In this document: piece after piece, positions 1 through 64,000 of the stretch
Numbering within the stretch: position 1 is the first letter of the stretch
Layout of the letters: every line of letters begins with the position of its first letter
NCBI GenBank assembly: GCA_947258975.1
Contig: CAMYKK010000008.1
Coordinates: 1 to 64,000 of the forward strand
Direction of reading: 5' to 3'
Origin: an uncultured Gammaproteobacteria bacterium
GTDB lineage: Bacteria; Pseudomonadota; Gammaproteobacteria; Arenicellales; JAANXG01
DNA: 64,000 bases
Notes under the pieces: generated by a model
The model's input: the letters and a program-made list of their open reading frames with translations, nothing else
Database searches by the model: none
Told to the model about the DNA's origin: nothing
Made by a program: the position numbers and the translations under genes

Positions 1-488
1 GCGCCCTGTTTGGCCTCATCCGTACCCTTGTGAGCGACCAGCGGATAGGTTGACAGCGTCAACACCTCGTAAAAGACGAACAGCGTGAACATATTGGCGG
101 CCAAGGCCACACCCATGGTTGCGGACAGTGCGATGGCGAAACAGATGTAGTAGCGTGTTTGATGTGATTCGTGGTTGCCGCGCATATAACCGATGGAGTA
201 GACCGAAGTCACGATCCAAAGTCCCGATGCGATCAGCGCGAACAGCAATCCTAGAGGTTCTACCTCGAGGGCGAGCGCTAGACCGGGCATCACTTCGATC
301 AGCCTCACCGCAGGGTGATGGCCCGCTGTGACCGCGGGAATCAGGCTGAGCACGAGCAGGAACAGGGTACCGGCGAGTATCAGCGTCACCGTCTCCCTGG
401 GATTGGGGTACCGGTCCAACAGGCCGATCCCGATTGAGCCGAGAAACGGCACGATCACCGCGAGCGCAGCCGCCAGTTCCGGACTCAC
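1..488 (-). CDS. Mrp/Mnh antiporter large membrane subunit, D-type (partial, runs off left edge)
   Basis: A GTG start at 488-486 opens a frame that runs unbroken to the window edge; about 162 residues are visible. The N-terminal part is very hydrophobic and matches the NuoL/M/N-MrpA/D proton-translocating family, with the family-like stretch SVYSIGYMRG followed by NMFTLFVFYEVLTLSTYPLVAHKGTDEAKQG. The start overlaps the stop of the upstream MrpD gene by 4 bases (GTGA), so translational coupling is likely. It is the second D-type subunit in this operon. Whether it is an MrpD paralogue or an N-terminal MrpA-like protein cannot be decided from this fragment. Confidence 0.85.
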   Translation of the reverse strand, partial: MSPELAAALAVIVPFLGSIGIGLLDRYPNPRETVTLILAGTLFLLVLSLIPAVTAGHHPAVRLIEVMPGLALALEVEPLGLLFALIASGLWIVTSVYSIGYMRGNHESHQTRYYICFAIALSATMGVALAANMFTLFVFYEVLTLSTYPLVAHKGTDEAKQG

Positions 489-1966
489 GATGCGGTCCCC
501 AAAAGCGCCTGCGCGGCCCGTCCAGCGACGCCGACCGTCAGTGACGTGTCAATGCCGAAGTAGATATTGGCAATAATCAATATCCACGTCGGGATCAATA
601 GAGCCGCCGGGGCCTCTTTGATCTTCACCGATCGATCACCAGCGGTGCCGAAATAGGCAACTTCTATGACCTGCCAGACGTAAACGAGCGCCAACAGCGA
701 GCTGATTAGAACCAGCACCGCGAGCCACCACATCTGCTGATCCAGGGCGGCGACGATCAGGTACCACTTGCTGATGAAACCGACGGTCAACGGTATGCCG
801 ACCAGGCTCAATCCGCCTAGCACGAAGGCGCCCATCGTCCACGGCATTGCGTAGCCGAGACCGGCGAGATCGCCGCGCGTTACTGAGCCCACCCGGAAGA
901 ACACGCAGCCCAGGGCGAGAAACAATGCGGCTTTCATGAGAGCGTGATTGAACAGATGAAGGATCGCCGCGGTGACGCCGGTCACTGATACCAGGCTCAC
1001 GCCGAGCACCATATATCCTATCTGTGCGATGCTTGAGTAGCCGAGCATGCGCTTGACGTCGGTTTCAAAAATCGCGATGGTCGAGGCCACAAAAATCCCT
1101 GCTAATGCCAGGGGCAGCAAAATCCGGTCGAGCTTCATTGTTTCGAACGAAAATTCAACGCCGTAGATGGTGAAAAAGAAGCGCAGCAACAGGTAGATCG
1201 CAACTTTTGTGGCGGTGCCGGCGAATAGTGCGCTGATCGCCGATGGCGCGTAGGCATACGCGTTGGGCAGCCAAAAATGCATGGGAAACACCGCAGCCTT
1301 TAATCCGATACCGGCGGTTAGAAACGCGAACGCGATTTTTACGGTTCGTGTGTCTGAGACAGAGAGAATGCGCGCCGCAAGATCGGCCATGTTCAGCGTT
1401 CCCGTCATCATGTACAACAGCGCAATCCCGATGAGAATGAACGTCGCGCCGATGGTTCCCATCACCAGATACCGAAACGCGGCGGTTAACGCACGCCGAT
1501 CCCGGTTCAAGCTGATGAGCAAGTAGGAGGAAAGCGAAGAAATCTCGAGGAACACGAAGACGTTGAATACATCACCGGTGATCGCGATGCCGAGAAGCCC
1601 CGACAAATAGAGCATCCACCCCGTGTAGACGATGTGGCCCCGCTTCTCGTTGACCTCATGCTCGATGCTCGCACGGGCGAACGAGATGGTGATCGCGTTG
1701 ATTCCCGAAATGATCAGCAAGACAAAGGCGTTGATTTCATCGATGCGGTATTCGATCCCCCATGGCGCGGCCCATCCGCCCAATTCATAGGAGATCGGTC
1801 CGGTGATCAGAACCTGATCCAATAACGCCAGGGAGATGAACAACGCCACCCAGCTCGCGGATGTCGCCAGCCCCCAGCTCAAGCGTGAATGATGCAACAG
1901 CAGGCAGACGGGGCCTGCCAGCAGTGGTATGACAACCTGCAGAACCGGGAGTTGCGCCCTGATCAC
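485..1966 (-). CDS. mrpD: Na+/H+ antiporter subunit D (MrpD/MnhD-like)
   Basis: This 493-residue multi-spanning inner-membrane protein belongs to the NuoM/N-MrpD family and would form part of the proton/sodium path of the Mrp antiporter. Family hallmarks include GDVFNVFVFLEISSLSSYLLI, the proton-antiporter core with AGIGLKAAVFPMHFWLPNAYAYAPSAISALFAG, and SIAQIGYMVLG. The length is normal for MrpD. It starts with GTG, sharing one base with the MrpC stop (TAGTG), and its own stop overlaps the next D-type gene, so the genes form one tight operon. NuoN is excluded because MrpE, F, G, B and C genes lie directly upstream. Confidence 0.9.
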   Translation of the reverse strand: MIRAQLPVLQVVIPLLAGPVCLLLHHSRLSWGLATSASWVALFISLALLDQVLITGPISYELGGWAAPWGIEYRIDEINAFVLLIISGINAITISFARASIEHEVNEKRGHIVYTGWMLYLSGLLGIAITGDVFNVFVFLEISSLSSYLLISLNRDRRALTAAFRYLVMGTIGATFILIGIALLYMMTGTLNMADLAARILSVSDTRTVKIAFAFLTAGIGLKAAVFPMHFWLPNAYAYAPSAISALFAGTATKVAIYLLLRFFFTIYGVEFSFETMKLDRILLPLALAGIFVASTIAIFETDVKRMLGYSSIAQIGYMVLGVSLVSVTGVTAAILHLFNHALMKAALFLALGCVFFRVGSVTRGDLAGLGYAMPWTMGAFVLGGLSLVGIPLTVGFISKWYLIVAALDQQMWWLAVLVLISSLLALVYVWQVIEVAYFGTAGDRSVKIKEAPAALLIPTWILIIANIYFGIDTSLTVGVAGRAAQALLGTAS

Positions 1967-2319
1967 TAAGACGTTGCGTCCTGTTTTTGAATTTCGTCTT
2001 CCTCGATAGAATCATATGCACCGTAGATGCGCACCGCGAGTGCCAGCCCCAGTGCGGTGGTGGCGACGCCCACGACGATTGCGGTAAGAATCAATACATG
2101 AGGAAGGGGATTGCTATAAGAAGTGACACCTTCAACCAGTATAGGTGCCGTGCCACCTTGCAGCTTACCGATGGAAATGTAAAGAATGAATACTGAGGTT
2201 TGAAAAATATTCAAGCCGACGATTTTCTTGATCAAATTACCGCTGGCGATTACAACGTACAAGCCGATCATCATGAGGATGATGACGATCCAGTAGTTGT
2301 AGAGGCCGAATATTTGCAC
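1966..2319 (-). CDS. mrpC: Na+/H+ antiporter subunit C (MrpC/MnhC-like)
   Basis: This 117-residue protein has three predicted membrane helices and is a NuoK homologue of the Mrp complex. Visible family features are the glycine-rich helix GLYVVIASGNLIKKIVGLNIFQTSVFILYISIG and the PLPHVLILTAIVVGVATTALGLAL segment typical of MnhC. It lies 3 bases downstream of the MrpB-type gene and abuts mrpD. A charged C-terminal tail (SIEEDEIQKQD) follows the last helix. Confidence 0.9.
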   Translation of the reverse strand: MQIFGLYNYWIVIILMMIGLYVVIASGNLIKKIVGLNIFQTSVFILYISIGKLQGGTAPILVEGVTSYSNPLPHVLILTAIVVGVATTALGLALAVRIYGAYDSIEEDEIQKQDATS

Positions 2320-2322
2320 GAT

Positions 2323-3273
2323 TTATTCCTCCCGCTTGTAGCTCGCGTAGGCGTAGAAAAGGCTGATCATCGACGCCGCGACCGTCATACCCACGCCGAA
2401 CTCAACCAGGAAGATGCCCAGATGTTGTCCGTCTTTGGGTTGATCCCCGAGAACGTTGTAATCCAGGTAATTTCCCCCCAACAATAGACTTATCACGCCC
2501 ACGCCGCCGTAGATGAGCACGCCCGCGGCGGCCAGTGTACGAACGACGATAGACGGTGCGACCCTTGTCACGCTTCTCATGCCGAACACGAGTCCGTATA
2601 GAATGAATGCCGAAGCAAAAATCACCCCGGCCTGAAATCCACCGCCGGGACCGAAGTCGCCGTGAAATTGCACGTATAAGGCGAATAAAAGGATCAATGG
2701 CAGCATGAGCTTGGCGGTAATGCGTAGGATCAGGTGATGTTCCATGCCGCCGGTTTTTGATTCAACCACGCCTTCGGGGACGATGCCCAGGCGCCCGATG
2801 ACGCCAACGGCAGCCGTAAATATGACCACCGTCTCGCCCAGGGTGTCGTAGCCGCGATAACTCGCCAATACGGACGTCACAACATTGGGTATGCCGATTT
2901 CCTGCATCGATTGCTGGAGGTAACGTGGTACGACGTGCAAGTGGGCGGGAGCGTTGGGGTCGGCGTATAGCGGCATATCGAGGGTGCCGTAGATCAACGC
3001 GGCGCCGGTGATGACGACTACCGACAATGCGATCCAGTGCCGAGAGCGAGGCACCGCATGTTGTTCCCGGCTGGTCAACGCCAACGCACCCAGCATCAGG
3101 ATAGTGGCAATACCTGCGCCCACCGCTGCCTCGGTGAACGCAACGTCGACCGCGTCCATGACCACAAATAGCGCAGCTGACAACAGGCTGTAGATGCCAA
3201 ATAACATCACCGCCGCGAACAACTGATCCATTCTCGCGATCGCAATCGCGGTAACGGTGAGCAACCCGAGCAA
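2323..3273 (-). CDS. mrpB: Fused MbhD/DUF4040-like and MrpB (MnhB) antiporter subunit
   Basis: The 316 residues carry two modules. Residues 1-75 match the MbhD/DUF4040 region that corresponds to the C-terminal end of MrpA (FAAVMLFGIYSLLSAALFVVMDAVDVAFTEAAVGAGI). Residues about 180-310 are the MnhB domain (LYVQFHGDFGPGGGFQAGVIFASAFILYG). This arrangement fits Mrp or Mbh-type operons in which the long MrpA is split and its tail is joined to MrpB. The start is uncertain: the only usual codon near the previous gene is TTG at 3273, 14 bases after the mrpG stop. It is preceded and followed by Mrp genes with almost no spacing. Confidence 0.85.
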   Translation of the reverse strand: MLGLLTVTAIAIARMDQLFAAVMLFGIYSLLSAALFVVMDAVDVAFTEAAVGAGIATILMLGALALTSREQHAVPRSRHWIALSVVVITGAALIYGTLDMPLYADPNAPAHLHVVPRYLQQSMQEIGIPNVVTSVLASYRGYDTLGETVVIFTAAVGVIGRLGIVPEGVVESKTGGMEHHLILRITAKLMLPLILLFALYVQFHGDFGPGGGFQAGVIFASAFILYGLVFGMRSVTRVAPSIVVRTLAAAGVLIYGGVGVISLLLGGNYLDYNVLGDQPKDGQHLGIFLVEFGVGMTVAASMISLFYAYASYKREE

Positions 3274-3287
3274 GGTAATGTCGATTA

Positions 3288-3617
3288 CTAAGTTGATGAT
3301 TCTTCGTCCTGTTTATACATGGCCTTTGGTTTGAGTTTTCCGTGCAGTGCCGTCTTGGCAAGAGCATGGGTGGCGGCCGGTCCGGTGAATATCATGAACA
3401 AGAAAATCATGATCAGTTTGGCGCTGGTCTGCGTAAAACCGGCCTGCAGCACCAGGCCCAGGATGATCAGGCCGATACCCAGCGTGTCCGGCATACTGAC
3501 CGCATGCAACCGGGTGAAAAAATCGGGCAGTCTGAGGATCCCGATGCCGCCGGTGATGACGAAGAAGCTTCCAGTGAGTATCGTGATCCAGCTGAGGATG
3601 TCGATGAGCAGTTGCAT
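3288..3617 (-). CDS. mrpG: Na+/H+ antiporter subunit G (MrpG/MnhG-like)
   Basis: A 109-residue small membrane protein of the PhaG/MnhG family. The typical pattern is visible: GSFFVITGGIGILRLPDFFTRLHAVSMPDTLGIGLIILGL, followed by a third helix (LIMIFLFMIFTGPAATHALAKTAL). It is an accessory subunit needed for assembly or activity of Mrp antiporters. It follows mrpF by 3 bases. Confidence 0.92.
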   Translation of the reverse strand: MQLLIDILSWITILTGSFFVITGGIGILRLPDFFTRLHAVSMPDTLGIGLIILGLVLQAGFTQTSAKLIMIFLFMIFTGPAATHALAKTALHGKLKPKAMYKQDEESST

Positions 3618-3620
3618 TGT

Positions 3621-3908
3621 CTACGACTCGTATTCATCGGGACTTCGCGCGCCGCCGAGATCCCCGTACTCGAAGAATTTCAGGACCGCGATGGTGCCGA
3701 CGAAGTTGATGAGGGCGTATACGAACGCGATGTCCAGGAAATCTGGCCGACCGGTCATGAATCCGAGCACGGCGATGATCAGCACGGTCTTGGTGCCGAA
3801 GGAATTCACCGCGAGGATGCGATCATAGGTGGTAGGACCGAGTATGCCGCGGCTCAGGGTCAGCGCCATGGTCAGCAATATTGCGCATGCGGCGAGCGCG
3901 AATATCAT
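3621..3908 (-). CDS. mrpF: Na+/H+ antiporter subunit F (MrpF/MnhF-like)
   Basis: A 95-residue membrane protein with three hydrophobic segments. It shows the MnhF signature around RGILGPTTYDRILAVNSFGTKTVLIIAVLGF and a following RPDFLDIAFVYALINFVGTIAVLKF. The ATG overlaps the mrpE stop by 4 bases (ATGA, 3905-3908), which implies coupled translation. Confidence 0.92.
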   Translation of the reverse strand: MIFALAACAILLTMALTLSRGILGPTTYDRILAVNSFGTKTVLIIAVLGFMTGRPDFLDIAFVYALINFVGTIAVLKFFEYGDLGGARSPDEYES

Positions 3909-4381
3909 TCTGCCCTCCCGACGCCGTGCACACGGCGCGCCATCTCGCCCGTTTCCAGTGCCAATGCCCCTTCCCGCGTCAGTGCATGCACAGTTATGGT
4001 CGCATCAGTCAGGTCAATGGAGACCGTGCCCGGAGTCAGTGTAATCGAGTTCGCGTAGATGACTTGCCGCAATTCATCGGAATCCGCGGGCACTTTAACC
4101 AATGTCGGACTGATTGGCAGCTTGGGACTCCAAACACGCTTCGCGACATCGATGTTGGATTTAACGATCTCCCCGATCAGCCAAATTAAATACAGGATCC
4201 AGCGCATGGGCCGAAGGTGCATGGGATGGCCTTCGTGGTCCACCACGTCCTGACGCCGCGCGATCCACACCACAAATGCGCAAGATGCCAAGCCCAGGAC
4301 TAACAACAGGGATTCGAAGTAGCCGGACAACAACAGCCACACGGCGAATGAGAACACAAATAAACTAATGCTGTGACGCAT
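3905..4381 (-). CDS. mrpE: Na+/H+ antiporter subunit E (MrpE/MnhE-like), first gene of the operon
   Basis: This 158-residue protein has two N-terminal membrane helices and a cytoplasmic domain typical of MnhE, with ISPTLVKVPADSDELRQVIYANSITLTPGTVSIDL, which matches the conserved 'ANSITLTPGT' family segment. It is the first gene of the antiporter operon and is transcribed away from the cbr genes. Its upstream region (4382-4591) is shared with them and contains the perfect palindrome at 4533-4591 and a weak sigma-54-like element near 4486-4503 on the minus strand (GGCAA...GTGGC, GG and GC 10 bases apart). Confidence 0.92.
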   Translation of the reverse strand: MRHSISLFVFSFAVWLLLSGYFESLLLVLGLASCAFVVWIARRQDVVDHEGHPMHLRPMRWILYLIWLIGEIVKSNIDVAKRVWSPKLPISPTLVKVPADSDELRQVIYANSITLTPGTVSIDLTDATITVHALTREGALALETGEMARRVHGVGRAE

Positions 4382-4532
4382 GGGTGGTTAGATTTGCTTA
4401 TTCGTTGTAATCGAGTCCAGTTTTGCTCACCGATGGAACGCGCTGTACGGTATACCGCAACTCGCGGGTTGGCGTCTACCAATGAAAGCCACCGCGTTGC
4501 CGTCACTGCTACTCGGACTGCGCGGACTTGCA

Positions 4533-4591
4533 GAGTGATAGCGTAGCAAATCATGTTACTTTTCGTAACATGATTTGCTACGCTATCACTC
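4533..4591. repeat. 27-bp perfect inverted repeat with embedded TGTTAC-N5-GTAACA site
   Basis: The arms 4533-4559 and 4565-4591 are exact reverse complements of 27 bases around the 5-base loop TTTTC. The inner part, 4554-4570, is TGTTAC-N5-GTAACA, the same dyad that occurs upstream of the symporter gene at 9167-9183. The right arm ends on the base before the ATG at 4592. It lies between divergent operons, so a terminator role is unlikely. It is best read as an operator, probably for CbrB, but the very long arms exceed what one such site needs. Confidence 0.85.
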
Positions 4592-4792
4592 ATGGTGAGT
4601 CCTTCAGACCCGATACGCCGCATTGAGTGGACGTTGCTGGTCGCAGCGTTGGCGCTGTTGTTATTCGCCACCCCGGTGGTCTATTGGTGGGCGCAAGACG
4701 ACAGCCCGTGGTATCTGGCGTACCTGTTGTGGCTGGTGATCATCGGACTCACCGCCTGGCTGCAGTCAAGGCGGAACCGTCATGACCTTTAG
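4592..4792 (+). CDS. Small two-helix membrane protein upstream of cbrA (CbrX-like position)
   Basis: The 66 residues contain two hydrophobic helices (TLLVAALALLLFATPVVYWW and WYLAYLLWLVIIGLTAWL) and a basic C-terminus. The stop lies inside cbrA, an 11-base overlap, so translation of the two is probably coupled. In Pseudomonas a small gene called cbrX sits in the same overlapping position before cbrA; that parallel is by position and size only. Small DUF3311-type partners of sodium:solute symporters look similar. No Shine-Dalgarno is visible because the start abuts the palindrome, so a leaderless transcript or another start is possible. Confidence 0.7.
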   Translation: MVSPSDPIRRIEWTLLVAALALLLFATPVVYWWAQDDSPWYLAYLLWLVIIGLTAWLQSRRNRHDL

Positions 4793-7751
4793 CCTGACCT
4801 ATTTATTTCTCGCTGTTGTCGGCTATTTGTCGCTGTTGTTCTTGATCGCCTATGCGACTGAACATGGACGCATTCCGAGCAGCGTTGCGCGCCATCCCGC
4901 CACCTACGTCTTATCGCTGGGCGTGTATGCGACCTCTTGGAGCTATTACGGCAGTGTCGGATTCGCCGAGACGCAAGGCTATACGTTTCTGACTGTGTAT
5001 CTTGGCGTGACGATCGCATTTGCGATGACGCCGATACTGTTGCAGCCGATCTTGCGGTTGGTGCGAGACTACCAGTTGACATCGACCGCGGACTTGTTTG
5101 CGTTTCGTTATCGAAGTCAAATGGCCGGAATTATTGTGACGCTGTTTATGATGGCCGGCACCTTACCGTATCTGGCATTACAGATACGTGCGGTGACTGA
5201 ATCGATACACGTATTGACCGCCGAAGCGCCACCGCGGTTTATTGCGCTCGGATTCTGCGTGACGTTGATATTATTTGCCATACTATTCGGAGCCCGGCAC
5301 ATCTCTCCGCGGGAAAAACACGAAGGATTAGTGGTCGCGATTGCTTTTGAGTCGTTGGTAAAAATTGTTGCCCTGTTGATGGTGGGCACGTTTGCGGTGT
5401 TTGGCGTATTTGGCGGCGTTGGCGGTGTCGGCCAATGGTTGGCGGCAAACCCTGAGGCACTGGAGGCGTTGTACCGGCCGGTCAGAGAGGGTCCTTGGAC
5501 GACGCTGATTTTCCTCGCCTTTGCTGCCGCATTCTTGTTGCCGCGTCAATTCCACATGACGTTTACGGAAAACATCGAGGCCCGCAGTCTTGGCGTTGCC
5601 AGCTGGGCGTTTCCGTTATTTCTGTTCCTATTCAACCTCGCGATTCCGCCGATCTTATGGGCAGGAACCGCGCTCGGTTCGGCATTGAATCCCGATTACT
5701 ATGTCTTGGGAATCACCTTGGGCGGCGGCTCCGAACTGTTGACGGTTGTCGCGTTCCTGGGTGGCGTGTCGGCCGCCAGTGCGATGGTGATCGTAACCAC
5801 GGTGGCTTTGTCGGCCATGTGTTTGAATCATATTGTGCTCCCCGCCAGTTATCCAGACCCCACGGTCGACCTGTACCGCTGGTTGTTGTGGGGACGGCGA
5901 GTTGTGATTGCGCTCATTGTGTTGGCCGGTTATGGGTTTTATGTGGCACTCGAAGACAATCAAGGTCTGGTGCAATTGGGATTGATTTCATTCGTGGCCG
6001 TGGCCCAGTTCGTGCCAGGTATCGTAGGGCTGCTTTATTGGCCACGCGCCAACCGCTACGGATTTCTTGCCGGACTCGCAGGTGGTGCAACGGTGTGGTT
6101 CGTGACCCTGGTCGTGCCGTTGATGGAACAGGCCGGTCAGCTCAAGCTGGATTTTAGCCTCTATCCGCTGCTCGCCTACACGCAACAAGACAAATGGACA
6201 TTCGTGACGTTTTGGTCGCTGGCACTGAATGGTTTTCTGTTCGTGGTCGTATCGCTGTTATCGCGGCAAACGCACGATGAGCGGGAAGCAGCGCTCGCCT
6301 GCACCCGACAGGCCTTCGCCTTGCCCCGCGGCGTCGTCACCGCTACCTCTCCGGCGCAATTTGTGGAACGGTTGGCGGAATCGTTGGGAAAGCCCATGGC
6401 CGAACGTGAGGTGCATCAAGCGCTTCAAGACCTTGAACTCGACGACGAAGAGGCCAATCCCTCGGAATTGCGGCGGTTGCGGGACCAGATCGAAAGGAAT
6501 TTATCGGGTCTCATGGGCCCCGAGATGGCACGTGTTCTGGTCGACGAGAAACTACAGCTGGACCCAGGTGCTCAGACGGCGTTTGCCGACAGTGTGCGCA
6601 TGATGGAGCAACGCCTGGAGGCGTCGCGGACCCAGTTACGTGGCATGGCCGCCGAAATGGACACCCTGCGGCGCTATCATCGACAGGTGTTGCAGGAGTT
6701 GCCCATGGGCGTGTGCTCCGTCGGTCCGGATCGTGAAGTGGTGATTTGGAATCACGCGATGGTGCGTATGTCCGGTATCGACGCGCAAAAGGTGGTCGGT
6801 ACCCAAGTGACACGATTGCCCGAGCCGTGGCGCCGTTTGTTCGACGAATTTCTCGACACCGATGCGCGCGAATCAATACAAAGAAAACGCCTAGCGGACC
6901 AAAGCTCGCGTTGGTTGGGACTGCACAAGGCATCGTTGGAAGATGTCGTGAGCGTGACTTCGATGGGCAGCCAATCGGCAGGGACCGTAATATTGGTCGA
7001 GGACCTGACCGAAACCAAATTATTGGAAGCCGAACTGGCGCACAGCGAACGGCTGGCATCCATTGGCCGACTTGCCGCCGGAGTCGCCCATGAAATCGGC
7101 AATCCAATTACCGGCATCGCTTGCCTGGCGCAGAACATCGAGGCCGAATGCGACGACAAGCAAGTTCGGCTGAGCATCAGCCAAATTCTGGATCAAACCA
7201 AACGGATCAGCAATATCCTGCGGTCGCTGGTTAGTTTTAGCCATAGGGGCGCTCACAACGACGGTGATTTGGGAGTTTTCAACCTGTGCGGCTGCGTCGA
7301 GGAAGCCATCGGGTTGGTAAAGCTGGGCGATGCGGAAAAGCGCATGGAATGCACCAACCGTTGTGATCGAAATGCCGAAATCTTCGGTGATCGGCAACGC
7401 TTATTGCAGGTCTTTGTCAACGTGTTGAGCAATGCTTGCGATGCATCTGGACACCGAGGTAAGGTCGAAATCGATACGCAGATCGACCGGGGTACGGTCG
7501 AGGTGATGATTCGCGACGACGGTGTGGGCATAACCGAGGCCGAACTCAATAAGGTGTTCGAGCCGTTCTTCACGACCAAAGAGCCGGGTAAAGGCACCGG
7601 GCTTGGATTGGCCTTAGCCTATAACATCATTCAAGAGCATGGTGGGCAAATCAGCATAGAGAGCGAACCGCAGAATGGGACCACGGTGATGATCCGGTTA
7701 CCGCAACATGGCGCCGAGATGCGCGCTGAGCAGAGCGCCGCAGTATCATGA
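4782..7751 (+). CDS. cbrA: Transporter-histidine kinase fusion, CbrA-like
   Basis: This 989-residue protein joins a sodium:solute symporter (SLC5/SSS) module of about 13 helices (residues 1-490) to a linker of the STAC type (about 500-610), a PAS domain (about 645-745) and a kinase. The H-box ASIGRLAAGVAHEIGNPITG has its histidine at residue 770, the N-box is LLQVFVNVLSNACDA and the G-box is GKGTGLGL near 936. Length and architecture match Pseudomonas CbrA (about 983 residues). The next gene is an NtrC-type regulator, as in CbrAB, and not a LuxR type as in CrbSR/MxtR-ErdR. The kinase probably reports on uptake of an amino acid or organic acid; the ligand cannot be read from sequence. Confidence 0.88.
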   Translation: MTFSLTYLFLAVVGYLSLLFLIAYATEHGRIPSSVARHPATYVLSLGVYATSWSYYGSVGFAETQGYTFLTVYLGVTIAFAMTPILLQPILRLVRDYQLTSTADLFAFRYRSQMAGIIVTLFMMAGTLPYLALQIRAVTESIHVLTAEAPPRFIALGFCVTLILFAILFGARHISPREKHEGLVVAIAFESLVKIVALLMVGTFAVFGVFGGVGGVGQWLAANPEALEALYRPVREGPWTTLIFLAFAAAFLLPRQFHMTFTENIEARSLGVASWAFPLFLFLFNLAIPPILWAGTALGSALNPDYYVLGITLGGGSELLTVVAFLGGVSAASAMVIVTTVALSAMCLNHIVLPASYPDPTVDLYRWLLWGRRVVIALIVLAGYGFYVALEDNQGLVQLGLISFVAVAQFVPGIVGLLYWPRANRYGFLAGLAGGATVWFVTLVVPLMEQAGQLKLDFSLYPLLAYTQQDKWTFVTFWSLALNGFLFVVVSLLSRQTHDEREAALACTRQAFALPRGVVTATSPAQFVERLAESLGKPMAEREVHQALQDLELDDEEANPSELRRLRDQIERNLSGLMGPEMARVLVDEKLQLDPGAQTAFADSVRMMEQRLEASRTQLRGMAAEMDTLRRYHRQVLQELPMGVCSVGPDREVVIWNHAMVRMSGIDAQKVVGTQVTRLPEPWRRLFDEFLDTDARESIQRKRLADQSSRWLGLHKASLEDVVSVTSMGSQSAGTVILVEDLTETKLLEAELAHSERLASIGRLAAGVAHEIGNPITGIACLAQNIEAECDDKQVRLSISQILDQTKRISNILRSLVSFSHRGAHNDGDLGVFNLCGCVEEAIGLVKLGDAEKRMECTNRCDRNAEIFGDRQRLLQVFVNVLSNACDASGHRGKVEIDTQIDRGTVEVMIRDDGVGITEAELNKVFEPFFTTKEPGKGTGLGLALAYNIIQEHGGQISIESEPQNGTTVMIRLPQHGAEMRAEQSAAVS

Positions 7752-9112
7752 GTGAGATACTGATCATCGATGACGAGGCCGTGATTCGCACGGAATTGAC
7801 TCGATTGCTTACACGTCACGGTTATCAGGTCGCCAGCGCGGGTTCGGTGGGAGAGGCCGAGCGGGACAACGATATCGGCGCATTCGATTTAATCATTGCC
7901 GACCTTAGACTGCCGGGTGAGTCTGGTACGAGTGTGATTTCGAAAAGCAACGGCACGCCGGTCTTGATCATGACCAGTTACGCGAGCGTCAAATCGGCCG
8001 TAGAGTCGATGCGCTTGGGGGCCGTGGATTACATTGCCAAACCGTTCGATCACCAAGAAATGATCATGGTCGTCGACCGGATTCTGAAAGAGGGGCGATT
8101 ACAACGGCAGAATGCGGCGCTGAAGTCCGTTGTGCAACGCGAATACCCGGTCAAGGGTATGATCGGGGCCTGCCCCGCCATGAAAGAGGTGTTCAGCCGC
8201 ATCAGCAAGGTGGCGCCCACCAACGCCAACGTACTGATACTGGGCGAATCCGGTACCGGCAAGGAGTTGGTGGCAAGGGCGATGCACGAGCACAGTCAAC
8301 GCAGCGATGCGGCGATCGTCACCGTCAACTGCGCGGCGATTCCTGAGGAGTTGATGGAGTCGGAGCTGTTCGGCCATGAGAAAGGCGCGTTCACCGGCGC
8401 GGTGGGTGCTCGAGAAGGACTCGTGGAGGCCGCCGACGGTGGTACCTTGTTCTTGGATGAGGTCGCGGAATTGTCCCCCGGTGCGCAAGCCGGCCTGTTA
8501 CGCGTTCTCCAGGATGGTGAAATACGCCGTGTGGGTTCCAACAAAGTACGGCGGGCGGATGTCCGGTTGTTGGCCGCGACACATCGCAACCTTGGCGACC
8601 GCGTTAAGCAAAGCCGTTTCCGCGGGGACCTGTATTTCCGCCTCCGGGTCATGGAGATCACACTGCCGCCACTAAGGGATAGAGGGGACGACATCGTCGC
8701 CTTGGCGGAGTCGCTGTTGGAACGCACGTGTAAACAGCTCAATCGCACGGTCATGGGATTTCACCGCCAGGCGGTGGAATTGATTCGGGAGTACCACTGG
8801 CCGGGCAACGTGCGCGAGTTGGAAAACGCGATCGAGCGCGCCGTAATCCTGTCCGAGCGGAACGAGATTGCCCCGGAGTTATTGGCAATCGATACCACGC
8901 GGGTGATCGCATCTAAAGACTCGATATCACATCAGGAGGACTCCCTGGACGATTATTTCTGCAGGTTTGTCCGCGAGCATGAGGACCAATTGACCGAGAC
9001 CGAATTGGCGAGACGTTTGGGGATCAGCCGTAAAACGCTGTGGGAACGCCGGCAACGGCTCGGTGTTCCGCGCCGGCACCGCGCAAGCCGAGCTGAGCAC
9101 GGTCCAGGTTAA
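7748..9112 (+). CDS. cbrB: Sigma-54-dependent response regulator, CbrB-like
   Basis: 454 residues in the NtrC order. The receiver has acidic residues D8-D9, phospho-acceptor D52 (IIADLRLPG) and the lysine of YIAKPFD. The AAA+ domain has Walker A GESGTGKE near 166 and an intact GAFTGA loop near 213, so contact with sigma-54 is expected. A Fis-type helix-turn-helix ends the protein (LARRLGISRKTLWERRQRLG, about 420-445). The ATG overlaps the cbrA stop (ATGA). Likely targets are the TGTTAC-N5-GTAACA sites at 4554 and 9148-9183. The hexamers equal those I recall for Pseudomonas CbrB, although the spacing there differs as far as I remember. Confidence 0.88.
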   Translation: MSEILIIDDEAVIRTELTRLLTRHGYQVASAGSVGEAERDNDIGAFDLIIADLRLPGESGTSVISKSNGTPVLIMTSYASVKSAVESMRLGAVDYIAKPFDHQEMIMVVDRILKEGRLQRQNAALKSVVQREYPVKGMIGACPAMKEVFSRISKVAPTNANVLILGESGTGKELVARAMHEHSQRSDAAIVTVNCAAIPEELMESELFGHEKGAFTGAVGAREGLVEAADGGTLFLDEVAELSPGAQAGLLRVLQDGEIRRVGSNKVRRADVRLLAATHRNLGDRVKQSRFRGDLYFRLRVMEITLPPLRDRGDDIVALAESLLERTCKQLNRTVMGFHRQAVELIREYHWPGNVRELENAIERAVILSERNEIAPELLAIDTTRVIASKDSISHQEDSLDDYFCRFVREHEDQLTETELARRLGISRKTLWERRQRLGVPRRHRASRAEHGPG

Positions 9113-9147
9113 GCCAATGTTGCAGCGCAAAAAACAGCGATGACACC

Positions 9148-9183
9148 TGTTACGAAACAATACATCTGTTACGAAGTGTAACA
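9148..9183 (+). promoter_or_regulatory. Two tandem activator sites (probable CbrB UAS)
   Basis: Site 1 (9148-9164) is TGTTAC-N5-AATACA, an imperfect dyad. Site 2 (9167-9183) is the perfect TGTTAC-N5-GTAACA. Their centres are 19 bases apart, about two helical turns, and site 2 lies about 97 bases upstream of the -24 element, a usual distance for an NtrC-type enhancer. The same dyad is in the palindrome before the cbr genes. Confidence 0.7.
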
Positions 9184-9270
9184 AAAACGCCGAGCCCCCA
9201 CGCGCGCAGCGCTGATCCGATTCCCTTGTAATCGCCTTATCCCCGCCTAGAAGGTGGCTCACGCACTAAG

Positions 9271-9287
9271 AGGCATAATTCTTGCAT
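9271..9287 (+). promoter_or_regulatory. Sigma-54 (-24/-12) promoter of the symporter gene
   Basis: The element AGGCATAATTCTTGCAT has GG at 9272-9273 and GC at 9284-9285 with exactly ten bases between, and a good TTGCA -12 box. Transcription would begin near 9297, giving a leader of about 115 bases. Confidence 0.8.
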
Positions 9288-9296
9288 TACAAGACG

Positions 9297-9411
9297 CCAG
9301 TGGTTCCCAAGGAGTTGGTGCGCGGTCACCGGAGTGGGTGACGACAGGACGCTTAACCAAACCACGACACTCTAAAAACCATTCAACCTAGACAAAGGGG
9401 GAGCAACAATT
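9297..9411 (+). other. Transcribed leader between sigma-54 promoter and symporter start
   Basis: The inferred 5' leader contains a small hairpin (GTCACC at 9325-9330 pairing with GGTGAC at 9337-9342) followed by an A-rich, unpaired stretch and the ribosome site GGGGGAG before ATG 9412. In Pseudomonas the sRNA gene crcZ occupies this position after cbrB. I do not see the repeated AAnAAnAA-type motifs expected for CrcZ, so no ncRNA is called. Confidence 0.4.
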
Positions 9412-11370
9412 ATGGATGCCAAAATCGTCTGGTTGTTCGTCTTCGTCCTGCTGTATTGGGCATATTGCATCTTTTGGGGTATCAAAGGTGCATTGTCCGC
9501 GAAGACAGCGAGCGATTACTTCATCGCAGGCCGGCGCCTGTCGTTGTGGGTATTCGTGCTCGCGGCAACCGCAACATCCTTTTCGGGCTGGACGTTCATG
9601 GGCCATCCGGGCCTGTTGTATCGCGACGGGTTCCAGTATGCCTATGCGTCGTTCTATGCCATTACTATTCCGTTTACCGGGGTGATGTTCCTGAAGCGTC
9701 AGTGGATGCTGGGAAAACGTTTCGGTTTCGTCACACCGGGTGAGATGCTGTCACACTATTTTAAGTCGGACATCATCCGCTTGCTGGTAGTGTTGGTGGC
9801 ATTGTGTTTTTCCGTACCGTATCTCGGATTGCAGTTACGCGCTTCCGGTTTCTTGTTCAACGTATTGACCGATGGTCTGTTGGGCGTCGAGGTCGGGATG
9901 TGGCTGTTGTCCGCGGTGGTGTTTATCTACGTGGCTTCAGGCGGTCTGCGCGCGGTGGCGTATGTGGACACGGTGCAATGTATTCTTTTGGCTGGCGGTA
10001 TCATCGCCCTCGGTATCATCGCCATCAGCTTTGTTCCGGGTGGTTGGGAAGGCCTGAATAAGGGCATCGCACAGCTGGCGCTGGATGATCCCAAGAAGAC
10101 AGCGGACGGCTACAGCCACTACATTGCCATTCCTGGTGTGATTCAGTTCGTCGCGGGCTTGGGTGTCGAGAACCCGGTCGGTGGCGCGTGGACTGGCATC
10201 ATGGTCCTCACCTACATGTTCGCGCTGATGGGCATTCACTCCTCACCGGCGTTCACCATGTGGGCGTTCGCCAACGCCGACCCCCGTCCGTTCGCGCCAC
10301 AACAGGTGTGGGCTTCTTCTTTCGGCATCGGCATCATTTTGTTCATCTTCACCGCCATGCAGGGGTTGGGCGGGCACTTGCTGGGCGCCGACCTCGCTTT
10401 TGCGACGGCCCATCCGGAACTGGTCAATAACGTCATGGGTGAAGCGCTTGGCGGCAAGGACCTGATGGAGTCGGCGGGCAAGCAGGGCATGCTGGTACCG
10501 CAGCTCATCCACCTGATGGGAAATACCGCGCCCTGGCTGGTGGGACTGTTGTCGGTGTGCGCGCTAGCCGCGATGCAGTCTACCGGTGCGGCCTATATGT
10601 CCACCGCCGGCGGCATGCTCACGCGCGACCTGCTCAAGCACTTCATCTTGCCGCAAGCCAGTCATGGCCAGCAGAAGTTCTTCGGCCGTGTTGGTGTGTT
10701 GGTCATCGTGCTGGCGGCTTTGGTGGTTGCCACCACCGCAACCGACGCACTGGTGTTGCTGGGCGGTCTGGCAGTGGCCTACGGCTTCCAGATGTGGCCT
10801 TCGTTGATGTCGGTGTGCTACTTCCCGTGGTTTACCCGGGCCGGCATCACCGTCGGTCTGGCGGCGGGCCTCATCGTGGTAACCATCACCGAGAAGATCG
10901 GTGCGCAGTTCTTTCCATGGGGCCGTTGGCCGTGGACGATCCACTCCGCAGGGTGGGGCATCTTCTTCAACCTGGGTCTGGCGATCATCATTTCGTCGTT
11001 TACTCAGAACCAGGCGGATACCGACCACAAGATGAAATTCCACAACTTTCTGCGTGAGCATGCGAGCCTGCCGGAGTCCAAACGCGGGCTGGTGCCGGTC
11101 GCGTGGATCATCGTATTAGTGTGGTTCTTCTTCGGCATCGGTCCCGGCGCGGTCATCGGTAATACCATTTTCGGTAATCCGAATGACTACGCCACTTGGA
11201 CCTTCGGCATGCCGTCGATCTGGGCCTGGCAACTGCTGTGGTGGGCACTGGGTGTGTTCATGATGTGGTTCCTTGCCTATAAGATGGAGATGTCCACAGT
11301 CCCCGATAAAGAAATCGAGGTGCTGTACGAAGACATCGGCGATTACCACGAAGCAACTGACGATCTCTAA
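9412..11370 (+). CDS. Sodium:solute symporter family permease
   Basis: This 652-residue SSS-family membrane protein starts at ATG 9412 after the ribosome site GGGGGAG. The N-terminal part shows the family pattern with SDYFIAGRRLSLWVFVLAATATSFSGWTFMGHPGLLYRDGFQYAYASFYAI, and the core has AMQSTGAAYMSTAGGMLTRDLLKHFI. Extra helices extend the C-terminus beyond the usual 500-550 residues. It is likely a Na+-driven importer of an organic or amino acid. Control by CbrB and sigma-54 is inferred from the upstream sites, and a strong terminator follows. The substrate is unknown; the nearby acetyl-CoA synthetase makes a short-chain acid possible but proves nothing. Confidence 0.88.
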   Translation: MDAKIVWLFVFVLLYWAYCIFWGIKGALSAKTASDYFIAGRRLSLWVFVLAATATSFSGWTFMGHPGLLYRDGFQYAYASFYAITIPFTGVMFLKRQWMLGKRFGFVTPGEMLSHYFKSDIIRLLVVLVALCFSVPYLGLQLRASGFLFNVLTDGLLGVEVGMWLLSAVVFIYVASGGLRAVAYVDTVQCILLAGGIIALGIIAISFVPGGWEGLNKGIAQLALDDPKKTADGYSHYIAIPGVIQFVAGLGVENPVGGAWTGIMVLTYMFALMGIHSSPAFTMWAFANADPRPFAPQQVWASSFGIGIILFIFTAMQGLGGHLLGADLAFATAHPELVNNVMGEALGGKDLMESAGKQGMLVPQLIHLMGNTAPWLVGLLSVCALAAMQSTGAAYMSTAGGMLTRDLLKHFILPQASHGQQKFFGRVGVLVIVLAALVVATTATDALVLLGGLAVAYGFQMWPSLMSVCYFPWFTRAGITVGLAAGLIVVTITEKIGAQFFPWGRWPWTIHSAGWGIFFNLGLAIIISSFTQNQADTDHKMKFHNFLREHASLPESKRGLVPVAWIIVLVWFFFGIGPGAVIGNTIFGNPNDYATWTFGMPSIWAWQLLWWALGVFMMWFLAYKMEMSTVPDKEIEVLYEDIGDYHEATDDL

Positions 11371-11394
11371 TTCCTCAGTTCAGTGTTAAATCGT

Positions 11395-11421
11395 GGGGGA
11401 GGGGAAACCCTCCCCCTTTTT
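11395..11421 (+). terminator. Rho-independent terminator after the symporter gene
   Basis: A 9-bp perfect GC-rich stem (GGGGGAGGG with CCCTCCCCC) and GAAA tetraloop are followed by five T residues. It lies 25 bases after the symporter stop. Confidence 0.95.
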
Positions 11422-11484
11422 ATTGCGGTCACTTAAGGATCAAAGTTTTTCAAAGATCAGCCTGAAAAGGCTACAATCAGCGTC

Positions 11485-11718
11485 ATGTTGATGTTCTGGT
11501 TTTGGGTGTTTCTGTTGGCTGCCCTGTTGTTTTATCCCGTTACTCAACTGGTTTGGGTAGTCAGCGTGCGCCGCATGCAGAAAAAATTGCAAAAAGAGCT
11601 GAACGAGCAGGAACTGGCGGCGGAAAAGCAACGTGCCCGCTTCATTTCCGCAATCATGAGTTTTTTCTTTTCCGTGTTGTACAACGTCGCACGCCTGGGA
11701 TTTCCCACCGGTGGATGA
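11485..11718 (+). CDS. Hypothetical small membrane protein
   Basis: The 77 residues have an N-terminal hydrophobic helix (FWFWVFLLAALLFYPVTQLVWVVSV), a charged helical middle rich in K, E and Q (RRMQKKLQKELNEQELAAEKQRARF) and a second hydrophobic patch. No family is recognised. The gene overlaps the following TPR gene by 8 bases, so the two products are probably made together and may work together at the membrane. Confidence 0.65.
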   Translation: MLMFWFWVFLLAALLFYPVTQLVWVVSVRRMQKKLQKELNEQELAAEKQRARFISAIMSFFFSVLYNVARLGFPTGG

Positions 11719-12289
11719 AACGCTATACCGATTTCTAAAGTACGTCGCCATCGGGATCGCGGTGGTCGTCATAGGTGTGATGATCTGGGATTCTTTCTTG
11801 GTCGAAAAAACCCCGGGAAATGCCGCGTATCAGCAAGGCAACACGCTGTTCGAAGATGGTGACTATGAGAACGCGCTGCGCCAATATGAAAAAGCCTTGG
11901 AGAAGCAACCGGAGACCCCCCGATACGTCCGCGCCAAGGCCAGGACCTTGATGCAGCTGGGCCGCCACGACGAGGCGCTGGCGTGGTTTGATCGCGCGGT
12001 CTTGATGCAACCGTACTTTGGGGGCGCTTACGCAAATCGCGGCATACTTTATGACCGCTTGGGCCGCTATGATCTGGCGATAGCGGATTACGAGAAGGCT
12101 TTGCAGCTCGATGAAAAAGTCGCCGAAGGACCGCATTGGTTGACCCGGTTCTTGCGCAATCAACCGGCAGAACCGCCGACCATCAAAAAACGCGCCGAGT
12201 ACCTCAAGCAGGAATTGGAAAAACCCGCAGATCAGCGGCTGTTGCGGGTGCCGGAATTGGACGCCAAACAAAGAAGCTACAAGCAGTGA
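11711..12289 (+). CDS. Membrane-anchored TPR protein
   Basis: A GTG start at 11711 overlaps the previous gene. The 192-residue product has one N-terminal membrane helix (YVAIGIAVVVIGVMIWDSFLV) followed by about three tetratricopeptide repeats (residues 35-140; AAYQQGNTLFEDGDYENALRQYEKALEKQP is a clear unit) and a charged C-terminal helix. TPR proteins act as protein-binding scaffolds; no specific role can be read. Confidence 0.8.
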   Translation: MDETLYRFLKYVAIGIAVVVIGVMIWDSFLVEKTPGNAAYQQGNTLFEDGDYENALRQYEKALEKQPETPRYVRAKARTLMQLGRHDEALAWFDRAVLMQPYFGGAYANRGILYDRLGRYDLAIADYEKALQLDEKVAEGPHWLTRFLRNQPAEPPTIKKRAEYLKQELEKPADQRLLRVPELDAKQRSYKQ

Positions 12290-12355
12290 AGCAGGCACAG
12301 AACGCGCACGGCTCGGCCCGGATGCTCCAACCCGGCAAAACGGGGCTTTGTTCCC

Positions 12356-12544
12356 ATGGGTGAACTAGACACGTTGAAAAGCATAGTGTTGGTCGCAGTG
12401 ACCGGATTCATTGCCTATCACGGTATTACCTATCGTGACGAGAATGGCGAGAGCGACATTGGCCACCTGTTGTTCGGCTGTATTGCGCTGATTTTTTGTA
12501 TGCGTTTTTTTTTCGTCGATTTACTCAAAGTGTTCGGTGAGTAA
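12356..12544 (+). CDS. Hypothetical small membrane protein
   Basis: 62 residues with two hydrophobic stretches (SIVLVAVTGFIAYHGITY and HLLFGCIALIFCMRFFFVDLL) separated by an acidic loop. No family is recognised. It lies 66 bases after the TPR gene on the same strand and converges with the gene at 12601. It could be part of the same transcript. Confidence 0.5.
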   Translation: MGELDTLKSIVLVAVTGFIAYHGITYRDENGESDIGHLLFGCIALIFCMRFFFVDLLKVFGE

Positions 12545-12600
12545 CATTGCAGGAAGAAATCAGACCAGCGTCGCGGTGCCGACCCGCTTTTTTGTTTTTC

Positions 12601-13053
12601 TCAGTAACAAGGCGGGAAGTAACATTGGCGGAACACGGCCATTACTTCCTCCGGAAGCGAATACACCGACAGTGTGATCGCGATGAAAATCACTATAAGT
12701 GCTGCCATGTACGCCTTGGCAAAGAATCTCATGCGGGCGCTGGGAAGACGCTGCCAGATGCCGAAGGTTTTCGGGTCTAAACGCCCATCAGCGTGTAGCT
12801 GCAGGATTTTACGTGCGAAGCTGCGAACCCAACTGGGAATGCGCTCGGCAAACATGTAGGCCGCGAAATATTGTTCTATTTGCTGATCGCTCGCCTTGCG
12901 GCCGTGCCAGTCGCGGTAGGCAAGCTGGAAAAACCGAAATTCGGTGACCTCCATCACCGACGAAGCGTCAAGGACGGCTACAATATCGGCGTCAATGTGC
13001 CGATTGAAGTATGCGCTGGCTCTTCGAGATCTGGAAGCGGCGTTAGATTTCAA
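12601..13053 (-). CDS. Hypothetical protein, paralogue of the protein at 56261-56608
   Basis: The open frame reaches to 13275, but the part upstream of 13053 has low-complexity, shadow-like composition. I place the start at TTG 13053, which has GGGAG seven bases upstream, giving 150 residues. The conserved block is DADIVAVLD...EFRFFQLAYRDWHGRKASDQQIEQYFAAYMFAERIPSWVRSFARK. The same spaced residues (EF..F..A.R.W, D...E..F..Y.F, P.WVR) are in the 115-residue product at 56261-56608. A membrane helix follows near the C-terminus (AALIVIFIAITLSVYSL). Function is unknown. Confidence 0.65.
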   Translation of the reverse strand: MKSNAASRSRRASAYFNRHIDADIVAVLDASSVMEVTEFRFFQLAYRDWHGRKASDQQIEQYFAAYMFAERIPSWVRSFARKILQLHADGRLDPKTFGIWQRLPSARMRFFAKAYMAALIVIFIAITLSVYSLPEEVMAVFRQCYFPPCY

Positions 13054-13645
13054 GCGTGCGCTCCCGCAGGTGTTGCGGCGGCAGTTCACATGTGAGTAAC
13101 TGCCGATGCCGCCGGTTGCAGGCGGCTGGACGCCGTGCGGCAGAGAAATGCTTCGCCGGCGTAGGAGCCGCGTACAGCGCCATTGTTGGGCGTTCGCGAC
13201 CGCGGCGGCGCGGGGATAAGTGCCTGATTGGATACCGAGGGCGGTGCCGGCCAATGATCGAATTGCTAATCCCAACCATATTTTTTTCCCATCTTATGTC
13301 GCCGCGGTGGTGCCATATACGTGCACGCGCCCCCTGGCGAGACATGTGGGATATTTCGCACCGTACCTGAATGGGACCGTGAGATCTAAATCTGGTTCCG
13401 TCGGGGTGATTCTGCGCGTCGCACGGAGTGCAGAATTTGGAATCTGGCGGTTGGGAATTGACAGCAAGCCGTCACTCTTTAAAATCAACGCCTTCGCGGC
13501 AACTCAGCGATGCCGGCTGCGGATTTCGAATGCGGCGCAGGCGAATGAACGTGGGGATGCGTGATCCTGGCCACGATAATAATCAGTATTGCCTGAGTCC
13601 GGCCGCTCCGGGCACAGATATACGACTTCACCGAAGGAGAAAGTC
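13054..13645. other. 592-bp intergenic stretch upstream of acs
   Basis: Apart from the promoter at 13458-13485, I see no gene, clear terminator or CbrB-type dyad here. The short open frames on both strands lack ribosome sites and family resemblance. Confidence 0.6.
13458..13485 (+). promoter_or_regulatory. Probable sigma-70 promoter of acs
   Basis: A perfect -35 box TTGACA (13458-13463), a 16-base spacer and the -10 box TAAAAT (13480-13485) lie about 160 bases upstream of the acs start. Confidence 0.6.
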
Positions 13646-15583
<1,938 letters not shown>

Positions 15584-15805
15584 CGATAACGCGTTTAACT
15601 GGAGGCAAACGCCAACAGCCGCCGTTTTCATCTCCTTGGCGCTTGGTGCAATAAAAAGGACCTTTGCCAAGGCCCCCAATGCTGGCGCAGGACTGGCGCA
15701 GTAATGTCCCCTGCTGCGCGGGGAGCGATATACGTGGCGGGCCATGGTCGCGTGCAGCCCAAACGCGGTTGCGCGGGTCTCCGGATCGCTCGGTGACATC
15801 AGAAG

Positions 15806-15834
15806 CCGGGTGCCTGGTGAGAAATGCGGCCTAA
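15806..15834 (-). repeat. Dispersed TAG-embedded repeat, copy 1
   Basis: On the minus strand the element reads TAGGCCGCATTTCTCACC and on to a CCGG end. Its first three bases are the stop codon of the hydrolase gene at 15831. Copies 2 and 3 lie at 25273-25301 and 45163-45190; they share the GGTGAGAAA core on the plus strand. Confidence 0.65.
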
Positions 15835-16781
15835 TGTCTTTGGCGTCTTTCCAGCCAGATGTTTAAACCCTGCGCGTTCAGAGCAACGTCCATGGCAAGA
15901 TGGCGCCGGATCTGCTCGTCGCTAAGCAACGGTGCATGCTGCTTGGCTTCCCGGAGGAGGTATTCACCAATCAAGTAACGCAGCCGGGATTCTCGGGATG
16001 GTTGGATTTCTGCGCCAAGGGCTATGTCGACCATGGTCTCCAAACGCCTGTACAGGCCGCCGGCCAAGTTTCCGGTTGGGGTGATCGGTCCGAAGTGGGT
16101 GAGATAGATGACTCGCGGCGCGGTTTGTATCAGTCGATCGATCGATTGGCGCAGCGCACCGGGATCGAATTGCACCGGTGACGTGGTCGGAAACAAAAAT
16201 GGTCCGCGGACGGAATCGAAAGCACGGTAGGAAATGCCCATGGTGTCTCCGGCGAACAGGTTGCCAAATTTCTCGTCGAGCATTGAAAAATGATGCCGTG
16301 CGTGCCCGGGTGTATCCAGAAACCGTAACCGGCGGCCGTAAAAATCCAATTCGTATCCGTCCGCGGCCACGATCACCCGGGATTGATCAACGGGAAGAAT
16401 CTCGCCATAGAGCTGCCGTGCCTTATCCGACCCATATACACGCATGGTGCCGGCCACCAATTTGGCTGGATCGATCATGTGGCGTGCGCCAAGCGGATGG
16501 ACGACGAGCTTTGCGCGGGGGAACTCGAGCATCATGGCGCCTGCCCCCCCGGCATGATCGAGATGCACGTGGGTGACTATCACATAGGCCACCCGATCTG
16601 CGGGGATGTCCTTTGCACGCATGACTTCGCGAATCAGCGGTATTGAATGCGTCGTTCCGGTATCGATAAATGCGAAATTTCCGTTCTGCTCAATCAGATG
16701 TATCGAGACGATTCCCGGCGCAATGAATTGCGCGTCGATCGTAGTGATGCTGTCGTTATGATCGACGAATTGCGCAGTCAT
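15831..16781 (-). CDS. Metallo-beta-lactamase-fold hydrolase
   Basis: 316 residues with the signature THVHLDHAGG (H71, H73, D75, H76), a further histidine in TPGHARHHFS and the aspartate in LFAGDTMG, so both metal sites of the fold look present. Family members include glyoxalase-II-like, lactonase and other thioester or ester hydrolases; the true substrate is not evident. The C-terminal helical region (REAKQHAPLLSDEQIRRHLAMDVALNAQGLNIWLERRQRH) resembles that of other uncharacterised MBL hydrolases. The TAG stop lies within a dispersed repeat. Confidence 0.85.
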   Translation of the reverse strand: MTAQFVDHNDSITTIDAQFIAPGIVSIHLIEQNGNFAFIDTGTTHSIPLIREVMRAKDIPADRVAYVIVTHVHLDHAGGAGAMMLEFPRAKLVVHPLGARHMIDPAKLVAGTMRVYGSDKARQLYGEILPVDQSRVIVAADGYELDFYGRRLRFLDTPGHARHHFSMLDEKFGNLFAGDTMGISYRAFDSVRGPFLFPTTSPVQFDPGALRQSIDRLIQTAPRVIYLTHFGPITPTGNLAGGLYRRLETMVDIALGAEIQPSRESRLRYLIGEYLLREAKQHAPLLSDEQIRRHLAMDVALNAQGLNIWLERRQRH

Positions 16782-17123
16782 GGGGGTCCGTTTTCAAGCG
16801 TGCGGCGTTAGCGCGTATGAGAAGGCATGGATTTTTTCTTCGCGAACCTTTTTGTGGGACTATACAGCACGGTCCGGCGACCGAAGAAAACGGTATGCTT
16901 GGCAGGGCGTGAATGTTGTGCCGCGCCCGCAGTTCTGCGGTCCGGATCAATCGCGTGTGCCGGTCGAATTATACGGCCGTCAACGCAGCACGCGAGACGT
17001 CGATGCGGCGCGGATGAGCACCGCAAGTGAGGAACAGGCTGATCAACACCGGGGCGAAACAATCGAGATAGCGGCAAACGCCCATGGACCGGACGAGTGA
17101 CAGCGTGTGTCGGACGCGGGATC
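16782..17123. other. Intergenic region before the formate dehydrogenase promoter
   Basis: No supported gene is seen. The stretch separates the divergent hydrolase and fds genes. The only clear regulatory signal lies at its right end (17124-17158). Confidence 0.5.
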
Positions 17124-17158
17124 TTGCACGGCCGACCTATCTTGTATAATGTATACCA
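17124..17158 (+). promoter_or_regulatory. fds promoter with overlapping GntR-type operator
   Basis: A perfect -10 box TATAAT (17145-17150) is preceded by TTGCAC at a short 15-base spacing. The dyad TTGTATA-ATG-TATACCA (17142-17158) covers the -10 box and differs by one base from the perfect palindromes at 25386 and 28639. Binding here would block RNA polymerase. The leader to the chosen start is about 35 bases. Confidence 0.65.
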
Positions 17159-17191
17159 GAATATTCCAGGGCCAGAGGCTTGGTGGAGAAC

Positions 17192-18895
17192 ATGAGTCGC
17201 GCCAAAATCGCCAGCCATCGCGGGCATCCGGGGGCACGGCGAGGTAAATCCGGGATTGTCCCCAAGGGCCGGCAGGTCGATGCGAACGCGATGACGGCGA
17301 TTCAGCAGCTGCTGGGCGGGCGATCCAGGCAGCGGGACCTGCTCATCGAACATCTGCACCGCATCCAGGATCGCTTCGGTCACCTTTCCGCGCCGCATCT
17401 GGCGGCATTGGCCGAGGAGATGCGGTTAGCGCAGACCGAGGTGTATGAGGTGGCGACTTTCTACGCGCATTTTGATGTGATCAAGGAAGGCGCGGCACCG
17501 CCCCCGCCGCTGACCGTTCGCGTGTGTGACAGTATCGCCTGTGAACTCGCGGGATCGCATGCCCTGCTGAGCGCATTGACAGAACATTGCGGCGCCCAGG
17601 TGCGTGTCGTGGGGGCGCCCTGTATGGGACGCTGCGACACGGCGCCGATCGCCGAGACGGGTCATTATTTTGTCGATCACGCCAGCGTGGCGTCGGTGCT
17701 CGCGGCAGTCCAGGAGCGCCGCACCGATCCCCAAGTGCCGGAATATATCAGCTTTGATCAGTACGTCGGGGACGGGGGTTACACACTGTTGCATGCGTGC
17801 CTGTCCGGTGAACAAGAACCCGACGAGGTGATGGCCGCACTGGAACAGGCGCAATTTCGTGGTTTGGGAGGGGCAGGTTTCCCCACCGGCCGCAAGTGGC
17901 GTATCGTGCGTGGAAAACCGGCGCCGCGTCTGTTGGCGGTGAATGCCGATGAAGGAGAACCGGGCACGTTCAAAGACCGCTACTATTTGGAACATGACCC
18001 GCATCGTTTCATTGAGGGAATGTTGATTGCCATGTGGGCCGTGGACGCCGAGCGATGTTATCTCTATCTGCGCGATGAATATCCGGCAATACGCGAGATT
18101 CTGTTGCAGGAATTGACGCGGGTGGAAAGCGAAGGGCTTGCCAGAAGTGGATCTATAGACTTACGCCGCGGCGCCGGGGCCTATATCTGCGGTGAGGAAT
18201 CCGCGATGATTGAATCGATCGAGGGTAAACGCGGTCTGCCGCGGAATCGACCTCCTTATGTGGCCGAGATCGGACTGTTCAATCGACCGACGCTGGTGAA
18301 CAATGTAGAGACCCTCTACTGGGTGCGCGACATCGTGGAGAAAGGGCCCGCGTGGTTCTCCGCTGCGGGGCGGAACGGACGCAACGGGTGGCGCAGCTTT
18401 TCCGTTTCGGGCCGGGTAAGAGAACCGGGTGTAAAGCTTGCGCCGGCTGGCATTACCGTCCGGGAACTGATCGAAGAATATTGCGGCGGCATGCAGGCTG
18501 GCCACGTTTTCAAGGCTTATTTACCCGGCGGTGCATCAGGCGGCATCCTGCCGGCGTTGCTGGGTGATGTGCCTCTGGACTTCGGGACATTGGAACAATA
18601 CGGGTGTCTGATCGGTTCCGCGGCGATTGTGGTGTTTGGTGACCAGGACAATATGCGCGACGTGGCATTGAATTTGATGCGGTTTTTTCAGCGAGAAAGC
18701 TGTGGACAATGCACGCCCTGCCGGGTAGGGACGGAGAAAGCCGCGCAGTTGATGACGGACCCGCGGTGGGATCGCGCGCTGTTGTCGGACCTGAGTGAGA
18801 CGATGGCGGACGCATCGATCTGCGGGCTGGGGCAAGCCGCGGGTAACCCGATCCAATGTGTGCTCAAATATTTCCCCGAGGATATCGATGGGTAA
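17192..18895 (+). CDS. Formate dehydrogenase diaphorase, FdsG-FdsB fusion (NuoE-NuoF type)
   Basis: One chain of about 567 residues joins a NuoE/FdsG module (about 30-165) to a NuoF/FdsB module (about 185-560). The first has the four cysteines of a [2Fe-2S] thioredoxin-like domain (CDSIAC and PCMGRCD). The second has the NADH/FMN loops GAGGFPTGRKWRI and NADEGEPGTFKDRYYLEHDPHRFIEG, and the [4Fe-4S] motif CGQCTPCRVGTEK. It would pass electrons from formate to NAD+. In FdsGBA systems these are normally two genes. The stop overlaps the fdsA start. ATG 17192 is chosen; GTG 17183 or TTG 17180 are alternatives. Confidence 0.9.
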   Translation: MSRAKIASHRGHPGARRGKSGIVPKGRQVDANAMTAIQQLLGGRSRQRDLLIEHLHRIQDRFGHLSAPHLAALAEEMRLAQTEVYEVATFYAHFDVIKEGAAPPPPLTVRVCDSIACELAGSHALLSALTEHCGAQVRVVGAPCMGRCDTAPIAETGHYFVDHASVASVLAAVQERRTDPQVPEYISFDQYVGDGGYTLLHACLSGEQEPDEVMAALEQAQFRGLGGAGFPTGRKWRIVRGKPAPRLLAVNADEGEPGTFKDRYYLEHDPHRFIEGMLIAMWAVDAERCYLYLRDEYPAIREILLQELTRVESEGLARSGSIDLRRGAGAYICGEESAMIESIEGKRGLPRNRPPYVAEIGLFNRPTLVNNVETLYWVRDIVEKGPAWFSAAGRNGRNGWRSFSVSGRVREPGVKLAPAGITVRELIEEYCGGMQAGHVFKAYLPGGASGGILPALLGDVPLDFGTLEQYGCLIGSAAIVVFGDQDNMRDVALNLMRFFQRESCGQCTPCRVGTEKAAQLMTDPRWDRALLSDLSETMADASICGLGQAAGNPIQCVLKYFPEDIDG

Positions 18896-21656
18896 GCCGC
18901 TGCAGTTCAAGCTCGACGGTCGCGCGATCGATGCCGTGCCCGGCGAGACGATTTGGCAGGCAGCCAAACGCTGCGGTGTTGATATACCCCATCTTTGCTT
19001 TTCTCCGGCCCCCGGTTACCGCGCGGACGGCAACTGTCGGGTATGTATGGTGGAGATCGAAGGTGAGCGGGTGTTGGCGGCTTCATGTTTGCGTAAACCG
19101 ACAGCGGGAATGGAGGTACACACTACCAGCGCGCGCGCCGTCGGTGCACAGAGTATGGTGATGGAGTTGTTGCTGGCGGATCAACCGCCACGTGAAGCCG
19201 CGCACGATAAAGAGTCCCGGCTCTGGCATTGGGCCGAGCGGCTGCGTGTTGACGGAAGCCGGTTTCCGCTTCGCGATGCGCCGGCTGCGGATGCCAGCCA
19301 CCCGGCAATGCACGTTGCTTTGGATGCTTGTATACACTGCAATCTGTGTGTGCGCGCGTGTCGCGAGGTGCAGGTCAATGACGTGATCGGCATGGCGTAC
19401 CGGGGTCATGACGTAAAAATCGTATTTGACTTCGACGATCCCATGGGTGAGAGCACCTGTGTGGCGTGCGGCGAGTGCGTGCAGGCCTGTCCAACGGGGG
19501 CGTTGATGGCGGCCTCTCTGGTTGATGCAAACGGCATTGGCAAGAATGATTTGTTAACGGCGGTGGATAGCATCTGCCCCTACTGCGGGGTCGGCTGCCA
19601 GATCACATATCAGGTCAAAGACAATCAAGTAGCCGCGGTCCAGGGCCGGGCGGGCCCGGCAAACGAGAATCGTCTGTGTGTCAAGGGCCGGTTTGGTTTT
19701 GATTACGTTCAGCACCCGCATCGCCTCACAAAACCGCTGATCCGCCATGATGATGCACTCAAGCACGGTGATCTTGACCTCGACCCGGCGCATCCTTTGA
19801 CCCACTTTCGCGAGGCGAGTTGGGAGGAGGCGTTGCACGCAGCGGCGGAAGGGTTCACGGCGATTCGCGACCGCGACGGTCATCGAGCATTGGCGGGATT
19901 TGGTTCTGCAAAGTGCTCAAATGAAGAGGCGTATCTTTTCCAAAAACTCGTGCGCACCGGATTCGGCACTAATAATGTGGATCACTGTACCCGTCTGTGT
20001 CACGCGTCATCGGTGGCGGCGTTGCTCGAGGGAATCGGTTCCGGCGCGGTCACCGCGCCATTTACCGCCGTCAAGGACGCCGACGTGATAATTGTGATTG
20101 GCGCCAACCCAACAGAAAATCATCCGGTTGCGGCGACCTATTTCAAACAAGCAGCCAAGCGGGGCACTTTGATTGTCATGGATCCAAGAGGGCAGGCGCT
20201 GAGACGGCATGCCAAGCACATGTTGCAGTTCAAGCCCGGCACTGACGTTGCGTTGCTGAACGCGATGCTCAATGTAATCGTTGCAGAGCAACTTTATGAT
20301 CGGGTATACGTCGATGCGCACACGGAGGGTTTCGAAAACCTAAAGCGCCACGTCAAAGACTATACACCTGAATCAATGTCTCACGTATGTGGCATTGAGG
20401 CCGAGACCATCCGTACCGTGGCGCGGACATATGCCCAGGCGGGCGCGGCGATCATATTTTGGGGTATGGGGATCTCGCAGCATATTCATGGCACCGACAA
20501 TGCTCGTTGCTTGATCGCGCTGGCACTGATCACTGGGCATGTGGGTCGGCCCGGAACCGGGCTCCATCCACTCCGTGGTCAAAACAATGTACAAGGCGCC
20601 TCTGACGCTGGTCTGATACCGATGATGTATCCCGACTATCAATCCGTCGAGGTGGCGGATGTCCGCGGTCGCTTCGAAGATTTCTGGGGCAGCGCGCTCG
20701 ATGCGCAACAGGGCTTGACCGTCGTGGAGATCATGACGGCGATCCACGCGGGACAGATCAAGGGAATGTACATCATGGGTGAAAATCCAGCGATGTCAGA
20801 TCCGGATGCAGAACACGCGCGCGAGGCGCTCGCCAAGCTCGATCACCTCGTGGTGCAGGATCTTTTTCTAACCGAAACCGCATTTTTTGCCGACGTGATA
20901 TTGCCGGCGTCTGCGTGGCCGGAAAAAGAAGGCACCGTCACGAACACCAATCGTCAGGTTCAACTAGGAAGGCGCGCGCTGAACACGCCCGGGGACGCGC
21001 GTCAGGACTGGTGGATTATCCAGGAGATGGCAAGACGCATCGGCTGTGATTGGCATTACAGTCATCCACGCGATGTTTTTGCCGAAATGACGAAGGTCAT
21101 GCCGTCCTTCAACAATATCACCTGGGAGCGCTTAGAGGCGGAGAGCGCCGTCACCTATCCATGCAGCGCTCCCGATACACCAGGCGAAGCGATTGTGTTC
21201 GGTGATCGATTTCCTACCGCCAGCGGCCGCGGTAAACTAGTCCCCGCAGCGTTAACCTCACCGGACGAGCTACCGGATGAGGAGTACCCGATGATCTTGA
21301 CGACCGGGCGGCAACTCGAACATTGGCATACTGGTGCGATGACCCGCCGTGCCAGCATCCTGGATGAGATCGAACCGGAGGCGGTTGCCAGTCTGTCACC
21401 CGTCGATTTGCGCCGTCTCGATATCCAACCGGGAGCGCTGGTGAACGTCACTACTAGGCGCGGTATGATCGAACTCAAGGCCAGAGCGGACACAGCCATT
21501 CCGACCGGCATGATATTTATCCCGTTTTGCTATGCCGAAGCGGCGGCCAATGTGCTGACCAATCCTGCGCTCGATCCTTACGGTAAGATTCCTGAGTTCA
21601 AATTTTGCGCGGCCCGTGTAGACACGGCGACGACGGTGTTAACGGCTGAGCGGTAA
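18888..21656 (+). CDS. fdsA: NAD-dependent formate dehydrogenase catalytic subunit (FdsA-like)
   Basis: The ATG at 18888 overlaps the diaphorase stop, giving about 922 residues. In order: an N-terminal [2Fe-2S] domain (CGVDIPHLCF, CRVCMVEIEG), a His-Cys motif, two [4Fe-4S] clusters (CIHCNLCVRACRE and CVACGECVQACPTGAL), a further cluster (CPYCGVGCQ) and the molybdopterin domains. The catalytic pair is Cys371-His372 in HCTRLCHASS, so this is a cysteine enzyme, not a selenocysteine one. It oxidises formate to CO2 in the cytoplasm. No fdsC/fdhD or fdsD genes follow, so maturation factors must lie outside the window. Confidence 0.93.
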   Translation: MGKPLQFKLDGRAIDAVPGETIWQAAKRCGVDIPHLCFSPAPGYRADGNCRVCMVEIEGERVLAASCLRKPTAGMEVHTTSARAVGAQSMVMELLLADQPPREAAHDKESRLWHWAERLRVDGSRFPLRDAPAADASHPAMHVALDACIHCNLCVRACREVQVNDVIGMAYRGHDVKIVFDFDDPMGESTCVACGECVQACPTGALMAASLVDANGIGKNDLLTAVDSICPYCGVGCQITYQVKDNQVAAVQGRAGPANENRLCVKGRFGFDYVQHPHRLTKPLIRHDDALKHGDLDLDPAHPLTHFREASWEEALHAAAEGFTAIRDRDGHRALAGFGSAKCSNEEAYLFQKLVRTGFGTNNVDHCTRLCHASSVAALLEGIGSGAVTAPFTAVKDADVIIVIGANPTENHPVAATYFKQAAKRGTLIVMDPRGQALRRHAKHMLQFKPGTDVALLNAMLNVIVAEQLYDRVYVDAHTEGFENLKRHVKDYTPESMSHVCGIEAETIRTVARTYAQAGAAIIFWGMGISQHIHGTDNARCLIALALITGHVGRPGTGLHPLRGQNNVQGASDAGLIPMMYPDYQSVEVADVRGRFEDFWGSALDAQQGLTVVEIMTAIHAGQIKGMYIMGENPAMSDPDAEHAREALAKLDHLVVQDLFLTETAFFADVILPASAWPEKEGTVTNTNRQVQLGRRALNTPGDARQDWWIIQEMARRIGCDWHYSHPRDVFAEMTKVMPSFNNITWERLEAESAVTYPCSAPDTPGEAIVFGDRFPTASGRGKLVPAALTSPDELPDEEYPMILTTGRQLEHWHTGAMTRRASILDEIEPEAVASLSPVDLRRLDIQPGALVNVTTRRGMIELKARADTAIPTGMIFIPFCYAEAAANVLTNPALDPYGKIPEFKFCAARVDTATTVLTAER

Positions 21657-21878
21657 CTAACCGGAACGACGACGGCGAAATTGCAGTGCGATGGATGAGG
21701 GTCGATGGAAATATCCCGAATATTCCGCCACGGTTGCTGAAAGAGGGGGGCCGCATTGGTTTGGCGTTAAGAGTAACATGACTGCCTGGAACGACACTTT
21801 ATTCCCGGATGTGCGCCTGATCCGATGCCGGCCAGGTCGCGAACGCGATAACTTGCACTTCACTCAACAAAACAGCAG

Positions 21879-21903
21879 GGATCGGAGTTCGTGACTCCGA
21901 TCC
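21879..21903 (+). terminator. Hairpin downstream of the fds genes
   Basis: The stem GGATCGGAGT pairs perfectly with ACTCCGATCC around the loop TCGTG. It is followed only by a weak T tract (GATTTGTG), and it lies 222 bases after the fdsA stop. It may be a weak terminator or simply a repeat-like hairpin. Confidence 0.4.
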
Positions 21904-21917
21904 GATTTGTGATCGCG

Positions 21918-21960
21918 CCAGCGCGGCGCCCAGCCGCCCAGCGCCGTCGCCGTCATCCGC
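21918..21960 (+). repeat. Short intergenic repeat, copy A
   Basis: A 43-base stretch starting CCAGCGCGGCGCCCA and ending GCCGTCATCCGC matches 33 of 43 bases with 32512-32554, also intergenic, by direct comparison. Confidence 0.45.
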
Positions 21961-22008
21961 GATCGGTGGCGGCGTATACGGGTTAATCCGCGACAGCGAA
22001 ACGACAAC

Positions 22009-23019
22009 ATGCAGGCGGTGCTATTAAAGAATTTCGGCGGTCCTGATGTACTTTACCTCGGGGAGACGGAAACACCGACGGCGCAGGCGGGGCAAGTGCT
22101 CATCAGGGTGATGGCTACTTCAGTCAATCGCCCTGACATCGTTCAACGCCAAGGTCATTACCCTGCGCCCCCGGGAGACTCGGAAATTTTGGGACTCGAG
22201 GTTGCCGGCGTTGTGGAGGAGGTCGGTGTCGAAGTCACCCAGTGGCATGCGGGTGACCGGGTCATGGCGCTGGTTGGAGGCGGTGGGTACGCGGAGTTCG
22301 CAGTGGCTCATGCCGCACACGTTATGCCCATCCCCGATTCAATGAGCTTCAATGAGGCGGCGTGTGTCTGCGAGACCTATATCACCGCTTATCTCAACGT
22401 ATTCTTGATCGGCGGGCTGGAAAATGACGGTGCGGTGCTGATACACGGTGGCGGCGGCGGCGTCAACACCGCTGCCGTTCAGCTGTGTCAGGCGTTGACC
22501 CCGGCGGTGAAAATCATGGTGACCGCCTCCCCGCAGAAGATCGAGCGCGTAAAAACACTCGGCGCTGATTTCGTCATTGACTACACTACCCAGAAGTTTG
22601 CCGATGAGGTCAGGAGTTTTACTAACAAGCGGGGCGCCCAGGTGATATTGGATCATATCGGCGCCGCTTATCTTGCTTCCAATATGAAAGCCCTTGCAGT
22701 TGGCGGAACACTGGTGATCATCGGGGTAATGGGCGGAGTAAAGGCTGAGGTGAACCTTGCTTTGATGATGGTGAAGCGGCAAAAGATCGTTGGATCTGTC
22801 CTGAGGTCCCGGACATTGCCGGAGAAGGCGGCCATTATCTCCAAGTTTTCGAACAGCGTTTTACCGCAATTGTCGGCGCGTAAGATTGTGCCATTGATCG
22901 ATAGCGTGTACGGTTTGCATGATGCGGAAGCAGCGCACCGGAAAATGGAGGCGAGCACGCATTTTGGGAAGGTGGTGTTGTCGCTTGCCGGTGAAGCGGA
23001 ACAGCGCTTGAGCGTCTAG
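22009..23019 (+). CDS. NAD(P)H:quinone oxidoreductase-like MDR protein
   Basis: 336 residues of the zinc-free medium-chain dehydrogenase/reductase superfamily, closest in pattern to PIG3-type quinone oxidoreductases: ATSVNRPDIVQRQGHYPAPPG near the N-terminus, the LGLEVAGVVEEVG segment and a Rossmann loop around IHGGGGGVNTAAVQL. The usual zinc-binding cysteines are absent. It stands before the SucC-like gene (9 bases between them), so it is probably co-transcribed with it. Its substrate in this pathway is not known; an enoyl- or acyl-linked reduction would be speculation. Confidence 0.8.
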   Translation: MQAVLLKNFGGPDVLYLGETETPTAQAGQVLIRVMATSVNRPDIVQRQGHYPAPPGDSEILGLEVAGVVEEVGVEVTQWHAGDRVMALVGGGGYAEFAVAHAAHVMPIPDSMSFNEAACVCETYITAYLNVFLIGGLENDGAVLIHGGGGGVNTAAVQLCQALTPAVKIMVTASPQKIERVKTLGADFVIDYTTQKFADEVRSFTNKRGAQVILDHIGAAYLASNMKALAVGGTLVIIGVMGGVKAEVNLALMMVKRQKIVGSVLRSRTLPEKAAIISKFSNSVLPQLSARKIVPLIDSVYGLHDAEAAHRKMEASTHFGKVVLSLAGEAEQRLSV

Positions 23020-23028
23020 GGGAGAACC

Positions 23029-24282
23029 ATGCATATTCATGAGTATCAAGCCAAGCAACTTTTTGCTAAATATGGCATACCCGTACCCGAGGGTGGTGCT
23101 GCTTCTACCGTTGATGACGCGGTACGAATTGCCCGTGACATGGGAGGCGATGCTTGGATGGTCAAGGCACAGATCCACGCAGGCGGGCGCCGCGCCGGTC
23201 ATTTCGAAAATGCGCCCCAGGGGGAAGGCGGTGTGCGCATGGCGAAATCTGTCGCCGATGTCGAAAAGCATGCCGGGCAAATGTTGGGCAATGCGCTCAT
23301 CACGACGCAAACCAGGCCGGCGGGTCGTGAGGTGGATCGTGTTTACGTCGAACGAGCGTGCGACGTTCAAAGTGAACTGTACCTTGGCATGTTGGTTGAC
23401 CGTCACAGCAGCCGGGTGACGTTGATCGCATCGGCAGCAGGGGGTATCAATATCGAATCGATCGCCAAACAACATCCAGAGTCGATCGTGAAACTTGCCG
23501 TCGATCCGCGCGAGGGCTTGGGAGAAGAAGCAGCTCGAAGTGTGGTGTCAGAGTTGGCGCTTGGTGACGAACAAGCGGGCGTTACGGCCCGTCTCATACG
23601 TACCATGTATGAAATGTTTGTCGATTTGGATGCATCGCTCATTGAAATAAATCCGTTGGCGATCACGGCTGCAAACGAGGTAATCGCCTTGGATGCAACG
23701 TTGACATTCGACGACAACGCATTATTCCGGCACCACGACATCCAGGCGCTTCGTGACCGAGCCGAATTGCAGCTAGGAGAACTCGAGGCGGTACAACATG
23801 GGATAAATTACGTGAAGTTGGACGGTAACATCGGTTGTTTGGCGAGCGGCGCCGGAACTGCTCTCGCGACCCTGGACGCGATTCATTTGCTTGGGGGAGA
23901 GCCCGCGAACTTTCTCGATGTGCCGCCGGTGGCCCAGGTAGGGCGGATCAAAGAGGCGTTAAGGCTATTATTGTCAGATCCTGGCGTGGCGAGCATTTTA
24001 GTTAACGTGTTTGGTGGTGGCATCATGCGCTGTGACACCATCGCGGACGCGATCATCATGGCGAATCGTGACACGCCCCTGACGGTGCCGTTGGTCGCCA
24101 GGCTTGCCGGGACGAACGCGACTTTTGCGATCCGCAGGCTCAAGGATGCGGAGCCGGATGTTATTTTTGCCAGCGATCTGGCAGATGCCGCGGACAAAGC
24201 AGTGCAGGCGGCGAAACAGACCAAAGAGATTCAACGCCGTTCATGGTGGCAGCGGGTGCGCGGGGTAAGTGGCGAAACGTGA
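23029..24282 (+). CDS. SucC-like acyl-CoA ligase beta subunit
   Basis: 417 residues: an ATP-grasp domain (1-240) and a CoA-ligase domain, as in succinyl-CoA synthetase beta or malate thiokinase MtkA. It starts with the family MHIHEYQAKQLFAKYGIPVP and keeps SLIEINPLAI. The active-site loop is unusual: where SucC and MtkA usually have DVGGGA, this has DVPPVA, and the later motif reads FGGGIMRCD with an extra glycine. A C-terminal extension of about 25 residues is present. The gene pairs with the SucD-like gene 31 bases on. No TCA-cycle genes adjoin, so a special substrate (malate, oxalate or another dicarboxylate) is likely. Confidence 0.85.
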   Translation: MHIHEYQAKQLFAKYGIPVPEGGAASTVDDAVRIARDMGGDAWMVKAQIHAGGRRAGHFENAPQGEGGVRMAKSVADVEKHAGQMLGNALITTQTRPAGREVDRVYVERACDVQSELYLGMLVDRHSSRVTLIASAAGGINIESIAKQHPESIVKLAVDPREGLGEEAARSVVSELALGDEQAGVTARLIRTMYEMFVDLDASLIEINPLAITAANEVIALDATLTFDDNALFRHHDIQALRDRAELQLGELEAVQHGINYVKLDGNIGCLASGAGTALATLDAIHLLGGEPANFLDVPPVAQVGRIKEALRLLLSDPGVASILVNVFGGGIMRCDTIADAIIMANRDTPLTVPLVARLAGTNATFAIRRLKDAEPDVIFASDLADAADKAVQAAKQTKEIQRRSWWQRVRGVSGET

Positions 24283-24313
24283 ATGGATGATGTGATTTCG
24301 AGGTAATGACAAA

Positions 24314-25192
24314 ATGTCGGTATTAGTCAACGCAAACACGAAGGTGATCTGCCAAGGTATAACCGGGCAGCAGGGTACATTTTTTACGGAACAGGCGCTC
24401 GCTTCCGGTACCAATATGGTCGCAGGCGTGCGGCCCGGAAAGGGTGGTGCCAGACACCTGGGTTTACCGGTTTTCGACACGGTAAAAGAGGCGGTTACTG
24501 CCACCGGCGCCGATGCCAGCGTGATTTTCGTGCCTCCCGACCATGCCGCACAAGCAATCCATGAATCCATTGACGCCGATATGCCATTGGTTGTGTGTGT
24601 CACCGAACGCATTCCAGTGTTGGACATAGTTGGCATCAAGCGTGCCTTGGAGTCGGCCAACACCAGATTGCTCGGTCCGAATTGTCCCGGAATTATCACC
24701 CCGGGTGAGTGCCGGATCGGCATTATGCCGCAAGAGATCTTCCGCCGCGGCCGGATCGGCATTATCTCCCGTACCGGGACGCTCACGTACGAGGCGGTCG
24801 ACCAAACAAGCAAGGCCAATCTAGGTCAATCCACGTGCATCGGGATCGGCGCCGATCCGCTACAAGGCATGACATTCTGTGACTGCCTGGCGTTGTTCAG
24901 GGACGATGATGAGACCGATGGCGTGATTCTTATTGGTGAGATCGGAGGTGAGGCGGAGGAAGAAGCGGCTGAGTATTTGCGAGCCAATCCGAGCGCTAAG
25001 CCCATCGTCGCCTATGTTGCGGGTCGCTTTGCGCCGCCGGGTCGGCGCATGGGCCATGCGGGCGCGATCATTCAGCATGGAACCGGCGGCGCCGAAGCCA
25101 AGATCGACGCGTTGCGCGCTGCCGGAGTCCATGTTGCCGAGTCACCAGTCACGATCGGAGCCACCATGGCACAAGTATTGGCGCGTGGTTAG
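24314..25192 (+). CDS. SucD-like acyl-CoA ligase alpha subunit
   Basis: 292 residues matching SucD/MtkB. The N-terminal CoA-binding Rossmann domain has [19 protein letters not shown], and the phosphohistidine loop [10 protein letters not shown] places the active histidine at residue 248. It forms a heteromer with the preceding SucC-like product and makes an acyl-CoA with ATP or GTP. The TAG stop is followed by CCCGCAT, the start of the dispersed repeat seen elsewhere. The substrate remains open, as for the beta subunit. Confidence 0.87.
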
Positions 25193-25272
25193 CCCGCATA
25201 TTGCGCTTCACTCAACGCATCACTGCGGCTGGGCATCTCGCTCTAGCGCAGCGCAAGTTCCTTCTCCAGCAT

Positions 25273-25301
25273 CCGGGATCCTGGTGAGAAAAGCGGGCTA
25301 G
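25273..25301 (+). repeat. Dispersed repeat, copy 2
   Basis: This copy runs CCGGGATCCTGGTGAGAAAA then GCGGGCTAG. An inverted partial copy (TAGCCCGCAT) begins at the stop codon of the SucD-like gene (25190), so the interval 25190-25301 is bounded by inverted ends, as in REP-type or small non-autonomous elements. Confidence 0.65.
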
Positions 25302-25367
25302 ACTCGCGAAATTTGGTCGTGATCGACACGCAGAGGTAATGAACAGGGTCTGTTTGTGTTGCGCTTA

Positions 25368-25404
25368 TTGCGAGACGCATTCTTTTTGGTATACGATATA
25401 CCAA
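25368..25404 (+). promoter_or_regulatory. tct promoter with perfect GntR-type palindrome
   Basis: The palindrome TTGGTATA-CGA-TATACCAA (25386-25404) has perfect 8-bp arms. It overlaps a plausible -10 box TACGAT (25392-25397) placed 18 bases after TTGCGA. It lies about 110 bases before the TctC-like start. The same dyad precedes gntR and, with one change, fds. Confidence 0.7.
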
Positions 25405-25514
25405 GAAAATAAGATGTAGCGATGCCTGCTGTCGCACCCCGAGTCGGGTGCGGGGCACACATAACCCGGACAGACATACGCCGGGTTACTGACAACACCT
25501 TTAGGAGGAGAACG

Positions 25515-26489
25515 ATGAAGACTCTGTGCAAAACGGCAGTGGTACCTGCCGTCGTAATCGTGGTTGCGTTGGTTTTTTCAGGAATCGCAGTCGCTGGCTG
25601 GGAGCCGAAAAAACCCGTTGATTTCATAATCATGGCGGGTAAGGGCGGTGGCGCGGACAAGATGGCGCGCTTGATGCAAAGTGTGATCGAAAAACACAAA
25701 CTTGCTTCCAAGCCGTTTATTCCGATCAACAAACCCGGGGGTTCCGGTGCGGAGGCGTTGGTTCATCTGAAGCAGAAAACTGGTGACGACCATACGATCA
25801 TGGTCACGTTGAATAGTTTCTACACCACACCGCTGCGTCAGCCTGGGTTGGGGGTCGACGTCATGACATTCGCGCCGATCGGCCGCATGGCTGAAGACAC
25901 GTTCCTGCTGTGGGTGCACAAGGACACAGGCATCATGAACGTCGATGATTTCGTCAAGGCCGCCAAGTCGGCCGGTAACAAATGGATTATGGCGGGGACC
26001 GGTAAGGGTCAAGAGGACCAATTGCTGACCAATTTCCTCAACAAGGCCTATGGCCTGGACATGAAGTACGTACCCTTCAAAGGCGGCGGCCGCGTTGCGA
26101 AGGAACTGGCCGGCAAGCACGCCAATTCAACGGTCAATAACCCATCGGAACAGCTCGGCTTTTATGAAGCCGGGAACACGGTTCCGTTGGCGGCATTTAC
26201 CCAGGATCGGTTGCCATTGTTCGCGAATGCGCCGACGTTTCGCGAGTTGGGCAAGGATTTCGTGTATTTCATGCAGCGCAGCGTGGTCGGCGCGCCGGGT
26301 ATGAGCAAAGAGGCCGAAGAGTACTACCGCAACGTGTTCAAGAAGGTCTTCCAAACGGAGGAATGGCAGGGCTACATGAAAAAGAAGAGCCTGCAGGGTG
26401 AATTCTTGACCGGCAGCGATTTAAAGGCCTATTGGAAGCGGGAGAAGGATATCCACGAGACGATGTTGAAGGATATAGGTGAGATTTAA
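25515..26489 (+). CDS. Tripartite tricarboxylate transporter substrate-binding protein (TctC/Bug family)
   Basis: The ATG at 25515 follows AGGAGGAGAACG; an upstream frame extension to 25422 lacks such a site. The 324-residue product has a signal peptide (KTAVVPAVVIVVALVFSGIAVA, cleavage near residue 27), then the Bug-family fold with PVDFIIMAGKGGGADKMARLMQ and a conserved GTGKGQEDQL loop. It would catch a carboxylate in the periplasm and deliver it to the TctAB proteins encoded next. Given the neighbours, oxalate or a related dicarboxylate is a reasonable guess. Confidence 0.9.
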   Translation: MKTLCKTAVVPAVVIVVALVFSGIAVAGWEPKKPVDFIIMAGKGGGADKMARLMQSVIEKHKLASKPFIPINKPGGSGAEALVHLKQKTGDDHTIMVTLNSFYTTPLRQPGLGVDVMTFAPIGRMAEDTFLLWVHKDTGIMNVDDFVKAAKSAGNKWIMAGTGKGQEDQLLTNFLNKAYGLDMKYVPFKGGGRVAKELAGKHANSTVNNPSEQLGFYEAGNTVPLAAFTQDRLPLFANAPTFRELGKDFVYFMQRSVVGAPGMSKEAEEYYRNVFKKVFQTEEWQGYMKKKSLQGEFLTGSDLKAYWKREKDIHETMLKDIGEI

Positions 26490-26532
26490 GCTCCCGCGGT
26501 ACAAACGCGACGAATAAACAAGGCCGGGCACC

Positions 26533-27030
26533 GTGCGCAAAGCGGAACTAGTGATGGCGGCGGTGATGGGATTGTTTTCGGTCTACTTGATGTGGAAAAG
26601 CGCGGAACTCCCCATCGGCTGGATTCCCGAGGAGGGCCCAGGCGGTGGGGCATTTCCGTTTTGGTTGTCTGCCGGGATGCTGGTTTGCTGCATCTGGATA
26701 ATCGTGCGCTGGTTTGGACGCGCCGGTACGGTGGCGGCGTCCACCGGCCAGTACATGGATTCTGCGACGCTGCGAATGTTTTTGCTGGTGGCCGGTTCGC
26801 TGACGGTGATGATCGGGCTGATCCATATCGTCGGGGTCTATGTCTCCATTCCCCTGTTCATGCTGTTCTACATGCGATACATGGGCGGTCATCGCTGGTT
26901 GCCAACTGGCGTAATTTCCGTGGCGACTCCGGTTGTGGCGTTTTTCTTTTTTGAGATTTCATTGAAAATCACCCTTCCCAAGGGTTTCACCGAGCCGCTT
27001 TTCTATCCCCTGTACGACATCTTTCTCTAG
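26533..27030 (+). CDS. Tripartite tricarboxylate transporter small membrane subunit (TctB)
   Basis: 165 residues with four hydrophobic segments and a conserved early loop (WIPEEGPGGGAFPFWLSAGML) typical of TctB. The start is GTG. It sits between the TctC- and TctA-like genes, with 9 bases to the latter. TctB is the small integral membrane partner of TctA in ion-driven uptake. Confidence 0.88.
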   Translation: MRKAELVMAAVMGLFSVYLMWKSAELPIGWIPEEGPGGGAFPFWLSAGMLVCCIWIIVRWFGRAGTVAASTGQYMDSATLRMFLLVAGSLTVMIGLIHIVGVYVSIPLFMLFYMRYMGGHRWLPTGVISVATPVVAFFFFEISLKITLPKGFTEPLFYPLYDIFL

Positions 27031-27039
27031 CGCCCCGCC

Positions 27040-28566
27040 GTGGAAATTCTCGACCACCTTATCCAAGGATTTGCGATTGCCTTTCAACCGCTCAACCTGG
27101 GTTTGGTGATTTTCGGTTGTGCATTGGGCCTGTTTATCGGTGCGATGCCGGGATTAGGATCGGTAAACGGCGTGGCGATCCTGCTACCGATGACATTTCT
27201 GGTCCCACCCACGGGGGCGATTATTTTCTTGGCCGCGATCTACTACGGTGCGATGTATGGGGGTGCCATCAGCTCAATCATGCTTGGTATCCCCGGTGCG
27301 TCCACAGCGGTGGCGACGACCTTCGACGGGCGGCCCATGGCGTTGCAGGGGTTGGCGGACAAAGCGCTGATTACTGCGGCGACCGCGTCCTTCGTCGGTG
27401 GCACGATTTCGGTGATTCTGTTTACCTTATTTGCGCCGCCACTGGCGGCGGTGGCCCTGGCGTTCGGCGCGGCGGAAGAATTTGCGCTCATGATGTTGGC
27501 GTTTGCCACCTTTATCGGTCTCGGTGGGGACGACATACCCAAGACCCTGTTCTCAATATTCATCGGATTGGTGTTCAGCGCGGTGGGCCTCGATATTATC
27601 AGCGGCCAGCCGCGTTTGATTTTCGCTGATATACCGGGGTTCCTGCATGGCATCAATTTCCTGGTGCTGGCGATCGGTATTTACGGCATCGGCGAAATGC
27701 TGTGGACCATTGAGAGCAGCAAGGGAGATGTGCAGATCTCTCAGGCTACGGTAACGGTGCGCCGGATCATCGATGATTTGCGTACCTTTAAACACACCAT
27801 TAAGGCGACCGTTATGGGTTCGTTTCTCGGCTACTTCGTCGGTATTCTGCCGGCCGCCGGAGCGACCCCCGGGTCGTTGATGGCGTACGGGGTGGCGAAG
27901 ACAATATCCAAACATCCCGAATCCTTTGGTAAGGGCAATCCGGAAGGCGTCGCGGCACCCGAGGCCGCCAATAACGCGGCGAGCACCGGTTCCATGCTGC
28001 CGATGCTGACCTTGGGGATTCCGGGTTCTCCCACCACCGCCATCTTGTTGGGCGGCATGGTGATCTGGGGGCTCGAGCCCGGGCCAATGCTGTTTATCGA
28101 ACACCAGGAATTCGTATGGGGATTGATCGCCAGCCTGTACGTGGCCAATGTGTTTTCGCTATTGATCAACGTCGCCTTTATTCCCGCCTTTATCTGGGTG
28201 TTGCGGCTGCCGTTCACCATTCTCGCGCCGATCATTTTCGTATTGTGCATCGTTGGTGGTTACGCGCCGACCCAGGATATGCACGACGTCTGGTTGATCC
28301 TGATATTCGGGGTCGTGGGGTATCTGATGCGCAAACTCGAGTATCCGTTGGCGCCGGCGGTATTGGCGATCGTCTTAGGTCCGTTGGCGGAGACGTCCAT
28401 GCGTCAGGCGCTGCTGATATCCAACGGCAGCTTCATGGTGTTCTTTGAGCGGCCCATCTCCGGGCCGATCATGGTGACGGCGATGGTGTTATTCCTGCTT
28501 CCGGTCTTTGCGTGGATGAAAGGCAAACTCCGATCGCGTCCGGCCCCGCCCGGGGAGGAGCAATAA
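27040..28566 (+). CDS. Tripartite tricarboxylate transporter large membrane subunit (TctA)
   Basis: 508 residues, about 11-12 helices. The TctA hallmarks are clear: GALPG-like motif FIGAMPGLGSVNGVAILLPMTF, GGAISSIMLGIPGASTAVATTFDG, and a second inverted-repeat motif GILPAAGATPGSLMAYGVAKT followed by GVAAPEAANNAASTGSMLPMLTLGIPGSPTTAI. The start is GTG. This is the ion-coupled permease of the transporter. The last gene of this unit ends 54 bases before the gntR -35 box. Confidence 0.94.
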   Translation: MEILDHLIQGFAIAFQPLNLGLVIFGCALGLFIGAMPGLGSVNGVAILLPMTFLVPPTGAIIFLAAIYYGAMYGGAISSIMLGIPGASTAVATTFDGRPMALQGLADKALITAATASFVGGTISVILFTLFAPPLAAVALAFGAAEEFALMMLAFATFIGLGGDDIPKTLFSIFIGLVFSAVGLDIISGQPRLIFADIPGFLHGINFLVLAIGIYGIGEMLWTIESSKGDVQISQATVTVRRIIDDLRTFKHTIKATVMGSFLGYFVGILPAAGATPGSLMAYGVAKTISKHPESFGKGNPEGVAAPEAANNAASTGSMLPMLTLGIPGSPTTAILLGGMVIWGLEPGPMLFIEHQEFVWGLIASLYVANVFSLLINVAFIPAFIWVLRLPFTILAPIIFVLCIVGGYAPTQDMHDVWLILIFGVVGYLMRKLEYPLAPAVLAIVLGPLAETSMRQALLISNGSFMVFFERPISGPIMVTAMVLFLLPVFAWMKGKLRSRPAPPGEEQ

Positions 28567-28619
28567 ATATCTCGTGCGCAAGGCACCAGTTGATCGCGCG
28601 ACAATTGCGTGGTGTGGGC

Positions 28620-28655
28620 TTGCCGGTAGCATCGAATATGGTATATTGTATACCA
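28620..28655 (+). promoter_or_regulatory. gntR promoter with perfect operator palindrome (autoregulation)
   Basis: The dyad TGGTATA-TTG-TATACCA (28639-28655) is perfect and contains the -10 box TATATT (28642-28647), 16 bases after TTGCCG (28620-28625). Transcription would begin near 28654, next to the annotated ATG, so the regulator likely represses its own gene. Confidence 0.72.
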
Positions 28656-28656
28656 A

Positions 28657-29385
28657 ATGGTTCCGACCGGCATTGACAGGCGTCCCCCGGTGTCCAGTCC
28701 CAAAATTCCTGTGCGACCGGTGGATGTCCAGTTCGTACTCAAGGACAAGGTCTACGAAGCACTCAAGGCTGCGATCACCTCGATGGATATTTACGCCGCG
28801 CCACAGCCACCCAAGCTCGATGAACGCAAGTTGGCCGAGGAGTTGGGCGTCAGCCGCACCCCCATCCGCGAGGCAATATCGCGATTGGAGCAGGAGGGCC
28901 TGGTGCAGACCATTCCACGCCGGGGTGCGTTCGTGGTGCGAAAAACCAAACCGGAAATCCTCGAGATGATTTGCGTATGGGCGGCATTGGAGGGGATGGC
29001 GGCGCGATTGGCCACAATCCATGCCACCGATCAGGAAATCGCAAGTTTGCGTAAGTTGTTTACGACGTTCGACGATTCTGATGAGGGTGGCGCGCACATC
29101 GATGAATACTCCGAGACAAACATTGAGTTTCACCAGACCATCATGAGATTGAGTAAATGCGAACTTTTGAATCAGATGGCGGAAAGTTTATTCATTCACA
29201 TGCGGTCGATACGTTCGCAGGCTATCAAAGAGGGGAACCGCGCCTCCCAGTCAATCATCGATCACATGCGGATTATCGAGGCGTTAGAACACAGAAACAC
29301 CGACGTGGCGGAGCGCTTAGTGCGTGAACATGCGTTGGATCTGGCCGCGCACGTCAAGGAATACACGGATTATCTGGAGTCCTAG
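28657..29385 (+). CDS. GntR-family regulator with FCD domain
   Basis: 242 residues: an N-terminal winged helix (about 25-90; LAEELGVSRTPIREAISRLEQEGLV is the classic GntR recognition region) and a C-terminal all-helical FCD ligand domain (about 100-235) with histidines in EFHQT, DHMRI and REHAL placed as in metal/carboxylate-binding members. ATG 28657 leaves almost no leader, so GTG 28690 (230 residues) is an alternative start. It probably senses a small acid or CoA ester and controls the fds, tct and gntR promoters through the TGGTATA-N3-TATACCA dyads. Confidence 0.88.
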   Translation: MVPTGIDRRPPVSSPKIPVRPVDVQFVLKDKVYEALKAAITSMDIYAAPQPPKLDERKLAEELGVSRTPIREAISRLEQEGLVQTIPRRGAFVVRKTKPEILEMICVWAALEGMAARLATIHATDQEIASLRKLFTTFDDSDEGGAHIDEYSETNIEFHQTIMRLSKCELLNQMAESLFIHMRSIRSQAIKEGNRASQSIIDHMRIIEALEHRNTDVAERLVREHALDLAAHVKEYTDYLES

Positions 29386-29443
29386 TCGAGTGGCGCAAAA
29401 TTTTCGGGACTAAATCGAAATTATTTCCCCGGGAGGTGAAATC

Positions 29444-31195
29444 ATGTCCACACGAGCAAGAGATTTGCGTGCATCGGATACGGCGACCGACACCCTAGCG
29501 AAGAAAAGCGCGGCAGGCGACGTGATATCCGGTGGTCATCTGGTTGCCAAGGCTCTCAAAAACGAAGGTGTAGATACCATATTCACGCTCTGTGGCGGCC
29601 ATATCATTGACATCTACGACGGCTGTGTGGATGAAAACATTCGCATCGTCGATGTGCGTCACGAACAAACCGCGGCTCATGCGGCGGACGGTTACGCGCG
29701 CCAGACCGGTCGGCTTGGTTGTGTCGTGACCACCGCCGGTCCGGGTTGCACCAATGCCATTACGGGGATTGCGACCGCATTTCGATCGGAGAGTCCAGTG
29801 CTGCATATTGGCGGTCAAGGGGCATTGACACAACACAAGATGGGATCGCTGCAGGATCTTCCCCATGTCGACATATTGTCACCGATCACCAAGTTCGCGG
29901 CGAGCGTACGTTCCACCGAGCGCGTCGCGGATATGATTTCCATGGCGGCACGTGAGTGTTTTAACGGTGCGCCGGGCCCGTGTTATCTGGAAATCCCGCG
30001 TGACATACTCGACCGTGAAATTGACCTCGAGAAAGCGACGATCCCCAAGGCTGGGTCTTATCGGGCGTCTACGAAATCCATCGGCGATCCCGCGAATGTC
30101 GAAGCATTGGCGAAGATGCTCGTGGAATCCGAACGGCCCGCGATTTTACTGGGAACACAGGTGTGGGCCAGCCGCGGTCACCAGGAGGCGATCGACCTGG
30201 TACGTGCACTGAACATACCCGCCTACTTCAATGGCGCGGGACGCGGCATTCTGCCGCCGGGCGATCCGCACCATTTTCACCGCACGCGTCGAGATGCGTT
30301 CAATAAGGCGGACGTGATCGTCATTGTTGGTACGCCGTTCGACTTCCGCATGGGATACGGGAAACGGCTGCGCGCCGATGCCACCGTGGTACAAATCGAT
30401 CTGGACTACCGTACCGTGGGTAAAAACCGCGACTTGTCGTTGGGCCTGGTCGGCGACCCGGGGGCGATTCTGAAAGCGGTGCATGCCGCCACTACAGCAG
30501 CCGGTGAGAATGGTGCCACACAACGCGAAAGCTGGCTCGAGGAGCTACGTGCGCTGGAGGCACAGAAGACGGAAAAACTGATGCCGCTATTTCGATCGGA
30601 TAAAGACCCGATTCATCCCTACCGGGTCGCCTGGGAGCTCAACGAATTTTTGACTGACGACACGATTTACATCGGCGACGGAGGCGATGTGGTCACCATC
30701 AGTGCCCAGGCAGTGCAACCGCGTGCTCCGGGTAATTGGATGGACCCAGGGGCACTGGGGTCATTAGGGGTAGGCACCGGGTTTGCCATGGCGTCGAAAC
30801 TCGTGCACCAGCACAAAGAAGTGCTGTGTTACTACGGTGATGGCTCGTTCGGGATGACCGCCTTTGACATGGAAACCGCCAACCGATTCGGTGCCCCGTA
30901 CATTGCGGTGATTGGCAACAACTCGGCCATGAATCAGATCCGCTACGGGCAGATCACGAAATACGGAACCGAACGCGGGGACGTCGGCAATCTGTTGGGG
31001 GATGTGCCGTTCTCGAAATTCGCCGAGATGCTCGGTGGTTACGGGGAAGAGGTGACACAACCCGGTGACATCGCACCGGCGCTGCAACGGGCGCGCGAGG
31101 CGGTGCAGGGCACCGGTAAATCCGCGGTAATCAATATCTGGGTAGATCCCAATGAATACGCGCCGGGCACGAAGGCGCAGACCATGTACAAGTAA
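29444..31195 (+). CDS. ThDP-dependent oxalyl-CoA decarboxylase / 2-hydroxyacyl-CoA lyase-like enzyme
   Basis: 583 residues after the ribosome site GGGAGGTG. It has the three domains of the acetolactate-synthase family: the cofactor-activating glutamate E74 in VRHEQTAAHAADGYAR, and the ThDP/Mg site GDGS (465-468) with the paired NN of VIGNNSAMN. Context, next to formyl-CoA transferase, says it turns oxalyl-CoA into formyl-CoA and CO2. However, the YEELDQ segment of known oxalyl-CoA decarboxylases is replaced by SLQDLPHVD, so a 2-hydroxyacyl-CoA lyase or another ThDP reaction cannot be excluded. Confidence 0.8.
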   Translation: MSTRARDLRASDTATDTLAKKSAAGDVISGGHLVAKALKNEGVDTIFTLCGGHIIDIYDGCVDENIRIVDVRHEQTAAHAADGYARQTGRLGCVVTTAGPGCTNAITGIATAFRSESPVLHIGGQGALTQHKMGSLQDLPHVDILSPITKFAASVRSTERVADMISMAARECFNGAPGPCYLEIPRDILDREIDLEKATIPKAGSYRASTKSIGDPANVEALAKMLVESERPAILLGTQVWASRGHQEAIDLVRALNIPAYFNGAGRGILPPGDPHHFHRTRRDAFNKADVIVIVGTPFDFRMGYGKRLRADATVVQIDLDYRTVGKNRDLSLGLVGDPGAILKAVHAATTAAGENGATQRESWLEELRALEAQKTEKLMPLFRSDKDPIHPYRVAWELNEFLTDDTIYIGDGGDVVTISAQAVQPRAPGNWMDPGALGSLGVGTGFAMASKLVHQHKEVLCYYGDGSFGMTAFDMETANRFGAPYIAVIGNNSAMNQIRYGQITKYGTERGDVGNLLGDVPFSKFAEMLGGYGEEVTQPGDIAPALQRAREAVQGTGKSAVINIWVDPNEYAPGTKAQTMYK

Positions 31196-31210
31196 CTTGA
31201 GGAGACAGTT

Positions 31211-32488
31211 GTGGACAGAGCACTTTCCGGAATCAGGGTTTTGGATATGACCCACGTGCAGGCCGGCCCCACCTGCAGCCAACTTATGGCTTTTCTCGGG
31301 GCTGAAGTCATCAAACTCGAACCCCCAACCGGGGATGTCACGCGCAAGCAGTTACAAGATATACCCGACGCCGACAGCTTGTATTTTACGATGCTCAATT
31401 GCAACAAGCGTTCGATCACGGTCAATCTGAAAAACCCGATGGGCAAGGAAGTGTTCAGCGACTTGCTCAATTCCTGTGACGTGGTAATGGAAAACTTCGG
31501 TCCCGGCGTGCTTGATCGGCTTGGATTCGGGTGGCAGCAAATACAAAAGATCAACCCGAAGATCATCATGGCTTCGATCAAGGGTTTTGGCAATGAGGGC
31601 CCCTACGCCAATTTCAAGGCCTACGAAAATGTCGCGCAGGCCATGGGTGGATCCATGAGCACCACCGGAGCGTTTGATGGTCCGCCGATGGCGACCGGCG
31701 CGCAGATCGGTGATTCGGGCACCGGTGTGCACTTGATGGCGGGGATCCTGGCGGCGATCATTCAACGCGGACGCACCGGACGTGGACAGTTCGTTGAATG
31801 CGCGATGATGGATTGCGTCATGAATCTATGCCGGGTCAAGTTTCGTGATCATCAACGTATCGAACGCGGGCCAATGCCCGAGTATTCGATACAGGAATTC
31901 GCGGACTTTGCACCGCGCGCCGGCAATGATTCCGGCGGCGGACAACTCGGAAATGCGGTGCCGTGTAAGCCGGGCGGCGCCAATGACTATCTGTATGTGG
32001 TTGTACAGGAACACGTATGGCAGGCGCTGGCGACGCGTATCGGTGGTGACGAACTTGCCCAGGATCCACGTTTTGTCGACATCAAGTCGCGGCGCGAAAA
32101 TCAAACCGATATGTGGCGCATCCTAGGGGAATTCGCGAGTAACCATACCAAATGGGAATTGATGGAGGTGCTCAACGAGCTCAATGTACCGTGCGGGCCG
32201 ATCATGAGCACCAAGGACCTGGTCAATGACGAACACGTCAAACTTCGGGAAATGGTGGTGGAACTGCCGCATCCACAGCGCGGCGAGTTCCTCAATGTCG
32301 GCTGTCCCATTAAACTTTCAGATTCTCCCGTGGAGGTGGAGCGCTCGCCGTTACTCGGAGAGCATACGGACGATATCCTCGTGGAAATTCTCGGGTACGA
32401 CAAAGTGCACATTAATCACTTGCGGCAATCAGGGGCCTTTACCAAGGAGCCACCAAAGGTCGATGAATATCATGAACTGCGCGCATAG
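31211..32488 (+). CDS. frc: Formyl-CoA:oxalate CoA-transferase
   Basis: 425 residues of the class III CoA-transferase family, with close similarity along the whole length to Frc: LSGIRVLDMTHVQAGPTCSQLMAFLGAEVIK, DIPDADSLYFTMLNCNKRSI, SIKGFGNEGPYANFKAYENVAQAMGG. The catalytic aspartate is D168 in IGDSGTGVHL, and a glycine loop SGGGQLG is present. It moves CoA from formyl-CoA to oxalate, giving formate and oxalyl-CoA, the cycle needed with the preceding decarboxylase. It starts with GTG, 15 bases after that gene, behind a TTGAGGAGA ribosome site. Confidence 0.93.
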   Translation: MDRALSGIRVLDMTHVQAGPTCSQLMAFLGAEVIKLEPPTGDVTRKQLQDIPDADSLYFTMLNCNKRSITVNLKNPMGKEVFSDLLNSCDVVMENFGPGVLDRLGFGWQQIQKINPKIIMASIKGFGNEGPYANFKAYENVAQAMGGSMSTTGAFDGPPMATGAQIGDSGTGVHLMAGILAAIIQRGRTGRGQFVECAMMDCVMNLCRVKFRDHQRIERGPMPEYSIQEFADFAPRAGNDSGGGQLGNAVPCKPGGANDYLYVVVQEHVWQALATRIGGDELAQDPRFVDIKSRRENQTDMWRILGEFASNHTKWELMEVLNELNVPCGPIMSTKDLVNDEHVKLREMVVELPHPQRGEFLNVGCPIKLSDSPVEVERSPLLGEHTDDILVEILGYDKVHINHLRQSGAFTKEPPKVDEYHELRA

Positions 32489-32511
32489 CGCGCGTGCCGA
32501 GTTGCATCACT

Positions 32512-32554
32512 CCAGCGCAGCGCCCAACTGCCTGATCCCGTTGCCGTCATCCGG
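32512..32554 (+). repeat. Short intergenic repeat, copy B
   Basis: This is the partner of 21918-21960 (33 of 43 bases identical). It begins 23 bases after the frc stop. No inverted structure stands out. Confidence 0.45.
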
Positions 32555-32735
32555 GTCCAGGCGCATTATGCGAGCTTACGGAGCTGCAGGGAGACGCTGA
32601 TGAGCGTTTACCTTGGTTTGGTTCGTATCACCCCGGCTAGGGGGTGTGTGAATTTGACTCGCTGCATTACCTGTCGCATCACATGGTACCCGCGTTGACA
32701 GAATCAAAACTAATGAAAACACTAGGAGGCCACCA

Positions 32736-34868
32736 ATGAATTACCGTCGCGAAGAGGTTGATGCGGTGTTGCAGCAGGTCAAGAGTGATGGCCGCGATTC
32801 ACTGACGGCCCCGGAATGTAAGCGGATTTGCGATGCCTACGACATCCCGTTGCCTGAGGAGGGCCTGGCCACCTCGCCCGAAGAGGCGGTACAGCTTGCC
32901 GGGAAAATTGGTTTTCCGGTGGTGATGAAGATTGTGGCCCCCGAGATCCTGCACAAGACCGAAGCCGGTGGTGTGCTGATGGGAATTGCCAACGCGGATG
33001 ATGTAAGAACCGGCTACGATACGATCATCAATAACGCCCGCGCGTACAAGCCGGACGCCACGGTGATCGGAATCCAAGTTCAACAAATGCTGGCCGATAA
33101 ATCCCAGGAAGTCATCGTCGGCGCGGTGACCGACCAGAGTTTCGGCAAGTTGGTCGCTTTCGGCCTTGGTGGAATCCTGGTCGAAGTACTCAAGGACGTG
33201 ACCTTTCGTTTGGCGCCCGCATCGGAACTCGATGCGCTATCGATGCTCGATGGCATCCAGGCGGCGGAAGTGTTGCGAGGTGTTCGCGGTGCGGAGCCGG
33301 TCAATCGTGACGCGCTGGTGTCCATCATCGTCAATGTTTCCAATCTGATACACGATTTTCCGGCGATTCAAGAAGTCGATTTGAATCCGATCCTCGCGCG
33401 GCCGGACGGTGCCACTGCGGTGGATGCGCTGATTTCGGTGGATTTCGCGCCACCGGCCGAGGTTTATCGGCCGGGCCGTAACGAAATTATCGCCGCCATG
33501 AAGCCGATCATGAACCCAAGGTCGGTGGCGGTGATTGGCGCCTCCGACGGCGAGGGGAAGATCGGTAACTCGGTGATGAAGAATCTTATCAACGGCGGTT
33601 ACCCGGGCGAGATTTATCCCATCAACCCAAAGGCCGATGAGATCCTGGGGAAGAAAGCCTACAAAAGTGTTCTGGATATCCCCGGGGAAGTGGACCTGGC
33701 GGTATTCGCGGTACCCGCAAAGTTCTGCGCATCGGCGATGGAGGAGGTCGGCCAAAAACGTATTCCCGGCGCGGTGATGATTCCGTCCGGATTCGCAGAG
33801 GTAGGTGAGAAGGGCCTGCAGGATGAATTGTTAGCCGTTGCACGCAAGCACAACGTGCGCATCATGGGGCCGAACATCTATGGATTCTATTACACCCCCG
33901 CCAGTCTGTGCGCCACCTTCTGCACACCCTACGACGTAAAGGGCAAGGTCGCGTTGTCGTCGCAAAGCGGTGGTGTTGGGATGTCAATTATTGGATTCAG
34001 CCGATCCACGAAGATGGGCGTATCGGCTATTGTCGGGCTGGGCAATAAGTCTGACCTCGATGAAGATGATCTGCTGACATACTTCGAGCAAGACGAGAAC
34101 ACCGACGTGATGGCGATGCACGCGGAAGATCTCAAGGATGGTCGCAGCTTTGCCGAGGTGGCAAAACGTGTGTCAAAGAAAAAGCCCGTGGTGATGCTCA
34201 AAGCCGGTCGCACGGAACTGGGGGCGCGTGCCGCCGCGTCGCATACCGGGGCGCTGGCGGGTAACGACAAGATTTATGACGACGTTCTGCGCCAAAGTGG
34301 CGTTATCCGGGCCAAGAGCCTGAATGACCTGCTGCAGTTCGCGCGCGGACTGCCGATATTGCCGACCCCCCAAGGGGAAGATATCGTCATCATTACCGGT
34401 GCCGGCGGGTCCGGTGTGTTGCTGTCCGATGCGTGTGTGGATAACGATTTGTCTTTGATGACGTTTCCCAAGGACCTGGATGAGGCGTTTAAACAATACA
34501 TACCGCCCTTCGGTGCTTCCGGTAACCCGGTCGACATTACTGGCGGCGAACCGCCGATCACCTATGAGAAGACCATTCGCCTCGGTCTGGAGGACGATCG
34601 GATTCACGCGCTGATTCTGGGGTATTGGCATACAATTATTACGCCACCAATGGTGTTTGCGGAGTTGACGGCCAGGGTGGTTGCAGAAGCACGCGATCAA
34701 GGAATCCATAAACCAATCGTCGCCTCGCTGGTTGGAGATGTCGAAGTTGAACAGGCCTCTGAATATTTATACGAACGCGGAGTAGTGGCCTACCCGTATA
34801 CGACGGAGCTACCGGTAGCGGTGTTGGGTGCGAAGTATCAATGGGCCAGATCTGCGGGCCTGCTTTGA
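32736..34868 (+). CDS. ADP-forming acyl-CoA synthetase, single-chain (beta-alpha order)
   Basis: 710 residues after an AGGAGG site. Residues 1-235 form the ATP-grasp (beta) part, with KTEAGGVLMGI and EVDLNPILA. Residues 250-700 form the CoA-binding and ligase parts (SVAVIGASDGEGKIGNSVMKNL, MGPNIYGFY, and the phosphohistidine loop AASHTGALAGND with His503). Such enzymes make an acyl-CoA from acid, CoA and ATP. Placed right after frc, it could prime the cycle by making oxalyl- or formyl-CoA directly; this is inference. Acetate is the other usual substrate of the family. Confidence 0.88.
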   Translation: MNYRREEVDAVLQQVKSDGRDSLTAPECKRICDAYDIPLPEEGLATSPEEAVQLAGKIGFPVVMKIVAPEILHKTEAGGVLMGIANADDVRTGYDTIINNARAYKPDATVIGIQVQQMLADKSQEVIVGAVTDQSFGKLVAFGLGGILVEVLKDVTFRLAPASELDALSMLDGIQAAEVLRGVRGAEPVNRDALVSIIVNVSNLIHDFPAIQEVDLNPILARPDGATAVDALISVDFAPPAEVYRPGRNEIIAAMKPIMNPRSVAVIGASDGEGKIGNSVMKNLINGGYPGEIYPINPKADEILGKKAYKSVLDIPGEVDLAVFAVPAKFCASAMEEVGQKRIPGAVMIPSGFAEVGEKGLQDELLAVARKHNVRIMGPNIYGFYYTPASLCATFCTPYDVKGKVALSSQSGGVGMSIIGFSRSTKMGVSAIVGLGNKSDLDEDDLLTYFEQDENTDVMAMHAEDLKDGRSFAEVAKRVSKKKPVVMLKAGRTELGARAAASHTGALAGNDKIYDDVLRQSGVIRAKSLNDLLQFARGLPILPTPQGEDIVIITGAGGSGVLLSDACVDNDLSLMTFPKDLDEAFKQYIPPFGASGNPVDITGGEPPITYEKTIRLGLEDDRIHALILGYWHTIITPPMVFAELTARVVAEARDQGIHKPIVASLVGDVEVEQASEYLYERGVVAYPYTTELPVAVLGAKYQWARSAGLL

Positions 34869-34919
34869 GTGCGCGGGTGTAGAAGAGACGGTTGAGGATG
34901 CGCAGCGCATGGTGATGAT

Positions 34920-35789
34920 ATGGCGATAAAAACGATTTTGGTGCCGCTGGACGGAAGTGACGCGAGTAAGGAAGCGCTCGAGTCCGCTTTCGCGATCGCA
35001 GAGAGGTTTAGCGCGCACATCGATGCAATCCACGTATTACCGCGGCCCGCCGATATTGCACCATTTATGTTCGACCGGTTGTCGGCCAAGATGAAAACAA
35101 CCTTCGAAACGGAGGTGGCCGAAGATTCGCGGGAAAACGCGGACGCGATAAGAACGGAGTTTGAGGAAAGTTGCGCGCGTCATGACGTGCGGTTGACGCA
35201 GCTACCCTCCAGCGAATCATGTGTCACTGCCGGTTGGCGGGAAGCGTTTGGGCACGCCAGCGAGGTGTTGGTGCATCAAGCGCGCCTGGCGGATGCGGTG
35301 GCAGTGGCGAGGCCGCGCGCCAGCCGGTCGCGGGTACGGTTGTCCCCAGCCGGCGACACGCTGCAGGCGGTGATGCTTGGTTCCGGTCGTCCGATTTTTT
35401 TCGTGCCGCCGAAGTGGGAATCAAGGCTTATCGAACGTGCTGCCTTCGGCTGGAACGACAGTTTGGAGGCTGCGCGCGCGCTCGCCATGATGATGCCATG
35501 TCTACGTTTGATGAAGACGGTGACGGTGTTGACATCTGCAAAAAGAGAAGCCAGTGCCGCAGCACTGTTGGAGTATCTGACTTGGCATGGGATAGATGCG
35601 AAGATTCATTGGTTGCAGAAGCATGGCGCATCGGTTGGCCGCGAGATACTCGAGGTAGGTTTGCAAGTGGGTGCAGAGTTGCTGGTCGTGGGTGGATTCA
35701 GTCACGCCCGCGCCCGGGAAATGTTGTTCGGTGGCGTGACCCGTTACTTACTTGCTGACGCCAATATCATGACTGTGATGGTGCATTGA
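34920..35789 (+). CDS. Universal stress protein (two Usp-like domains)
   Basis: 289 residues. The first Usp domain (2-150) begins IKTILVPLDGSDASKEALESAFAIAERFSAHIDAIHVLPRP. The second (160-289) ends with LLVVGGFSHARAREMLFGGVTRYLLADANIMTVMVH, the usual nucleotide-binding tail pattern G-x-S...R. It lies 51 bases after the acyl-CoA synthetase on the same strand. Its role is likely general stress or metabolic signalling. Confidence 0.85.
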   Translation: MAIKTILVPLDGSDASKEALESAFAIAERFSAHIDAIHVLPRPADIAPFMFDRLSAKMKTTFETEVAEDSRENADAIRTEFEESCARHDVRLTQLPSSESCVTAGWREAFGHASEVLVHQARLADAVAVARPRASRSRVRLSPAGDTLQAVMLGSGRPIFFVPPKWESRLIERAAFGWNDSLEAARALAMMMPCLRLMKTVTVLTSAKREASAAALLEYLTWHGIDAKIHWLQKHGASVGREILEVGLQVGAELLVVGGFSHARAREMLFGGVTRYLLADANIMTVMVH

Positions 35790-35899
35790 TCCTTCTGGCT
35801 ATTGGGCTCAGTTAATTTTATGACGCGTGGGTTTACGCATGTTCTGCGGTGCGGGTTCAATTGCCCTCGTGCGTAAAATCGGGTCTGGCTGATGTGGCA

Positions 35900-36811
35900 G
35901 TGAATATACTAAGAAGCCTTCTTTTCATCCCTGGCAACAAGTCCAATATGTTGGACAAGGCGATGGAGTTTCGACCGGATGCCTATATACCCGATATGGA
36001 GGATTCGGTACCCGAGTCAGAAAAACTAAACGCCCGTCGACTTGTTGCGTCGTATCTGACAAAACTTCACGCCGTTGGACCATTGATCATTCCGCGTGTG
36101 AACTCCCTGGACACCGGTCTAACCGAGGAAGATTTAGCGTCTGTGCTGGGCGCGCCGGTTTTTGGAATATCGATAGGCAAGATACAAACAGCGCAGGATA
36201 TTGACGAGGTGTCTAGGTTAATCGGCGACCTGGAACACAAACGGCGGATCGAAAAAGGTCGAACCAAGTTGATCCCGTGGATTGAGACGGCGCGGGCTGT
36301 AGTACACTGCCATGAAATCTGTGCCGCCAGCCCAAGGATCGTTGCGGTAGCTTTCGGTGCTGAGGATTACACTCTTGATATGGGCATCGCACGGACCGGA
36401 GATGACGCGGAGTCGAATGTCGCTTTTGCGCGCAACACGCTTTGTGTCACGGCGCGAGCTGCCGGCATTCTGGCGCTGGATACGCCCTACTTCAAGTTCA
36501 AAGATGAAGCAGGATTGATGCGGAACGCGCTTGCTGGGAAGGACTTTGGATTTAAAGGGAAATTTGCGATCCATCCTGCCCAGGTGGAAGCGATCAACCA
36601 GGCATTCTCTCCATCACCTCGAGAGATCGAGCACGCGCAACGAGTTGTAGCCGTGTTTGCAGCCGCTGAACGCAAAGGAAGAGGTTCCACATCGCTTGAC
36701 GGGGAGGTGATAGATGTCCCGGTGGTGAAGCGTGCGCGCGCGCTATTAGAGCTTGTAACATCAGAAGACCGCGATTCATCCCGGTATGACAACGACACCG
36801 AGGAACCATGA
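35900..36811 (+). CDS. CitE-like (malyl-/citramalyl-CoA lyase family) protein
   Basis: About 303 residues if started at GTG 35900, just before RSLLFIPGNKSNMLDKAMEFRPDAYIPDMEDSVP; the frame extends to 35849. The HpcH/HpaI-CitE fold is shown by the metal-binding D of the last segment, RVNSLDTGLTEEDL, KIQTAQD, and FGAEDYTLDMGI. The family cleaves 3-hydroxy-acyl-CoAs such as malyl-CoA to acetyl-CoA and glyoxylate. With the SucCD-like pair it could form a malate thiokinase/malyl-CoA lyase route linking glyoxylate and C2 metabolism. Citrate lyase itself is unlikely, since no citC/D/F genes are present. Confidence 0.82.
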   Translation: MNILRSLLFIPGNKSNMLDKAMEFRPDAYIPDMEDSVPESEKLNARRLVASYLTKLHAVGPLIIPRVNSLDTGLTEEDLASVLGAPVFGISIGKIQTAQDIDEVSRLIGDLEHKRRIEKGRTKLIPWIETARAVVHCHEICAASPRIVAVAFGAEDYTLDMGIARTGDDAESNVAFARNTLCVTARAAGILALDTPYFKFKDEAGLMRNALAGKDFGFKGKFAIHPAQVEAINQAFSPSPREIEHAQRVVAVFAAAERKGRGSTSLDGEVIDVPVVKRARALLELVTSEDRDSSRYDNDTEEP

Positions 36812-36819
36812 AATCCGGG

Positions 36820-39633
36820 CTAGTTTGAGTTCGGCGACTGGCTCTCCTCTTTTAGAATCTTCCAGCGTTCATCTTCCCATCGCAGATCGAGGATTTTCAC
36901 TACCTGATCGCTATAGATGTTCGAGCGGTACGTCTGATAAAAAGTGAGTTGCGCACTTGCAGCACCAGTCGACCGTTTCTGAATATTGTTGAGGTTCACG
37001 TCGATAAACGCCGGCTTGAGGAGACTATTACGCCGCTGATCACGCCAAGTGGCGCGATTCAGGCCATTAGACGGTTGAAACTCACTGGAGTAGTGCGCCA
37101 GATAGGCCTCGAGGTCTCTGCGTTCCCAATCCTCGGTCCAGGCCTGCAGGAAGGGATCGATGGCGTCGAAGTCGGACAAGCTGTTGAGGTCCATGGTATT
37201 CGTGATGCCAGCGACTTGCGAACCTTCTGGTGGTGCGGTTGACATGGCCGGCGGCTCGATGCCGCCGATGCTACTGGGTGTTTCATCGGCGGCATTGCGC
37301 TCGAGCCTTGTATACGTCTCGTTACCGGTTGTTTCGGGTACGTTGGCGAGGGCAGGCAGCCGCGTGATCGTCCCTGATGCCCGATGGGTGAACCGACCAT
37401 CAGACTGTCCGGGTACGGGGGTGATTTTCCACGTCCCGCGTGATCCTGGTTGCGTCCGGGGCGTGGGCGGGTGCGGCGCGCTAGCAGGCCCGCGCTCATC
37501 CACAGGTTCCACGCTCGCTAGCTGAAGATCAGGGCGCTCGATCGATCCCGCCGACGTGCCGTTCCCGGTGTCCACATTTGCCGGCTGGCTGGACGCGATG
37601 TCGGTTCCCGCCATCGCCGGCTCCTGGTGTAACTGCGTACTCGCTATTTTAGTTGTGCCCACCTCTTGACGCAGGGCGTTGAACTCCGCGTTAAGCTGGT
37701 TGCGGCTCATTTGTGCAGCTTGATTCGCTGTATCCAATGCGCTGAGCTTACTACTTAATGCGGAAACCTCGGACGCCAGTTTGCGCCGATCCGTATTGGA
37801 CTGCGCAAGCAGTTGACGTTGCTTTGCCAATTCTTGCTCCATTTTTGTTACCGCGTCGGAGACAACATCCTGTATGTCGTTGGATGCAGGCTGTAGTGAA
37901 TTTACGATTGTCGTAAGTTCCGCGCGAACTGAGTTGACCTCTTGTTTCAGTTCTTGCTGTGACTGTGCCGTCTGATCGATTGTGCTCTGCTGGGCCGTGC
38001 GTAAGTATTTGACTTGCTCATTCATAGACGCCAGTTCCGCCCGTATTTCTGCGAACACAGATTCGGATTTTGAAAAGGTTTCCCCTCGTCGCGCCATTTC
38101 CTGTTGCAGGGTACTCAGTTGGGAATCCAGATCTTTCCGGCTCTCCAGTGCTGTTTTTATTGCCGCGTCAGCGATTACCACCGTGTTGCGGATGTTATTA
38201 AGCTCCGTAACAAGCGCCTCCCGGGCGGCGTTAGATCGCGTGTCGGCTGCCACTTGTTGATCGAACGCCAGACTCAACTTCGCAAGTTCCGCGGTGAGGT
38301 ATTGGCCAGCGCGGTCAAGTTCCTGCAGTGATTTGTCTATTGACTGAAGTTTTTCGTGTGTTGCGGATCCCTCGACCGTGAGCTGTTTTTGTGCGGCGGC
38401 TATCTCATTCAAGCTTTGCTTCGTGGCGAGCTCGGAGATCAACGTATCGCGGGCTGTTTTTGATTCAGCGAGAGTTTGGCCTTGGTGCGTGAGTTCCTCG
38501 CTCACCTTGGCCAGATCCGCAATCAGGCTGCCACGGTCATTGTGTAACTCTTGCAAGGATTTTTCTATCGACTGCAGTTGCGTTTGCGTTGTCGTGTTCC
38601 TTGTCGTTGCTTGTTGTCGCGACGCTACGCCGTCATCCACGATCCTTTGTTGTGCGCTGCGCACATCGCTCACCTGAGCGGTGATGGCAGCCAGTTCCGA
38701 CTGCATGGCGCTGCTACGCGCATCAAAGCGCTGCGCGGCGTCGCCTTGGTTCGTCAATTCGTTACGCAGATCTACGATGCTGGGATCCACTGTCTGTTGA
38801 TTGGTTTCGATGGTTGCCACTGAGTCGGTCAGCGCTGTTACCTCATCACGCAGTCCGGAAAGTGCCGAAACGAGTTCGTGCCGTGCACTGTGCGCCTCAG
38901 CCGCTGCTTGCCGCTGCTTATCTAATTCAGCATCCAATACGATCAGCTTGGATGCCAGTTCCTGGCGGTTCGATTGCAGTTCTTTCACGGTGTCCGCCAT
39001 GGATTGAAGTCTTGAATCCGCGGATTCAAGTTGTTCACGCAATGGCTCAGGGGTGGACTTCATCGCGGCCGGAATCTGCCCATCATCCGCCAAGCCGCGA
39101 AATTCGCGATCAAACTTGATACTGTCCACCGCGAAGCCAGGGACAGCGCCGGTATGCGAAGTGGCGGTATTTTTCGAACTCGCTACCGCTTGGGTTTTGC
39201 TGCCGGTGAATAATTCGGCGGGTACAAGGGGGAAACGTTCCTTGAGTCTCGTAAAATAATCAGCGTTACCCACGCACGTGGGGATGTCCGCGTCGTTGCA
39301 CGGCAACTCGATTACCTCCCAGGCTGCACCGCGCTTGCCAAGTAATCCCGACACGTCCCCGTATTCATGATTCCCGTCGGGGGATCGGGAAACGGCATTG
39401 AGCCACGCCCATTCGTGCAGCACGTTCAGGTTGCGGACCACAAACACGACTTCCCGTCCGTGCCGCCGTTTTATCTCCTCGCGCAGGGTATCGAGGATGG
39501 CCTTTCTCTGCGCCGGGCCGGGCTCCAGTGCCAACGCGTCCCGCTGCGCGGCTCTAAGTTCTGCGCCCGACGCGAAAATGACCACAACTGAAATTACAAG
39601 AACTAACGATAAGTATTTGATTGCTAAAAACAT
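36820..39633 (-). CDS. Exported long coiled-coil protein with C-terminal NTF2-like domain
   Basis: 937 residues. A signal peptide (LAIKYLSLVLVISVVVIFASGAELRA) is followed by a small N-terminal domain (about 35-140; RREVVFVVRNLNVLHEWAWL-like segment found in other exported gammaproteobacterial proteins). Then comes a coiled coil of about 450 residues (200-660) built from diverged repeats with the theme 'LQSIDKSLQELD...LTAELAKLS', a proline-rich linker, and an NTF2/SnoaL-like domain (about 825-930; WTEDWERRDLEAYLAHYSSEF) of the kind attached to cell-envelope L,D-transpeptidases. No transpeptidase domain is present. It may be a periplasmic spacer or scaffold. Its TAG stop begins the motif TAGCCCGGATTTC. 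Confidence 0.8.
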   Translation of the reverse strand: MFLAIKYLSLVLVISVVVIFASGAELRAAQRDALALEPGPAQRKAILDTLREEIKRRHGREVVFVVRNLNVLHEWAWLNAVSRSPDGNHEYGDVSGLLGKRGAAWEVIELPCNDADIPTCVGNADYFTRLKERFPLVPAELFTGSKTQAVASSKNTATSHTGAVPGFAVDSIKFDREFRGLADDGQIPAAMKSTPEPLREQLESADSRLQSMADTVKELQSNRQELASKLIVLDAELDKQRQAAAEAHSARHELVSALSGLRDEVTALTDSVATIETNQQTVDPSIVDLRNELTNQGDAAQRFDARSSAMQSELAAITAQVSDVRSAQQRIVDDGVASRQQATTRNTTTQTQLQSIEKSLQELHNDRGSLIADLAKVSEELTHQGQTLAESKTARDTLISELATKQSLNEIAAAQKQLTVEGSATHEKLQSIDKSLQELDRAGQYLTAELAKLSLAFDQQVAADTRSNAAREALVTELNNIRNTVVIADAAIKTALESRKDLDSQLSTLQQEMARRGETFSKSESVFAEIRAELASMNEQVKYLRTAQQSTIDQTAQSQQELKQEVNSVRAELTTIVNSLQPASNDIQDVVSDAVTKMEQELAKQRQLLAQSNTDRRKLASEVSALSSKLSALDTANQAAQMSRNQLNAEFNALRQEVGTTKIASTQLHQEPAMAGTDIASSQPANVDTGNGTSAGSIERPDLQLASVEPVDERGPASAPHPPTPRTQPGSRGTWKITPVPGQSDGRFTHRASGTITRLPALANVPETTGNETYTRLERNAADETPSSIGGIEPPAMSTAPPEGSQVAGITNTMDLNSLSDFDAIDPFLQAWTEDWERRDLEAYLAHYSSEFQPSNGLNRATWRDQRRNSLLKPAFIDVNLNNIQKRSTGAASAQLTFYQTYRSNIYSDQVVKILDLRWEDERWKILKEESQSPNSN

Positions 39634-40717
39634 ATATCTTCTTTCTGCGCAATTAGTGTGGATATCGACACGGCCTCATTAACCGCCCGTGCCCGTGCGC
39701 CCCTTGCTGCACGCCCGTGAACTCATGGCTCTATTTTAGATTACCATTATTTTCATTGGCAGGGCCGCAACGGTGATCATGATGGCGAAATGCGCTTGGG
39801 GATACTCACCGGCATACGGCGTACAGGGGGCCGACATCAGGAACAATGATGTTGTTTGGCATCGGGTTTCGATCGCTATCCCGAATACAGCCTGATGCCC
39901 GGGGATGCGCTAATCTCCGGCCCGGCGCACCGCGTAACCGTACATGCCCGGTTAACCCGCCGCCGTAGCGGGCATCCACACAACGGTTTACTGAGTGCAA
40001 GCTTGTTTTAGAGTCTCGCAAGTCTGGATACGGGACATCGCCACTGATGCGGACGGCGCAATGAGCGTACGGCGTACCCCTGGAAAACGCGGGCTGAACT
40101 AAGGTGCGGCCGCGCGCAGGGGCTTTCACCCCGGGGACAGAGGGCGTAAAAGAGCGATGATTTCAATGAAAAGTGCCGCGACCATCAGCGGATCCGGCAA
40201 AGTGAGCAAGCGTGGAATTCAGAAAATTGATTAATCGTTCGGTGACGTGAAAAATACCTTCAATCACAGGCAGTTAATCTTAATCGTCTGAGTACGGTCA
40301 ACGGCGGCGACTTGACGAACGTTATATATTACCTGATGAACGGTTTATCAGGCGTGATCCATCAAGGCATGGTCAATTCGGCGAGCGGCACTGGCGGCTT
40401 CGCTGTTCAAAATAGTGAAATAAATCTAGGTGAAAAACGGTGCGGCGAGAACTGATAGGCAATTACATCGTTACGCATCGGGTGCGATGTGGGCGATGAC
40501 GGTGCGCGCTCCCGGTCGCGCCGCCTCCGGTGTTGCGGGGCGTGGTTCTCGCGTTCTCTGAGAAAGAATTTGCCCCAAGGTTGCAGTTCGTTCCTTTTTT
40601 GCTATTGATTTATACCGGCGTCCGCATAGGGGGTAACGGCGGCTTGTACAGCCGCGTTTACGAACACAAAAATAATCAACAACGAACTGATATAGACGTA
40701 CAGAGGGGCATTTTTTC
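39634..40717. other. 1.1-kb stretch with no intact gene; possible gene remnant at 40157-40454
   Basis: A start ATG 40157 gives MISMKSAATISGSGKVSKRGIQKID, then a stop; another frame from about 40245 reads REKYLQSQAVNLNRLSTVNG and on through LTNVIYYLMNGLSGVIHQGMV to about 40454. The two together look like a small gene broken by a frameshift, but no family is recognised. A hairpin (GCGGCT-TGTAC-AGCCGC) lies at 40639-40655. Base composition is AT-richer around 39720-39770 and 40160-40440 than in neighbouring genes. Confidence 0.35.
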
Positions 40718-41179
40718 ATGAGACGTTTGCCGGAAATGAGCATAGAAGTACACAGGTGGGAGGATGGCGCGCATACGGTCATCACCCGCAATGGGTACGG
40801 CGTCAAGGTCCACGTAGCCAACTACGATACCCGGCACGCCGTGGCGAATCACACCGTCTGCGTTCACGATGATAAAGGACGCCTGATCGAATACGTCAAG
40901 TACCTCGAAGATGGAGAGGTAGATCATTATGCGACGTATCGGTATGAAGGGCACAATAGCCATGAGTCGTCGATGACTGTGTTCGACAAGCAAAAACGTC
41001 CCATCTACAGCAAGCGTTACAAGCTGAATGAGGGTGGCCGGCCCACCAGGGCGGATTACTTTGACCCGCAGGGTAGACTGAAGTCGTACGAGGAATACGT
41101 GTATGAACAGGATCGCTGTTCGACCGTACAGTTTTTCAATTCCGTAGGGCACCCCATCGACAGTCCGATTGCGGAATGA
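40718..41179 (+). CDS. Hypothetical protein with YD/MORN-like strand repeats
   Basis: 153 residues, with several short beta-type units resembling 'D.KGRLIEYVKYLEDG', 'FDKQKRPIYSKRYKLNEGG' and 'FDPQGRLKSYEEYVYEQDR'. Such patterns occur in YwqK/MORN-like and Rhs-like beta-repeat proteins. No signal peptide or membrane segment is seen. An AGGGG ribosome site lies 10 bases before ATG. Function is unknown. Confidence 0.7.
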   Translation: MRRLPEMSIEVHRWEDGAHTVITRNGYGVKVHVANYDTRHAVANHTVCVHDDKGRLIEYVKYLEDGEVDHYATYRYEGHNSHESSMTVFDKQKRPIYSKRYKLNEGGRPTRADYFDPQGRLKSYEEYVYEQDRCSTVQFFNSVGHPIDSPIAE

Positions 41180-41587
41180 TGTGGCCGGCAACATCGCAGC
41201 CGGGACGGTGTGTATGAAGAAGTATCGATAACGCTCACCCCCAGCTCAACCGCGGGTGTCCCTCGCTTTCTCCTAATTGCATCCGCCCGCCCCGCCATGA
41301 CCGCGTCCATCTCCATCGCTCAGAACCCTTAAGCAGTGGCCCGATAGACGGGCCAATTTCCATTTTTTGCTTCGTCCTGCCGTGGCACCGGGTCTCGTGG
41401 CTGCGCAGACACGCCGGGACCCGGTGAGCGATGCCTACTAAAGCTGGATGCCTGCCCGGCCGATAATTGAGTACGGGAGCGAGGCTGACAAGTTGCTTGA
41501 CACAACAAAATCGGGTGCTGCGCGGCCAGCGCAAGCGGTATACGGACACGCAGTGTGCGGTCGATTTTTTGTGGACGTTGCGCGGCG
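41180..41587. other. Intergenic region with a GC-rich hairpin
   Basis: No gene is supported. A stem of CACCGGGTC with GACCCGGTG (about 41388-41426) is present, and the bases after it (GGTGAGCGATGCCTAC) weakly resemble the dispersed GGTGAGAAATGC repeat. Confidence 0.35.
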
Positions 41588-42433
41588 ATGAACCGGGGAG
41601 CCACGGAAAACTTTCCGCCGGCGCGCGCGAAACCCGCGGCGGAATTTCCGAAAGTTTCCGGCGGGCCGCGGGGACGGCTCAACAGGCTGCTTTTTGACCT
41701 CGAGGACCCCGTCGGGCGAAACCTCAACCTCTGCATCATCCTCGTGGTCGTCGGCGGGGTGATCGTGTCGATGATGGCCACCGTGCCGGAGATCCATCGA
41801 CAGTGGGGGCGGGTGATCTGGGTCGCGGAAGTTTCGATTACGATAGTATTTGCCGTCGAATACCTGCTGCGACTGTACGCGGCCCGGCGGCGCCGGGAAT
41901 ATGCCTTGGGTTTCTTTGGTCTGGTGGACCTGTTTACGGTCTTACCGTTGCTGCTCACCGGAGACCCGGCGCTTGCGTTACGATTGTTGCGAATCGTCCG
42001 CCTGCTGAAACTGGCGCGTTACCTCAGCACATTGTGGTTATTCATCTCATCCATGCGCGATGTCGTCGAAATCGTCCTGGTTGTTGTAGCCAGCATCGGA
42101 GTCGTGGTGTTGATGGCGGGCAACGTGATTTATCTGCTCGAACCGGAAACCGTCGCCAACGCTTTTGAGGGCGTGTGGTGGAGCCTGGTAACGATGACGA
42201 CGGTCGGGTACGGCGATATCGTTCCACAGACCACTCCCGGCAAGCTGCTGGCCGCCCTGTTGATGATCATGGGCATTTCCATGTTTGCGATGATCACCGG
42301 TGTGGTGTCGTACAAGATCGCGAGCACGATGAAAAATCGCATGCAATGCGCGCACTGCGATAAGGCCATCGAAGCCCGGTTCGGGTATTGTCCGCATTGC
42401 GGTGTGTTTCAACAAACCACTGGTGAGTCGTAA
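41588..42433 (+). CDS. Voltage-gated-type potassium channel with C-terminal zinc ribbon
   Basis: The frame opens at 41555 (GTG); ATG 41588 gives 281 residues. Six membrane helices are predicted, with an arginine-rich S4-like stretch (LALRLLRIVRLLKLARYL) and the selectivity filter TVGYGD at 205-210. A short cytoplasmic tail carries two CxxC pairs (CAHC and CPHC), a zinc-ribbon-like end. It belongs to the Kch/KvAP-type ion-channel family of the inner membrane. No RCK/TrkA-N domain is present. Confidence 0.88.
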   Translation: MNRGATENFPPARAKPAAEFPKVSGGPRGRLNRLLFDLEDPVGRNLNLCIILVVVGGVIVSMMATVPEIHRQWGRVIWVAEVSITIVFAVEYLLRLYAARRRREYALGFFGLVDLFTVLPLLLTGDPALALRLLRIVRLLKLARYLSTLWLFISSMRDVVEIVLVVVASIGVVVLMAGNVIYLLEPETVANAFEGVWWSLVTMTTVGYGDIVPQTTPGKLLAALLMIMGISMFAMITGVVSYKIASTMKNRMQCAHCDKAIEARFGYCPHCGVFQQTTGES

Positions 42434-42598
42434 AAAAACGGCATTGTTGTTCTGATCTCTAACACCTGCGCTTGCGTTTCACTTCAATTCGCGACTCGCC
42501 GCACCTTGCCCACGTCGTAGTTCGGTATGCCGGCGCCGATATCGGCACGCTGGTGTTCGCTCTAAGGGAAATGCCGAAGCAGCTTTATGCGGTGTTTT

Positions 42599-42657
42599 CC
42601 CATTACCCTTTGGTCGATCTTAGCGGGGTGGGGCAACAAGTAGGTTAGGGTAATGGG
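42599..42657. repeat. Inverted repeat with 11-bp perfect arms
   Basis: CCCATTACCCT (42599-42609) and AGGGTAATGGG (42647-42657) are exact reverse complements 37 bases apart. They lie between the convergent channel and hook-IN genes, immediately after the latter's stop codon. No T run follows on either strand, so an intrinsic terminator is not supported. Confidence 0.6.
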
Positions 42658-42661
42658 TGAG

Positions 42662-44989
42662 TCAGACCGACTCGGAAACAAACAGGCCCACCGAACCCAG
42701 AGTTTGCTTGATCTGGGATTCCGCGATCTCGAGCCGTTGTACGATTTCGTCAATCAATCCACGCTCCGCGCCGGTCCGCGGTTGGAAGAAAAAGTCCCGG
42801 ACGTCGTTCGGCCGCACGCGAAGCGCGTTCATGAATCTCGCCTGCTCGTTCGCGAAGAACGCAAGCGTGGGTCCCGATTGACCACGGAAGTCGAACGAGA
42901 TACCAAAATCAGTACGCAGCACGCCCGCCGCGTTGTCAAAGGCATCACCGATAATGGTTTGCAGATCGGTGCGGACACCCAGCACCGCTGGGGATTGCGC
43001 CGAGCGCCGGTACAGTCCGTTGAGTGCGTCGGCTGCGTCTTTCATCAGGGTGGTGGCGTCACGGGCGCGTGCCGCTCCACCGCGTTTGGTGACCGTCGGT
43101 GCGTAGGTCCCCGGATCGATGCCCAGTGCACTGAAGAAATTGGCACTCCCGTCACTCAGTTCGATGGCGGTCTCCCCGTCGGTGGCCTGAAACGTAAGGC
43201 GGCTGCCGGAGGGATCGAGAACGGCGGTGACCCCTGAACCGGAGAAGTTGATGCGATCGATGACGTCCACGAGGGTGTCGGTGTTTGGGTCGACGTTAAT
43301 CGACACGCCGTTTACGCTAAAGGCGCCCATGGTAACACCGGAAAACTGACTGACTCCGGACAGTGTACTGTCGGGGTCACTGGGAATATAGCTACCCAAT
43401 TCCGGTGTCTTGTCGAGCAGCTTAACGGCGTCGAGGAATCCCGATGTGTCGTTGCCGACGCTGATGTCTATGGGTCCGGGTGACGTTTGCCTGAGTTGCA
43501 CGATTTCCGAACCACCGAACCATTGTGCCTTGACGCCCGCGCCGGCGCCATTGATACGGTCAAGCACGGTGTTAATGGTGTCATTGTCGAAAACATCGAT
43601 GACGATCCCGTTGACGGTGAAGCTACCTGCACCGACGGATTTCCCGAATTCAAAATTTGGCCGGTCGTTACGGGTGCCGTTAAACGGCTTGTCCGGATCG
43701 GCGATGCTCCCCACCGTGGCGTAAACCGCGACGGTAAATACGTCATTCGCGATCAAATCTCCGCTAGAAAAAGATACCGACAATCCATTGTCGAGGGTAA
43801 ACGGCGTGTCGGCGAGCGTGTTGGGATTGATCACGATCTGGTCGATCTTCGCGCCGCTGCCGTCCAGCACGTCAAGTTTCAAGCTCTGGCCGTTACTGCC
43901 GATGGTCCCGCCCTTGGCAACCTCGAAGGTCAACGTCTCGTTGGTGTTTCGGGTGTACACGCCCGATACCGTCGCCAGCGAGGTGGAGGCGCCTTGAAAC
44001 GCCGGGCCGAACGGGCTGTAGGACGTTGCGGTGGCGTTGACTTCGCCGGAGGTCAGGGTAGTAAATATTAATTCGCTGGCGCCACCGAGCTTGGTGGCAC
44101 TCAAAAAACCGGATGTATCGTTGGCCAGCGTAAACGCCAACGGTCCGGAGGCGAGATGTGTGAGACGGATCGACTCGGAGGCCGCGTCGAATTCGGCTTG
44201 AACCGCCGCGCCCGATTGGTTCATGCGTTGCAACACGGTGTTGATCGTGTCGTCGGCGTACACGTCAATGTTGACCCCGTTGACATCGAAGCTCCCGGCG
44301 ACAACGGCTTTAGCAAACTCAAAGTTCGGCCGGTCGTCACCCACGCCGTTGAACGGCTTAGCCGGATCCACCACGCTGCCGATGCTGGCGAACGCCTGCA
44401 CCTGAAACGTGTCGTTTTTGACTACATCACCGTCGGCGAATGACACCACCAACCCGTTACTGAGCGTGAACTGGGCGCCGGATGGCGTGTTTGCAGGAAT
44501 GGTGATGTCGTCGATCTTTTGATTGGCGCCGTTTCTTACGTCGAAGCGTAGCTGTTGACTGCCGCCGATGGTGCCGTTGTCTTTGGCCTTGAATGTGAAT
44601 ATGTCGTCGACGATGCCTGTATACGCACCGTCAATCAACGGCACAGCGGTGGAGGCCCCGGCGAACGACGGCGCAAACGGCGCGAACGAGGTCGGCGTGG
44701 CATTGATCTCGGGCGCCGCCAATACGTTTTGCGCCGGACTCGCGTTCATGTTCAAGCCAAGTATCTTCGAGCTGACGGCTGCCGGAAGCGTGGTGCCGGA
44801 GACACGCTGAACGCCTAGCGCCGCGCTCAGTTCCTCCAGCGACCTGCGCAGCGAAACGATATCCCGGAACCCTTGTTTGAGTTCGTCGGATCGTATCGAC
44901 GCGGAAGGGTCCACCGGCGCCGCACGGGCGGCGTTCCGAAACGGATCGACAATTGAAACGAATGGGAAATTCCCGATACCAAGGATCAT
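42662..44989 (-). CDS. Flagellar hook-IN-motif protein, FliD-related, with tandem duplication
   Basis: 775 residues. Two tandem units of about 215-220 residues (about 93-310 and 313-530) share NATxTSxxPFxPxFxGAST, DKPFNG..(D/N)DRPNFEF and end with a hook-IN motif: GSFDVNGVNIDVYADDTINTVLQRMNQSG and GSFTVNGIVIDVFDNDTINTVLDRINGAG. A third IN motif follows (GAFSVNGVSINVDPNTDTLVDVIDRINFSG). The C-terminal helical part (DEIVQRLEIAESQIKQTLG) resembles the end of FliD-type caps. The sigma-28 promoter at 45113 marks it as a late flagellar or co-regulated surface protein. It could be an extra cap, a filament-associated protein or an adhesin. Confidence 0.8.
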   Translation of the reverse strand: MILGIGNFPFVSIVDPFRNAARAAPVDPSASIRSDELKQGFRDIVSLRRSLEELSAALGVQRVSGTTLPAAVSSKILGLNMNASPAQNVLAAPEINATPTSFAPFAPSFAGASTAVPLIDGAYTGIVDDIFTFKAKDNGTIGGSQQLRFDVRNGANQKIDDITIPANTPSGAQFTLSNGLVVSFADGDVVKNDTFQVQAFASIGSVVDPAKPFNGVGDDRPNFEFAKAVVAGSFDVNGVNIDVYADDTINTVLQRMNQSGAAVQAEFDAASESIRLTHLASGPLAFTLANDTSGFLSATKLGGASELIFTTLTSGEVNATATSYSPFGPAFQGASTSLATVSGVYTRNTNETLTFEVAKGGTIGSNGQSLKLDVLDGSGAKIDQIVINPNTLADTPFTLDNGLSVSFSSGDLIANDVFTVAVYATVGSIADPDKPFNGTRNDRPNFEFGKSVGAGSFTVNGIVIDVFDNDTINTVLDRINGAGAGVKAQWFGGSEIVQLRQTSPGPIDISVGNDTSGFLDAVKLLDKTPELGSYIPSDPDSTLSGVSQFSGVTMGAFSVNGVSINVDPNTDTLVDVIDRINFSGSGVTAVLDPSGSRLTFQATDGETAIELSDGSANFFSALGIDPGTYAPTVTKRGGAARARDATTLMKDAADALNGLYRRSAQSPAVLGVRTDLQTIIGDAFDNAAGVLRTDFGISFDFRGQSGPTLAFFANEQARFMNALRVRPNDVRDFFFQPRTGAERGLIDEIVQRLEIAESQIKQTLGSVGLFVSESV

Positions 44990-45112
44990 TCAACCCCCCC
45001 CGAGCGTAGATCGCTGCGCTCACGAACCGACTACGTACCGATCCACCACCGCGTCCAGGCGCGGTAACGGGTTTGCACACGATTGCAAACGCGATCAGCC
45101 GGTCTTTCTAGG

Positions 45113-45139
45113 ATATCGGCCGGGCGGCAAGATACTTTA
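45113..45139 (-). promoter_or_regulatory. Sigma-28 (FliA) promoter of the hook-IN gene
   Basis: On the minus strand: TAAA, then exactly 15 bases, then GCCGATAT, against the consensus TAAA-N15-GCCGATAA. Transcription would start near 45106, 117 bases before the ATG. Confidence 0.78.
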
Positions 45140-45162
45140 GCGCGGATATTGCACCAAGGATC

Positions 45163-45190
45163 CCGGACGCTGGTGAGAAATGTGGGCTAG
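45163..45190 (+). repeat. Dispersed repeat, copy 3
   Basis: The copy runs CCGGACGCTGGTGAGAAATG then TGGGCTAG. It lies just upstream of the sigma-28 promoter of the hook-IN gene and does not end a gene. It shares the GGTGAGAAAtG core with copies at 15806 and 25273. Confidence 0.65.
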
Positions 45191-45571
45191 GCACTCAGCA
45201 GCACGCGCAATTTGCGAATCTGGTGTTTGGCGCTTTCAGCCATTTCGAGGGCCAATTCAAGCGTTAACTCACCGACGCAATTGGTGAAGTGTCACTGGGG
45301 CTGTAGGATGGGGAATGCGGTCTGCTGTGCATCATCGGCAACCTCGCGTATCGTTTCAAGGCATTATTGCTGTTGTATTCGGCTCCAATTCCGCTGTTGA
45401 TCCCGAGCCGCGTTCTCACGCCGGCGCGTAGCCATGCTCAATGCACGCCGATCACCGAGCACTTATATAGAGTGTATCGGGAGGGTTAGCGGAAACTTGA
45501 ATCCCTGCGGATTCAATCAGGTGGACGCCAAAGCGCAGCCGAGGCCATTGATCGCATTGGACCAGCGTCCA
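45191..45571. other. Intergenic region downstream of the glycosyltransferase gene
   Basis: No supported gene, terminator or promoter was found in this stretch. Confidence 0.45.
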
Positions 45572-48500
45572 CTACGAAGCGGCGGCGGACCGCGCGCCCC
45601 CCGGTCCAGCTTTGTGGCTTAACTGAAACCGTTCGATCACCGCGTCGCAAAACAGGCACTCGAGCCACAGGTCCAGCCCGTCTTCCAGGAGCCGGTGTTG
45701 CCAAATCCACCTGCGCAGGGTGTCGCCCTGTGCCGCGAGCGCGTCGAGGTCGTTGACCCGCTCGCGGATGGCACTGACCCAGGCGGCCGGCTCATTGGGC
45801 AGTCTGGTAACCGGCCCAACACGATACGGGGCAATATCGGTCGCGATGACCGGCCAGCCCAGCGCCCCGTATTCGAGAATACGCAGATCGCTCTTGCACT
45901 CGTTGAACGCATTGATTTCCAGGGGCGCCAGCGCGAGATCCAGATCCAAAGACGCCAGTTTCTCCGGGTAGTGGCGGTAGGGCACTGGTTGGTGAAATTC
46001 CGCCACGTAAGGCCGTAGCGCTCGTGGACACATACCCATCATGACCCAATGTACCTCGCCGGCCAGCGCCGCCATCACCGGCGCCAGGATCGCGAGATCG
46101 CCGCGATGCTGTTGGGCGCCGACCCACCCGACGCGGGGTTTGGCTCGGTGCCGGCGCGGTGGCGCCAGTTGCTCCCAACGCCGCTGTTCCAGAAGATTCG
46201 GGACCACGCGCACGTCATCGATGAACTGGCGGTATAGCTCGGCCAGCGGTTGCGTGGGAACCACCAGCCGGTGGCAGTGCGACAGGGCCTTGCGGAGCCG
46301 CCGTTCGAGATCCACCGGTAAGCGATGCCGCTGGTCATTCTGGTCGGGGATCGCGAGCAGGTGGTCGTCGAGCCCGAACACCAGGAAAGCATCGCTTGAC
46401 GCCCGGTAGCGGGGCAGCCAGCGCAGGAACAGATCGGTGAAACCGTGTTGCATCAGCAAGGTATCGGGATCGACACGATTGAGTTCACACACCGTCGGCA
46501 CCCGCGCGCGTTCTACGCCCTCGTGATCGGGCAACAGCGCGAATTCCGCCTGCGCCGCCCGATCCAGGGCCGCCAGCGGTTGGCGCACGCGATATTGGCC
46601 GATGCCCTGGGCATTGAGCGGAAACGCCCACACGCGCGGCCGGGGGCGGTCCGGCGCAGTCCACGGCACCGCGATCTCGGCTTCCACGCGCATATCGCCA
46701 TCGGCCAGCGAGAGATTCGGGTTGTAGGCCGGGTCGTTTGCGAGCACATTGGGCCACCGGCGCAGCAGCGCCGAATTTCCCGTCTCGATGTTCGGATTCG
46801 CCGGCTGTGGCTGCCGCCTTTGCGGCGTGGCGGACCCATGGTGCAGCAACGTCGCGAACGGCGTCCACACCACCTTGTATCCCGCCTGCTGTGCGCGCAG
46901 GCAGAAATCAACGTCGTAGTGGTTTTCCGCAAACGCGCCGTCATCCAGGCCGCCCAATGCCTCCCACAACTTCCGCGAGAACAGCATGCAAGTGCCGGCG
47001 ACCGCCGAGTAATTCTGCGCGGTTTGCAGGCGTTCCAGAACTCCAGCGGATTGCATATCGTGTCCGGCAAAGACGTGCCCGGCGCCGTTTTGCATCCCGA
47101 GGACGAGGCCGGCGTGCTTGATGCGTCCGTTTAGATCGATGAGCCGGGCTCCCACTACGCCGACTTCGGGTCGCAGTACGTTTGCCACCATGCGCGTCAG
47201 CCATTCGTGGTGAACGACCTGGGTCTCGGGATCCAGCACCAAGAGCAGATCGCCCCGCGCCTGAGTTGTGGCGAAATTGATCAGTGACGGCAGTCCTTCG
47301 GCGCCGGGCCTGCGTACTACGCGCACGTTGCCGGCGCTTTCGCTTGCGAGCGCGTCCAGGACGTCGGAATCCTCGACGGTGGCGTAGTCGGCCAGGATAA
47401 TCTCGTAGTCGGCATAGCGGGTCTTGTCCAACAGGCTGGCGATGCAGAGCCGCAGCCAATGATTACGTCCGCTGACCGGGACTAGGATGGACACCGTCGG
47501 CTCGTCATTCACGTGGTAGTCCACGAAGAACGTACCCGGCACGGCGTTGTGATCGACTTGCGCCAGGATCTGGTTCCGATCAAGGTGCGCTTGAACGGCG
47601 CGCCGACAGTGATCGGCGGCGGCGGGCTCATCGCGGCCCGATTCCGGAAGGTCCGGGTGATGCACGAGTACCTCCGGGATGTGGCCGACCGCCGATTCGC
47701 CGGCCGCATCCAGCATGCGAAGCACCGCGTCGTACACGCCGGCACCACCGCCCACGCTGAAGCCGCCGATCGAGGTCAGCAGTTTACGCTGTGCCGGCAC
47801 CACGTCGCCTATGTAGGGGGTCGATCTCAGTAAGTCCAGGTTGAAGTCCGGTTTGAACAGCGGTTGATGGCGGGTGCCGTCCGCCGCAATGCGGTCCTGG
47901 TCACCGTAGAACAACCGCCACTGCGGATGCAGATTGATGTAATCGACCCATCGAAACAACGCTTCCGGGGAAAAAATCGTGCCTGCATTGAGCTGAACGA
48001 TCCAGTCCGCGCGAGAATCGCCAACCACGCCGTTGACCCCATCGATGAGATTGCCTTGCGTCTCGACCCACTCCAGATTGGGTAATCGATCAAAACTGTC
48101 GTCGGGGCAGGGACACGGAGAGACAACGCTCAGGCCCCATCCTTGGTACAACTGCTGCCCCAGACTGTCGAGGGTATCGGCGAGTGCATCCTCCTGACCT
48201 GCCTGGTGGGTGACGATAAGTTGGATGCTGGGCCGTACCTGCCACGCCAGCATCATCCGCTCCGCCATGTACTGTGCCTGGTTTTCGGTCAGCGTGTGGT
48301 GTTGTTGCCATTGCGCATACAGGTCTTGGGCGGTTGTGGTGGGATTGGCCGGTTTCGGATGTGTCTCGAGTTGCTTCAGCGTTTGTTCTCGTTTCCGTTC
48401 CACGTCGTGGTTTCCCGGCATTGCGTAGCGGGCGTAGATCCTGCGGTGCAGCTCGGGCAGGTCGCCGCGCGCGCGCTGACTCATGTTGTCGTTCGCCTCT

Positions 48501-50893
48501 CCCGGGCGCAGGCGGACCTCCGCGGTGATGCGCCGGACATGCTCGGGCGTGGTAATGCGGGCGAGACGCAGTAACAGGTCCCAGTCCTCCAGCGCGTTGA
48601 GCGTCACGTCGAAGTCCCCGGCGCAAGCGATTAACTCCCGCCGATGTACCCAGGTGTTGACCGGGATGAAGTTACCGATATGTAGCCGTTCCAGGGAGTA
48701 ATCGATGTGCGAATACGGCGCCGTGCGCGAGAGTTCCCGGCGATGGCCGTTCTCCAGGCGTTCGCGCACGTACTCGGCCTCGGTATAGACCAGGCCGGCA
48801 TTGTTCGCCCGCATGGCGCCGACAACCGTTTCGAGATGTTCCGGTAAAAACCGGTCATCGTCGTCGAGGTAGCAGAGCATCTCCCCCGAGGACATCGAAA
48901 TGCCGGTGTTGCGCGCCGCCGACAGGCCGCGATTGTGCAGATGCCGAATGTAGTGAATCCGGCCGCTTGGATCGGCGGCCGTAATCCAATCGCCGATATC
49001 CTCCCCGCCGTCGTTGACGACAATTGCTTCCCAATTTTCGTAGGTTTGCATTACCAGCGAGTCTACCGCGTCCTTTAACAGACCCGGACGGTCCATCGTC
49101 GTCACGATGACCGACACCAAAGGCCGATCAGCGAGTGGTGGCAGTTTCGGGGGGCCGTCTCGTGTGCCCGCATCGGCCAGCTGGCTGAAACGGCACAATA
49201 AAGGATTGTCCGGATGCTTGTGCAGCGCGTGCGCGAGTTTTCCGCGCAGTGGCGCCGGAGTCAGTTTCACGGCGTCCTCTGCGGCGGAAATCTCGCCGGA
49301 TCCAAATATGCCCGGATGATGCAGGACCAGCTGCGCGTACACGTGTACCAGATTGGCGCGCGTCTCCGCGACCATCGAGTTCTCCCGATTCCGATACAAA
49401 AACAGCGGTCTGGACAGATGGCGCGAGCGAAATCCATGGGCCGACGCCGCCAGCCAGAATTGCCAGTCCTCGCCGCCCACATACATGGCCGGCGAATAAC
49501 CGCCGATTCCCTCCCAGACTTCGCGGCGGTACAAGCTGCAATAGTCGTGGACGTTGTGCTGTTTGAGCGCATCCAGGGATACCTGGGCCTTGACGTGAAC
49601 GTGTTCGGCCAAACCGAAGTTCTGCTCGTCCACATAGACGATGGCGGTTTCCGGTTCGCGATCAAGAACCGCGACCGTTGCAGCGAGATAGTCCGGACGC
49701 AGTCTGTCGTCGGCGTCTAACGGCAGGAGGTAGCGCCCGCGGGATGCGGCTGCGCCCGCGTTGCGTGCGCTGGCCAAGCCACCGTTAGATGTTGTAATCA
49801 ACCGGATTCTCGATTCGTCGTGGTCTTCGACATAATCGGTCACCACCTGCGCCGTGTCGTCCGGACTCCCATCGTCGACAACCAAGCACTCCCAATCCGC
49901 AAAGTCCTGAGCCATTACGCTGTCCAAAGCCTCGGTCAGGTACTGCGCCTGACGGTAGCAGGGAATAATGATGCTGACCGTCGGGGTGCGGCTGGCAGCG
50001 GCCGGAGGGTGCGCGGGTAAGCGCCGTGCGAGCATACTGCGGACACGGCGTATATCTTGGTCATGTGCCCAGGCCGCCGCGCCAAAGGATTGGATGCGCC
50101 GGTTGAGAAAGTTCAGGATCTCCGGTTCGCAACCCTGCAGCCGTGCGGCGGCCTTGGAACGCATTGCCTGCTCGACTACATGGAGATGCGCCTTGAGCGG
50201 ACCGGTACTTGCGTAGAACTGCACCGAGACCTGCCCCGGATGGAAACGATAGCCGACGCCGACGGTGCTGGTGTAGTAAAAGTTTGGATTGATTATCGCG
50301 AAACGCGTGTACAAGTCCCAGTCGGCGCCAGGTACGGAAGGATGAAAATTGCCGACCCGGTTCAACTCGCTCCTGCGAAACACAACGGATGAGGGGACAA
50401 TATAGTTGTCGTGAATAAGCAGTAACGCAAGTTCATTACGGCCACCGGCATAATCGCGTTGGGGACGGCCGGGGTGCTGCGGCGTTTGCAAGATATCGCC
50501 GGCCGCATCGACAAACACCGGCGGTGCGTAGCCCAGGGAACACTCGGGATGCGCTTCGAGACCATCGATAATCCGCTCCAGGTGGCCTGGGAGTAGGTAG
50601 TCGTCCCCATGCAGCCACACATGATAGCGTCCGCTTCCAACTTCCAGGGCGTGGGTGTTGTTACGGCGTGGTCCGATGTTTTCCGGGTTTCTTACATAGG
50701 TGATGCGCCTATCCGCAAGGAAATCTTCGACCACGCCTTGGGTGCTGTCCGCAGAGCAGTCGTCCAGAATAATGATCTCCATCGCTGCAACGCTCTGCAG
50801 TTGGATACTCTCAATGCAGCGGCCGATGAAACGTTCGTGGTTATAGGTCGATATCACCACGGTTAAGAGCACGTGGTCGGCTATGTCATTCAT
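45572..50893 (-). CDS. Giant multi-domain glycosyltransferase (several GT2 modules and a C-terminal GT4-like module)
   Basis: 1773 residues, with GT-A starts at about 8 (LTVVISTYNHERFIGRCIESIQ), 308 (VSIIIPCYRQAQYLTEALDSV), 612 (VSVIVTTMDRPGLLKDAVDSLV), 920 (degenerate, IQLIVTHQAGQEDALADTLDSL) and 1135 (VSILVPVSGRNHWLRLCIASLL). Acidic donor/metal motifs are seen in most (LHGDD, LDADD, LDDDD); the fourth has LNAG and is probably inactive. The end (about 1440-1760) is a GT4-like module. It probably builds a sugar chain on flagellin or a surface polymer. The stop side is unlinked to the next gene, while the start overlaps the aminotransferase gene by 4 bases. Confidence 0.85.
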   Translation of the reverse strand: MNDIADHVLLTVVISTYNHERFIGRCIESIQLQSVAAMEIIILDDCSADSTQGVVEDFLADRRITYVRNPENIGPRRNNTHALEVGSGRYHVWLHGDDYLLPGHLERIIDGLEAHPECSLGYAPPVFVDAAGDILQTPQHPGRPQRDYAGGRNELALLLIHDNYIVPSSVVFRRSELNRVGNFHPSVPGADWDLYTRFAIINPNFYYTSTVGVGYRFHPGQVSVQFYASTGPLKAHLHVVEQAMRSKAAARLQGCEPEILNFLNRRIQSFGAAAWAHDQDIRRVRSMLARRLPAHPPAAASRTPTVSIIIPCYRQAQYLTEALDSVMAQDFADWECLVVDDGSPDDTAQVVTDYVEDHDESRIRLITTSNGGLASARNAGAAASRGRYLLPLDADDRLRPDYLAATVAVLDREPETAIVYVDEQNFGLAEHVHVKAQVSLDALKQHNVHDYCSLYRREVWEGIGGYSPAMYVGGEDWQFWLAASAHGFRSRHLSRPLFLYRNRENSMVAETRANLVHVYAQLVLHHPGIFGSGEISAAEDAVKLTPAPLRGKLAHALHKHPDNPLLCRFSQLADAGTRDGPPKLPPLADRPLVSVIVTTMDRPGLLKDAVDSLVMQTYENWEAIVVNDGGEDIGDWITAADPSGRIHYIRHLHNRGLSAARNTGISMSSGEMLCYLDDDDRFLPEHLETVVGAMRANNAGLVYTEAEYVRERLENGHRRELSRTAPYSHIDYSLERLHIGNFIPVNTWVHRRELIACAGDFDVTLNALEDWDLLLRLARITTPEHVRRITAEVRLRPGEANDNMSQRARGDLPELHRRIYARYAMPGNHDVERKREQTLKQLETHPKPANPTTTAQDLYAQWQQHHTLTENQAQYMAERMMLAWQVRPSIQLIVTHQAGQEDALADTLDSLGQQLYQGWGLSVVSPCPCPDDSFDRLPNLEWVETQGNLIDGVNGVVGDSRADWIVQLNAGTIFSPEALFRWVDYINLHPQWRLFYGDQDRIAADGTRHQPLFKPDFNLDLLRSTPYIGDVVPAQRKLLTSIGGFSVGGGAGVYDAVLRMLDAAGESAVGHIPEVLVHHPDLPESGRDEPAAADHCRRAVQAHLDRNQILAQVDHNAVPGTFFVDYHVNDEPTVSILVPVSGRNHWLRLCIASLLDKTRYADYEIILADYATVEDSDVLDALASESAGNVRVVRRPGAEGLPSLINFATTQARGDLLLVLDPETQVVHHEWLTRMVANVLRPEVGVVGARLIDLNGRIKHAGLVLGMQNGAGHVFAGHDMQSAGVLERLQTAQNYSAVAGTCMLFSRKLWEALGGLDDGAFAENHYDVDFCLRAQQAGYKVVWTPFATLLHHGSATPQRRQPQPANPNIETGNSALLRRWPNVLANDPAYNPNLSLADGDMRVEAEIAVPWTAPDRPRPRVWAFPLNAQGIGQYRVRQPLAALDRAAQAEFALLPDHEGVERARVPTVCELNRVDPDTLLMQHGFTDLFLRWLPRYRASSDAFLVFGLDDHLLAIPDQNDQRHRLPVDLERRLRKALSHCHRLVVPTQPLAELYRQFIDDVRVVPNLLEQRRWEQLAPPRRHRAKPRVGWVGAQQHRGDLAILAPVMAALAGEVHWVMMGMCPRALRPYVAEFHQPVPYRHYPEKLASLDLDLALAPLEINAFNECKSDLRILEYGALGWPVIATDIAPYRVGPVTRLPNEPAAWVSAIRERVNDLDALAAQGDTLRRWIWQHRLLEDGLDLWLECLFCDAVIERFQLSHKAGPGGARSAAAS

Positions 50894-52116
50894 TTTTGCG
50901 AGCTCGTAAATCTGGCGCTGTGGTTGTGTTTTGCGAGTTGGTGGGAGACCTCGATCCGCCCGTCGAGTATGCGTTGAATCAGGCTAACGATGCGGCGGAT
51001 ATCGGCTGCGGTCACTGCGGTTCCGGTGGGCAGCGTCAAAACCCGGGCGAGCGTCTCATCCGTCAACGTGAGGATCTGGCCTGCAGGCTTGGGCCGGGAG
51101 CGGTAGGGCTCCATATGATGACACCCCGGGTAAAAGTAACGTCTGGCGTCAACGCCCTCGGTATGCAGGACCTGCATAATTTGATCGCGGTGCAGACCGG
51201 TGGCAACGTCGTCGACTTCGATCACGATGTATTGATAGTTGTTTCGCTCCGATGCGTCGTATTCGACGAGGCTGATTCCTTCTACGTTCGTGAGGCCCTC
51301 GAGATAGGCGCAATAATTAGCATGATTGTGCGCGATGAAGCCGTCCATTGCCTCCAGCGACGTGAGACCCATGGCGGCTGCCACTTCATTCATCTTGCCG
51401 TTGATGCCCACGTGTATGACCTGATCGCGGTCTGCAAATCCGAAGTTCTGCATCAAACGGATCCGTTCCGCCAGCGCGTCGTCGTTGGTGGCGACCGCTC
51501 CACCCTCAAAGGTGTTGACGAATTTCGTGGCGTGGAAGCTGAAAATCTCCGCGCTGCCGAATCCGCCAACCGGCTTTCCCTTGTAGGTGCAACCGAATGC
51601 ATGGGAGGAGTCGAATACGACCGCCAGGCCGCGGCCGGCGGCCTTGGCAACGACCGTGCCGATATCCACGGTGCGCCCCCACAAATTCACCGGGATGATG
51701 CCGCTGGTCAGCGACGTGGCCAGGCGGTCGATGCCGCGGGGGTCCAGATGGTGTGTGGAAGGCGCGATGTCCGCGAAGATCGGCCGCACGCGCTGCCATT
51801 CCAATGCGTGGGCGGTGGCAACAAACGTCAGTGCGGGGACGATCGCGTTGCCCTTGAAATTCAGGGCCCGGGTGGCAATTTCCAATGCCGCTGTGCCGTT
51901 GCTCATGGTCAAGCAGTGTTTGACGTCCAACAGCTCAGCCATGCGGCACTCCAATTCGCGGACCAGCGGACCGCGGTTGGTGAGTTGGCGCCTGTTCAGC
52001 AGGTTTTCAACACGAGTGAGAAATCGCTTCGTGTCGCCGATGTTTGGAGTGCCGACATGGAGTGTGTGGCGGAATTCGGGTTCACCACCGAACAGGGCGA
52101 GCCGTTTGATGCTCAC
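50890..52116 (-). CDS. DegT/DnrJ/EryC1-type sugar aminotransferase
   Basis: 408 residues from GTG 52116, which overlaps the methyltransferase stop (GTGA); the frame continues upstream as a shadow within that gene. PLP-binding features are D169 and H172 in VVFDSSHAFGC and the Schiff-base lysine K198 in FSFHATKFVN, followed by GGAVATND. Such enzymes transfer an amino group to a keto-sugar nucleotide. The neighbours suggest an amino sugar used in flagellar or surface glycan synthesis. Confidence 0.9.
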   Translation of the reverse strand: MSIKRLALFGGEPEFRHTLHVGTPNIGDTKRFLTRVENLLNRRQLTNRGPLVRELECRMAELLDVKHCLTMSNGTAALEIATRALNFKGNAIVPALTFVATAHALEWQRVRPIFADIAPSTHHLDPRGIDRLATSLTSGIIPVNLWGRTVDIGTVVAKAAGRGLAVVFDSSHAFGCTYKGKPVGGFGSAEIFSFHATKFVNTFEGGAVATNDDALAERIRLMQNFGFADRDQVIHVGINGKMNEVAAAMGLTSLEAMDGFIAHNHANYCAYLEGLTNVEGISLVEYDASERNNYQYIVIEVDDVATGLHRDQIMQVLHTEGVDARRYFYPGCHHMEPYRSRPKPAGQILTLTDETLARVLTLPTGTAVTAADIRRIVSLIQRILDGRIEVSHQLAKHNHSARFTSSQK

Positions 52117-52988
52117 GATGGTTCTCCCGCGGCGCGGCATAAGATCAATGGCCGCCGGTAGAATTCGCCGGGAAAGCGGTCCAGGTCGAGCCACGGTGCT
52201 CGTGCGCACATATTCTGCGCGGTAATCGCCGTTTCGGAGCGGGCTAGCGCGCAGATGTCGTTGGCCAGAGAGCCGGGCAGGTTGCGAAACCGGATGTCGC
52301 CGTCCGGGAGTTGTTGGGCAAAGGCGATATGATCGACGGTCCACCCGGCGGTCTGGAGCAGGCCGGTAAGAAATGCCAGTTTGCGCGGTTCGTCCCGGGC
52401 ATCGACGATTGGATTGGATTTATCACCCCCGCGATTGGTGCCCATCTGAAACAACATTCTATTTCCCGCTTGCCGCAGGCCGCTCAGCAGTGTCACTGCC
52501 GTGTGCCGGAAGTTGTCGTTGTTCCGCCCGACATCGACATCGAAGTCACAACCCAGATGGTGTAACACGTTCATGAACAGCACCAGGTCGTAGCGCGGCA
52601 GCTGGTGTGCGTCTTCCACCTCGACCGGTTTCGGGTCGATGTCGAGGTTGTACAATTGAAATGCGCAGCGCACCAGGCGCATGAATTCCACGTGCTGTGG
52701 ATGGAGCTCGTAAGCGGTGAATTGGCAGTTCGTAAAACGTTGCGCCAGGCTCAGTGAGAAATACCCGGTATTTGCCCCGATATCGACGACGTGCTCGCCG
52801 GGCCGCAGGGGACAGTGTTCCAGCAGGTATCGGTAACGGGGTTTATCGCTGCGCCAGCCTTCATCAATTGAAACTTGGAATCCCAGCGCTTCCTCAACAA
52901 AGGTAGGCACGTTCTGGTACGAGGCATGTTTTGAGCCGTCGAAGTAGAGGGTCCGCAACTCGGTTATCAGATCGACGGCGGTCCTCAT
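52113..52988 (-). CDS. SAM-dependent methyltransferase
   Basis: 291 residues from ATG 52988, which overlaps the preceding stop (ATGA). The SAM-binding motif I is HVVDIGANTGYFSLSL (66-81), followed by TAYELHPQHVEF and YDLVLFMNVLHHLG as motifs II-IV of class I enzymes. It may methylate a sugar or a small carrier-linked compound in the glycan cassette; the acceptor is unknown. Confidence 0.87.
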   Translation of the reverse strand: MRTAVDLITELRTLYFDGSKHASYQNVPTFVEEALGFQVSIDEGWRSDKPRYRYLLEHCPLRPGEHVVDIGANTGYFSLSLAQRFTNCQFTAYELHPQHVEFMRLVRCAFQLYNLDIDPKPVEVEDAHQLPRYDLVLFMNVLHHLGCDFDVDVGRNNDNFRHTAVTLLSGLRQAGNRMLFQMGTNRGGDKSNPIVDARDEPRKLAFLTGLLQTAGWTVDHIAFAQQLPDGDIRFRNLPGSLANDICALARSETAITAQNMCARAPWLDLDRFPGEFYRRPLILCRAAGEPS

Positions 52989-54373
52989 ATTTCCCCCCGT
53001 CTTCGCATCGTGAACGCGTGGATTATTTCGTGAAGAAACAAGCGCGCGGTGTCGGGACGCAGGTAGATATCCGAGCACACGCCACGTGCAATGTCCGCAA
53101 AGCGTAGCCGGCGATTAGCGGGGTGTTTCTGCAGCGTGTGGTGCGCCAATAGATTTTGCAGTGCGCCGCCCAGCCAGAAATACCTGGCGCTACGGATATC
53201 GGTGGCCCCCATACCCGTTACCGGAGCACCCAGCTGATCCTGTATAAAGGCGCGCACGAGATTACTGCCGCCATCCATGGATAACTGCAGCGGCCCCCAT
53301 AACCTGGGGTTGGCTTCAATCATCGTGAACTGACCGCCACTTCCTTTCAGTTCGATCATTATCAGGCCGTGAAATTCGAGTCCGAGTAATACGGACTTGT
53401 AGCTTTCAGCGATGGGCGCTTGATGCAGATTTGCGCTGCGCGCCAAGATGATCGATTTGCCTTCGGCCTGTTGTAATAGATTCTCCTGCGAAAACCGGAC
53501 GTCGCTGCCGTCCCGCCGGATATAGAACAGGAGATAGTGGCTGGGACCCGGCACGTAGGCCTGATAGAAATACTCTCTGGTATTGTGTCGTAGGAGGAAC
53601 TGTTGCAGCTCGGCATCGCTGCGCAAAATCACCGGATAGAGGATGCGGCCGCCAACGAGATTCCGATACGGTTTGGCCACGCACGGGAATTCGATGTTGT
53701 CCACAGACCCGTACAGGTGTGGCACGATCAGTCCCCGTGATTCGCAAATAGAATGGAAGCTGTACTTATTGGAAATCCGCCGATACGTCTGCGTATCCAC
53801 GAGCGGCAGAGTGCAGCCCAGTCCGGTCAGTGCGGTGCGATGATCCAACAGGAACCGGTTCAGTGCCTCGGATGAGGGGCAGATGCAATAGGAGCCGGCG
53901 CCGCTGTGGGCTCGAGCTTGGATGATGGCGCGGGAGACATCGGTCCAGTTCAACTCGTCTACCTGCCGCGTTGCATGGATGTGGCTCTTGAAGCGTGTCT
54001 TTTGCAGCGTGTCATCCACGCCCCGCGAGATGATCGAAAAACGCCTCCCCAGCCGCTCCAGTTCACGGCAGAATGCGACAATTGCGCGCGGATTGGTGCC
54101 GCCAAAGATCAGAAACGCCTCGGCGCCCCGGTGGCCGGGGTTAACCAGGCGTGGTGACGGGTAGGACGGCTGTGGTGCGGGCAGAGCCAATAGCGCTGTC
54201 TTTAGTTGGTCCGTTGGCGTTATCACTGTAACTTGCAAGTTCCGTACCACGGCCGGAAACCGTGGGTTGGCACGCCACACGTCAAGGTTTTGACGCGCAA
54301 AAGCGGCAACGGGCTGCCCGGCGCGGCAAATCTTCGACGTGCAGACTTCGAACAGTGAGGCGGATGCAAACAC
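52985..54373 (-). CDS. ATP-grasp carboxylate-amine ligase-like protein
   Basis: Up to 462 residues from GTG 54373; the true start may be further in. After an N-terminal Rossmann-like part (AFLIFGGTNPRAIVAFCRELERLG), the ATP-grasp core has the binding lysine in FPCVAKPYRNLVGG and the metal ligands E and N in FTMIEANPRLWGPLQLSMDGG. This class joins a carboxylate to an amine or thiol using ATP. Together with the aminotransferase it could attach an amino acid or acyl group to an amino sugar. First gene of the cassette, with coupled stop/start downstream. Confidence 0.8.
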   Translation of the reverse strand: MFASASLFEVCTSKICRAGQPVAAFARQNLDVWRANPRFPAVVRNLQVTVITPTDQLKTALLALPAPQPSYPSPRLVNPGHRGAEAFLIFGGTNPRAIVAFCRELERLGRRFSIISRGVDDTLQKTRFKSHIHATRQVDELNWTDVSRAIIQARAHSGAGSYCICPSSEALNRFLLDHRTALTGLGCTLPLVDTQTYRRISNKYSFHSICESRGLIVPHLYGSVDNIEFPCVAKPYRNLVGGRILYPVILRSDAELQQFLLRHNTREYFYQAYVPGPSHYLLFYIRRDGSDVRFSQENLLQQAEGKSIILARSANLHQAPIAESYKSVLLGLEFHGLIMIELKGSGGQFTMIEANPRLWGPLQLSMDGGSNLVRAFIQDQLGAPVTGMGATDIRSARYFWLGGALQNLLAHHTLQKHPANRRLRFADIARGVCSDIYLRPDTARLFLHEIIHAFTMRRRGEI

Positions 54374-54411
54374 CGCGGGCGCGCGCGGCCGGGTGTCGGG
54401 AAAAACCGGTT

Positions 54412-54420
54412 TCTATAACA
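54412..54420 (-). promoter_or_regulatory. Possible extended -10 promoter of the glycan cassette
   Basis: The minus strand reads TGTTATAGA, a TGn extended -10 box, about 40 bases before the ATP-grasp start. No good -35 box and no sigma-28 or sigma-54 element was found in 54374-54679; nothing else is evident there. Confidence 0.35.
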
Positions 54421-54679
54421 AATCGATCAACAACGGTTTGCAGGCTTCTTTAATTAGCGAGATCGCTACGAGGCTTAAGTAAGTGCCGTTCGGCCCAGTG
54501 TTGCGTCTTCTCTCGTTACATAGCCCGCTATGCGTGTCTATAAATCGTCAAACCGATGTCGATTTCCCACCCGCCTCACTACGATAACCGAAGTCAGGCA
54601 GACTGCTCTGCCGAATTTTGCGTGCGTAACGGGACGGTGAAGGGATCGGGAGGCGGGACGCCTTGGTGTAGTTCGCGGG

Positions 54680-54964
54680 TCAGCTGATTGGTGACCGGTT
54701 TGATTGCAGTTGGTAGATGAATGCCAACACCTCCGCGACGGCCTGGTAGAGTTGTACCGGGATTTCAGCGTCGAGTTCGACTTGCGCGAGCAGGCCGACC
54801 AGTTCGTGGTCTTCGTGCAGCGGCACGCCCGCTTCTTTGGCGATGCCGATGATCTGTTCGGCGATAATGCCGCGTCCCTTCGCCACCACTCGGGGCGCAC
54901 CCTGGTCGCGTTCATACTTGAGCGCGACGGCGTTGGCGTATTCATTATGGTGGGTTTTTTTCAC
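54680..54964 (-). CDS. FlhB C-terminal-like export switch protein (FhlB type)
   Basis: 94 residues from GTG 54964, overlapping the fliK stop (GTGA). The whole protein corresponds to the cytoplasmic substrate-specificity domain of FlhB: EYANAVALKYERDQGAPRVVAKGRGIIAEQIIGIAKEAGVPLHEDHELVGLLAQVELDAEIPVQLYQAVAEVLAFIYQL. There are no membrane helices, and the NPTH autocleavage motif is absent; THHN-EYANAV stands at that place. Such free FlhB-like proteins can replace or modulate the FlhB switch during hook-to-filament change. Confidence 0.88.
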   Translation of the reverse strand: MKKTHHNEYANAVALKYERDQGAPRVVAKGRGIIAEQIIGIAKEAGVPLHEDHELVGLLAQVELDAEIPVQLYQAVAEVLAFIYQLQSNRSPIS

Positions 54965-56142
54965 GCCTGAATGTCCACCAGTGGCGTATGGATATTTGGT
55001 GTTTCCTCGGCATGAAGTCCATGCAGGCACACGACGGATTCCGGTGTTAACCCGGTTTGCAGCAGACGCACGCAAAGGTCATCGAGATGCGCCTGGGCCA
55101 GTTTTACCGTCCGGTGACGCTCCGCGTGCAAAACTACTGAGATCGAGTCGCCCCACAGTGTCAGCCGCGCCTGCACCGCGCCAAGCGCCTGCAACCGCAC
55201 CGAAAACAATATAGAGAATGACGCAGCCGCTTGAGATTCGTCTCGTGACGGTTCTTTTTCTATACGAAAACGCACCAGTTGTACCGTTTCGCCATCGCGC
55301 ACCGGAAGCTCCAGGATCCAAACGGAACGCGCACCTTCGTGCTCCAACAAGGAGGTGAGTTGATGCAGTTGGATGCGGGCCAGCGCACTGTCCACCTGCT
55401 GTGACAAATCGATCAAAGCCTTGATAGACGCAGCGTCCCGTGCCGGAACCGGGGCGGGGTTTATCTGTGCCTGCGCCGGTCCGCGCGGCCGCAACGGCAC
55501 GCTGCTTGTTGCTTCGTTGCGCGCCGGTTGGGCTTTGGTCTGCCCAATAATATCCGCCAGCGCCGTGCGCAAACGAATCAGCCCCGCTTTGAAATCGCGT
55601 TGCAGCGCGCCGCCGCGGAATTCAGACAGCAGTTTCAGCAAGCGCTGCTCCAGAAAATGACCGCTGTTCAACAACGCCTGCCTTACGGTTTCACCAGACA
55701 GGGAACCGCCGACCTCAGTCAGGCTCTGTGTGATGTTGCGGGCCAATTGCGTAATCGAACCGGGTAGCCTCGTCCCACCGGTTTGGCGGGCGATACGTTG
55801 AAGATTCATCAGCAGCTCAATGGCCGATCCCTGCCTCGGCAGTTGTTGTCGAATCGCTTGTATCAAACCCGAAGAGTGAAGCTGTTGGTCCAGTATTTTC
55901 AGGCGGATTTCCGGGCCGATCTTCTCAACCACCAGTGTCAGGGTCTGACCGGCGATCAACGGCAGGGTGGTCCTTGCGTTGAATGTGGATTGGTTCACCT
56001 GGAGTGCGACCGTACCGTGTTGCGCCACGGTGAGAACGGTGCCCGTGAGCTGCTGCCCGATCGCGAGCCCTCTGAGCTGGGAGTGGTTCGACGATACCGT
56101 AAGCAGCTGCTGGGTAACAAGTGAGCTCGATATGGATTCCAT
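54961..56142 (-). CDS. fliK: Flagellar hook-length control protein FliK
   Basis: 393 residues. The C-terminal domain (about 255-380) matches the FliK core, with WILELPVRDGETVQLVRFRIEKEP and LQALGAVQARLTLWGDSISVVLHAERHRTVKLAQAHLDDLCVRLLQTGL, like Pseudomonas-type FliK. The N-terminal half is variable and Gln/Leu-rich, as expected for a molecular ruler. It is coupled to the FlhB-like gene, a known functional partner. A second FliK-like protein is at 61928. Confidence 0.85.
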   Translation of the reverse strand: MESISSSLVTQQLLTVSSNHSQLRGLAIGQQLTGTVLTVAQHGTVALQVNQSTFNARTTLPLIAGQTLTLVVEKIGPEIRLKILDQQLHSSGLIQAIRQQLPRQGSAIELLMNLQRIARQTGGTRLPGSITQLARNITQSLTEVGGSLSGETVRQALLNSGHFLEQRLLKLLSEFRGGALQRDFKAGLIRLRTALADIIGQTKAQPARNEATSSVPLRPRGPAQAQINPAPVPARDAASIKALIDLSQQVDSALARIQLHQLTSLLEHEGARSVWILELPVRDGETVQLVRFRIEKEPSRDESQAAASFSILFSVRLQALGAVQARLTLWGDSISVVLHAERHRTVKLAQAHLDDLCVRLLQTGLTPESVVCLHGLHAEETPNIHTPLVDIQA

Positions 56143-56260
56143 GGCTACGGCATCATGGCGTGGGTGCTAGATGCAGTCGTTTCAGTACAGGAATTTTCTG
56201 CGCATGAAGGTGTATGCGCCCCATGGATGCGATTCGTCCGGCGCCGGGCGTCCACCGGCA

Positions 56261-56608
56261 TCAGGCGACGAGCAGCGCGTCTGATTTCGATTGCCGCAAC
56301 AGTGTTCGCACCGTGTTGGCCAAGACCACCCACACGCATACCGCCGGGAAAGCGACTGCGGACCCGCGGACGGACGCGTCGCTGTACGGATCAGGTTGAG
56401 TATTTCGTACATAATGGCGGACCCAATGCGGCGCCTCTTGATAAAACAGATAACGCACAAAGAAGCGTTCGAGCTCTCGATCAGTGACAGCAGTGTCGAA
56501 CCAGGCCCGATGCGCGGCTTTGAAGACGTAGAATTCACTCCACCCCCGAATGCGCGCGATGCTCGCCACCAAGTCGGCGTCGTGTTGACAATGGTTAATC
56601 CGATTCAT
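56261..56608 (-). CDS. Hypothetical protein, paralogue of the protein at 12601-13053
   Basis: 115 residues: the conserved block is DADLVASIARIRGWSEFYVFKAAHRAWFDTAVTDRELERFFVRYLFYQEAPHWVRHYVR, sharing EF..F..A.R.W, D...E..F..Y.F and P.WVR with the 12601 protein. A hydrophobic C-terminal stretch follows (FPAVCVWVVLANTVRTLL). No known family is recognised. It sits between divergent or unrelated genes. Confidence 0.7.
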   Translation of the reverse strand: MNRINHCQHDADLVASIARIRGWSEFYVFKAAHRAWFDTAVTDRELERFFVRYLFYQEAPHWVRHYVRNTQPDPYSDASVRGSAVAFPAVCVWVVLANTVRTLLRQSKSDALLVA

Positions 56609-56805
56609 GTCGCATCTTTCTCAGTTCGATGAATGTCTCGCGGTGTAGTCCTTATATATTGAACTTAGTCGACCCTATGAGCCAAAACTAAAGCTTTCGT
56701 GGCCTCGAGCACCGCGAATGTCGCAGTTTTTCGGGTAACCGGGGACTCAAGAACCGGGTTGTGCGGCCGCTAATTCCGTAAAGGCTTTACATCCGGTTGA
56801 ACGCA

Positions 56806-57672
56806 ATGCATTCGACAGTTCTCCCCCTGGAGATAACGAATGGGATTCGCCGCATACAGGAACTCCCTCCAGTACGGGAAAGTCATCAACGCTTGATGAG
56901 CGTTTTGAACGAAGATGTGAATGCCCGGGATCTCGCCGCCGCGATCGAGACCTGTCCGGAGGTCGCGGCGCGGGTCCTGGGACTCGCGCGCTCGGCGTAT
57001 TTCGGCCAGCGTATCCCATGTCGGTCGATCCACGATGCGATCGTACGCGTACTTGGTTTCAGCCTGGTCAAGAGCCTGGTAATCGGCGTAATCATGAGTG
57101 GCGCATTTCCTCCGCGCCGATGCCCGGGTTTCGACTCACGGCTTTTCTGGGCAAGCGCCGTGCTGAGCGCGACTCTCACGCGCTCACTGGCAAGGATTAC
57201 GGCGCCGGCGCACAGACCCAACCCGGATGAGTGTTTTCTGTGTGGCCTGCTCCACAACATCGGGGTGCTGGTCCTGTCGCACTTGTTTCCCGGTGATATG
57301 TCCATGGTCTTCGCGGCGGCAGCGCAGAAGCGCGATGCCACATTGATGGAGATGGAATCCAAGATGCTTGGGTTCGATCACACCCGGGCCGGGGGTGTGT
57401 TGGTCCGACGGTGGCAGCTTTCTCCGGTTGTCTGCACGGTGGTCGAGCGGCACCGGGACGCCGATTACCGGGGGGCTTTTTGGCCATCTTGTGCGCTGGT
57501 CAACGCAAGCGCCACTGTCGCCACACAACTACTGACCCGTGCTGATGACGCGGAGTTGCAGTTTCCCGATCTGGCGAACTTACGGATATCGCCGGACGAG
57601 ATCGCCACCGTCTGGCAACGGACTGTAAAGGAACTCGAAAGTGTTCTTGAATTGGTCGAAGTGTTTGTGTGA
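56806..57672 (+). CDS. HDOD-domain signalling protein
   Basis: 288 residues from ATG 56806 (TTG 56797 is an alternative). The HDOD domain covers about 15-215: LAAAIETCPEVAARVLGLARSAYFG, SIHDAIVRVLGFSLVKSLVIG and CGLLHNIGVLVLSHLFP. HDOD proteins resemble HD hydrolases without full metal sites and act in signalling or flagellar control. It is 3 bases ahead of the GGDEF/EAL gene, so the two are likely co-expressed. Confidence 0.85.
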   Translation: MHSTVLPLEITNGIRRIQELPPVRESHQRLMSVLNEDVNARDLAAAIETCPEVAARVLGLARSAYFGQRIPCRSIHDAIVRVLGFSLVKSLVIGVIMSGAFPPRRCPGFDSRLFWASAVLSATLTRSLARITAPAHRPNPDECFLCGLLHNIGVLVLSHLFPGDMSMVFAAAAQKRDATLMEMESKMLGFDHTRAGGVLVRRWQLSPVVCTVVERHRDADYRGAFWPSCALVNASATVATQLLTRADDAELQFPDLANLRISPDEIATVWQRTVKELESVLELVEVFV

Positions 57673-57675
57673 CCC

Positions 57676-60051
57676 ATGACCAGGACGCACACATCCGGTT
57701 CGTTGGCGAGCATTGAGTCGGCACGTCGTATTCGCACGGAGTACTACACATTGGTCGAGGCGCTGTCGGCGATCAGGGTGCTGTCCGATATCGATCTGCG
57801 TATTGTGTCCGAACGTGAACTGTTGTCGCGCGCCGCGGAGGCCCTGGTAGAGTGTCTGGATTTCGAGCAGTGCAAGATCATTCTGCTGCGTGAGCGCGTG
57901 GTCGAGACTGTTGTCGTTGCGCACGCGCATCGTACAGAGTCCGGTAGTCAGTCGGGATCGGCACCGGGGGATTCCGGCGATCGCCCAACGTGTGCCTCGG
58001 ACGTCGAGTTCTCCCCGCTGTGTGGAAACTGTCTCGGCGACTCGCCGATGGCATTACCGAACTGTCCCCATGAGGCGGATGATCCGGCGTGTGTTCCAGT
58101 CGGCATTTTCGACGGTGAGGTCGCTGTCATCCACGCCTACAGTCGTGATACGGGGGATCTGCAAACTTCGCGCCGGCGTACCCTCGTTGTGTTCGTCCGC
58201 TTCCTCGGGCAGATGATGAAGAGCCATCGGCTGTTCAATGATATGGAATCCCTGGTTGATGCGAAGATTCGGGAAATCGCCGACGCCAATGATCGCCTGA
58301 GGCAGGAGATCGACGTCCGCAGACGCGTTGAAAACCAGGTACGCGACGCCAAGGAGCGATTCAAGGACTTCGCCGAGGTGGCCGCGGACTGGTTCTGGGA
58401 AACCGGACCGGATCTCGAGGTGACCTTCCTTTCGGAGCGTTATCAACAGGTAACCGGCATCGATCCGCATACCGTCATCGGGCGCCCCTACCAAATCATA
58501 GCCAACGGAAGCGACATCGGAGCGTGGGAAAAACACGTCGATGAATTGAAACTGCGCCGGCCCTTCAAAAACTTCCGGTACGTCACAACGTGGCCTAACG
58601 GCGACGCGCGAATACTGAGTGTCAATGGAAAGCCGGTTTATGATAACGACGGGGTCTTTCGTGGTTACCGTGGAGCCGGTCAGGATGTCAGTCAAACGCA
58701 GAAGTTATCGGATGAACTTGCCTATAACGCGACCCACGATTCATTGACCGGCCTGATCAACAGGCGGCAATTTGAGGTCAATCTACAGCAGCTCATCGCA
58801 GAGACGAAGAGTCATCGATCCGAGCACTACCTCTGTTATCTGGACCTGGATCAGTTCAAGGTCATCAACGATACGTGCGGGCATGAGGCGGGCGACGCAT
58901 TGTTATGTCAGCTCGCGCAGTCGTTGCCAACCCAAGTCCGAAAAGCCGACGTGTTTGCGAGACTAGGTGGGGATGAGTTCGGATTGTTAATCAAGAACTG
59001 TTCAGCCGCAGACGCAACGCGCATCGCCAACTCACTGTATCAAACTATCCAAGAATTCCGGTTCTCCTGGGATTCCTCGGTATTCAGCCTGGGCGTCAGC
59101 ATTGGCTTGGTTCCGATAAACGAACATACGCAGAGCGTTACTAGTGTGCTCAGCGCGGCGGATACAGCCTGTTACGTCGCGAAAAGCGAAGGGCGGAATC
59201 GCATCCATATCAATAACGAAAACGGAATGCAGTTGGTGCGCTCGAAACGTGAAATGCAATGGGTCTCCAAAATAACCCGCGCGTTGGAGGAGAACCGGTT
59301 CAAGCTCGTGTTCCAGCCGATTGTCAGCGTGTTGCCTGACTACGATCACGGTATCAGATACGAACTCCTGGTCAGGATGCAGGACGAGACCGGGAAACTC
59401 ATTATGCCCGGTGAATTCCTGCCCTCGGCAGAGCGCTATTCCATGTCCGCCAGGATCGATCGCTGGGTGGTGGACGCCGGTCTGAACTGGTTAGCCGGAC
59501 ATCCCGCCCATGTCAAAAAACTGGATTCGTGTTCGATAAATCTATCCGGACATTCCATCGGTGATCGCGAGTTCCTCCGGTATCTCGAGGAGCAGTTCGA
59601 GCAAGAAGACATTCCTGCGGACAAGATCTGCTTCGAAATCACGGAAACGGCAGCGCTCGCCGATGTCAACAATACCCAGGCGTTCATGCAGAAGTTCCAA
59701 GCACGTGGCTGCAAGTTCGCGCTGGATGACTTCGGCAGCGGTTTATCGTCGTTTGCGTATCTCAAGACACTGCCCGTCGACTACGTGAAAATCGACGGCT
59801 TGTTCATCCGGGACATCGCTGAGGGCCCGATCGAGTTCGCCATGGTGAAGTCCATTAATGAAATCAGTCAAATGATGGGCAAGCAGACCATAGCAGAATA
59901 CGTGGAAAACGATCAGGCGCTGGAAATGCTGCGCCGGATAGGTGTCAACTATGCACAGGGATTCGGAATCAGCCGTCCGCTACCGCTCAACGATGAGGAA
60001 ATCAACGCATATCACAAACGGGCCGGGACCGGCTGGCGGCATCCGGATTAG
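57676..60051 (+). CDS. GAF-PAS-GGDEF-EAL cyclic-di-GMP enzyme
   Basis: 791 residues. A GAF-like domain (about 25-190), a short coiled coil, a PAS domain (about 225-345), a GGDEF domain with an intact GGDEF at 431-435, and an EAL domain (about 540-785) with ELLVRM in the EAL position near 563 and the DDFGSG motif near 685. Both diguanylate cyclase and phosphodiesterase motifs look largely intact, so bifunctionality or one dominant activity is possible. Three to four bases separate it from the HDOD gene, next to the flagellar genes. Confidence 0.92.
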   Translation: MTRTHTSGSLASIESARRIRTEYYTLVEALSAIRVLSDIDLRIVSERELLSRAAEALVECLDFEQCKIILLRERVVETVVVAHAHRTESGSQSGSAPGDSGDRPTCASDVEFSPLCGNCLGDSPMALPNCPHEADDPACVPVGIFDGEVAVIHAYSRDTGDLQTSRRRTLVVFVRFLGQMMKSHRLFNDMESLVDAKIREIADANDRLRQEIDVRRRVENQVRDAKERFKDFAEVAADWFWETGPDLEVTFLSERYQQVTGIDPHTVIGRPYQIIANGSDIGAWEKHVDELKLRRPFKNFRYVTTWPNGDARILSVNGKPVYDNDGVFRGYRGAGQDVSQTQKLSDELAYNATHDSLTGLINRRQFEVNLQQLIAETKSHRSEHYLCYLDLDQFKVINDTCGHEAGDALLCQLAQSLPTQVRKADVFARLGGDEFGLLIKNCSAADATRIANSLYQTIQEFRFSWDSSVFSLGVSIGLVPINEHTQSVTSVLSAADTACYVAKSEGRNRIHINNENGMQLVRSKREMQWVSKITRALEENRFKLVFQPIVSVLPDYDHGIRYELLVRMQDETGKLIMPGEFLPSAERYSMSARIDRWVVDAGLNWLAGHPAHVKKLDSCSINLSGHSIGDREFLRYLEEQFEQEDIPADKICFEITETAALADVNNTQAFMQKFQARGCKFALDDFGSGLSSFAYLKTLPVDYVKIDGLFIRDIAEGPIEFAMVKSINEISQMMGKQTIAEYVENDQALEMLRRIGVNYAQGFGISRPLPLNDEEINAYHKRAGTGWRHPD

Positions 60052-60581
60052 ACGCTTCCCAACGCCTTGGAGTCCGGGGTGGCGACCAGACCGCCCCGGT
60101 CGTAGATCTCAGCGAAGGAGGATTCTCCCCGCAGAAGCGAGAGCATTTGCCTGGTCATGCGCTGAGCGATGGCATTGAGCTGACCGTTTTGCATATTTGC
60201 CTGGTGACACTCGGCGGATAGTAGTTGGACTGCATTCCAGGCATCTTGCAACGGGCCTTGGTGAGCAGGGTCGCACTCACAAAGGAAATTTTCAAGGCTC
60301 ATAGATTCCGGCACAAAGCCAGCCTCGAATAACAAAGTGCGGCGTACCCGGTTCTGTTGAGTCAGCGTGTTTATACACTGATCTTTCTGCAGGGTGGCGT
60401 TTTCGAGCGCCTCGGAATCATTTTCCTGCAGGGCAAGCAACTCTTCGTCAATGCAGTCGAGCAGCGTCTGCAGGATTTCGCGTTCCCGCTGAAGAGCGGT
60501 CACCAGCGACTCCGCACACGCTGCGGCCCCGGCAGTTGGGCGCTCAGTTTCCACTTCGCTGCAGTGCAGTATCGAATGCAA
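60048..60581 (-). CDS. flgN: Flagellar export chaperone FlgN
   Basis: 177 residues, largely helical, with the FlgN pattern LQREREILQTLLDCIDEELLALQENDSEALENATLQKDQCINTL. The frame overlaps flgM by 38 bases at ATG 60581; a GTG at 60554 is a shorter start. FlgN chaperones the hook-associated proteins FlgK and FlgL. It converges with the GGDEF/EAL gene, their stops overlapping by 4 bases. Confidence 0.9.
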   Translation of the reverse strand: MHSILHCSEVETERPTAGAAACAESLVTALQREREILQTLLDCIDEELLALQENDSEALENATLQKDQCINTLTQQNRVRRTLLFEAGFVPESMSLENFLCECDPAHQGPLQDAWNAVQLLSAECHQANMQNGQLNAIAQRMTRQMLSLLRGESSFAEIYDRGGLVATPDSKALGSV

Positions 60582-60873
60582 TGAGTTTTTCAGCGACGCG
60601 GTTCGAATCGATTTCGAAGCTCCCGTTTTCCACCGCCTTCTTGATGGTTTCGACGCGTTGTGTGTCTACGTCGGGCAGTTTGACCAGTTGTTCTTCGACC
60701 TGTTGGAGCGCCGATGCCGTGGATGTGATACTGATCCTATCGTCCCTGGCCGCGTCGCCCGATACCGGATTTTGCGACTCGGAACGGGCCTCCGTGCGCG
60801 GATCAGCGCTGACGCCGCCTCCGACGCGCAAATTGTTCGGCGCGGCGGGGGAACCAATATCGTTGATTGACAT
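60544..60873 (-). CDS. flgM: Anti-sigma-28 factor FlgM
   Basis: 109 residues from ATG 60873, preceded by AGGAG; the longer frame from 60897 would begin at the transcription start. The C-terminal part, ISITSTASALQQVEEQLVKLPDVDTQRVETIKKAVENGSFEIDSNRVAEKLIAFDTAL, is the sigma-28-binding helical region of FlgM. It holds FliA inactive until exported through the completed hook. It has its own sigma-28 promoter, a standard feedback. Confidence 0.92.
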   Translation of the reverse strand: MSINDIGSPAAPNNLRVGGGVSADPRTEARSESQNPVSGDAARDDRISITSTASALQQVEEQLVKLPDVDTQRVETIKKAVENGSFEIDSNRVAEKLIAFDTALQRSGN

Positions 60874-60903
60874 GGCTGAATTCTCCTGACTGTTCATGCC
60901 TAA

Positions 60904-60930
60904 ATAACGGCCGAATCCGCGAAAACTTTA
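60904..60930 (-). promoter_or_regulatory. Sigma-28 promoter of flgM
   Basis: On the minus strand: TAAA-N15-GCCGTTAT, one or two changes from the consensus. The start point would be near 60897, about 24 bases before ATG 60873, which supports that start. Confidence 0.75.
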
Positions 60931-61067
60931 GCTGCTTTACGCAAAATGTTCCAGCTCGCTCATAAAATCGGGGCCGGGCCGTCAGCGTTCCCGATGTTGT
61001 CTAAGATAAGCCATTAAAATCAATAGGTTGATGATTCTCTCTCCGCTGCTTTGGGACAATTTACGCG

Positions 61068-61823
61068 CTAGTGGCGGACGCGGATCGCACCGTTTTTGGT
61101 AACGGTTCCCTCGACGACGCGCCCGGAACTCAGGTTTTTTACCCGCACGCGGTCCCCGGACGCCCCATCCATCAGCGCTTTGCCCTTCATCTGCACCGCG
61201 AGTCTGCCCGCATTCGCCAATATGGTGACGCGCTCGCCGCGGCGCACCAGGCGCCGGTTTTGTAGTGCCGACGGTTCGATGATCGCACCGATGGGCATCG
61301 GGCGTCTGGCCACACGGCCAAGGGCCTTTGCCGGCGCCTCCAGGTAGCCCGCAGTGAGGCCGGAGACGTCCCGTTGCTCGAGTTCGATGTCCTGATTGCC
61401 GACCACGGTGTTGCGCGGGACGGCACGCGTGGTCACAACGACATCCCGGTACACCTTGACCCGCGCCGGAACGTAGATCAGCCACGGCGATCGTCCGAGG
61501 CAGCGCACACCAACGGTCGTATTTCCCGAAGTCGCCCCTCCCGCAGAAAAAAACAACTTCAGCGGCCGGTCGCAACGCGCCAGCCTTAATCGCGAGTCGA
61601 TGACCCCGACTTCCACGTGGTCCGGCGACGCGACGCTGCCGTTGCTGGAATACAGAAACTCGCTCACCGCTTTGTGCACCGCGTCCAGATCGTGCACCGC
61701 AAAAGCGGTGGTGGACGCGTGGGCCACGATGCCAACACCGATACACATGGCCATGATCGAGGCGGTCACCCAGTGTCGCCGCCAGTTCCGTACTGTTCTC
61801 ATGTGGCTGGATACGTGGTTCAT
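61068..61823 (-). CDS. flgA: Flagellar P-ring assembly protein FlgA
   Basis: 251 residues from ATG 61823; the upstream ATG at 61886 would lie before the inferred transcription start. A signal-anchor region (VTASIMAMCIGVGIVAHAS) is followed by the FlgA domains ending in an SAF-type part: VTTRAVPRNTVVGNQDIELEQRDVSGLTAGYL and RRLVRRGERVTILANAGRLAVQMKGKALMDGASGDRVRVKNLSSGRVVEGTVTKNGAIRV. FlgA is the periplasmic chaperone for P-ring FlgI. It heads flgA-flgM-flgN, as in Pseudomonas. Confidence 0.93.
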   Translation of the reverse strand: MNHVSSHMRTVRNWRRHWVTASIMAMCIGVGIVAHASTTAFAVHDLDAVHKAVSEFLYSSNGSVASPDHVEVGVIDSRLRLARCDRPLKLFFSAGGATSGNTTVGVRCLGRSPWLIYVPARVKVYRDVVVTTRAVPRNTVVGNQDIELEQRDVSGLTAGYLEAPAKALGRVARRPMPIGAIIEPSALQNRRLVRRGERVTILANAGRLAVQMKGKALMDGASGDRVRVKNLSSGRVVEGTVTKNGAIRVRH

Positions 61824-61879
61824 GTTGCATACCTGTTGCGGTGTCGAAATTCCGGCGTTTTCCCCGCTACGTAGTGATA

Positions 61880-61898
61880 ACAGCAAAAATTGTGCCGT
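61880..61898 (-). promoter_or_regulatory. Sigma-54 promoter of flgA
   Basis: The minus strand reads GGCACAATTTTTGCT with GG and GC exactly ten bases apart, nearly the full consensus. The start would be near 61871, leaving a leader of about 48 bases. Confidence 0.82.
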
Positions 61899-61927
61899 TT
61901 TAGTGCTACGGATCGGACGAACGTGGG

Positions 61928-62851
61928 CTAGGCGGGATTGTCGCGGAGCCCCAGCGCCAGGTCACCGATGATACGGCTCAATGCCGCGTCGCGTTGCGAA
62001 GTGTAGGCTGAAACCAAGTCTTCGCCGGTGCCCGGAATCGCCCCTTGCGGTAAGTCCTGGGGCGGTCCTACATCGAGTTTGGCGAGGGACAATCCCTTTC
62101 CCTGCAGAGCGAGTTCAATGTCCGCTCGCGCCGCTTCGAGTGCCGCGCGCAGTTCCGGGTCTTGGACCCCAAACGCTAAATCGACGCCGTCGTTGGTGAT
62201 ATCGACCCGTGCCTCAATGCGGCCGTACTTGGGGTGGTCGATAGCGAATTCGGCATTTGGGACTTGCGCATTGGAAATATTGGCGACCGCCTTACCGATC
62301 TTTTCGCCGAGGTATTCCGGGTTCGTCAGGTCTTCGGAGCTGGACGCCAAGCGATTGGCGGCCTCGGCATCCGGTGTCTCGTTCTCGGTTTGCGCCGCTA
62401 CCGCTTCCACGTCGCCGCCAACCGGTAATCCGCCGGCCGGTTGTTCATCAATTTTCGTTAGCAATTCGGCAAGGGCGTTTTGCGGATCCTGATTCGGGCC
62501 ACCGTAGACGGTGTTCAGCATTCCGTTTCCGTTCATCGAAATCCGTGAATACATCACTGATTCTATGGTGATACCCGAAGACGGCATGATTCCGGCGGGC
62601 GAAAGCGGAAAGCTTTGACCGCCCGCGGCAACGGATTGCCACGGCGAGAACGCTCCCATTACCGGCAGCGAACCAGGCGTCATACCGGGTTGCTGGGTCT
62701 GTTGCAGCAGCTGCAGATGTTGGCTCAATAACGCGTGGAAGGGCGATTGTCCGGCGCTGAAACCGGCATTGTGTACCCCGGACGGCGACCCGATTGCCGG
62801 TACTCCGGCGGCGCCGTTCGGTCCCAGCAGCGAGGCGAGCAGATGTGTCAT
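61928..62851 (-). CDS. FliK-like protein, second copy
   Basis: 307 residues after a GGAGG site. The N-terminal part is Gly/Pro/Gln-rich and unstructured; the C-terminal part (about 190-295), PKYGRIEARVDITNDGVDLAFGVQDPELRAALEAARADIELALQGKGLSLAKLDV, resembles the FliK C-terminal fold. A sigma-54 promoter lies directly upstream. It might be the main hook-length ruler or an accessory ruler for another structure; the similarity is moderate. The stop TAG is followed by CCCACG, a weak version of the repeat end. Confidence 0.65.
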   Translation of the reverse strand: MTHLLASLLGPNGAAGVPAIGSPSGVHNAGFSAGQSPFHALLSQHLQLLQQTQQPGMTPGSLPVMGAFSPWQSVAAGGQSFPLSPAGIMPSSGITIESVMYSRISMNGNGMLNTVYGGPNQDPQNALAELLTKIDEQPAGGLPVGGDVEAVAAQTENETPDAEAANRLASSSEDLTNPEYLGEKIGKAVANISNAQVPNAEFAIDHPKYGRIEARVDITNDGVDLAFGVQDPELRAALEAARADIELALQGKGLSLAKLDVGPPQDLPQGAIPGTGEDLVSAYTSQRDAALSRIIGDLALGLRDNPA

Positions 62852-62893
62852 TAGAACCTCCAGATCCGATCGTTTAAGTATTTACCTGGAATA

Positions 62894-62912
62894 GAAGCAA
62901 TGTTCATGCCAT
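62894..62912 (-). promoter_or_regulatory. Sigma-54 promoter of the second FliK-like gene
   Basis: The minus strand reads GGCATGAACATTGCT, with ten bases between GG and GC. Transcription would begin near 62885, 35 bases before the ATG. The rest of 62913-63190 shows only a small palindrome (CCGATGATCGG) and no convincing motA promoter. Confidence 0.78.
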
Positions 62913-63190
62913 CCAAAATTCCGGACGGCGGGGAAAAATTCCGCCGGCCTGAAGTTCGCCCCCCCGTTGTTCTGCGGTACCGCTGCGTGCGCCGCAATCC
63001 GCGATTCGTGGTGCTAAAGAAAATCCCAGCCGCTCCCGATAACTACAGACGAGGTCAACGGCTCTGAGGTCATGGGCTTGCCTCCCGCTAGCTCGCAGTC
63101 GTGTACCGATGATCGGTTGCCGAGCGGGGTGAGCAAACCACGGCGCCAGCCGTTGTTCGGTGTTGCTTGTGTGATTTGGTGGAGGAAAAT

Positions 63191-63952
63191 GTGGACGTTG
63201 CAACGCTAGTAGGACTGATCGGTTGTCTCTCGATCATTGGTGCCGCCATTGTGGTAGGGCCCAATGCCCTGATCTTCGTCAACCTACCGGGCTTACTGAT
63301 CGTGCTCGGTGGAACCTTTATGGCGACCCTGGTCAAGTTCCCGTTAGCGACGACTCTTGGTGCCTTCAAGGTCGCGGTAAAGGCCTTCTTTCACAAGACG
63401 GAGAAACCGGACGAGTTGATTCAAACCGGGATTGAACTGGCGGGCATCGCGCGTAAAGGCGGGTTGCTGGCCCTGGAGGACGCCAAAGTCAACAACGATT
63501 TCCTGCGCCAGGGTATCCAATTGTGCGTGGATGGCCATGACCCGCAACTGGTACGACGATTGCTGGTCAAAGACATCAACCTGACTATTGAGCGCCACGA
63601 CGAAGGGCAGGCGATTTTCAGGGCCATCGCCGATGTTGCGCCGGCAATGGGTATGATCGGGACCCTGGTAGGGCTGGTGCAGATGCTCTCCAACATGGAT
63701 GACCCGAAAAAAATCGGCCCGGCCATGGCCGTCGCGTTGTTGACCACGCTATACGGTGCGGTCATCGCAAACGCCATTGCTATCCCCATCGCGGCGAAGC
63801 TGGCGCACCGCAGCAAGGAGGAGCGGAACAACCGCTCACTCATCCTGGAAACCATCGACTCGATACAGGAAGGACTCAATCCGCATGTCATGGAGGACCT
63901 CTTGAAAACCTACCTGCCGGGCAGCCAGCGTAAGCGGAAGAAGGCGGCTTGA
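63191..63952 (+). CDS. motA: Flagellar motor stator protein MotA/PomA
   Basis: The GTG at 63191, after GGTGGAGGAAA, gives 253 residues, the usual PomA length (an in-frame start at 63167 is less likely). The protein begins with VDVATLVGLIGCLSIIGAAIVVGPNALIFVNLPGLLIVLGGTFMATLVKFPL and has the cytoplasmic region and the PAMGMIGTLVGLVQMLSNMDDPKKIGPAMAVALLTTLYGAVIANAIAIPIA motif with conserved prolines. It forms the stator channel with MotB/PomB; the pattern is that of Na+-type PomA, although ion choice cannot be settled here. Confidence 0.94.
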   Translation: MDVATLVGLIGCLSIIGAAIVVGPNALIFVNLPGLLIVLGGTFMATLVKFPLATTLGAFKVAVKAFFHKTEKPDELIQTGIELAGIARKGGLLALEDAKVNNDFLRQGIQLCVDGHDPQLVRRLLVKDINLTIERHDEGQAIFRAIADVAPAMGMIGTLVGLVQMLSNMDDPKKIGPAMAVALLTTLYGAVIANAIAIPIAAKLAHRSKEERNNRSLILETIDSIQEGLNPHVMEDLLKTYLPGSQRKRKKAA

Positions 63953-63991
63953 GCGCGTGCTGACCCGCCATACCAACGCGTACACCGGCTA

Positions 63992-64000
63992 ATGGACGAA
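63992..64000 (+). CDS. Probable start of motB/pomB (only first codons inside window)
   Basis: An ATG at 63992, 39 bases after the motA stop, begins MDE and runs off the window. The position is where motB/pomB is expected, but three residues cannot confirm it. Confidence 0.3.

What the first reader, a model, noticed from the sequence alone, without database searches (positions are those of the whole stretch)
4533..4591. 27-bp perfect palindrome abutting a start codon and containing the CbrB dyad
The arms are perfect over 27 bases with a 5-base loop, far beyond a normal operator, and the inner 17 bases are the TGTTAC-N5-GTAACA dyad found before the symporter gene. It ends on the base before the ATG of the small gene. 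The transcript would start with, or contain, a very stable hairpin that could hide the start, giving RNA-level control as well as DNA binding.
Basis: partly seen in the sequence, partly recalled or inferred. Interest (0 to 1): 0.6.

Follow-up and report, generated by a model that had tools for sequence, protein, structure and literature searches.

The report
Mirror-image promoter with built-in regulator switch
A long perfect DNA palindrome in front of a carbon-sensing regulator operon is best read as that operon's promoter wrapped around a deeply conserved binding site for the operon's own regulator, with one half later copied as a mirror image, rather than as an RNA hairpin control.

Summary
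The palindrome is real: 27-bp perfect arms, 5-nt loop, 4533-4591, ending one base before the ATG of cbrX. Its core, TGTTAC-N5-GTAACA, occurs twice in the 5.49-Mb genome: here and upstream of the symporter gene. In front of cbrX the core is conserved in 63 of 73 distinct gammaproteobacterial cbr loci, at this spacing only. The hexamers equal the published CbrB subsites of Pseudomonas, but the spacing is that of an NtrC-type dimer. The right arm carries an extended -10, and in 31 of the 38 loci with a full match the start codon lies 6-7 nt downstream. That predicts a leaderless mRNA with the operator over the -35 region, hence CbrB autorepression. The long left arm is a mirror copy of this promoter, found in only 4 of 62 loci, all in one clade, probably made by template switching. 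Its mirrored -10 stays identical while flanking DNA diverges, so a leftward promoter is possible. All function is inferred from sequence: no transcript, binding or expression data.

The parts
4533..4559 (.). Left arm of the palindrome, a mirror copy of the right arm; only in a four-genome clade
4560..4564 (.). Asymmetric 5-nt centre TTTTC
4565..4591 (.). Right arm of the palindrome, carrying the predicted cbrX promoter
4554..4570 (.). 17-bp dyad TGTTAC-N5-GTAACA, predicted CbrB dimer operator
   Evidence: conserved in 63 of 73 distinct loci; two copies in the genome
4576..4584 (+). Extended -10 TGCTACGCT of cbrX; predicted start at or next to 4592 (leaderless)
4540..4548 (-). Mirrored extended -10 facing the Mrp operon; activity unknown
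4446..4476 (-). Conserved block that probably belongs to the Mrp operon's own promoter
   Evidence: identity there measured over 4453-4479
3905..4381 (-). mnhE, first gene of the divergent Mrp antiporter operon
   Evidence: Pfam MNHE
4592..4792 (+). cbrX, 66 aa, overlaps the start of cbrA by 11 nt
4782..7751 (+). cbrA, histidine kinase of 989 aa with N-terminal symporter-like part
7748..9112 (+). cbrB, NtrC-type sigma-54 response regulator
9148..9183 (+). Predicted CbrB enhancer TGTTAC-N13-TGTTAC-N5-GTAACA
9272..9286 (+). Predicted sigma-54 promoter GGCATAATTCTTGCA
   Evidence: rpoN present in the genome
9412..11370 (+). Sodium:solute symporter gene (called actP here for short)
   Evidence: Pfam SSF

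Best explanation
The palindrome is the promoter of cbrX-cbrA-cbrB built around an operator for its own product. The 17-bp core binds a CbrB dimer. It covers the -35 position of an extended -10 promoter carried by the right arm. Transcription starts at or next to the ATG, giving a leaderless cbrX mRNA. CbrB bound there blocks RNA polymerase, so the operon represses itself, while CbrB bound upstream of the symporter gene activates a sigma-54 promoter. The extra length of the left arm is a mirror copy of the promoter half, made in one clade, most likely by template switching at the pre-existing dyad, and maintained since. Shown by sequence: the palindrome, the conserved dyad and its spacing, the place of the -10, the restriction of the long arm to one clade. 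Inferred: binding by CbrB, repression, the leaderless start, the template-switch origin.
For: Dyad at N5 in 63 of 73 distinct loci (57 at 11 of 12 or better), Markov control 0.65, at most 8 loci for any other spacing 0-21. Full extended -10 in 38 of 62 dyad loci, start codon 6-7 nt later in 31 of these 38. Two exact sites in the own genome, both at this locus; 15 of 17 family sites at cbrX or the symporter promoter. CbrB of a CrcZ-bearing genome shares the HTH segment and the TGTTAC/GTAACA hexamers. Left arm mirrors the right arm in 21, 20, 19 and 15 of 21 positions in four genomes, next best 11, median 6 of 62 loci. NtrC represses its own sigma-70 promoters (PMC3870243, passages); NtrC sites have the same N5 geometry (PMC4987338, passages); template switching makes perfect hairpins (PMC8794818, abstract and outline).
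Against: No binding, expression or transcript data. In P. putida CbrB binds non-palindromic subsites as a monomer and does not control CbrA level. No full sigma-70 consensus promoter was found in 4350-4700. 24 of 62 dyad loci lack a full extended -10, clearly so in the f2 family; 10 of 73 loci lack the dyad. The loci are related, so counts are not independent.
Confidence: 0.65

Rival explanations
1. Working bidirectional promoter: the mirrored left arm also fires leftward toward the Mrp operon, and one CbrB dimer at the centre represses both directions; polymerase can engage in only one orientation at a time.
For: By symmetry the left arm holds the same extended -10. Its 13-bp mirrored -10 stretch is identical in own, G004 and G005 although the adjacent spacer is 40-57% identical and the outer arm 43-71%. 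G005 keeps it despite uncorrected arm mismatches. Mrp is divergent in the own family. Bidirectional promoters are common in E. coli (PMC12825309, passages).
Against: Mrp has its own conserved block nearer its start. In G002 the Mrp start lies about 300 bp further away, yet the palindrome is kept. Arm-to-arm copying could also keep the left arm identical. Known E. coli cases share one -10; here the two -10s are 30 bp apart with overlapping -35 regions.
Confidence: 0.3
2. Neutral by-product: a template switch copied the promoter half once; the left arm does nothing and persists by chance or by repeated arm-to-arm copying.
For: Only 4 of 62 loci have it; outer arm already decays in G005, and G001 has lost or never had it. 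One pair differs by a change on both sides between own and G002/G004, as arm copying would give.
Against: Inner 19 left-arm bases next to the dyad are identical in own, G002 and G004 although third codon positions of cbrA are only 66-74% identical between them.
Confidence: 0.5
3. RNA hairpin at the 5' end of the cbr mRNA hides the start or protects the message.
For: As RNA, 4533-4640 folds at -58.5 kcal/mol, z -10.8, with the full 27-bp stem.
Against: The stem ends before the ATG and does not pair with it; the predicted promoter lies inside the stem; most relatives keep dyad and -10 without the long stem; covariation does not clearly exceed shuffles.
Confidence: 0.06

Closest known systems
CbrX-CbrA-CbrB of Pseudomonas (PMC6591292, PMC6296734, PMC8871633; passages)
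   Same: Gene order, small overlapping cbrX, kinase and NtrC-type regulator; hexamers TGTTAC/GTAACA; in a CrcZ-bearing genome the CbrB HTH segment is nearly the same
   Different: Pseudomonas sites are TGTTAC-N12-14-GTAACA-N15-19-GTAACA, non-palindromic; CbrA level not controlled by CbrB; cbrX has an RBS and leader; CrcZ follows cbrB, whereas here a symporter gene does and no CrcZ was found in the genome (whose 14 control genomes also gave none)
NtrC autorepression at glnAp1 and glnLp of E. coli (PMC3870243, PMC4987338; passages)
   Same: sigma-54 activator with a 6-N5-6 dyad, predicted to repress its own sigma-70 promoter while activating a neighbouring sigma-54 promoter
   Different: Different half-site; leaderless target; single dyad over the -35 position; repression not shown here
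Bidirectional promoters of E. coli (PMC12825309; passages)
   Same: Symmetric promoter DNA that could engage polymerase in two orientations
   Different: There the starts lie around one shared -10; here two separate -10s stand back to back with an operator between them
Template-switch hairpins (PMC8794818, abstract and outline; PMC7202029, search listing)
   Same: A perfect inverted repeat with an asymmetric loop, present in one clade only

Membership tests
CbrAB two-component system | Small cbrX overlapping cbrA, then cbrB | tested here: met
   overlap 4782-4792
CbrAB two-component system | Orthology with Pseudomonas CbrA and CbrB | tested here: met
   CrcZ-bearing genome G220: CbrA 49%, CbrB 58% identity, same HTH segment; no tree with paralogues was made
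CbrAB two-component system | CbrB site TGTTAC-N12-14-GTAACA-N15-19-GTAACA | tested here: not met
   same hexamers, N5 dyad instead
CbrAB two-component system | CrcZ-type sRNA under CbrB control | tested here: inconclusive
   none found in own genome, but no control genome rang
NtrC-type autorepressed promoter | 6-N5-6 dyad over the core of the regulator's own promoter | tested here: met
NtrC-type autorepressed promoter | Repression by the regulator | not testable with these tools
   needs reporter or RNA data
Leaderless gene | Start codon at the transcript 5' end | tested here: inconclusive
   -10 to start spacing 6-7 nt in 31 of 38 loci; no 5' end mapped
Bidirectional promoter | Transcription in both directions | not testable with these tools
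   sequence symmetry only
Structured RNA leader | Arm pairing conserved with compensatory changes | tested here: not met
   47 of 500 shuffles reach the observed count; long stem in 4 of 62 loci

The most novel reading that the evidence does not exclude
A perfectly symmetric pair of back-to-back promoters, made by mirror copying, in which one CbrB dimer at the centre governs both the leaderless cbrXAB operon and leftward transcription toward the Mrp antiporter, tying carbon sensing to ion homeostasis; set within a gammaproteobacteria-wide, leaderless, self-repressing CbrAB switch that the Pseudomonas line has lost or remodelled.
Probability: 0.22. Interest if true: 0.65.

Novelty: new variant of a known kind. 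Interest (0 to 1): 0.48.

Why it matters
CbrAB is described as exclusive to pseudomonads (PMC6296734, PMC8871633, passages). Here CbrXAB homologues with a dimer-type operator on their own promoter appear in many gammaproteobacterial families. If right, self-repression by CbrB, reported absent in P. putida, would be the common state, and Pseudomonas, where CbrB binds as a monomer to spaced subsites, the exception; that is directly testable. The predicted leaderless start of a conserved regulator operon would be unusual in this class. The mirror arm is a clear case of a promoter copied into a palindrome and kept over species divergence.

Tried and rejected
RNA hairpin over the start: rejected as the main reading. 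Dispersed repeat or REP-like element: rejected, single copy within 3 mismatches. Assembly artefact: rejected, the arm is in four assemblies. Terminator: both flanking operons run away from it; the one terminator-like hit is inside cbrX at 4643-4658, with 0.4 expected in shuffles. Left arm needed as the Mrp promoter: not supported because Mrp has its own conserved block, but not excluded. CrbS/CrbR (acetate) membership: considered because of the symporter; CrbR is LuxR-type with another motif (PMC5715377, PMC9100948, passages), whereas the regulator here is NtrC-type. Literature: searches listed no report of a CbrB site on a cbrX promoter outside Pseudomonas; only the held open library was searched and papers were read in passages. 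CrcZ in the own genome: none, but the control was silent. PDB search placed CbrB with NtrC-family regulators and added nothing more.

Rows dropped: of the 42 loci, looked at 40 (not L061, cut off, nor L074, an unrelated kinase) and one search also left out L057 (too little upstream). One search used 75 regions (own, 39 named, 29 class, 6 f2); two identical rows were removed, leaving 73. The f1 loci were not counted again because the named loci are the same contigs. One search used the 63 regions with dyad score 10 or more and lost L069 (no start found); its start for L067 is plainly wrong and for L053 doubtful, and both stayed in the counts. In one search loci on the minus strand were read in the wrong orientation; one search repeats it correctly. 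G002 was left out of the identity figures because of a roughly 300-bp insertion.

Full report
OBSERVATION. The palindrome is as described: arms 4533-4559 and 4565-4591, perfect, centre TTTTC, ending one base before the ATG at 4592. It stands alone in the window; in five shuffles the longest perfect arm was 13. TGTTAC-N5-GTAACA occurs in the genome only at 4554-4570 and 9167-9183, and a 20-base stretch of the arm has no other copy within 3 mismatches.

SETTING. To the right are a 66-aa gene that overlaps the next by 11 nt (cbrX-like), cbrA, cbrB and a sodium:solute symporter gene; to the left, divergent, the Mrp antiporter operon. CbrB is an NtrC-type regulator. Its CbrA and CbrB are 49% and 58% identical to ours, the CbrB HTH segment is nearly the same, its site after cbrB is TGTTAC-N15-GTAACA, and it has no dyad before cbrX (best score 8 of 12). 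So the protein family and half-site are shared, the geometry is not.

THE CORE IS A CONSERVED OPERATOR. Of 73 distinct upstream regions, 63 hold the dyad with at least 10 of 12 positions, 57 with at least 11, and 38 with all 12. No other spacing from 0 to 21 gives more than 8 regions at 10 of 12; a Markov control gives 0.65. The regions are related, so this is not a count of independent events. In the own family, 17 exact sites were found in 9 of 13 genomes; by coordinates 15 lie before cbrX or the symporter gene and 2 elsewhere in G011 (placed by hand). Before the symporter gene, own and close relatives have TGTTAC-N13-TGTTAC-N5-GTAACA (or near matches) and a GG-N10-GC sigma-54 promoter; rpoN is present. 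In P. putida CbrB uses the same hexamers as TGTTAC-N12-14-GTAACA-N15-19-GTAACA and is a monomer (PMC6296734, PMC8871633, passages), and it does not control CbrA level (PMC6591292, passages). The N5 spacing is that of NtrC dimer sites (PMC4987338, passages).

THE RIGHT ARM IS A PROMOTER. In 38 of 62 dyad loci with a cbrX start, a full TGNTANNNT lies 2-6 bp after the dyad; in 31 of these 38 the start codon follows after 6 or 7 nt. With 5 fixed bases and about 20 positions per locus, about one such match in 62 is expected by chance (arithmetic). Given the usual distance from -10 to the first base, this predicts transcription from the ATG itself and puts the dyad over the -35 position (own: -35 place 4556-4561 at a 17-bp spacer). 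A sigma-54 activator sitting there should block sigma-70 polymerase, as NtrC does on its own promoters (PMC3870243, passages). Against: no full sigma-70 consensus is found in 4350-4700; 24 of 62 loci lack a full extended -10; 10 of 73 lack the dyad.

THE LEFT ARM IS A MIRROR COPY. Outside the dyad, the left 21 bases match the mirror of the right 21 in 21 (own), 20 (G004), 19 (G002) and 15 (G005) positions; the next best loci have 11, the median of 62 is 6. G001 (11 of 21) and G003 lack it. The mirrored -10 stretch 4540-4552 is identical in own, G004 and G005, while the spacer beside it is 40-57% identical between them and the outer arm 43-71%. Something maintains it: selection for a leftward promoter, or repeated arm copying. 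G005, with uncorrected arm mismatches but an intact mirrored -10, leans to selection, on one genome. The conserved Mrp block and the roughly 300-bp insertion between Mrp and palindrome in G002 lean the other way. Pair counts on six genus members do not clearly exceed shuffles.

VERDICT. A known kind of element, an autoregulatory operator-promoter, in an unusual form. Most general result: CbrXAB homologues across many gammaproteobacterial families carry a dimer-type CbrB site and a probably leaderless start on their own promoter; the papers seen call CbrAB exclusive to pseudomonads and report no such site. The long palindrome itself is a lineage-specific addition that may or may not work as a second, leftward promoter.

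Noticed in passing
L034:1825-1830 (genome G005): The cbrX ATG of the relatives reads ATA here and the next codon is GTG (ATAGTG), so the start seems to have moved by one codon.
   Followed up: partly
window 4446-4476: Block TACGGTATACCGCA-CTCGCGGG-GGCGTC conserved in five genus members, including those without the long palindrome; probably the Mrp promoter or its operator.
   Followed up: partly
L076:1501-1520 and L077:1107-1126: Two TGTTACCAT-N2-ATGGTAACA palindromes elsewhere in the genome, each about 200 bp upstream of nearly identical 157-aa proteins that read by eye like HTH antitoxins (no family search).
   Followed up: partly
window 17180-36811: ORFs that read by eye like formate dehydrogenase, a tripartite tricarboxylate transporter, oxalyl-CoA decarboxylase and CoA-transferase, perhaps an oxalate/C1 cluster downstream (names recalled, not searched).
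   Followed up: no
L035 (genome G002), about 2560-2880: Roughly 300 extra bases between the Mrp operon and the palindrome; origin not examined.
   Followed up: no
Sedimenticola loci L054, L055, L056, L058, L059, L070, L072, after cbrB: Symporter enhancers there have an extra GTAACA 7-8 nt beyond the N5 dyad, another geometry of CbrB half-sites.
   Followed up: no

Follow-up and report, generated by a model that had tools for sequence, protein, structure and literature searches.

In our study, the analysed stretch of DNA (the window) comprised 64,000 nucleotides, the first 64,000 positions of contig CAMYKK010000008.1 (assembly GCA_947258975.1) of an uncultured Gammaproteobacteria bacterium, whose closest named relatives were MAGs labelled uncultured Gammaproteobacteria or Arenicellales. 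The forward strand was found to contain a cbrX-like small membrane ORF of 66 amino acids (4592–4792) overlapping cbrA (4782–7751), which encodes an SLC5-STAC-PAS-histidine kinase without a REC domain, followed by cbrB (7748–9112), which encodes a sigma-54 activator response regulator. After an intergenic stretch of 299 nucleotides, the gene of an SSS/SLC5-family symporter of 652 amino acids was present (9412–11370, start codon ATG at 9412), which is the predicted output gene. A terminator scan placed an intrinsic terminator 3' of the symporter (11395–11421, forward strand), followed on the same strand by a TPR-protein gene (11711–12289) and acs, encoding acetyl-CoA synthetase (13646–15583), which starts 2.3 kb past the symporter. 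In most genomes the small TPR gene trailed the window symporter, whether or not cbrAB was present, and its function is unassigned. Formate dehydrogenase-like genes were found downstream of acs (17180–21656). The genome also contained rpoN.

The CbrA of the window was 49% identical to Pseudomonas CbrA over the full length (residues 2–975) and contained the same SLC5-STAC-PAS-kinase arrangement; the PAS, HisKA and HATPase domains were identified by Pfam, and the SLC5/STAC part by alignment only. CbrB contained a REC domain, a sigma-54 AAA+ domain with GAFTGA and a Fis-type HTH, whose sequence TETELARRLGISRKTLWERRQRLG was nearly equal to the Pseudomonas TETELARKLGISRKCLWERRQRLG. The order cbrX-cbrA-cbrB and the cbrX/cbrA overlap were as in Pseudomonas, and TGTTAC/GTAACA half-sites were present, to which CbrB is inferred to bind, without binding data. 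From the identity of CbrA, the overlap and the HTH, the locus was concluded to be the orthologue of the Pseudomonas cbrX-cbrA-cbrB locus.

About 110 relatives were compared overall. Scanning of named genomes returned 80 CbrB orthologues, and in a class sample 35 of the 369 genomes contained one, from which the regions were fetched; CbrA preceded CbrB in nearly all the CbrB-bearing loci examined. Previous studies described CbrAB as unique to Pseudomonadaceae (PMC6296734, PMC8871633). However, orthologues were found in Acidiferrobacteraceae, Ectothiorhodospiraceae, Solimonas, Sedimenticola and others, as well as in myxobacteria, and therefore CbrAB is not exclusive to that family. The cbrAB-like pairs of four Myxococcota loci (L056, L061, L063, L066) were nested among the gammaproteobacterial ones, and some of these loci carried a palindrome, a sigma-54 promoter and acs; horizontal transfer is probable. 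A MAG labelled Nitrospira (L052) contained a gammaproteobacterial-type cbrAB, likely on a mis-binned contig or else by transfer. A scan of viral contigs with CbrB returned unrelated activators only.

The original prediction placed two CbrB-type sites, a near-consensus −24/−12 promoter and a leader of 115 nucleotides directly after cbrB, and read them as the control found at the crcZ position in Pseudomonas, here driving a permease. The half-site, palindrome, promoter and leader were all confirmed. The palindrome TGTTACGAAGTGTAACA (9167–9183) is an exact TGTTAC-N5-GTAACA. The site before it, predicted as TGTTAC-N5-AATACA, held only as a half-site: its left TGTTAC (9148–9153, forward strand) is real, and TGTTACG is kept in relatives, whereas the right half is degenerate, with three of six bases matching, and the full 17-mer scored 3.4 bits against 22.2 bits for the site at 9167. 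The promoter GAGGCATAATTCTTGCA (9270–9286, forward strand) contained GG-N10-GC, but three specified positions were off consensus; by itself the element is ordinary and only a fair match. A loose −24/−12 pattern matched the window 28 times against 23 expected, which is no enrichment, and the promoter is thus credible only by its conservation in relatives. The pattern, the upstream activator site and the rpoN gene together meet the description of a sigma-54-dependent promoter, its dependence on RpoN and an activator being inferred. The predicted leader (9297–9411, forward strand) opens with a CAGTGGTTCC block conserved within the genus and carries a strong, conserved ribosome-binding sequence AAAGGGGGAG at 9394–9403. 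The terminator scan gave no stem-loop for the intergenic stretch before the symporter, and read-through from cbrB was not excluded.

By pattern search (exact and single-mismatch, not matrix), the exact palindrome was found in only two copies in the 5.5-Mb genome, at 4554 and 9167, and the reversed-pattern control in none. The four single-mismatch palindromes elsewhere were at chance level, without sigma-54 promoters nearby, and a CbrB/sigma-54 module was sought but not found upstream of the window acs. The copy at 4554, missed by the original prediction, is a CbrB-type operator TGTTACTTTTCGTAACA in the cbrX promoter (4554–4570), followed just 3' by an extended −10-like TGCTACGCT (4576–4584, forward strand). 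Outside the crcZ group, a palindrome with at most two mismatches was present 207–311 nucleotides upstream of cbrA, at the cbrX promoter, in 42 of 53 loci, where 1.65 were expected from shuffled upstream regions at a looser cut-off of three mismatches; among Pseudomonadales-type loci, it was found in one of 55, that of Bermanella. An extended −10-like TGnTAnn(n)T lay within 20 nucleotides of the operator in 19 of 43 loci (0.5 expected), and no sigma-54 promoter was seen at the cbrX operator in the loci with the palindrome. CbrB bound there would most simply block the cbrX promoter, an inference without binding data towards which the balance tips slightly. The operator forms the core of a 27-bp perfect inverted repeat with a 5-nt loop (4533–4591), which ends at the cbrX start codon. 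Its arms were kept in the closest relatives L196 and L201, and partly in L202, whereas the left arm was lost in L203. The arms in close relatives carried matching changes, and the repeat may fold into a hairpin ahead of cbrX or supply a promoter that reads divergently towards the mnh/mrp operon.

Comparison of the regions downstream of cbrB has shown conservation of operator and promoter. The promoter, together with the half-site, the palindrome or both, formed conserved islands within an otherwise diverged intergenic region of 12 relatives; in L007 the same elements were placed further downstream, and in L012 and L013 they preceded a DUF4212-SSS gene pair, that is, a non-orthologous symporter with a small subunit. 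A matrix was trained on upstream operators only, with the window's own family excluded, and searched against the 300 nucleotides after cbrB. A site (p<=0.005) was found in 26 of 59 non-crcZ loci (Fisher 5e-26); about half of the non-crcZ loci contained no palindrome directly after cbrB. A GG-N10-GC promoter followed 60–98 nucleotides past the site in 23 of the 26 loci with a site (0.68 expected), and in one of the 33 without (1.15 expected), giving an association of p=4e-12. Because the loci are related, these counts are not independent and the p-values overstate the case; nonetheless the loci span many families. For the same reason helical phasing between site and promoter was suggestive yet is not claimed (11-bp period, p about 5e-4; 10.5-bp, p 0.014; 10-bp, not significant).

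The genes behind the module promoter were SSS symporters, DUF4212-SSS, DUF294 operons including DUF4212-SSS, or acs. Six genomes contained the module before such operons away from cbrB: a symporter on the other strand in L065, a symporter in L161, DUF4212-SSS in L071, DUF294 operons in L160 and L171, and a DUF294-SSS operon about 27 kb away in L274 (G064). In 18 CbrB-bearing relatives, exact palindromes occurred almost solely at the cbr locus or at target operons, and six scanned genomes without a CbrB orthologue contained no exact palindrome. The combination of palindrome and promoter was found in none of the Pseudomonadales-type loci. In L103 (Solimonas flava), a palindrome with a sigma-54-like promoter was located about 5650 nucleotides past cbrB, its target gene being unidentified.

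In the window, no CrcZ sRNA gene was found after cbrB. Rfam gave no CrcZ in the window even at E<=10, the leader at 9297–9411 included, and none above the cut-off in the window and 20 relatives. The 14 control genomes contained no CrcZ, and the positive controls were instead P. otitidis (L109, 328 bits) and Halopseudomonas (L078, 130 bits). The claim that the leader lacks CrcZ-like A-rich repeats also held. No AANAANAA was found downstream of the promoter, and the only one within 600 nucleotides was AACAAAAA, at the edge of the 9167 site and upstream of the predicted start. Such repeats numbered 8–11 in most Pseudomonas loci and 3–16 in nearly all other Pseudomonadales-type loci (exceptions L102, none, and L068, one), against 0–1 outside the Pseudomonadales-type loci. 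RNAalifold found no conserved structure in the leader.

In the CbrB tree, a single clade with support of 100/98 comprised the crcZ-type sequences and L176 and was nested among the remaining Cbr sequences, whereas the deep branches and the root were weakly supported. CrcZ and the A-rich repeats were confined to this one derived Pseudomonadales clade. By sequence and pocket (F248), L176 (G037) belongs to the crcZ clade, yet neither pcnB nor A-rich repeats followed its cbrB; a secondary loss of crcZ is possible. The histidine contacts of Pseudomonas CbrA are known from its structure (PMC13022988), and alignment served to carry the pocket positions over, the numbering being offset by two. Within the crcZ clade, position 53 was S (55/55), 248 was F (55/55) and 257 was H (53/55), whereas the other Cbr sequences contained T (52/55), A or S (54/55) and R (54/55), respectively. 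At the histidine-pocket residues S53, A56, F248 and H257, the window contained T, S, A and R; K196 was invariant. Seven CrbS-like SLC5-STAC outgroup kinases agreed with the window-type pocket, and the histidine pocket therefore looks derived, appearing together with the crcZ clade.

The original prediction left open whether the permease is an ancestral or an alternative output of CbrAB. The ancestral option is favoured over a one-off arrangement, because all crcZ-type sequences fall into one derived clade nested among the others, and because Bermanella, inside that clade, retains the cbrX operator. It is likely that a local symporter output is ancestral and that the RNA circuit of Pseudomonas evolved from it.

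The locus shares with CbrAB-CrcZ of Pseudomonas and Azotobacter the gene order and overlap, the architecture of CbrA and CbrB, the TGTTAC/GTAACA half-sites and a sigma-54 promoter directly after cbrB. It differs in its output, which is a symporter instead of CrcZ, in the operator within the cbrX promoter, and in the CrbS-like, not histidine-type, pocket of CbrA. Its sites also differ: the Pseudomonas sites consist of non-palindromic F1/R1/R2 sub-sites (PMC6296734, PMC8871633) in the order TGTTAC-N12-14-GTAACA-N15-19-GTAACA, whereas the window contained 17-bp palindromes, a refinement of the original prediction. In the RpuS/R-MctP system of Sinorhizobium fredii (PMC9100948), an SLC5/STAC kinase system likewise controls a nearby SSS monocarboxylate symporter; RpuR is of LuxR type and acts without sigma-54, the regulator genes lie downstream of mctP, and the regulators are not CbrB orthologues, so that the system offers a functioning parallel built on another kind of regulator. 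The acetate switch CrbS/R (MxtR/ErdR; PMC5715377), which controls acs and actP, has an SLC5-STAC kinase with the pocket residues of the window CrbS-like CbrA, but its kinase is a hybrid with REC, CrbR is of LuxR type, the DNA motif is different and sigma-54 is not involved. The window system was considered as CrbS/R and rejected, as it has neither a hybrid REC kinase nor a LuxR-type regulator. The VC_2705-family symporter with its DUF4212 small subunit (TIGR03648/TIGR03647) occupied the same regulatory position in several relatives; the window symporter belongs to another SSS subfamily, with the TPR gene and without DUF4212.

The window symporter matched no substrate-specific family, with weak similarity to PutP, and a PDB search returned distant SSS proteins only, indicating no substrate. 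In the class sample, symporter and CbrB occurred together in seven of 369 genomes against 1.7 expected (p=6e-4), and 11 of the 18 symporter-bearing genomes were without CbrB. Acetate or another short monocarboxylate is proposed as the substrate because of the neighbours (acs, DUF294, VC_2705/ActP-like symporters) and the CrbS-like CbrA pocket. This assignment is inferred, transport being untested; it could as readily prove wrong as right, and it is the weakest step of the whole reading.

In the circuit that we propose, CbrA would phosphorylate CbrB, which would bind the palindrome at 9167–9183 with the help of the 9148 half-site and, by way of sigma-54 RNA polymerase, would activate the promoter at 9270–9286 for the symporter mRNA; CbrB would also bind the palindrome over the cbrX promoter, probably limiting its own operon. 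The circuit would be local, a sensor with a transporter-like domain switching on a separate uptake permease. Later, in Pseudomonadales, crcZ would have become the output, the CbrA pocket would have changed to the histidine type and the cbrX operator would have been lost. As a whole, the explanation of the window as an ancestral-type CbrXAB locus with a local symporter output is likely. The sequences themselves show the elements, how these are conserved and occur together, where the locus falls in the tree and which residues line the pocket, and the reading of a crcZ-position control driving a permease withstood every comparative test that was run. CbrB as the binder of the palindromes is inferred; activation of the symporter by CbrB, without expression data, is an inference in which we place high confidence, whereas autorepression of the cbrX operon is one that we favour only by a small margin.

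It is possible that CbrAB is a global regulator here as in Pseudomonas, the symporter being one of many targets with weaker or non-palindromic sites. In Pseudomonas, 61 or more genes carry CbrB sites made up of degenerate half-sites with variable spacing (PMC6296734), and such sites would escape a palindrome search. Against this, the exact sites of the genome were confined to the cbr locus, the single-mismatch sites were at chance, the extra sites in relatives mostly preceded symporter operons, and no CrcZ was found. Another possibility leaves the proposed wiring intact but gives the symporter histidine or a different amino acid as its substrate, by analogy with the transporter domain of CbrA itself in Pseudomonas, which takes up histidine (PMC7918813); SSS proteins include PutP, to which the window symporter is weakly similar. 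The neighbouring acs, DUF294 and VC_2705/ActP-like symporters, and pocket residues unlike the histidine type, speak against it.

It is unlikely that the palindromes are read by another sigma-54 activator or a different regulator, the linkage to cbrAB being incidental. The genome encodes dozens of related activators (43 matches), but mutational mapping has assigned this half-site to CbrB (PMC6296734), none of the six scanned genomes that lack a CbrB orthologue contained the palindrome, and the cbrX promoters of the crcZ clade have lost it. The CbrB HTH is also conserved. Least likely, and very doubtful, is a short CrcZ-analogue RNA from 9297–9411 with the symporter expressed by read-through. 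The promoter lies in the crcZ position and the CAGTGGTTCC block at the leader start is conserved in the genus; the leader, however, has no AANAANAA, Rfam match or conserved fold, no terminator separates promoter and gene, and the ribosome-binding sequence is strong and conserved.

In Pseudomonas, the textbook system of carbon-catabolite control is CbrAB with CrcZ and Hfq/Crc; reviews describe CbrAB as restricted to Pseudomonadaceae and its evolutionary origin as unclear. According to our comparisons, CbrAB occurs in many gammaproteobacterial families and in some myxobacteria; they also indicate its likely ancestral target, provide a palindromic operator together with a putative autoregulatory site, and point to individual CbrA residues that changed along with the output. 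On this basis, how the circuit arose and what signal CbrA receives can be tested directly. In a bolder reading, to which we incline without much assurance, CbrAB began as a local, autoregulated, CrbS-like sensor of short monocarboxylates driving a symporter or acs via sigma-54; once, towards Pseudomonadales, the pocket would have been retooled for histidine, the operator lost and the output swapped for the decoy RNA CrcZ, turning an uptake switch into a global carbon-repression regulator.

CrcZ itself seems to reach beyond Pseudomonadaceae. CrcZ-like RNAs of 34–39 bits, below the Rfam cut-off and with 12 A-rich motifs, were found in Pseudohongiella (L095, 7599–7897; L081, 7547–7824), and A-rich regions were present at the same position in Oceanospirillaceae and other marine Pseudomonadales. 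In five Pseudomonadales loci (L078, L081, L095, L105 and L110), acs was located about 4.6 kb past cbrB, behind pcnB and panBC, and is perhaps a remnant of an older neighbourhood.
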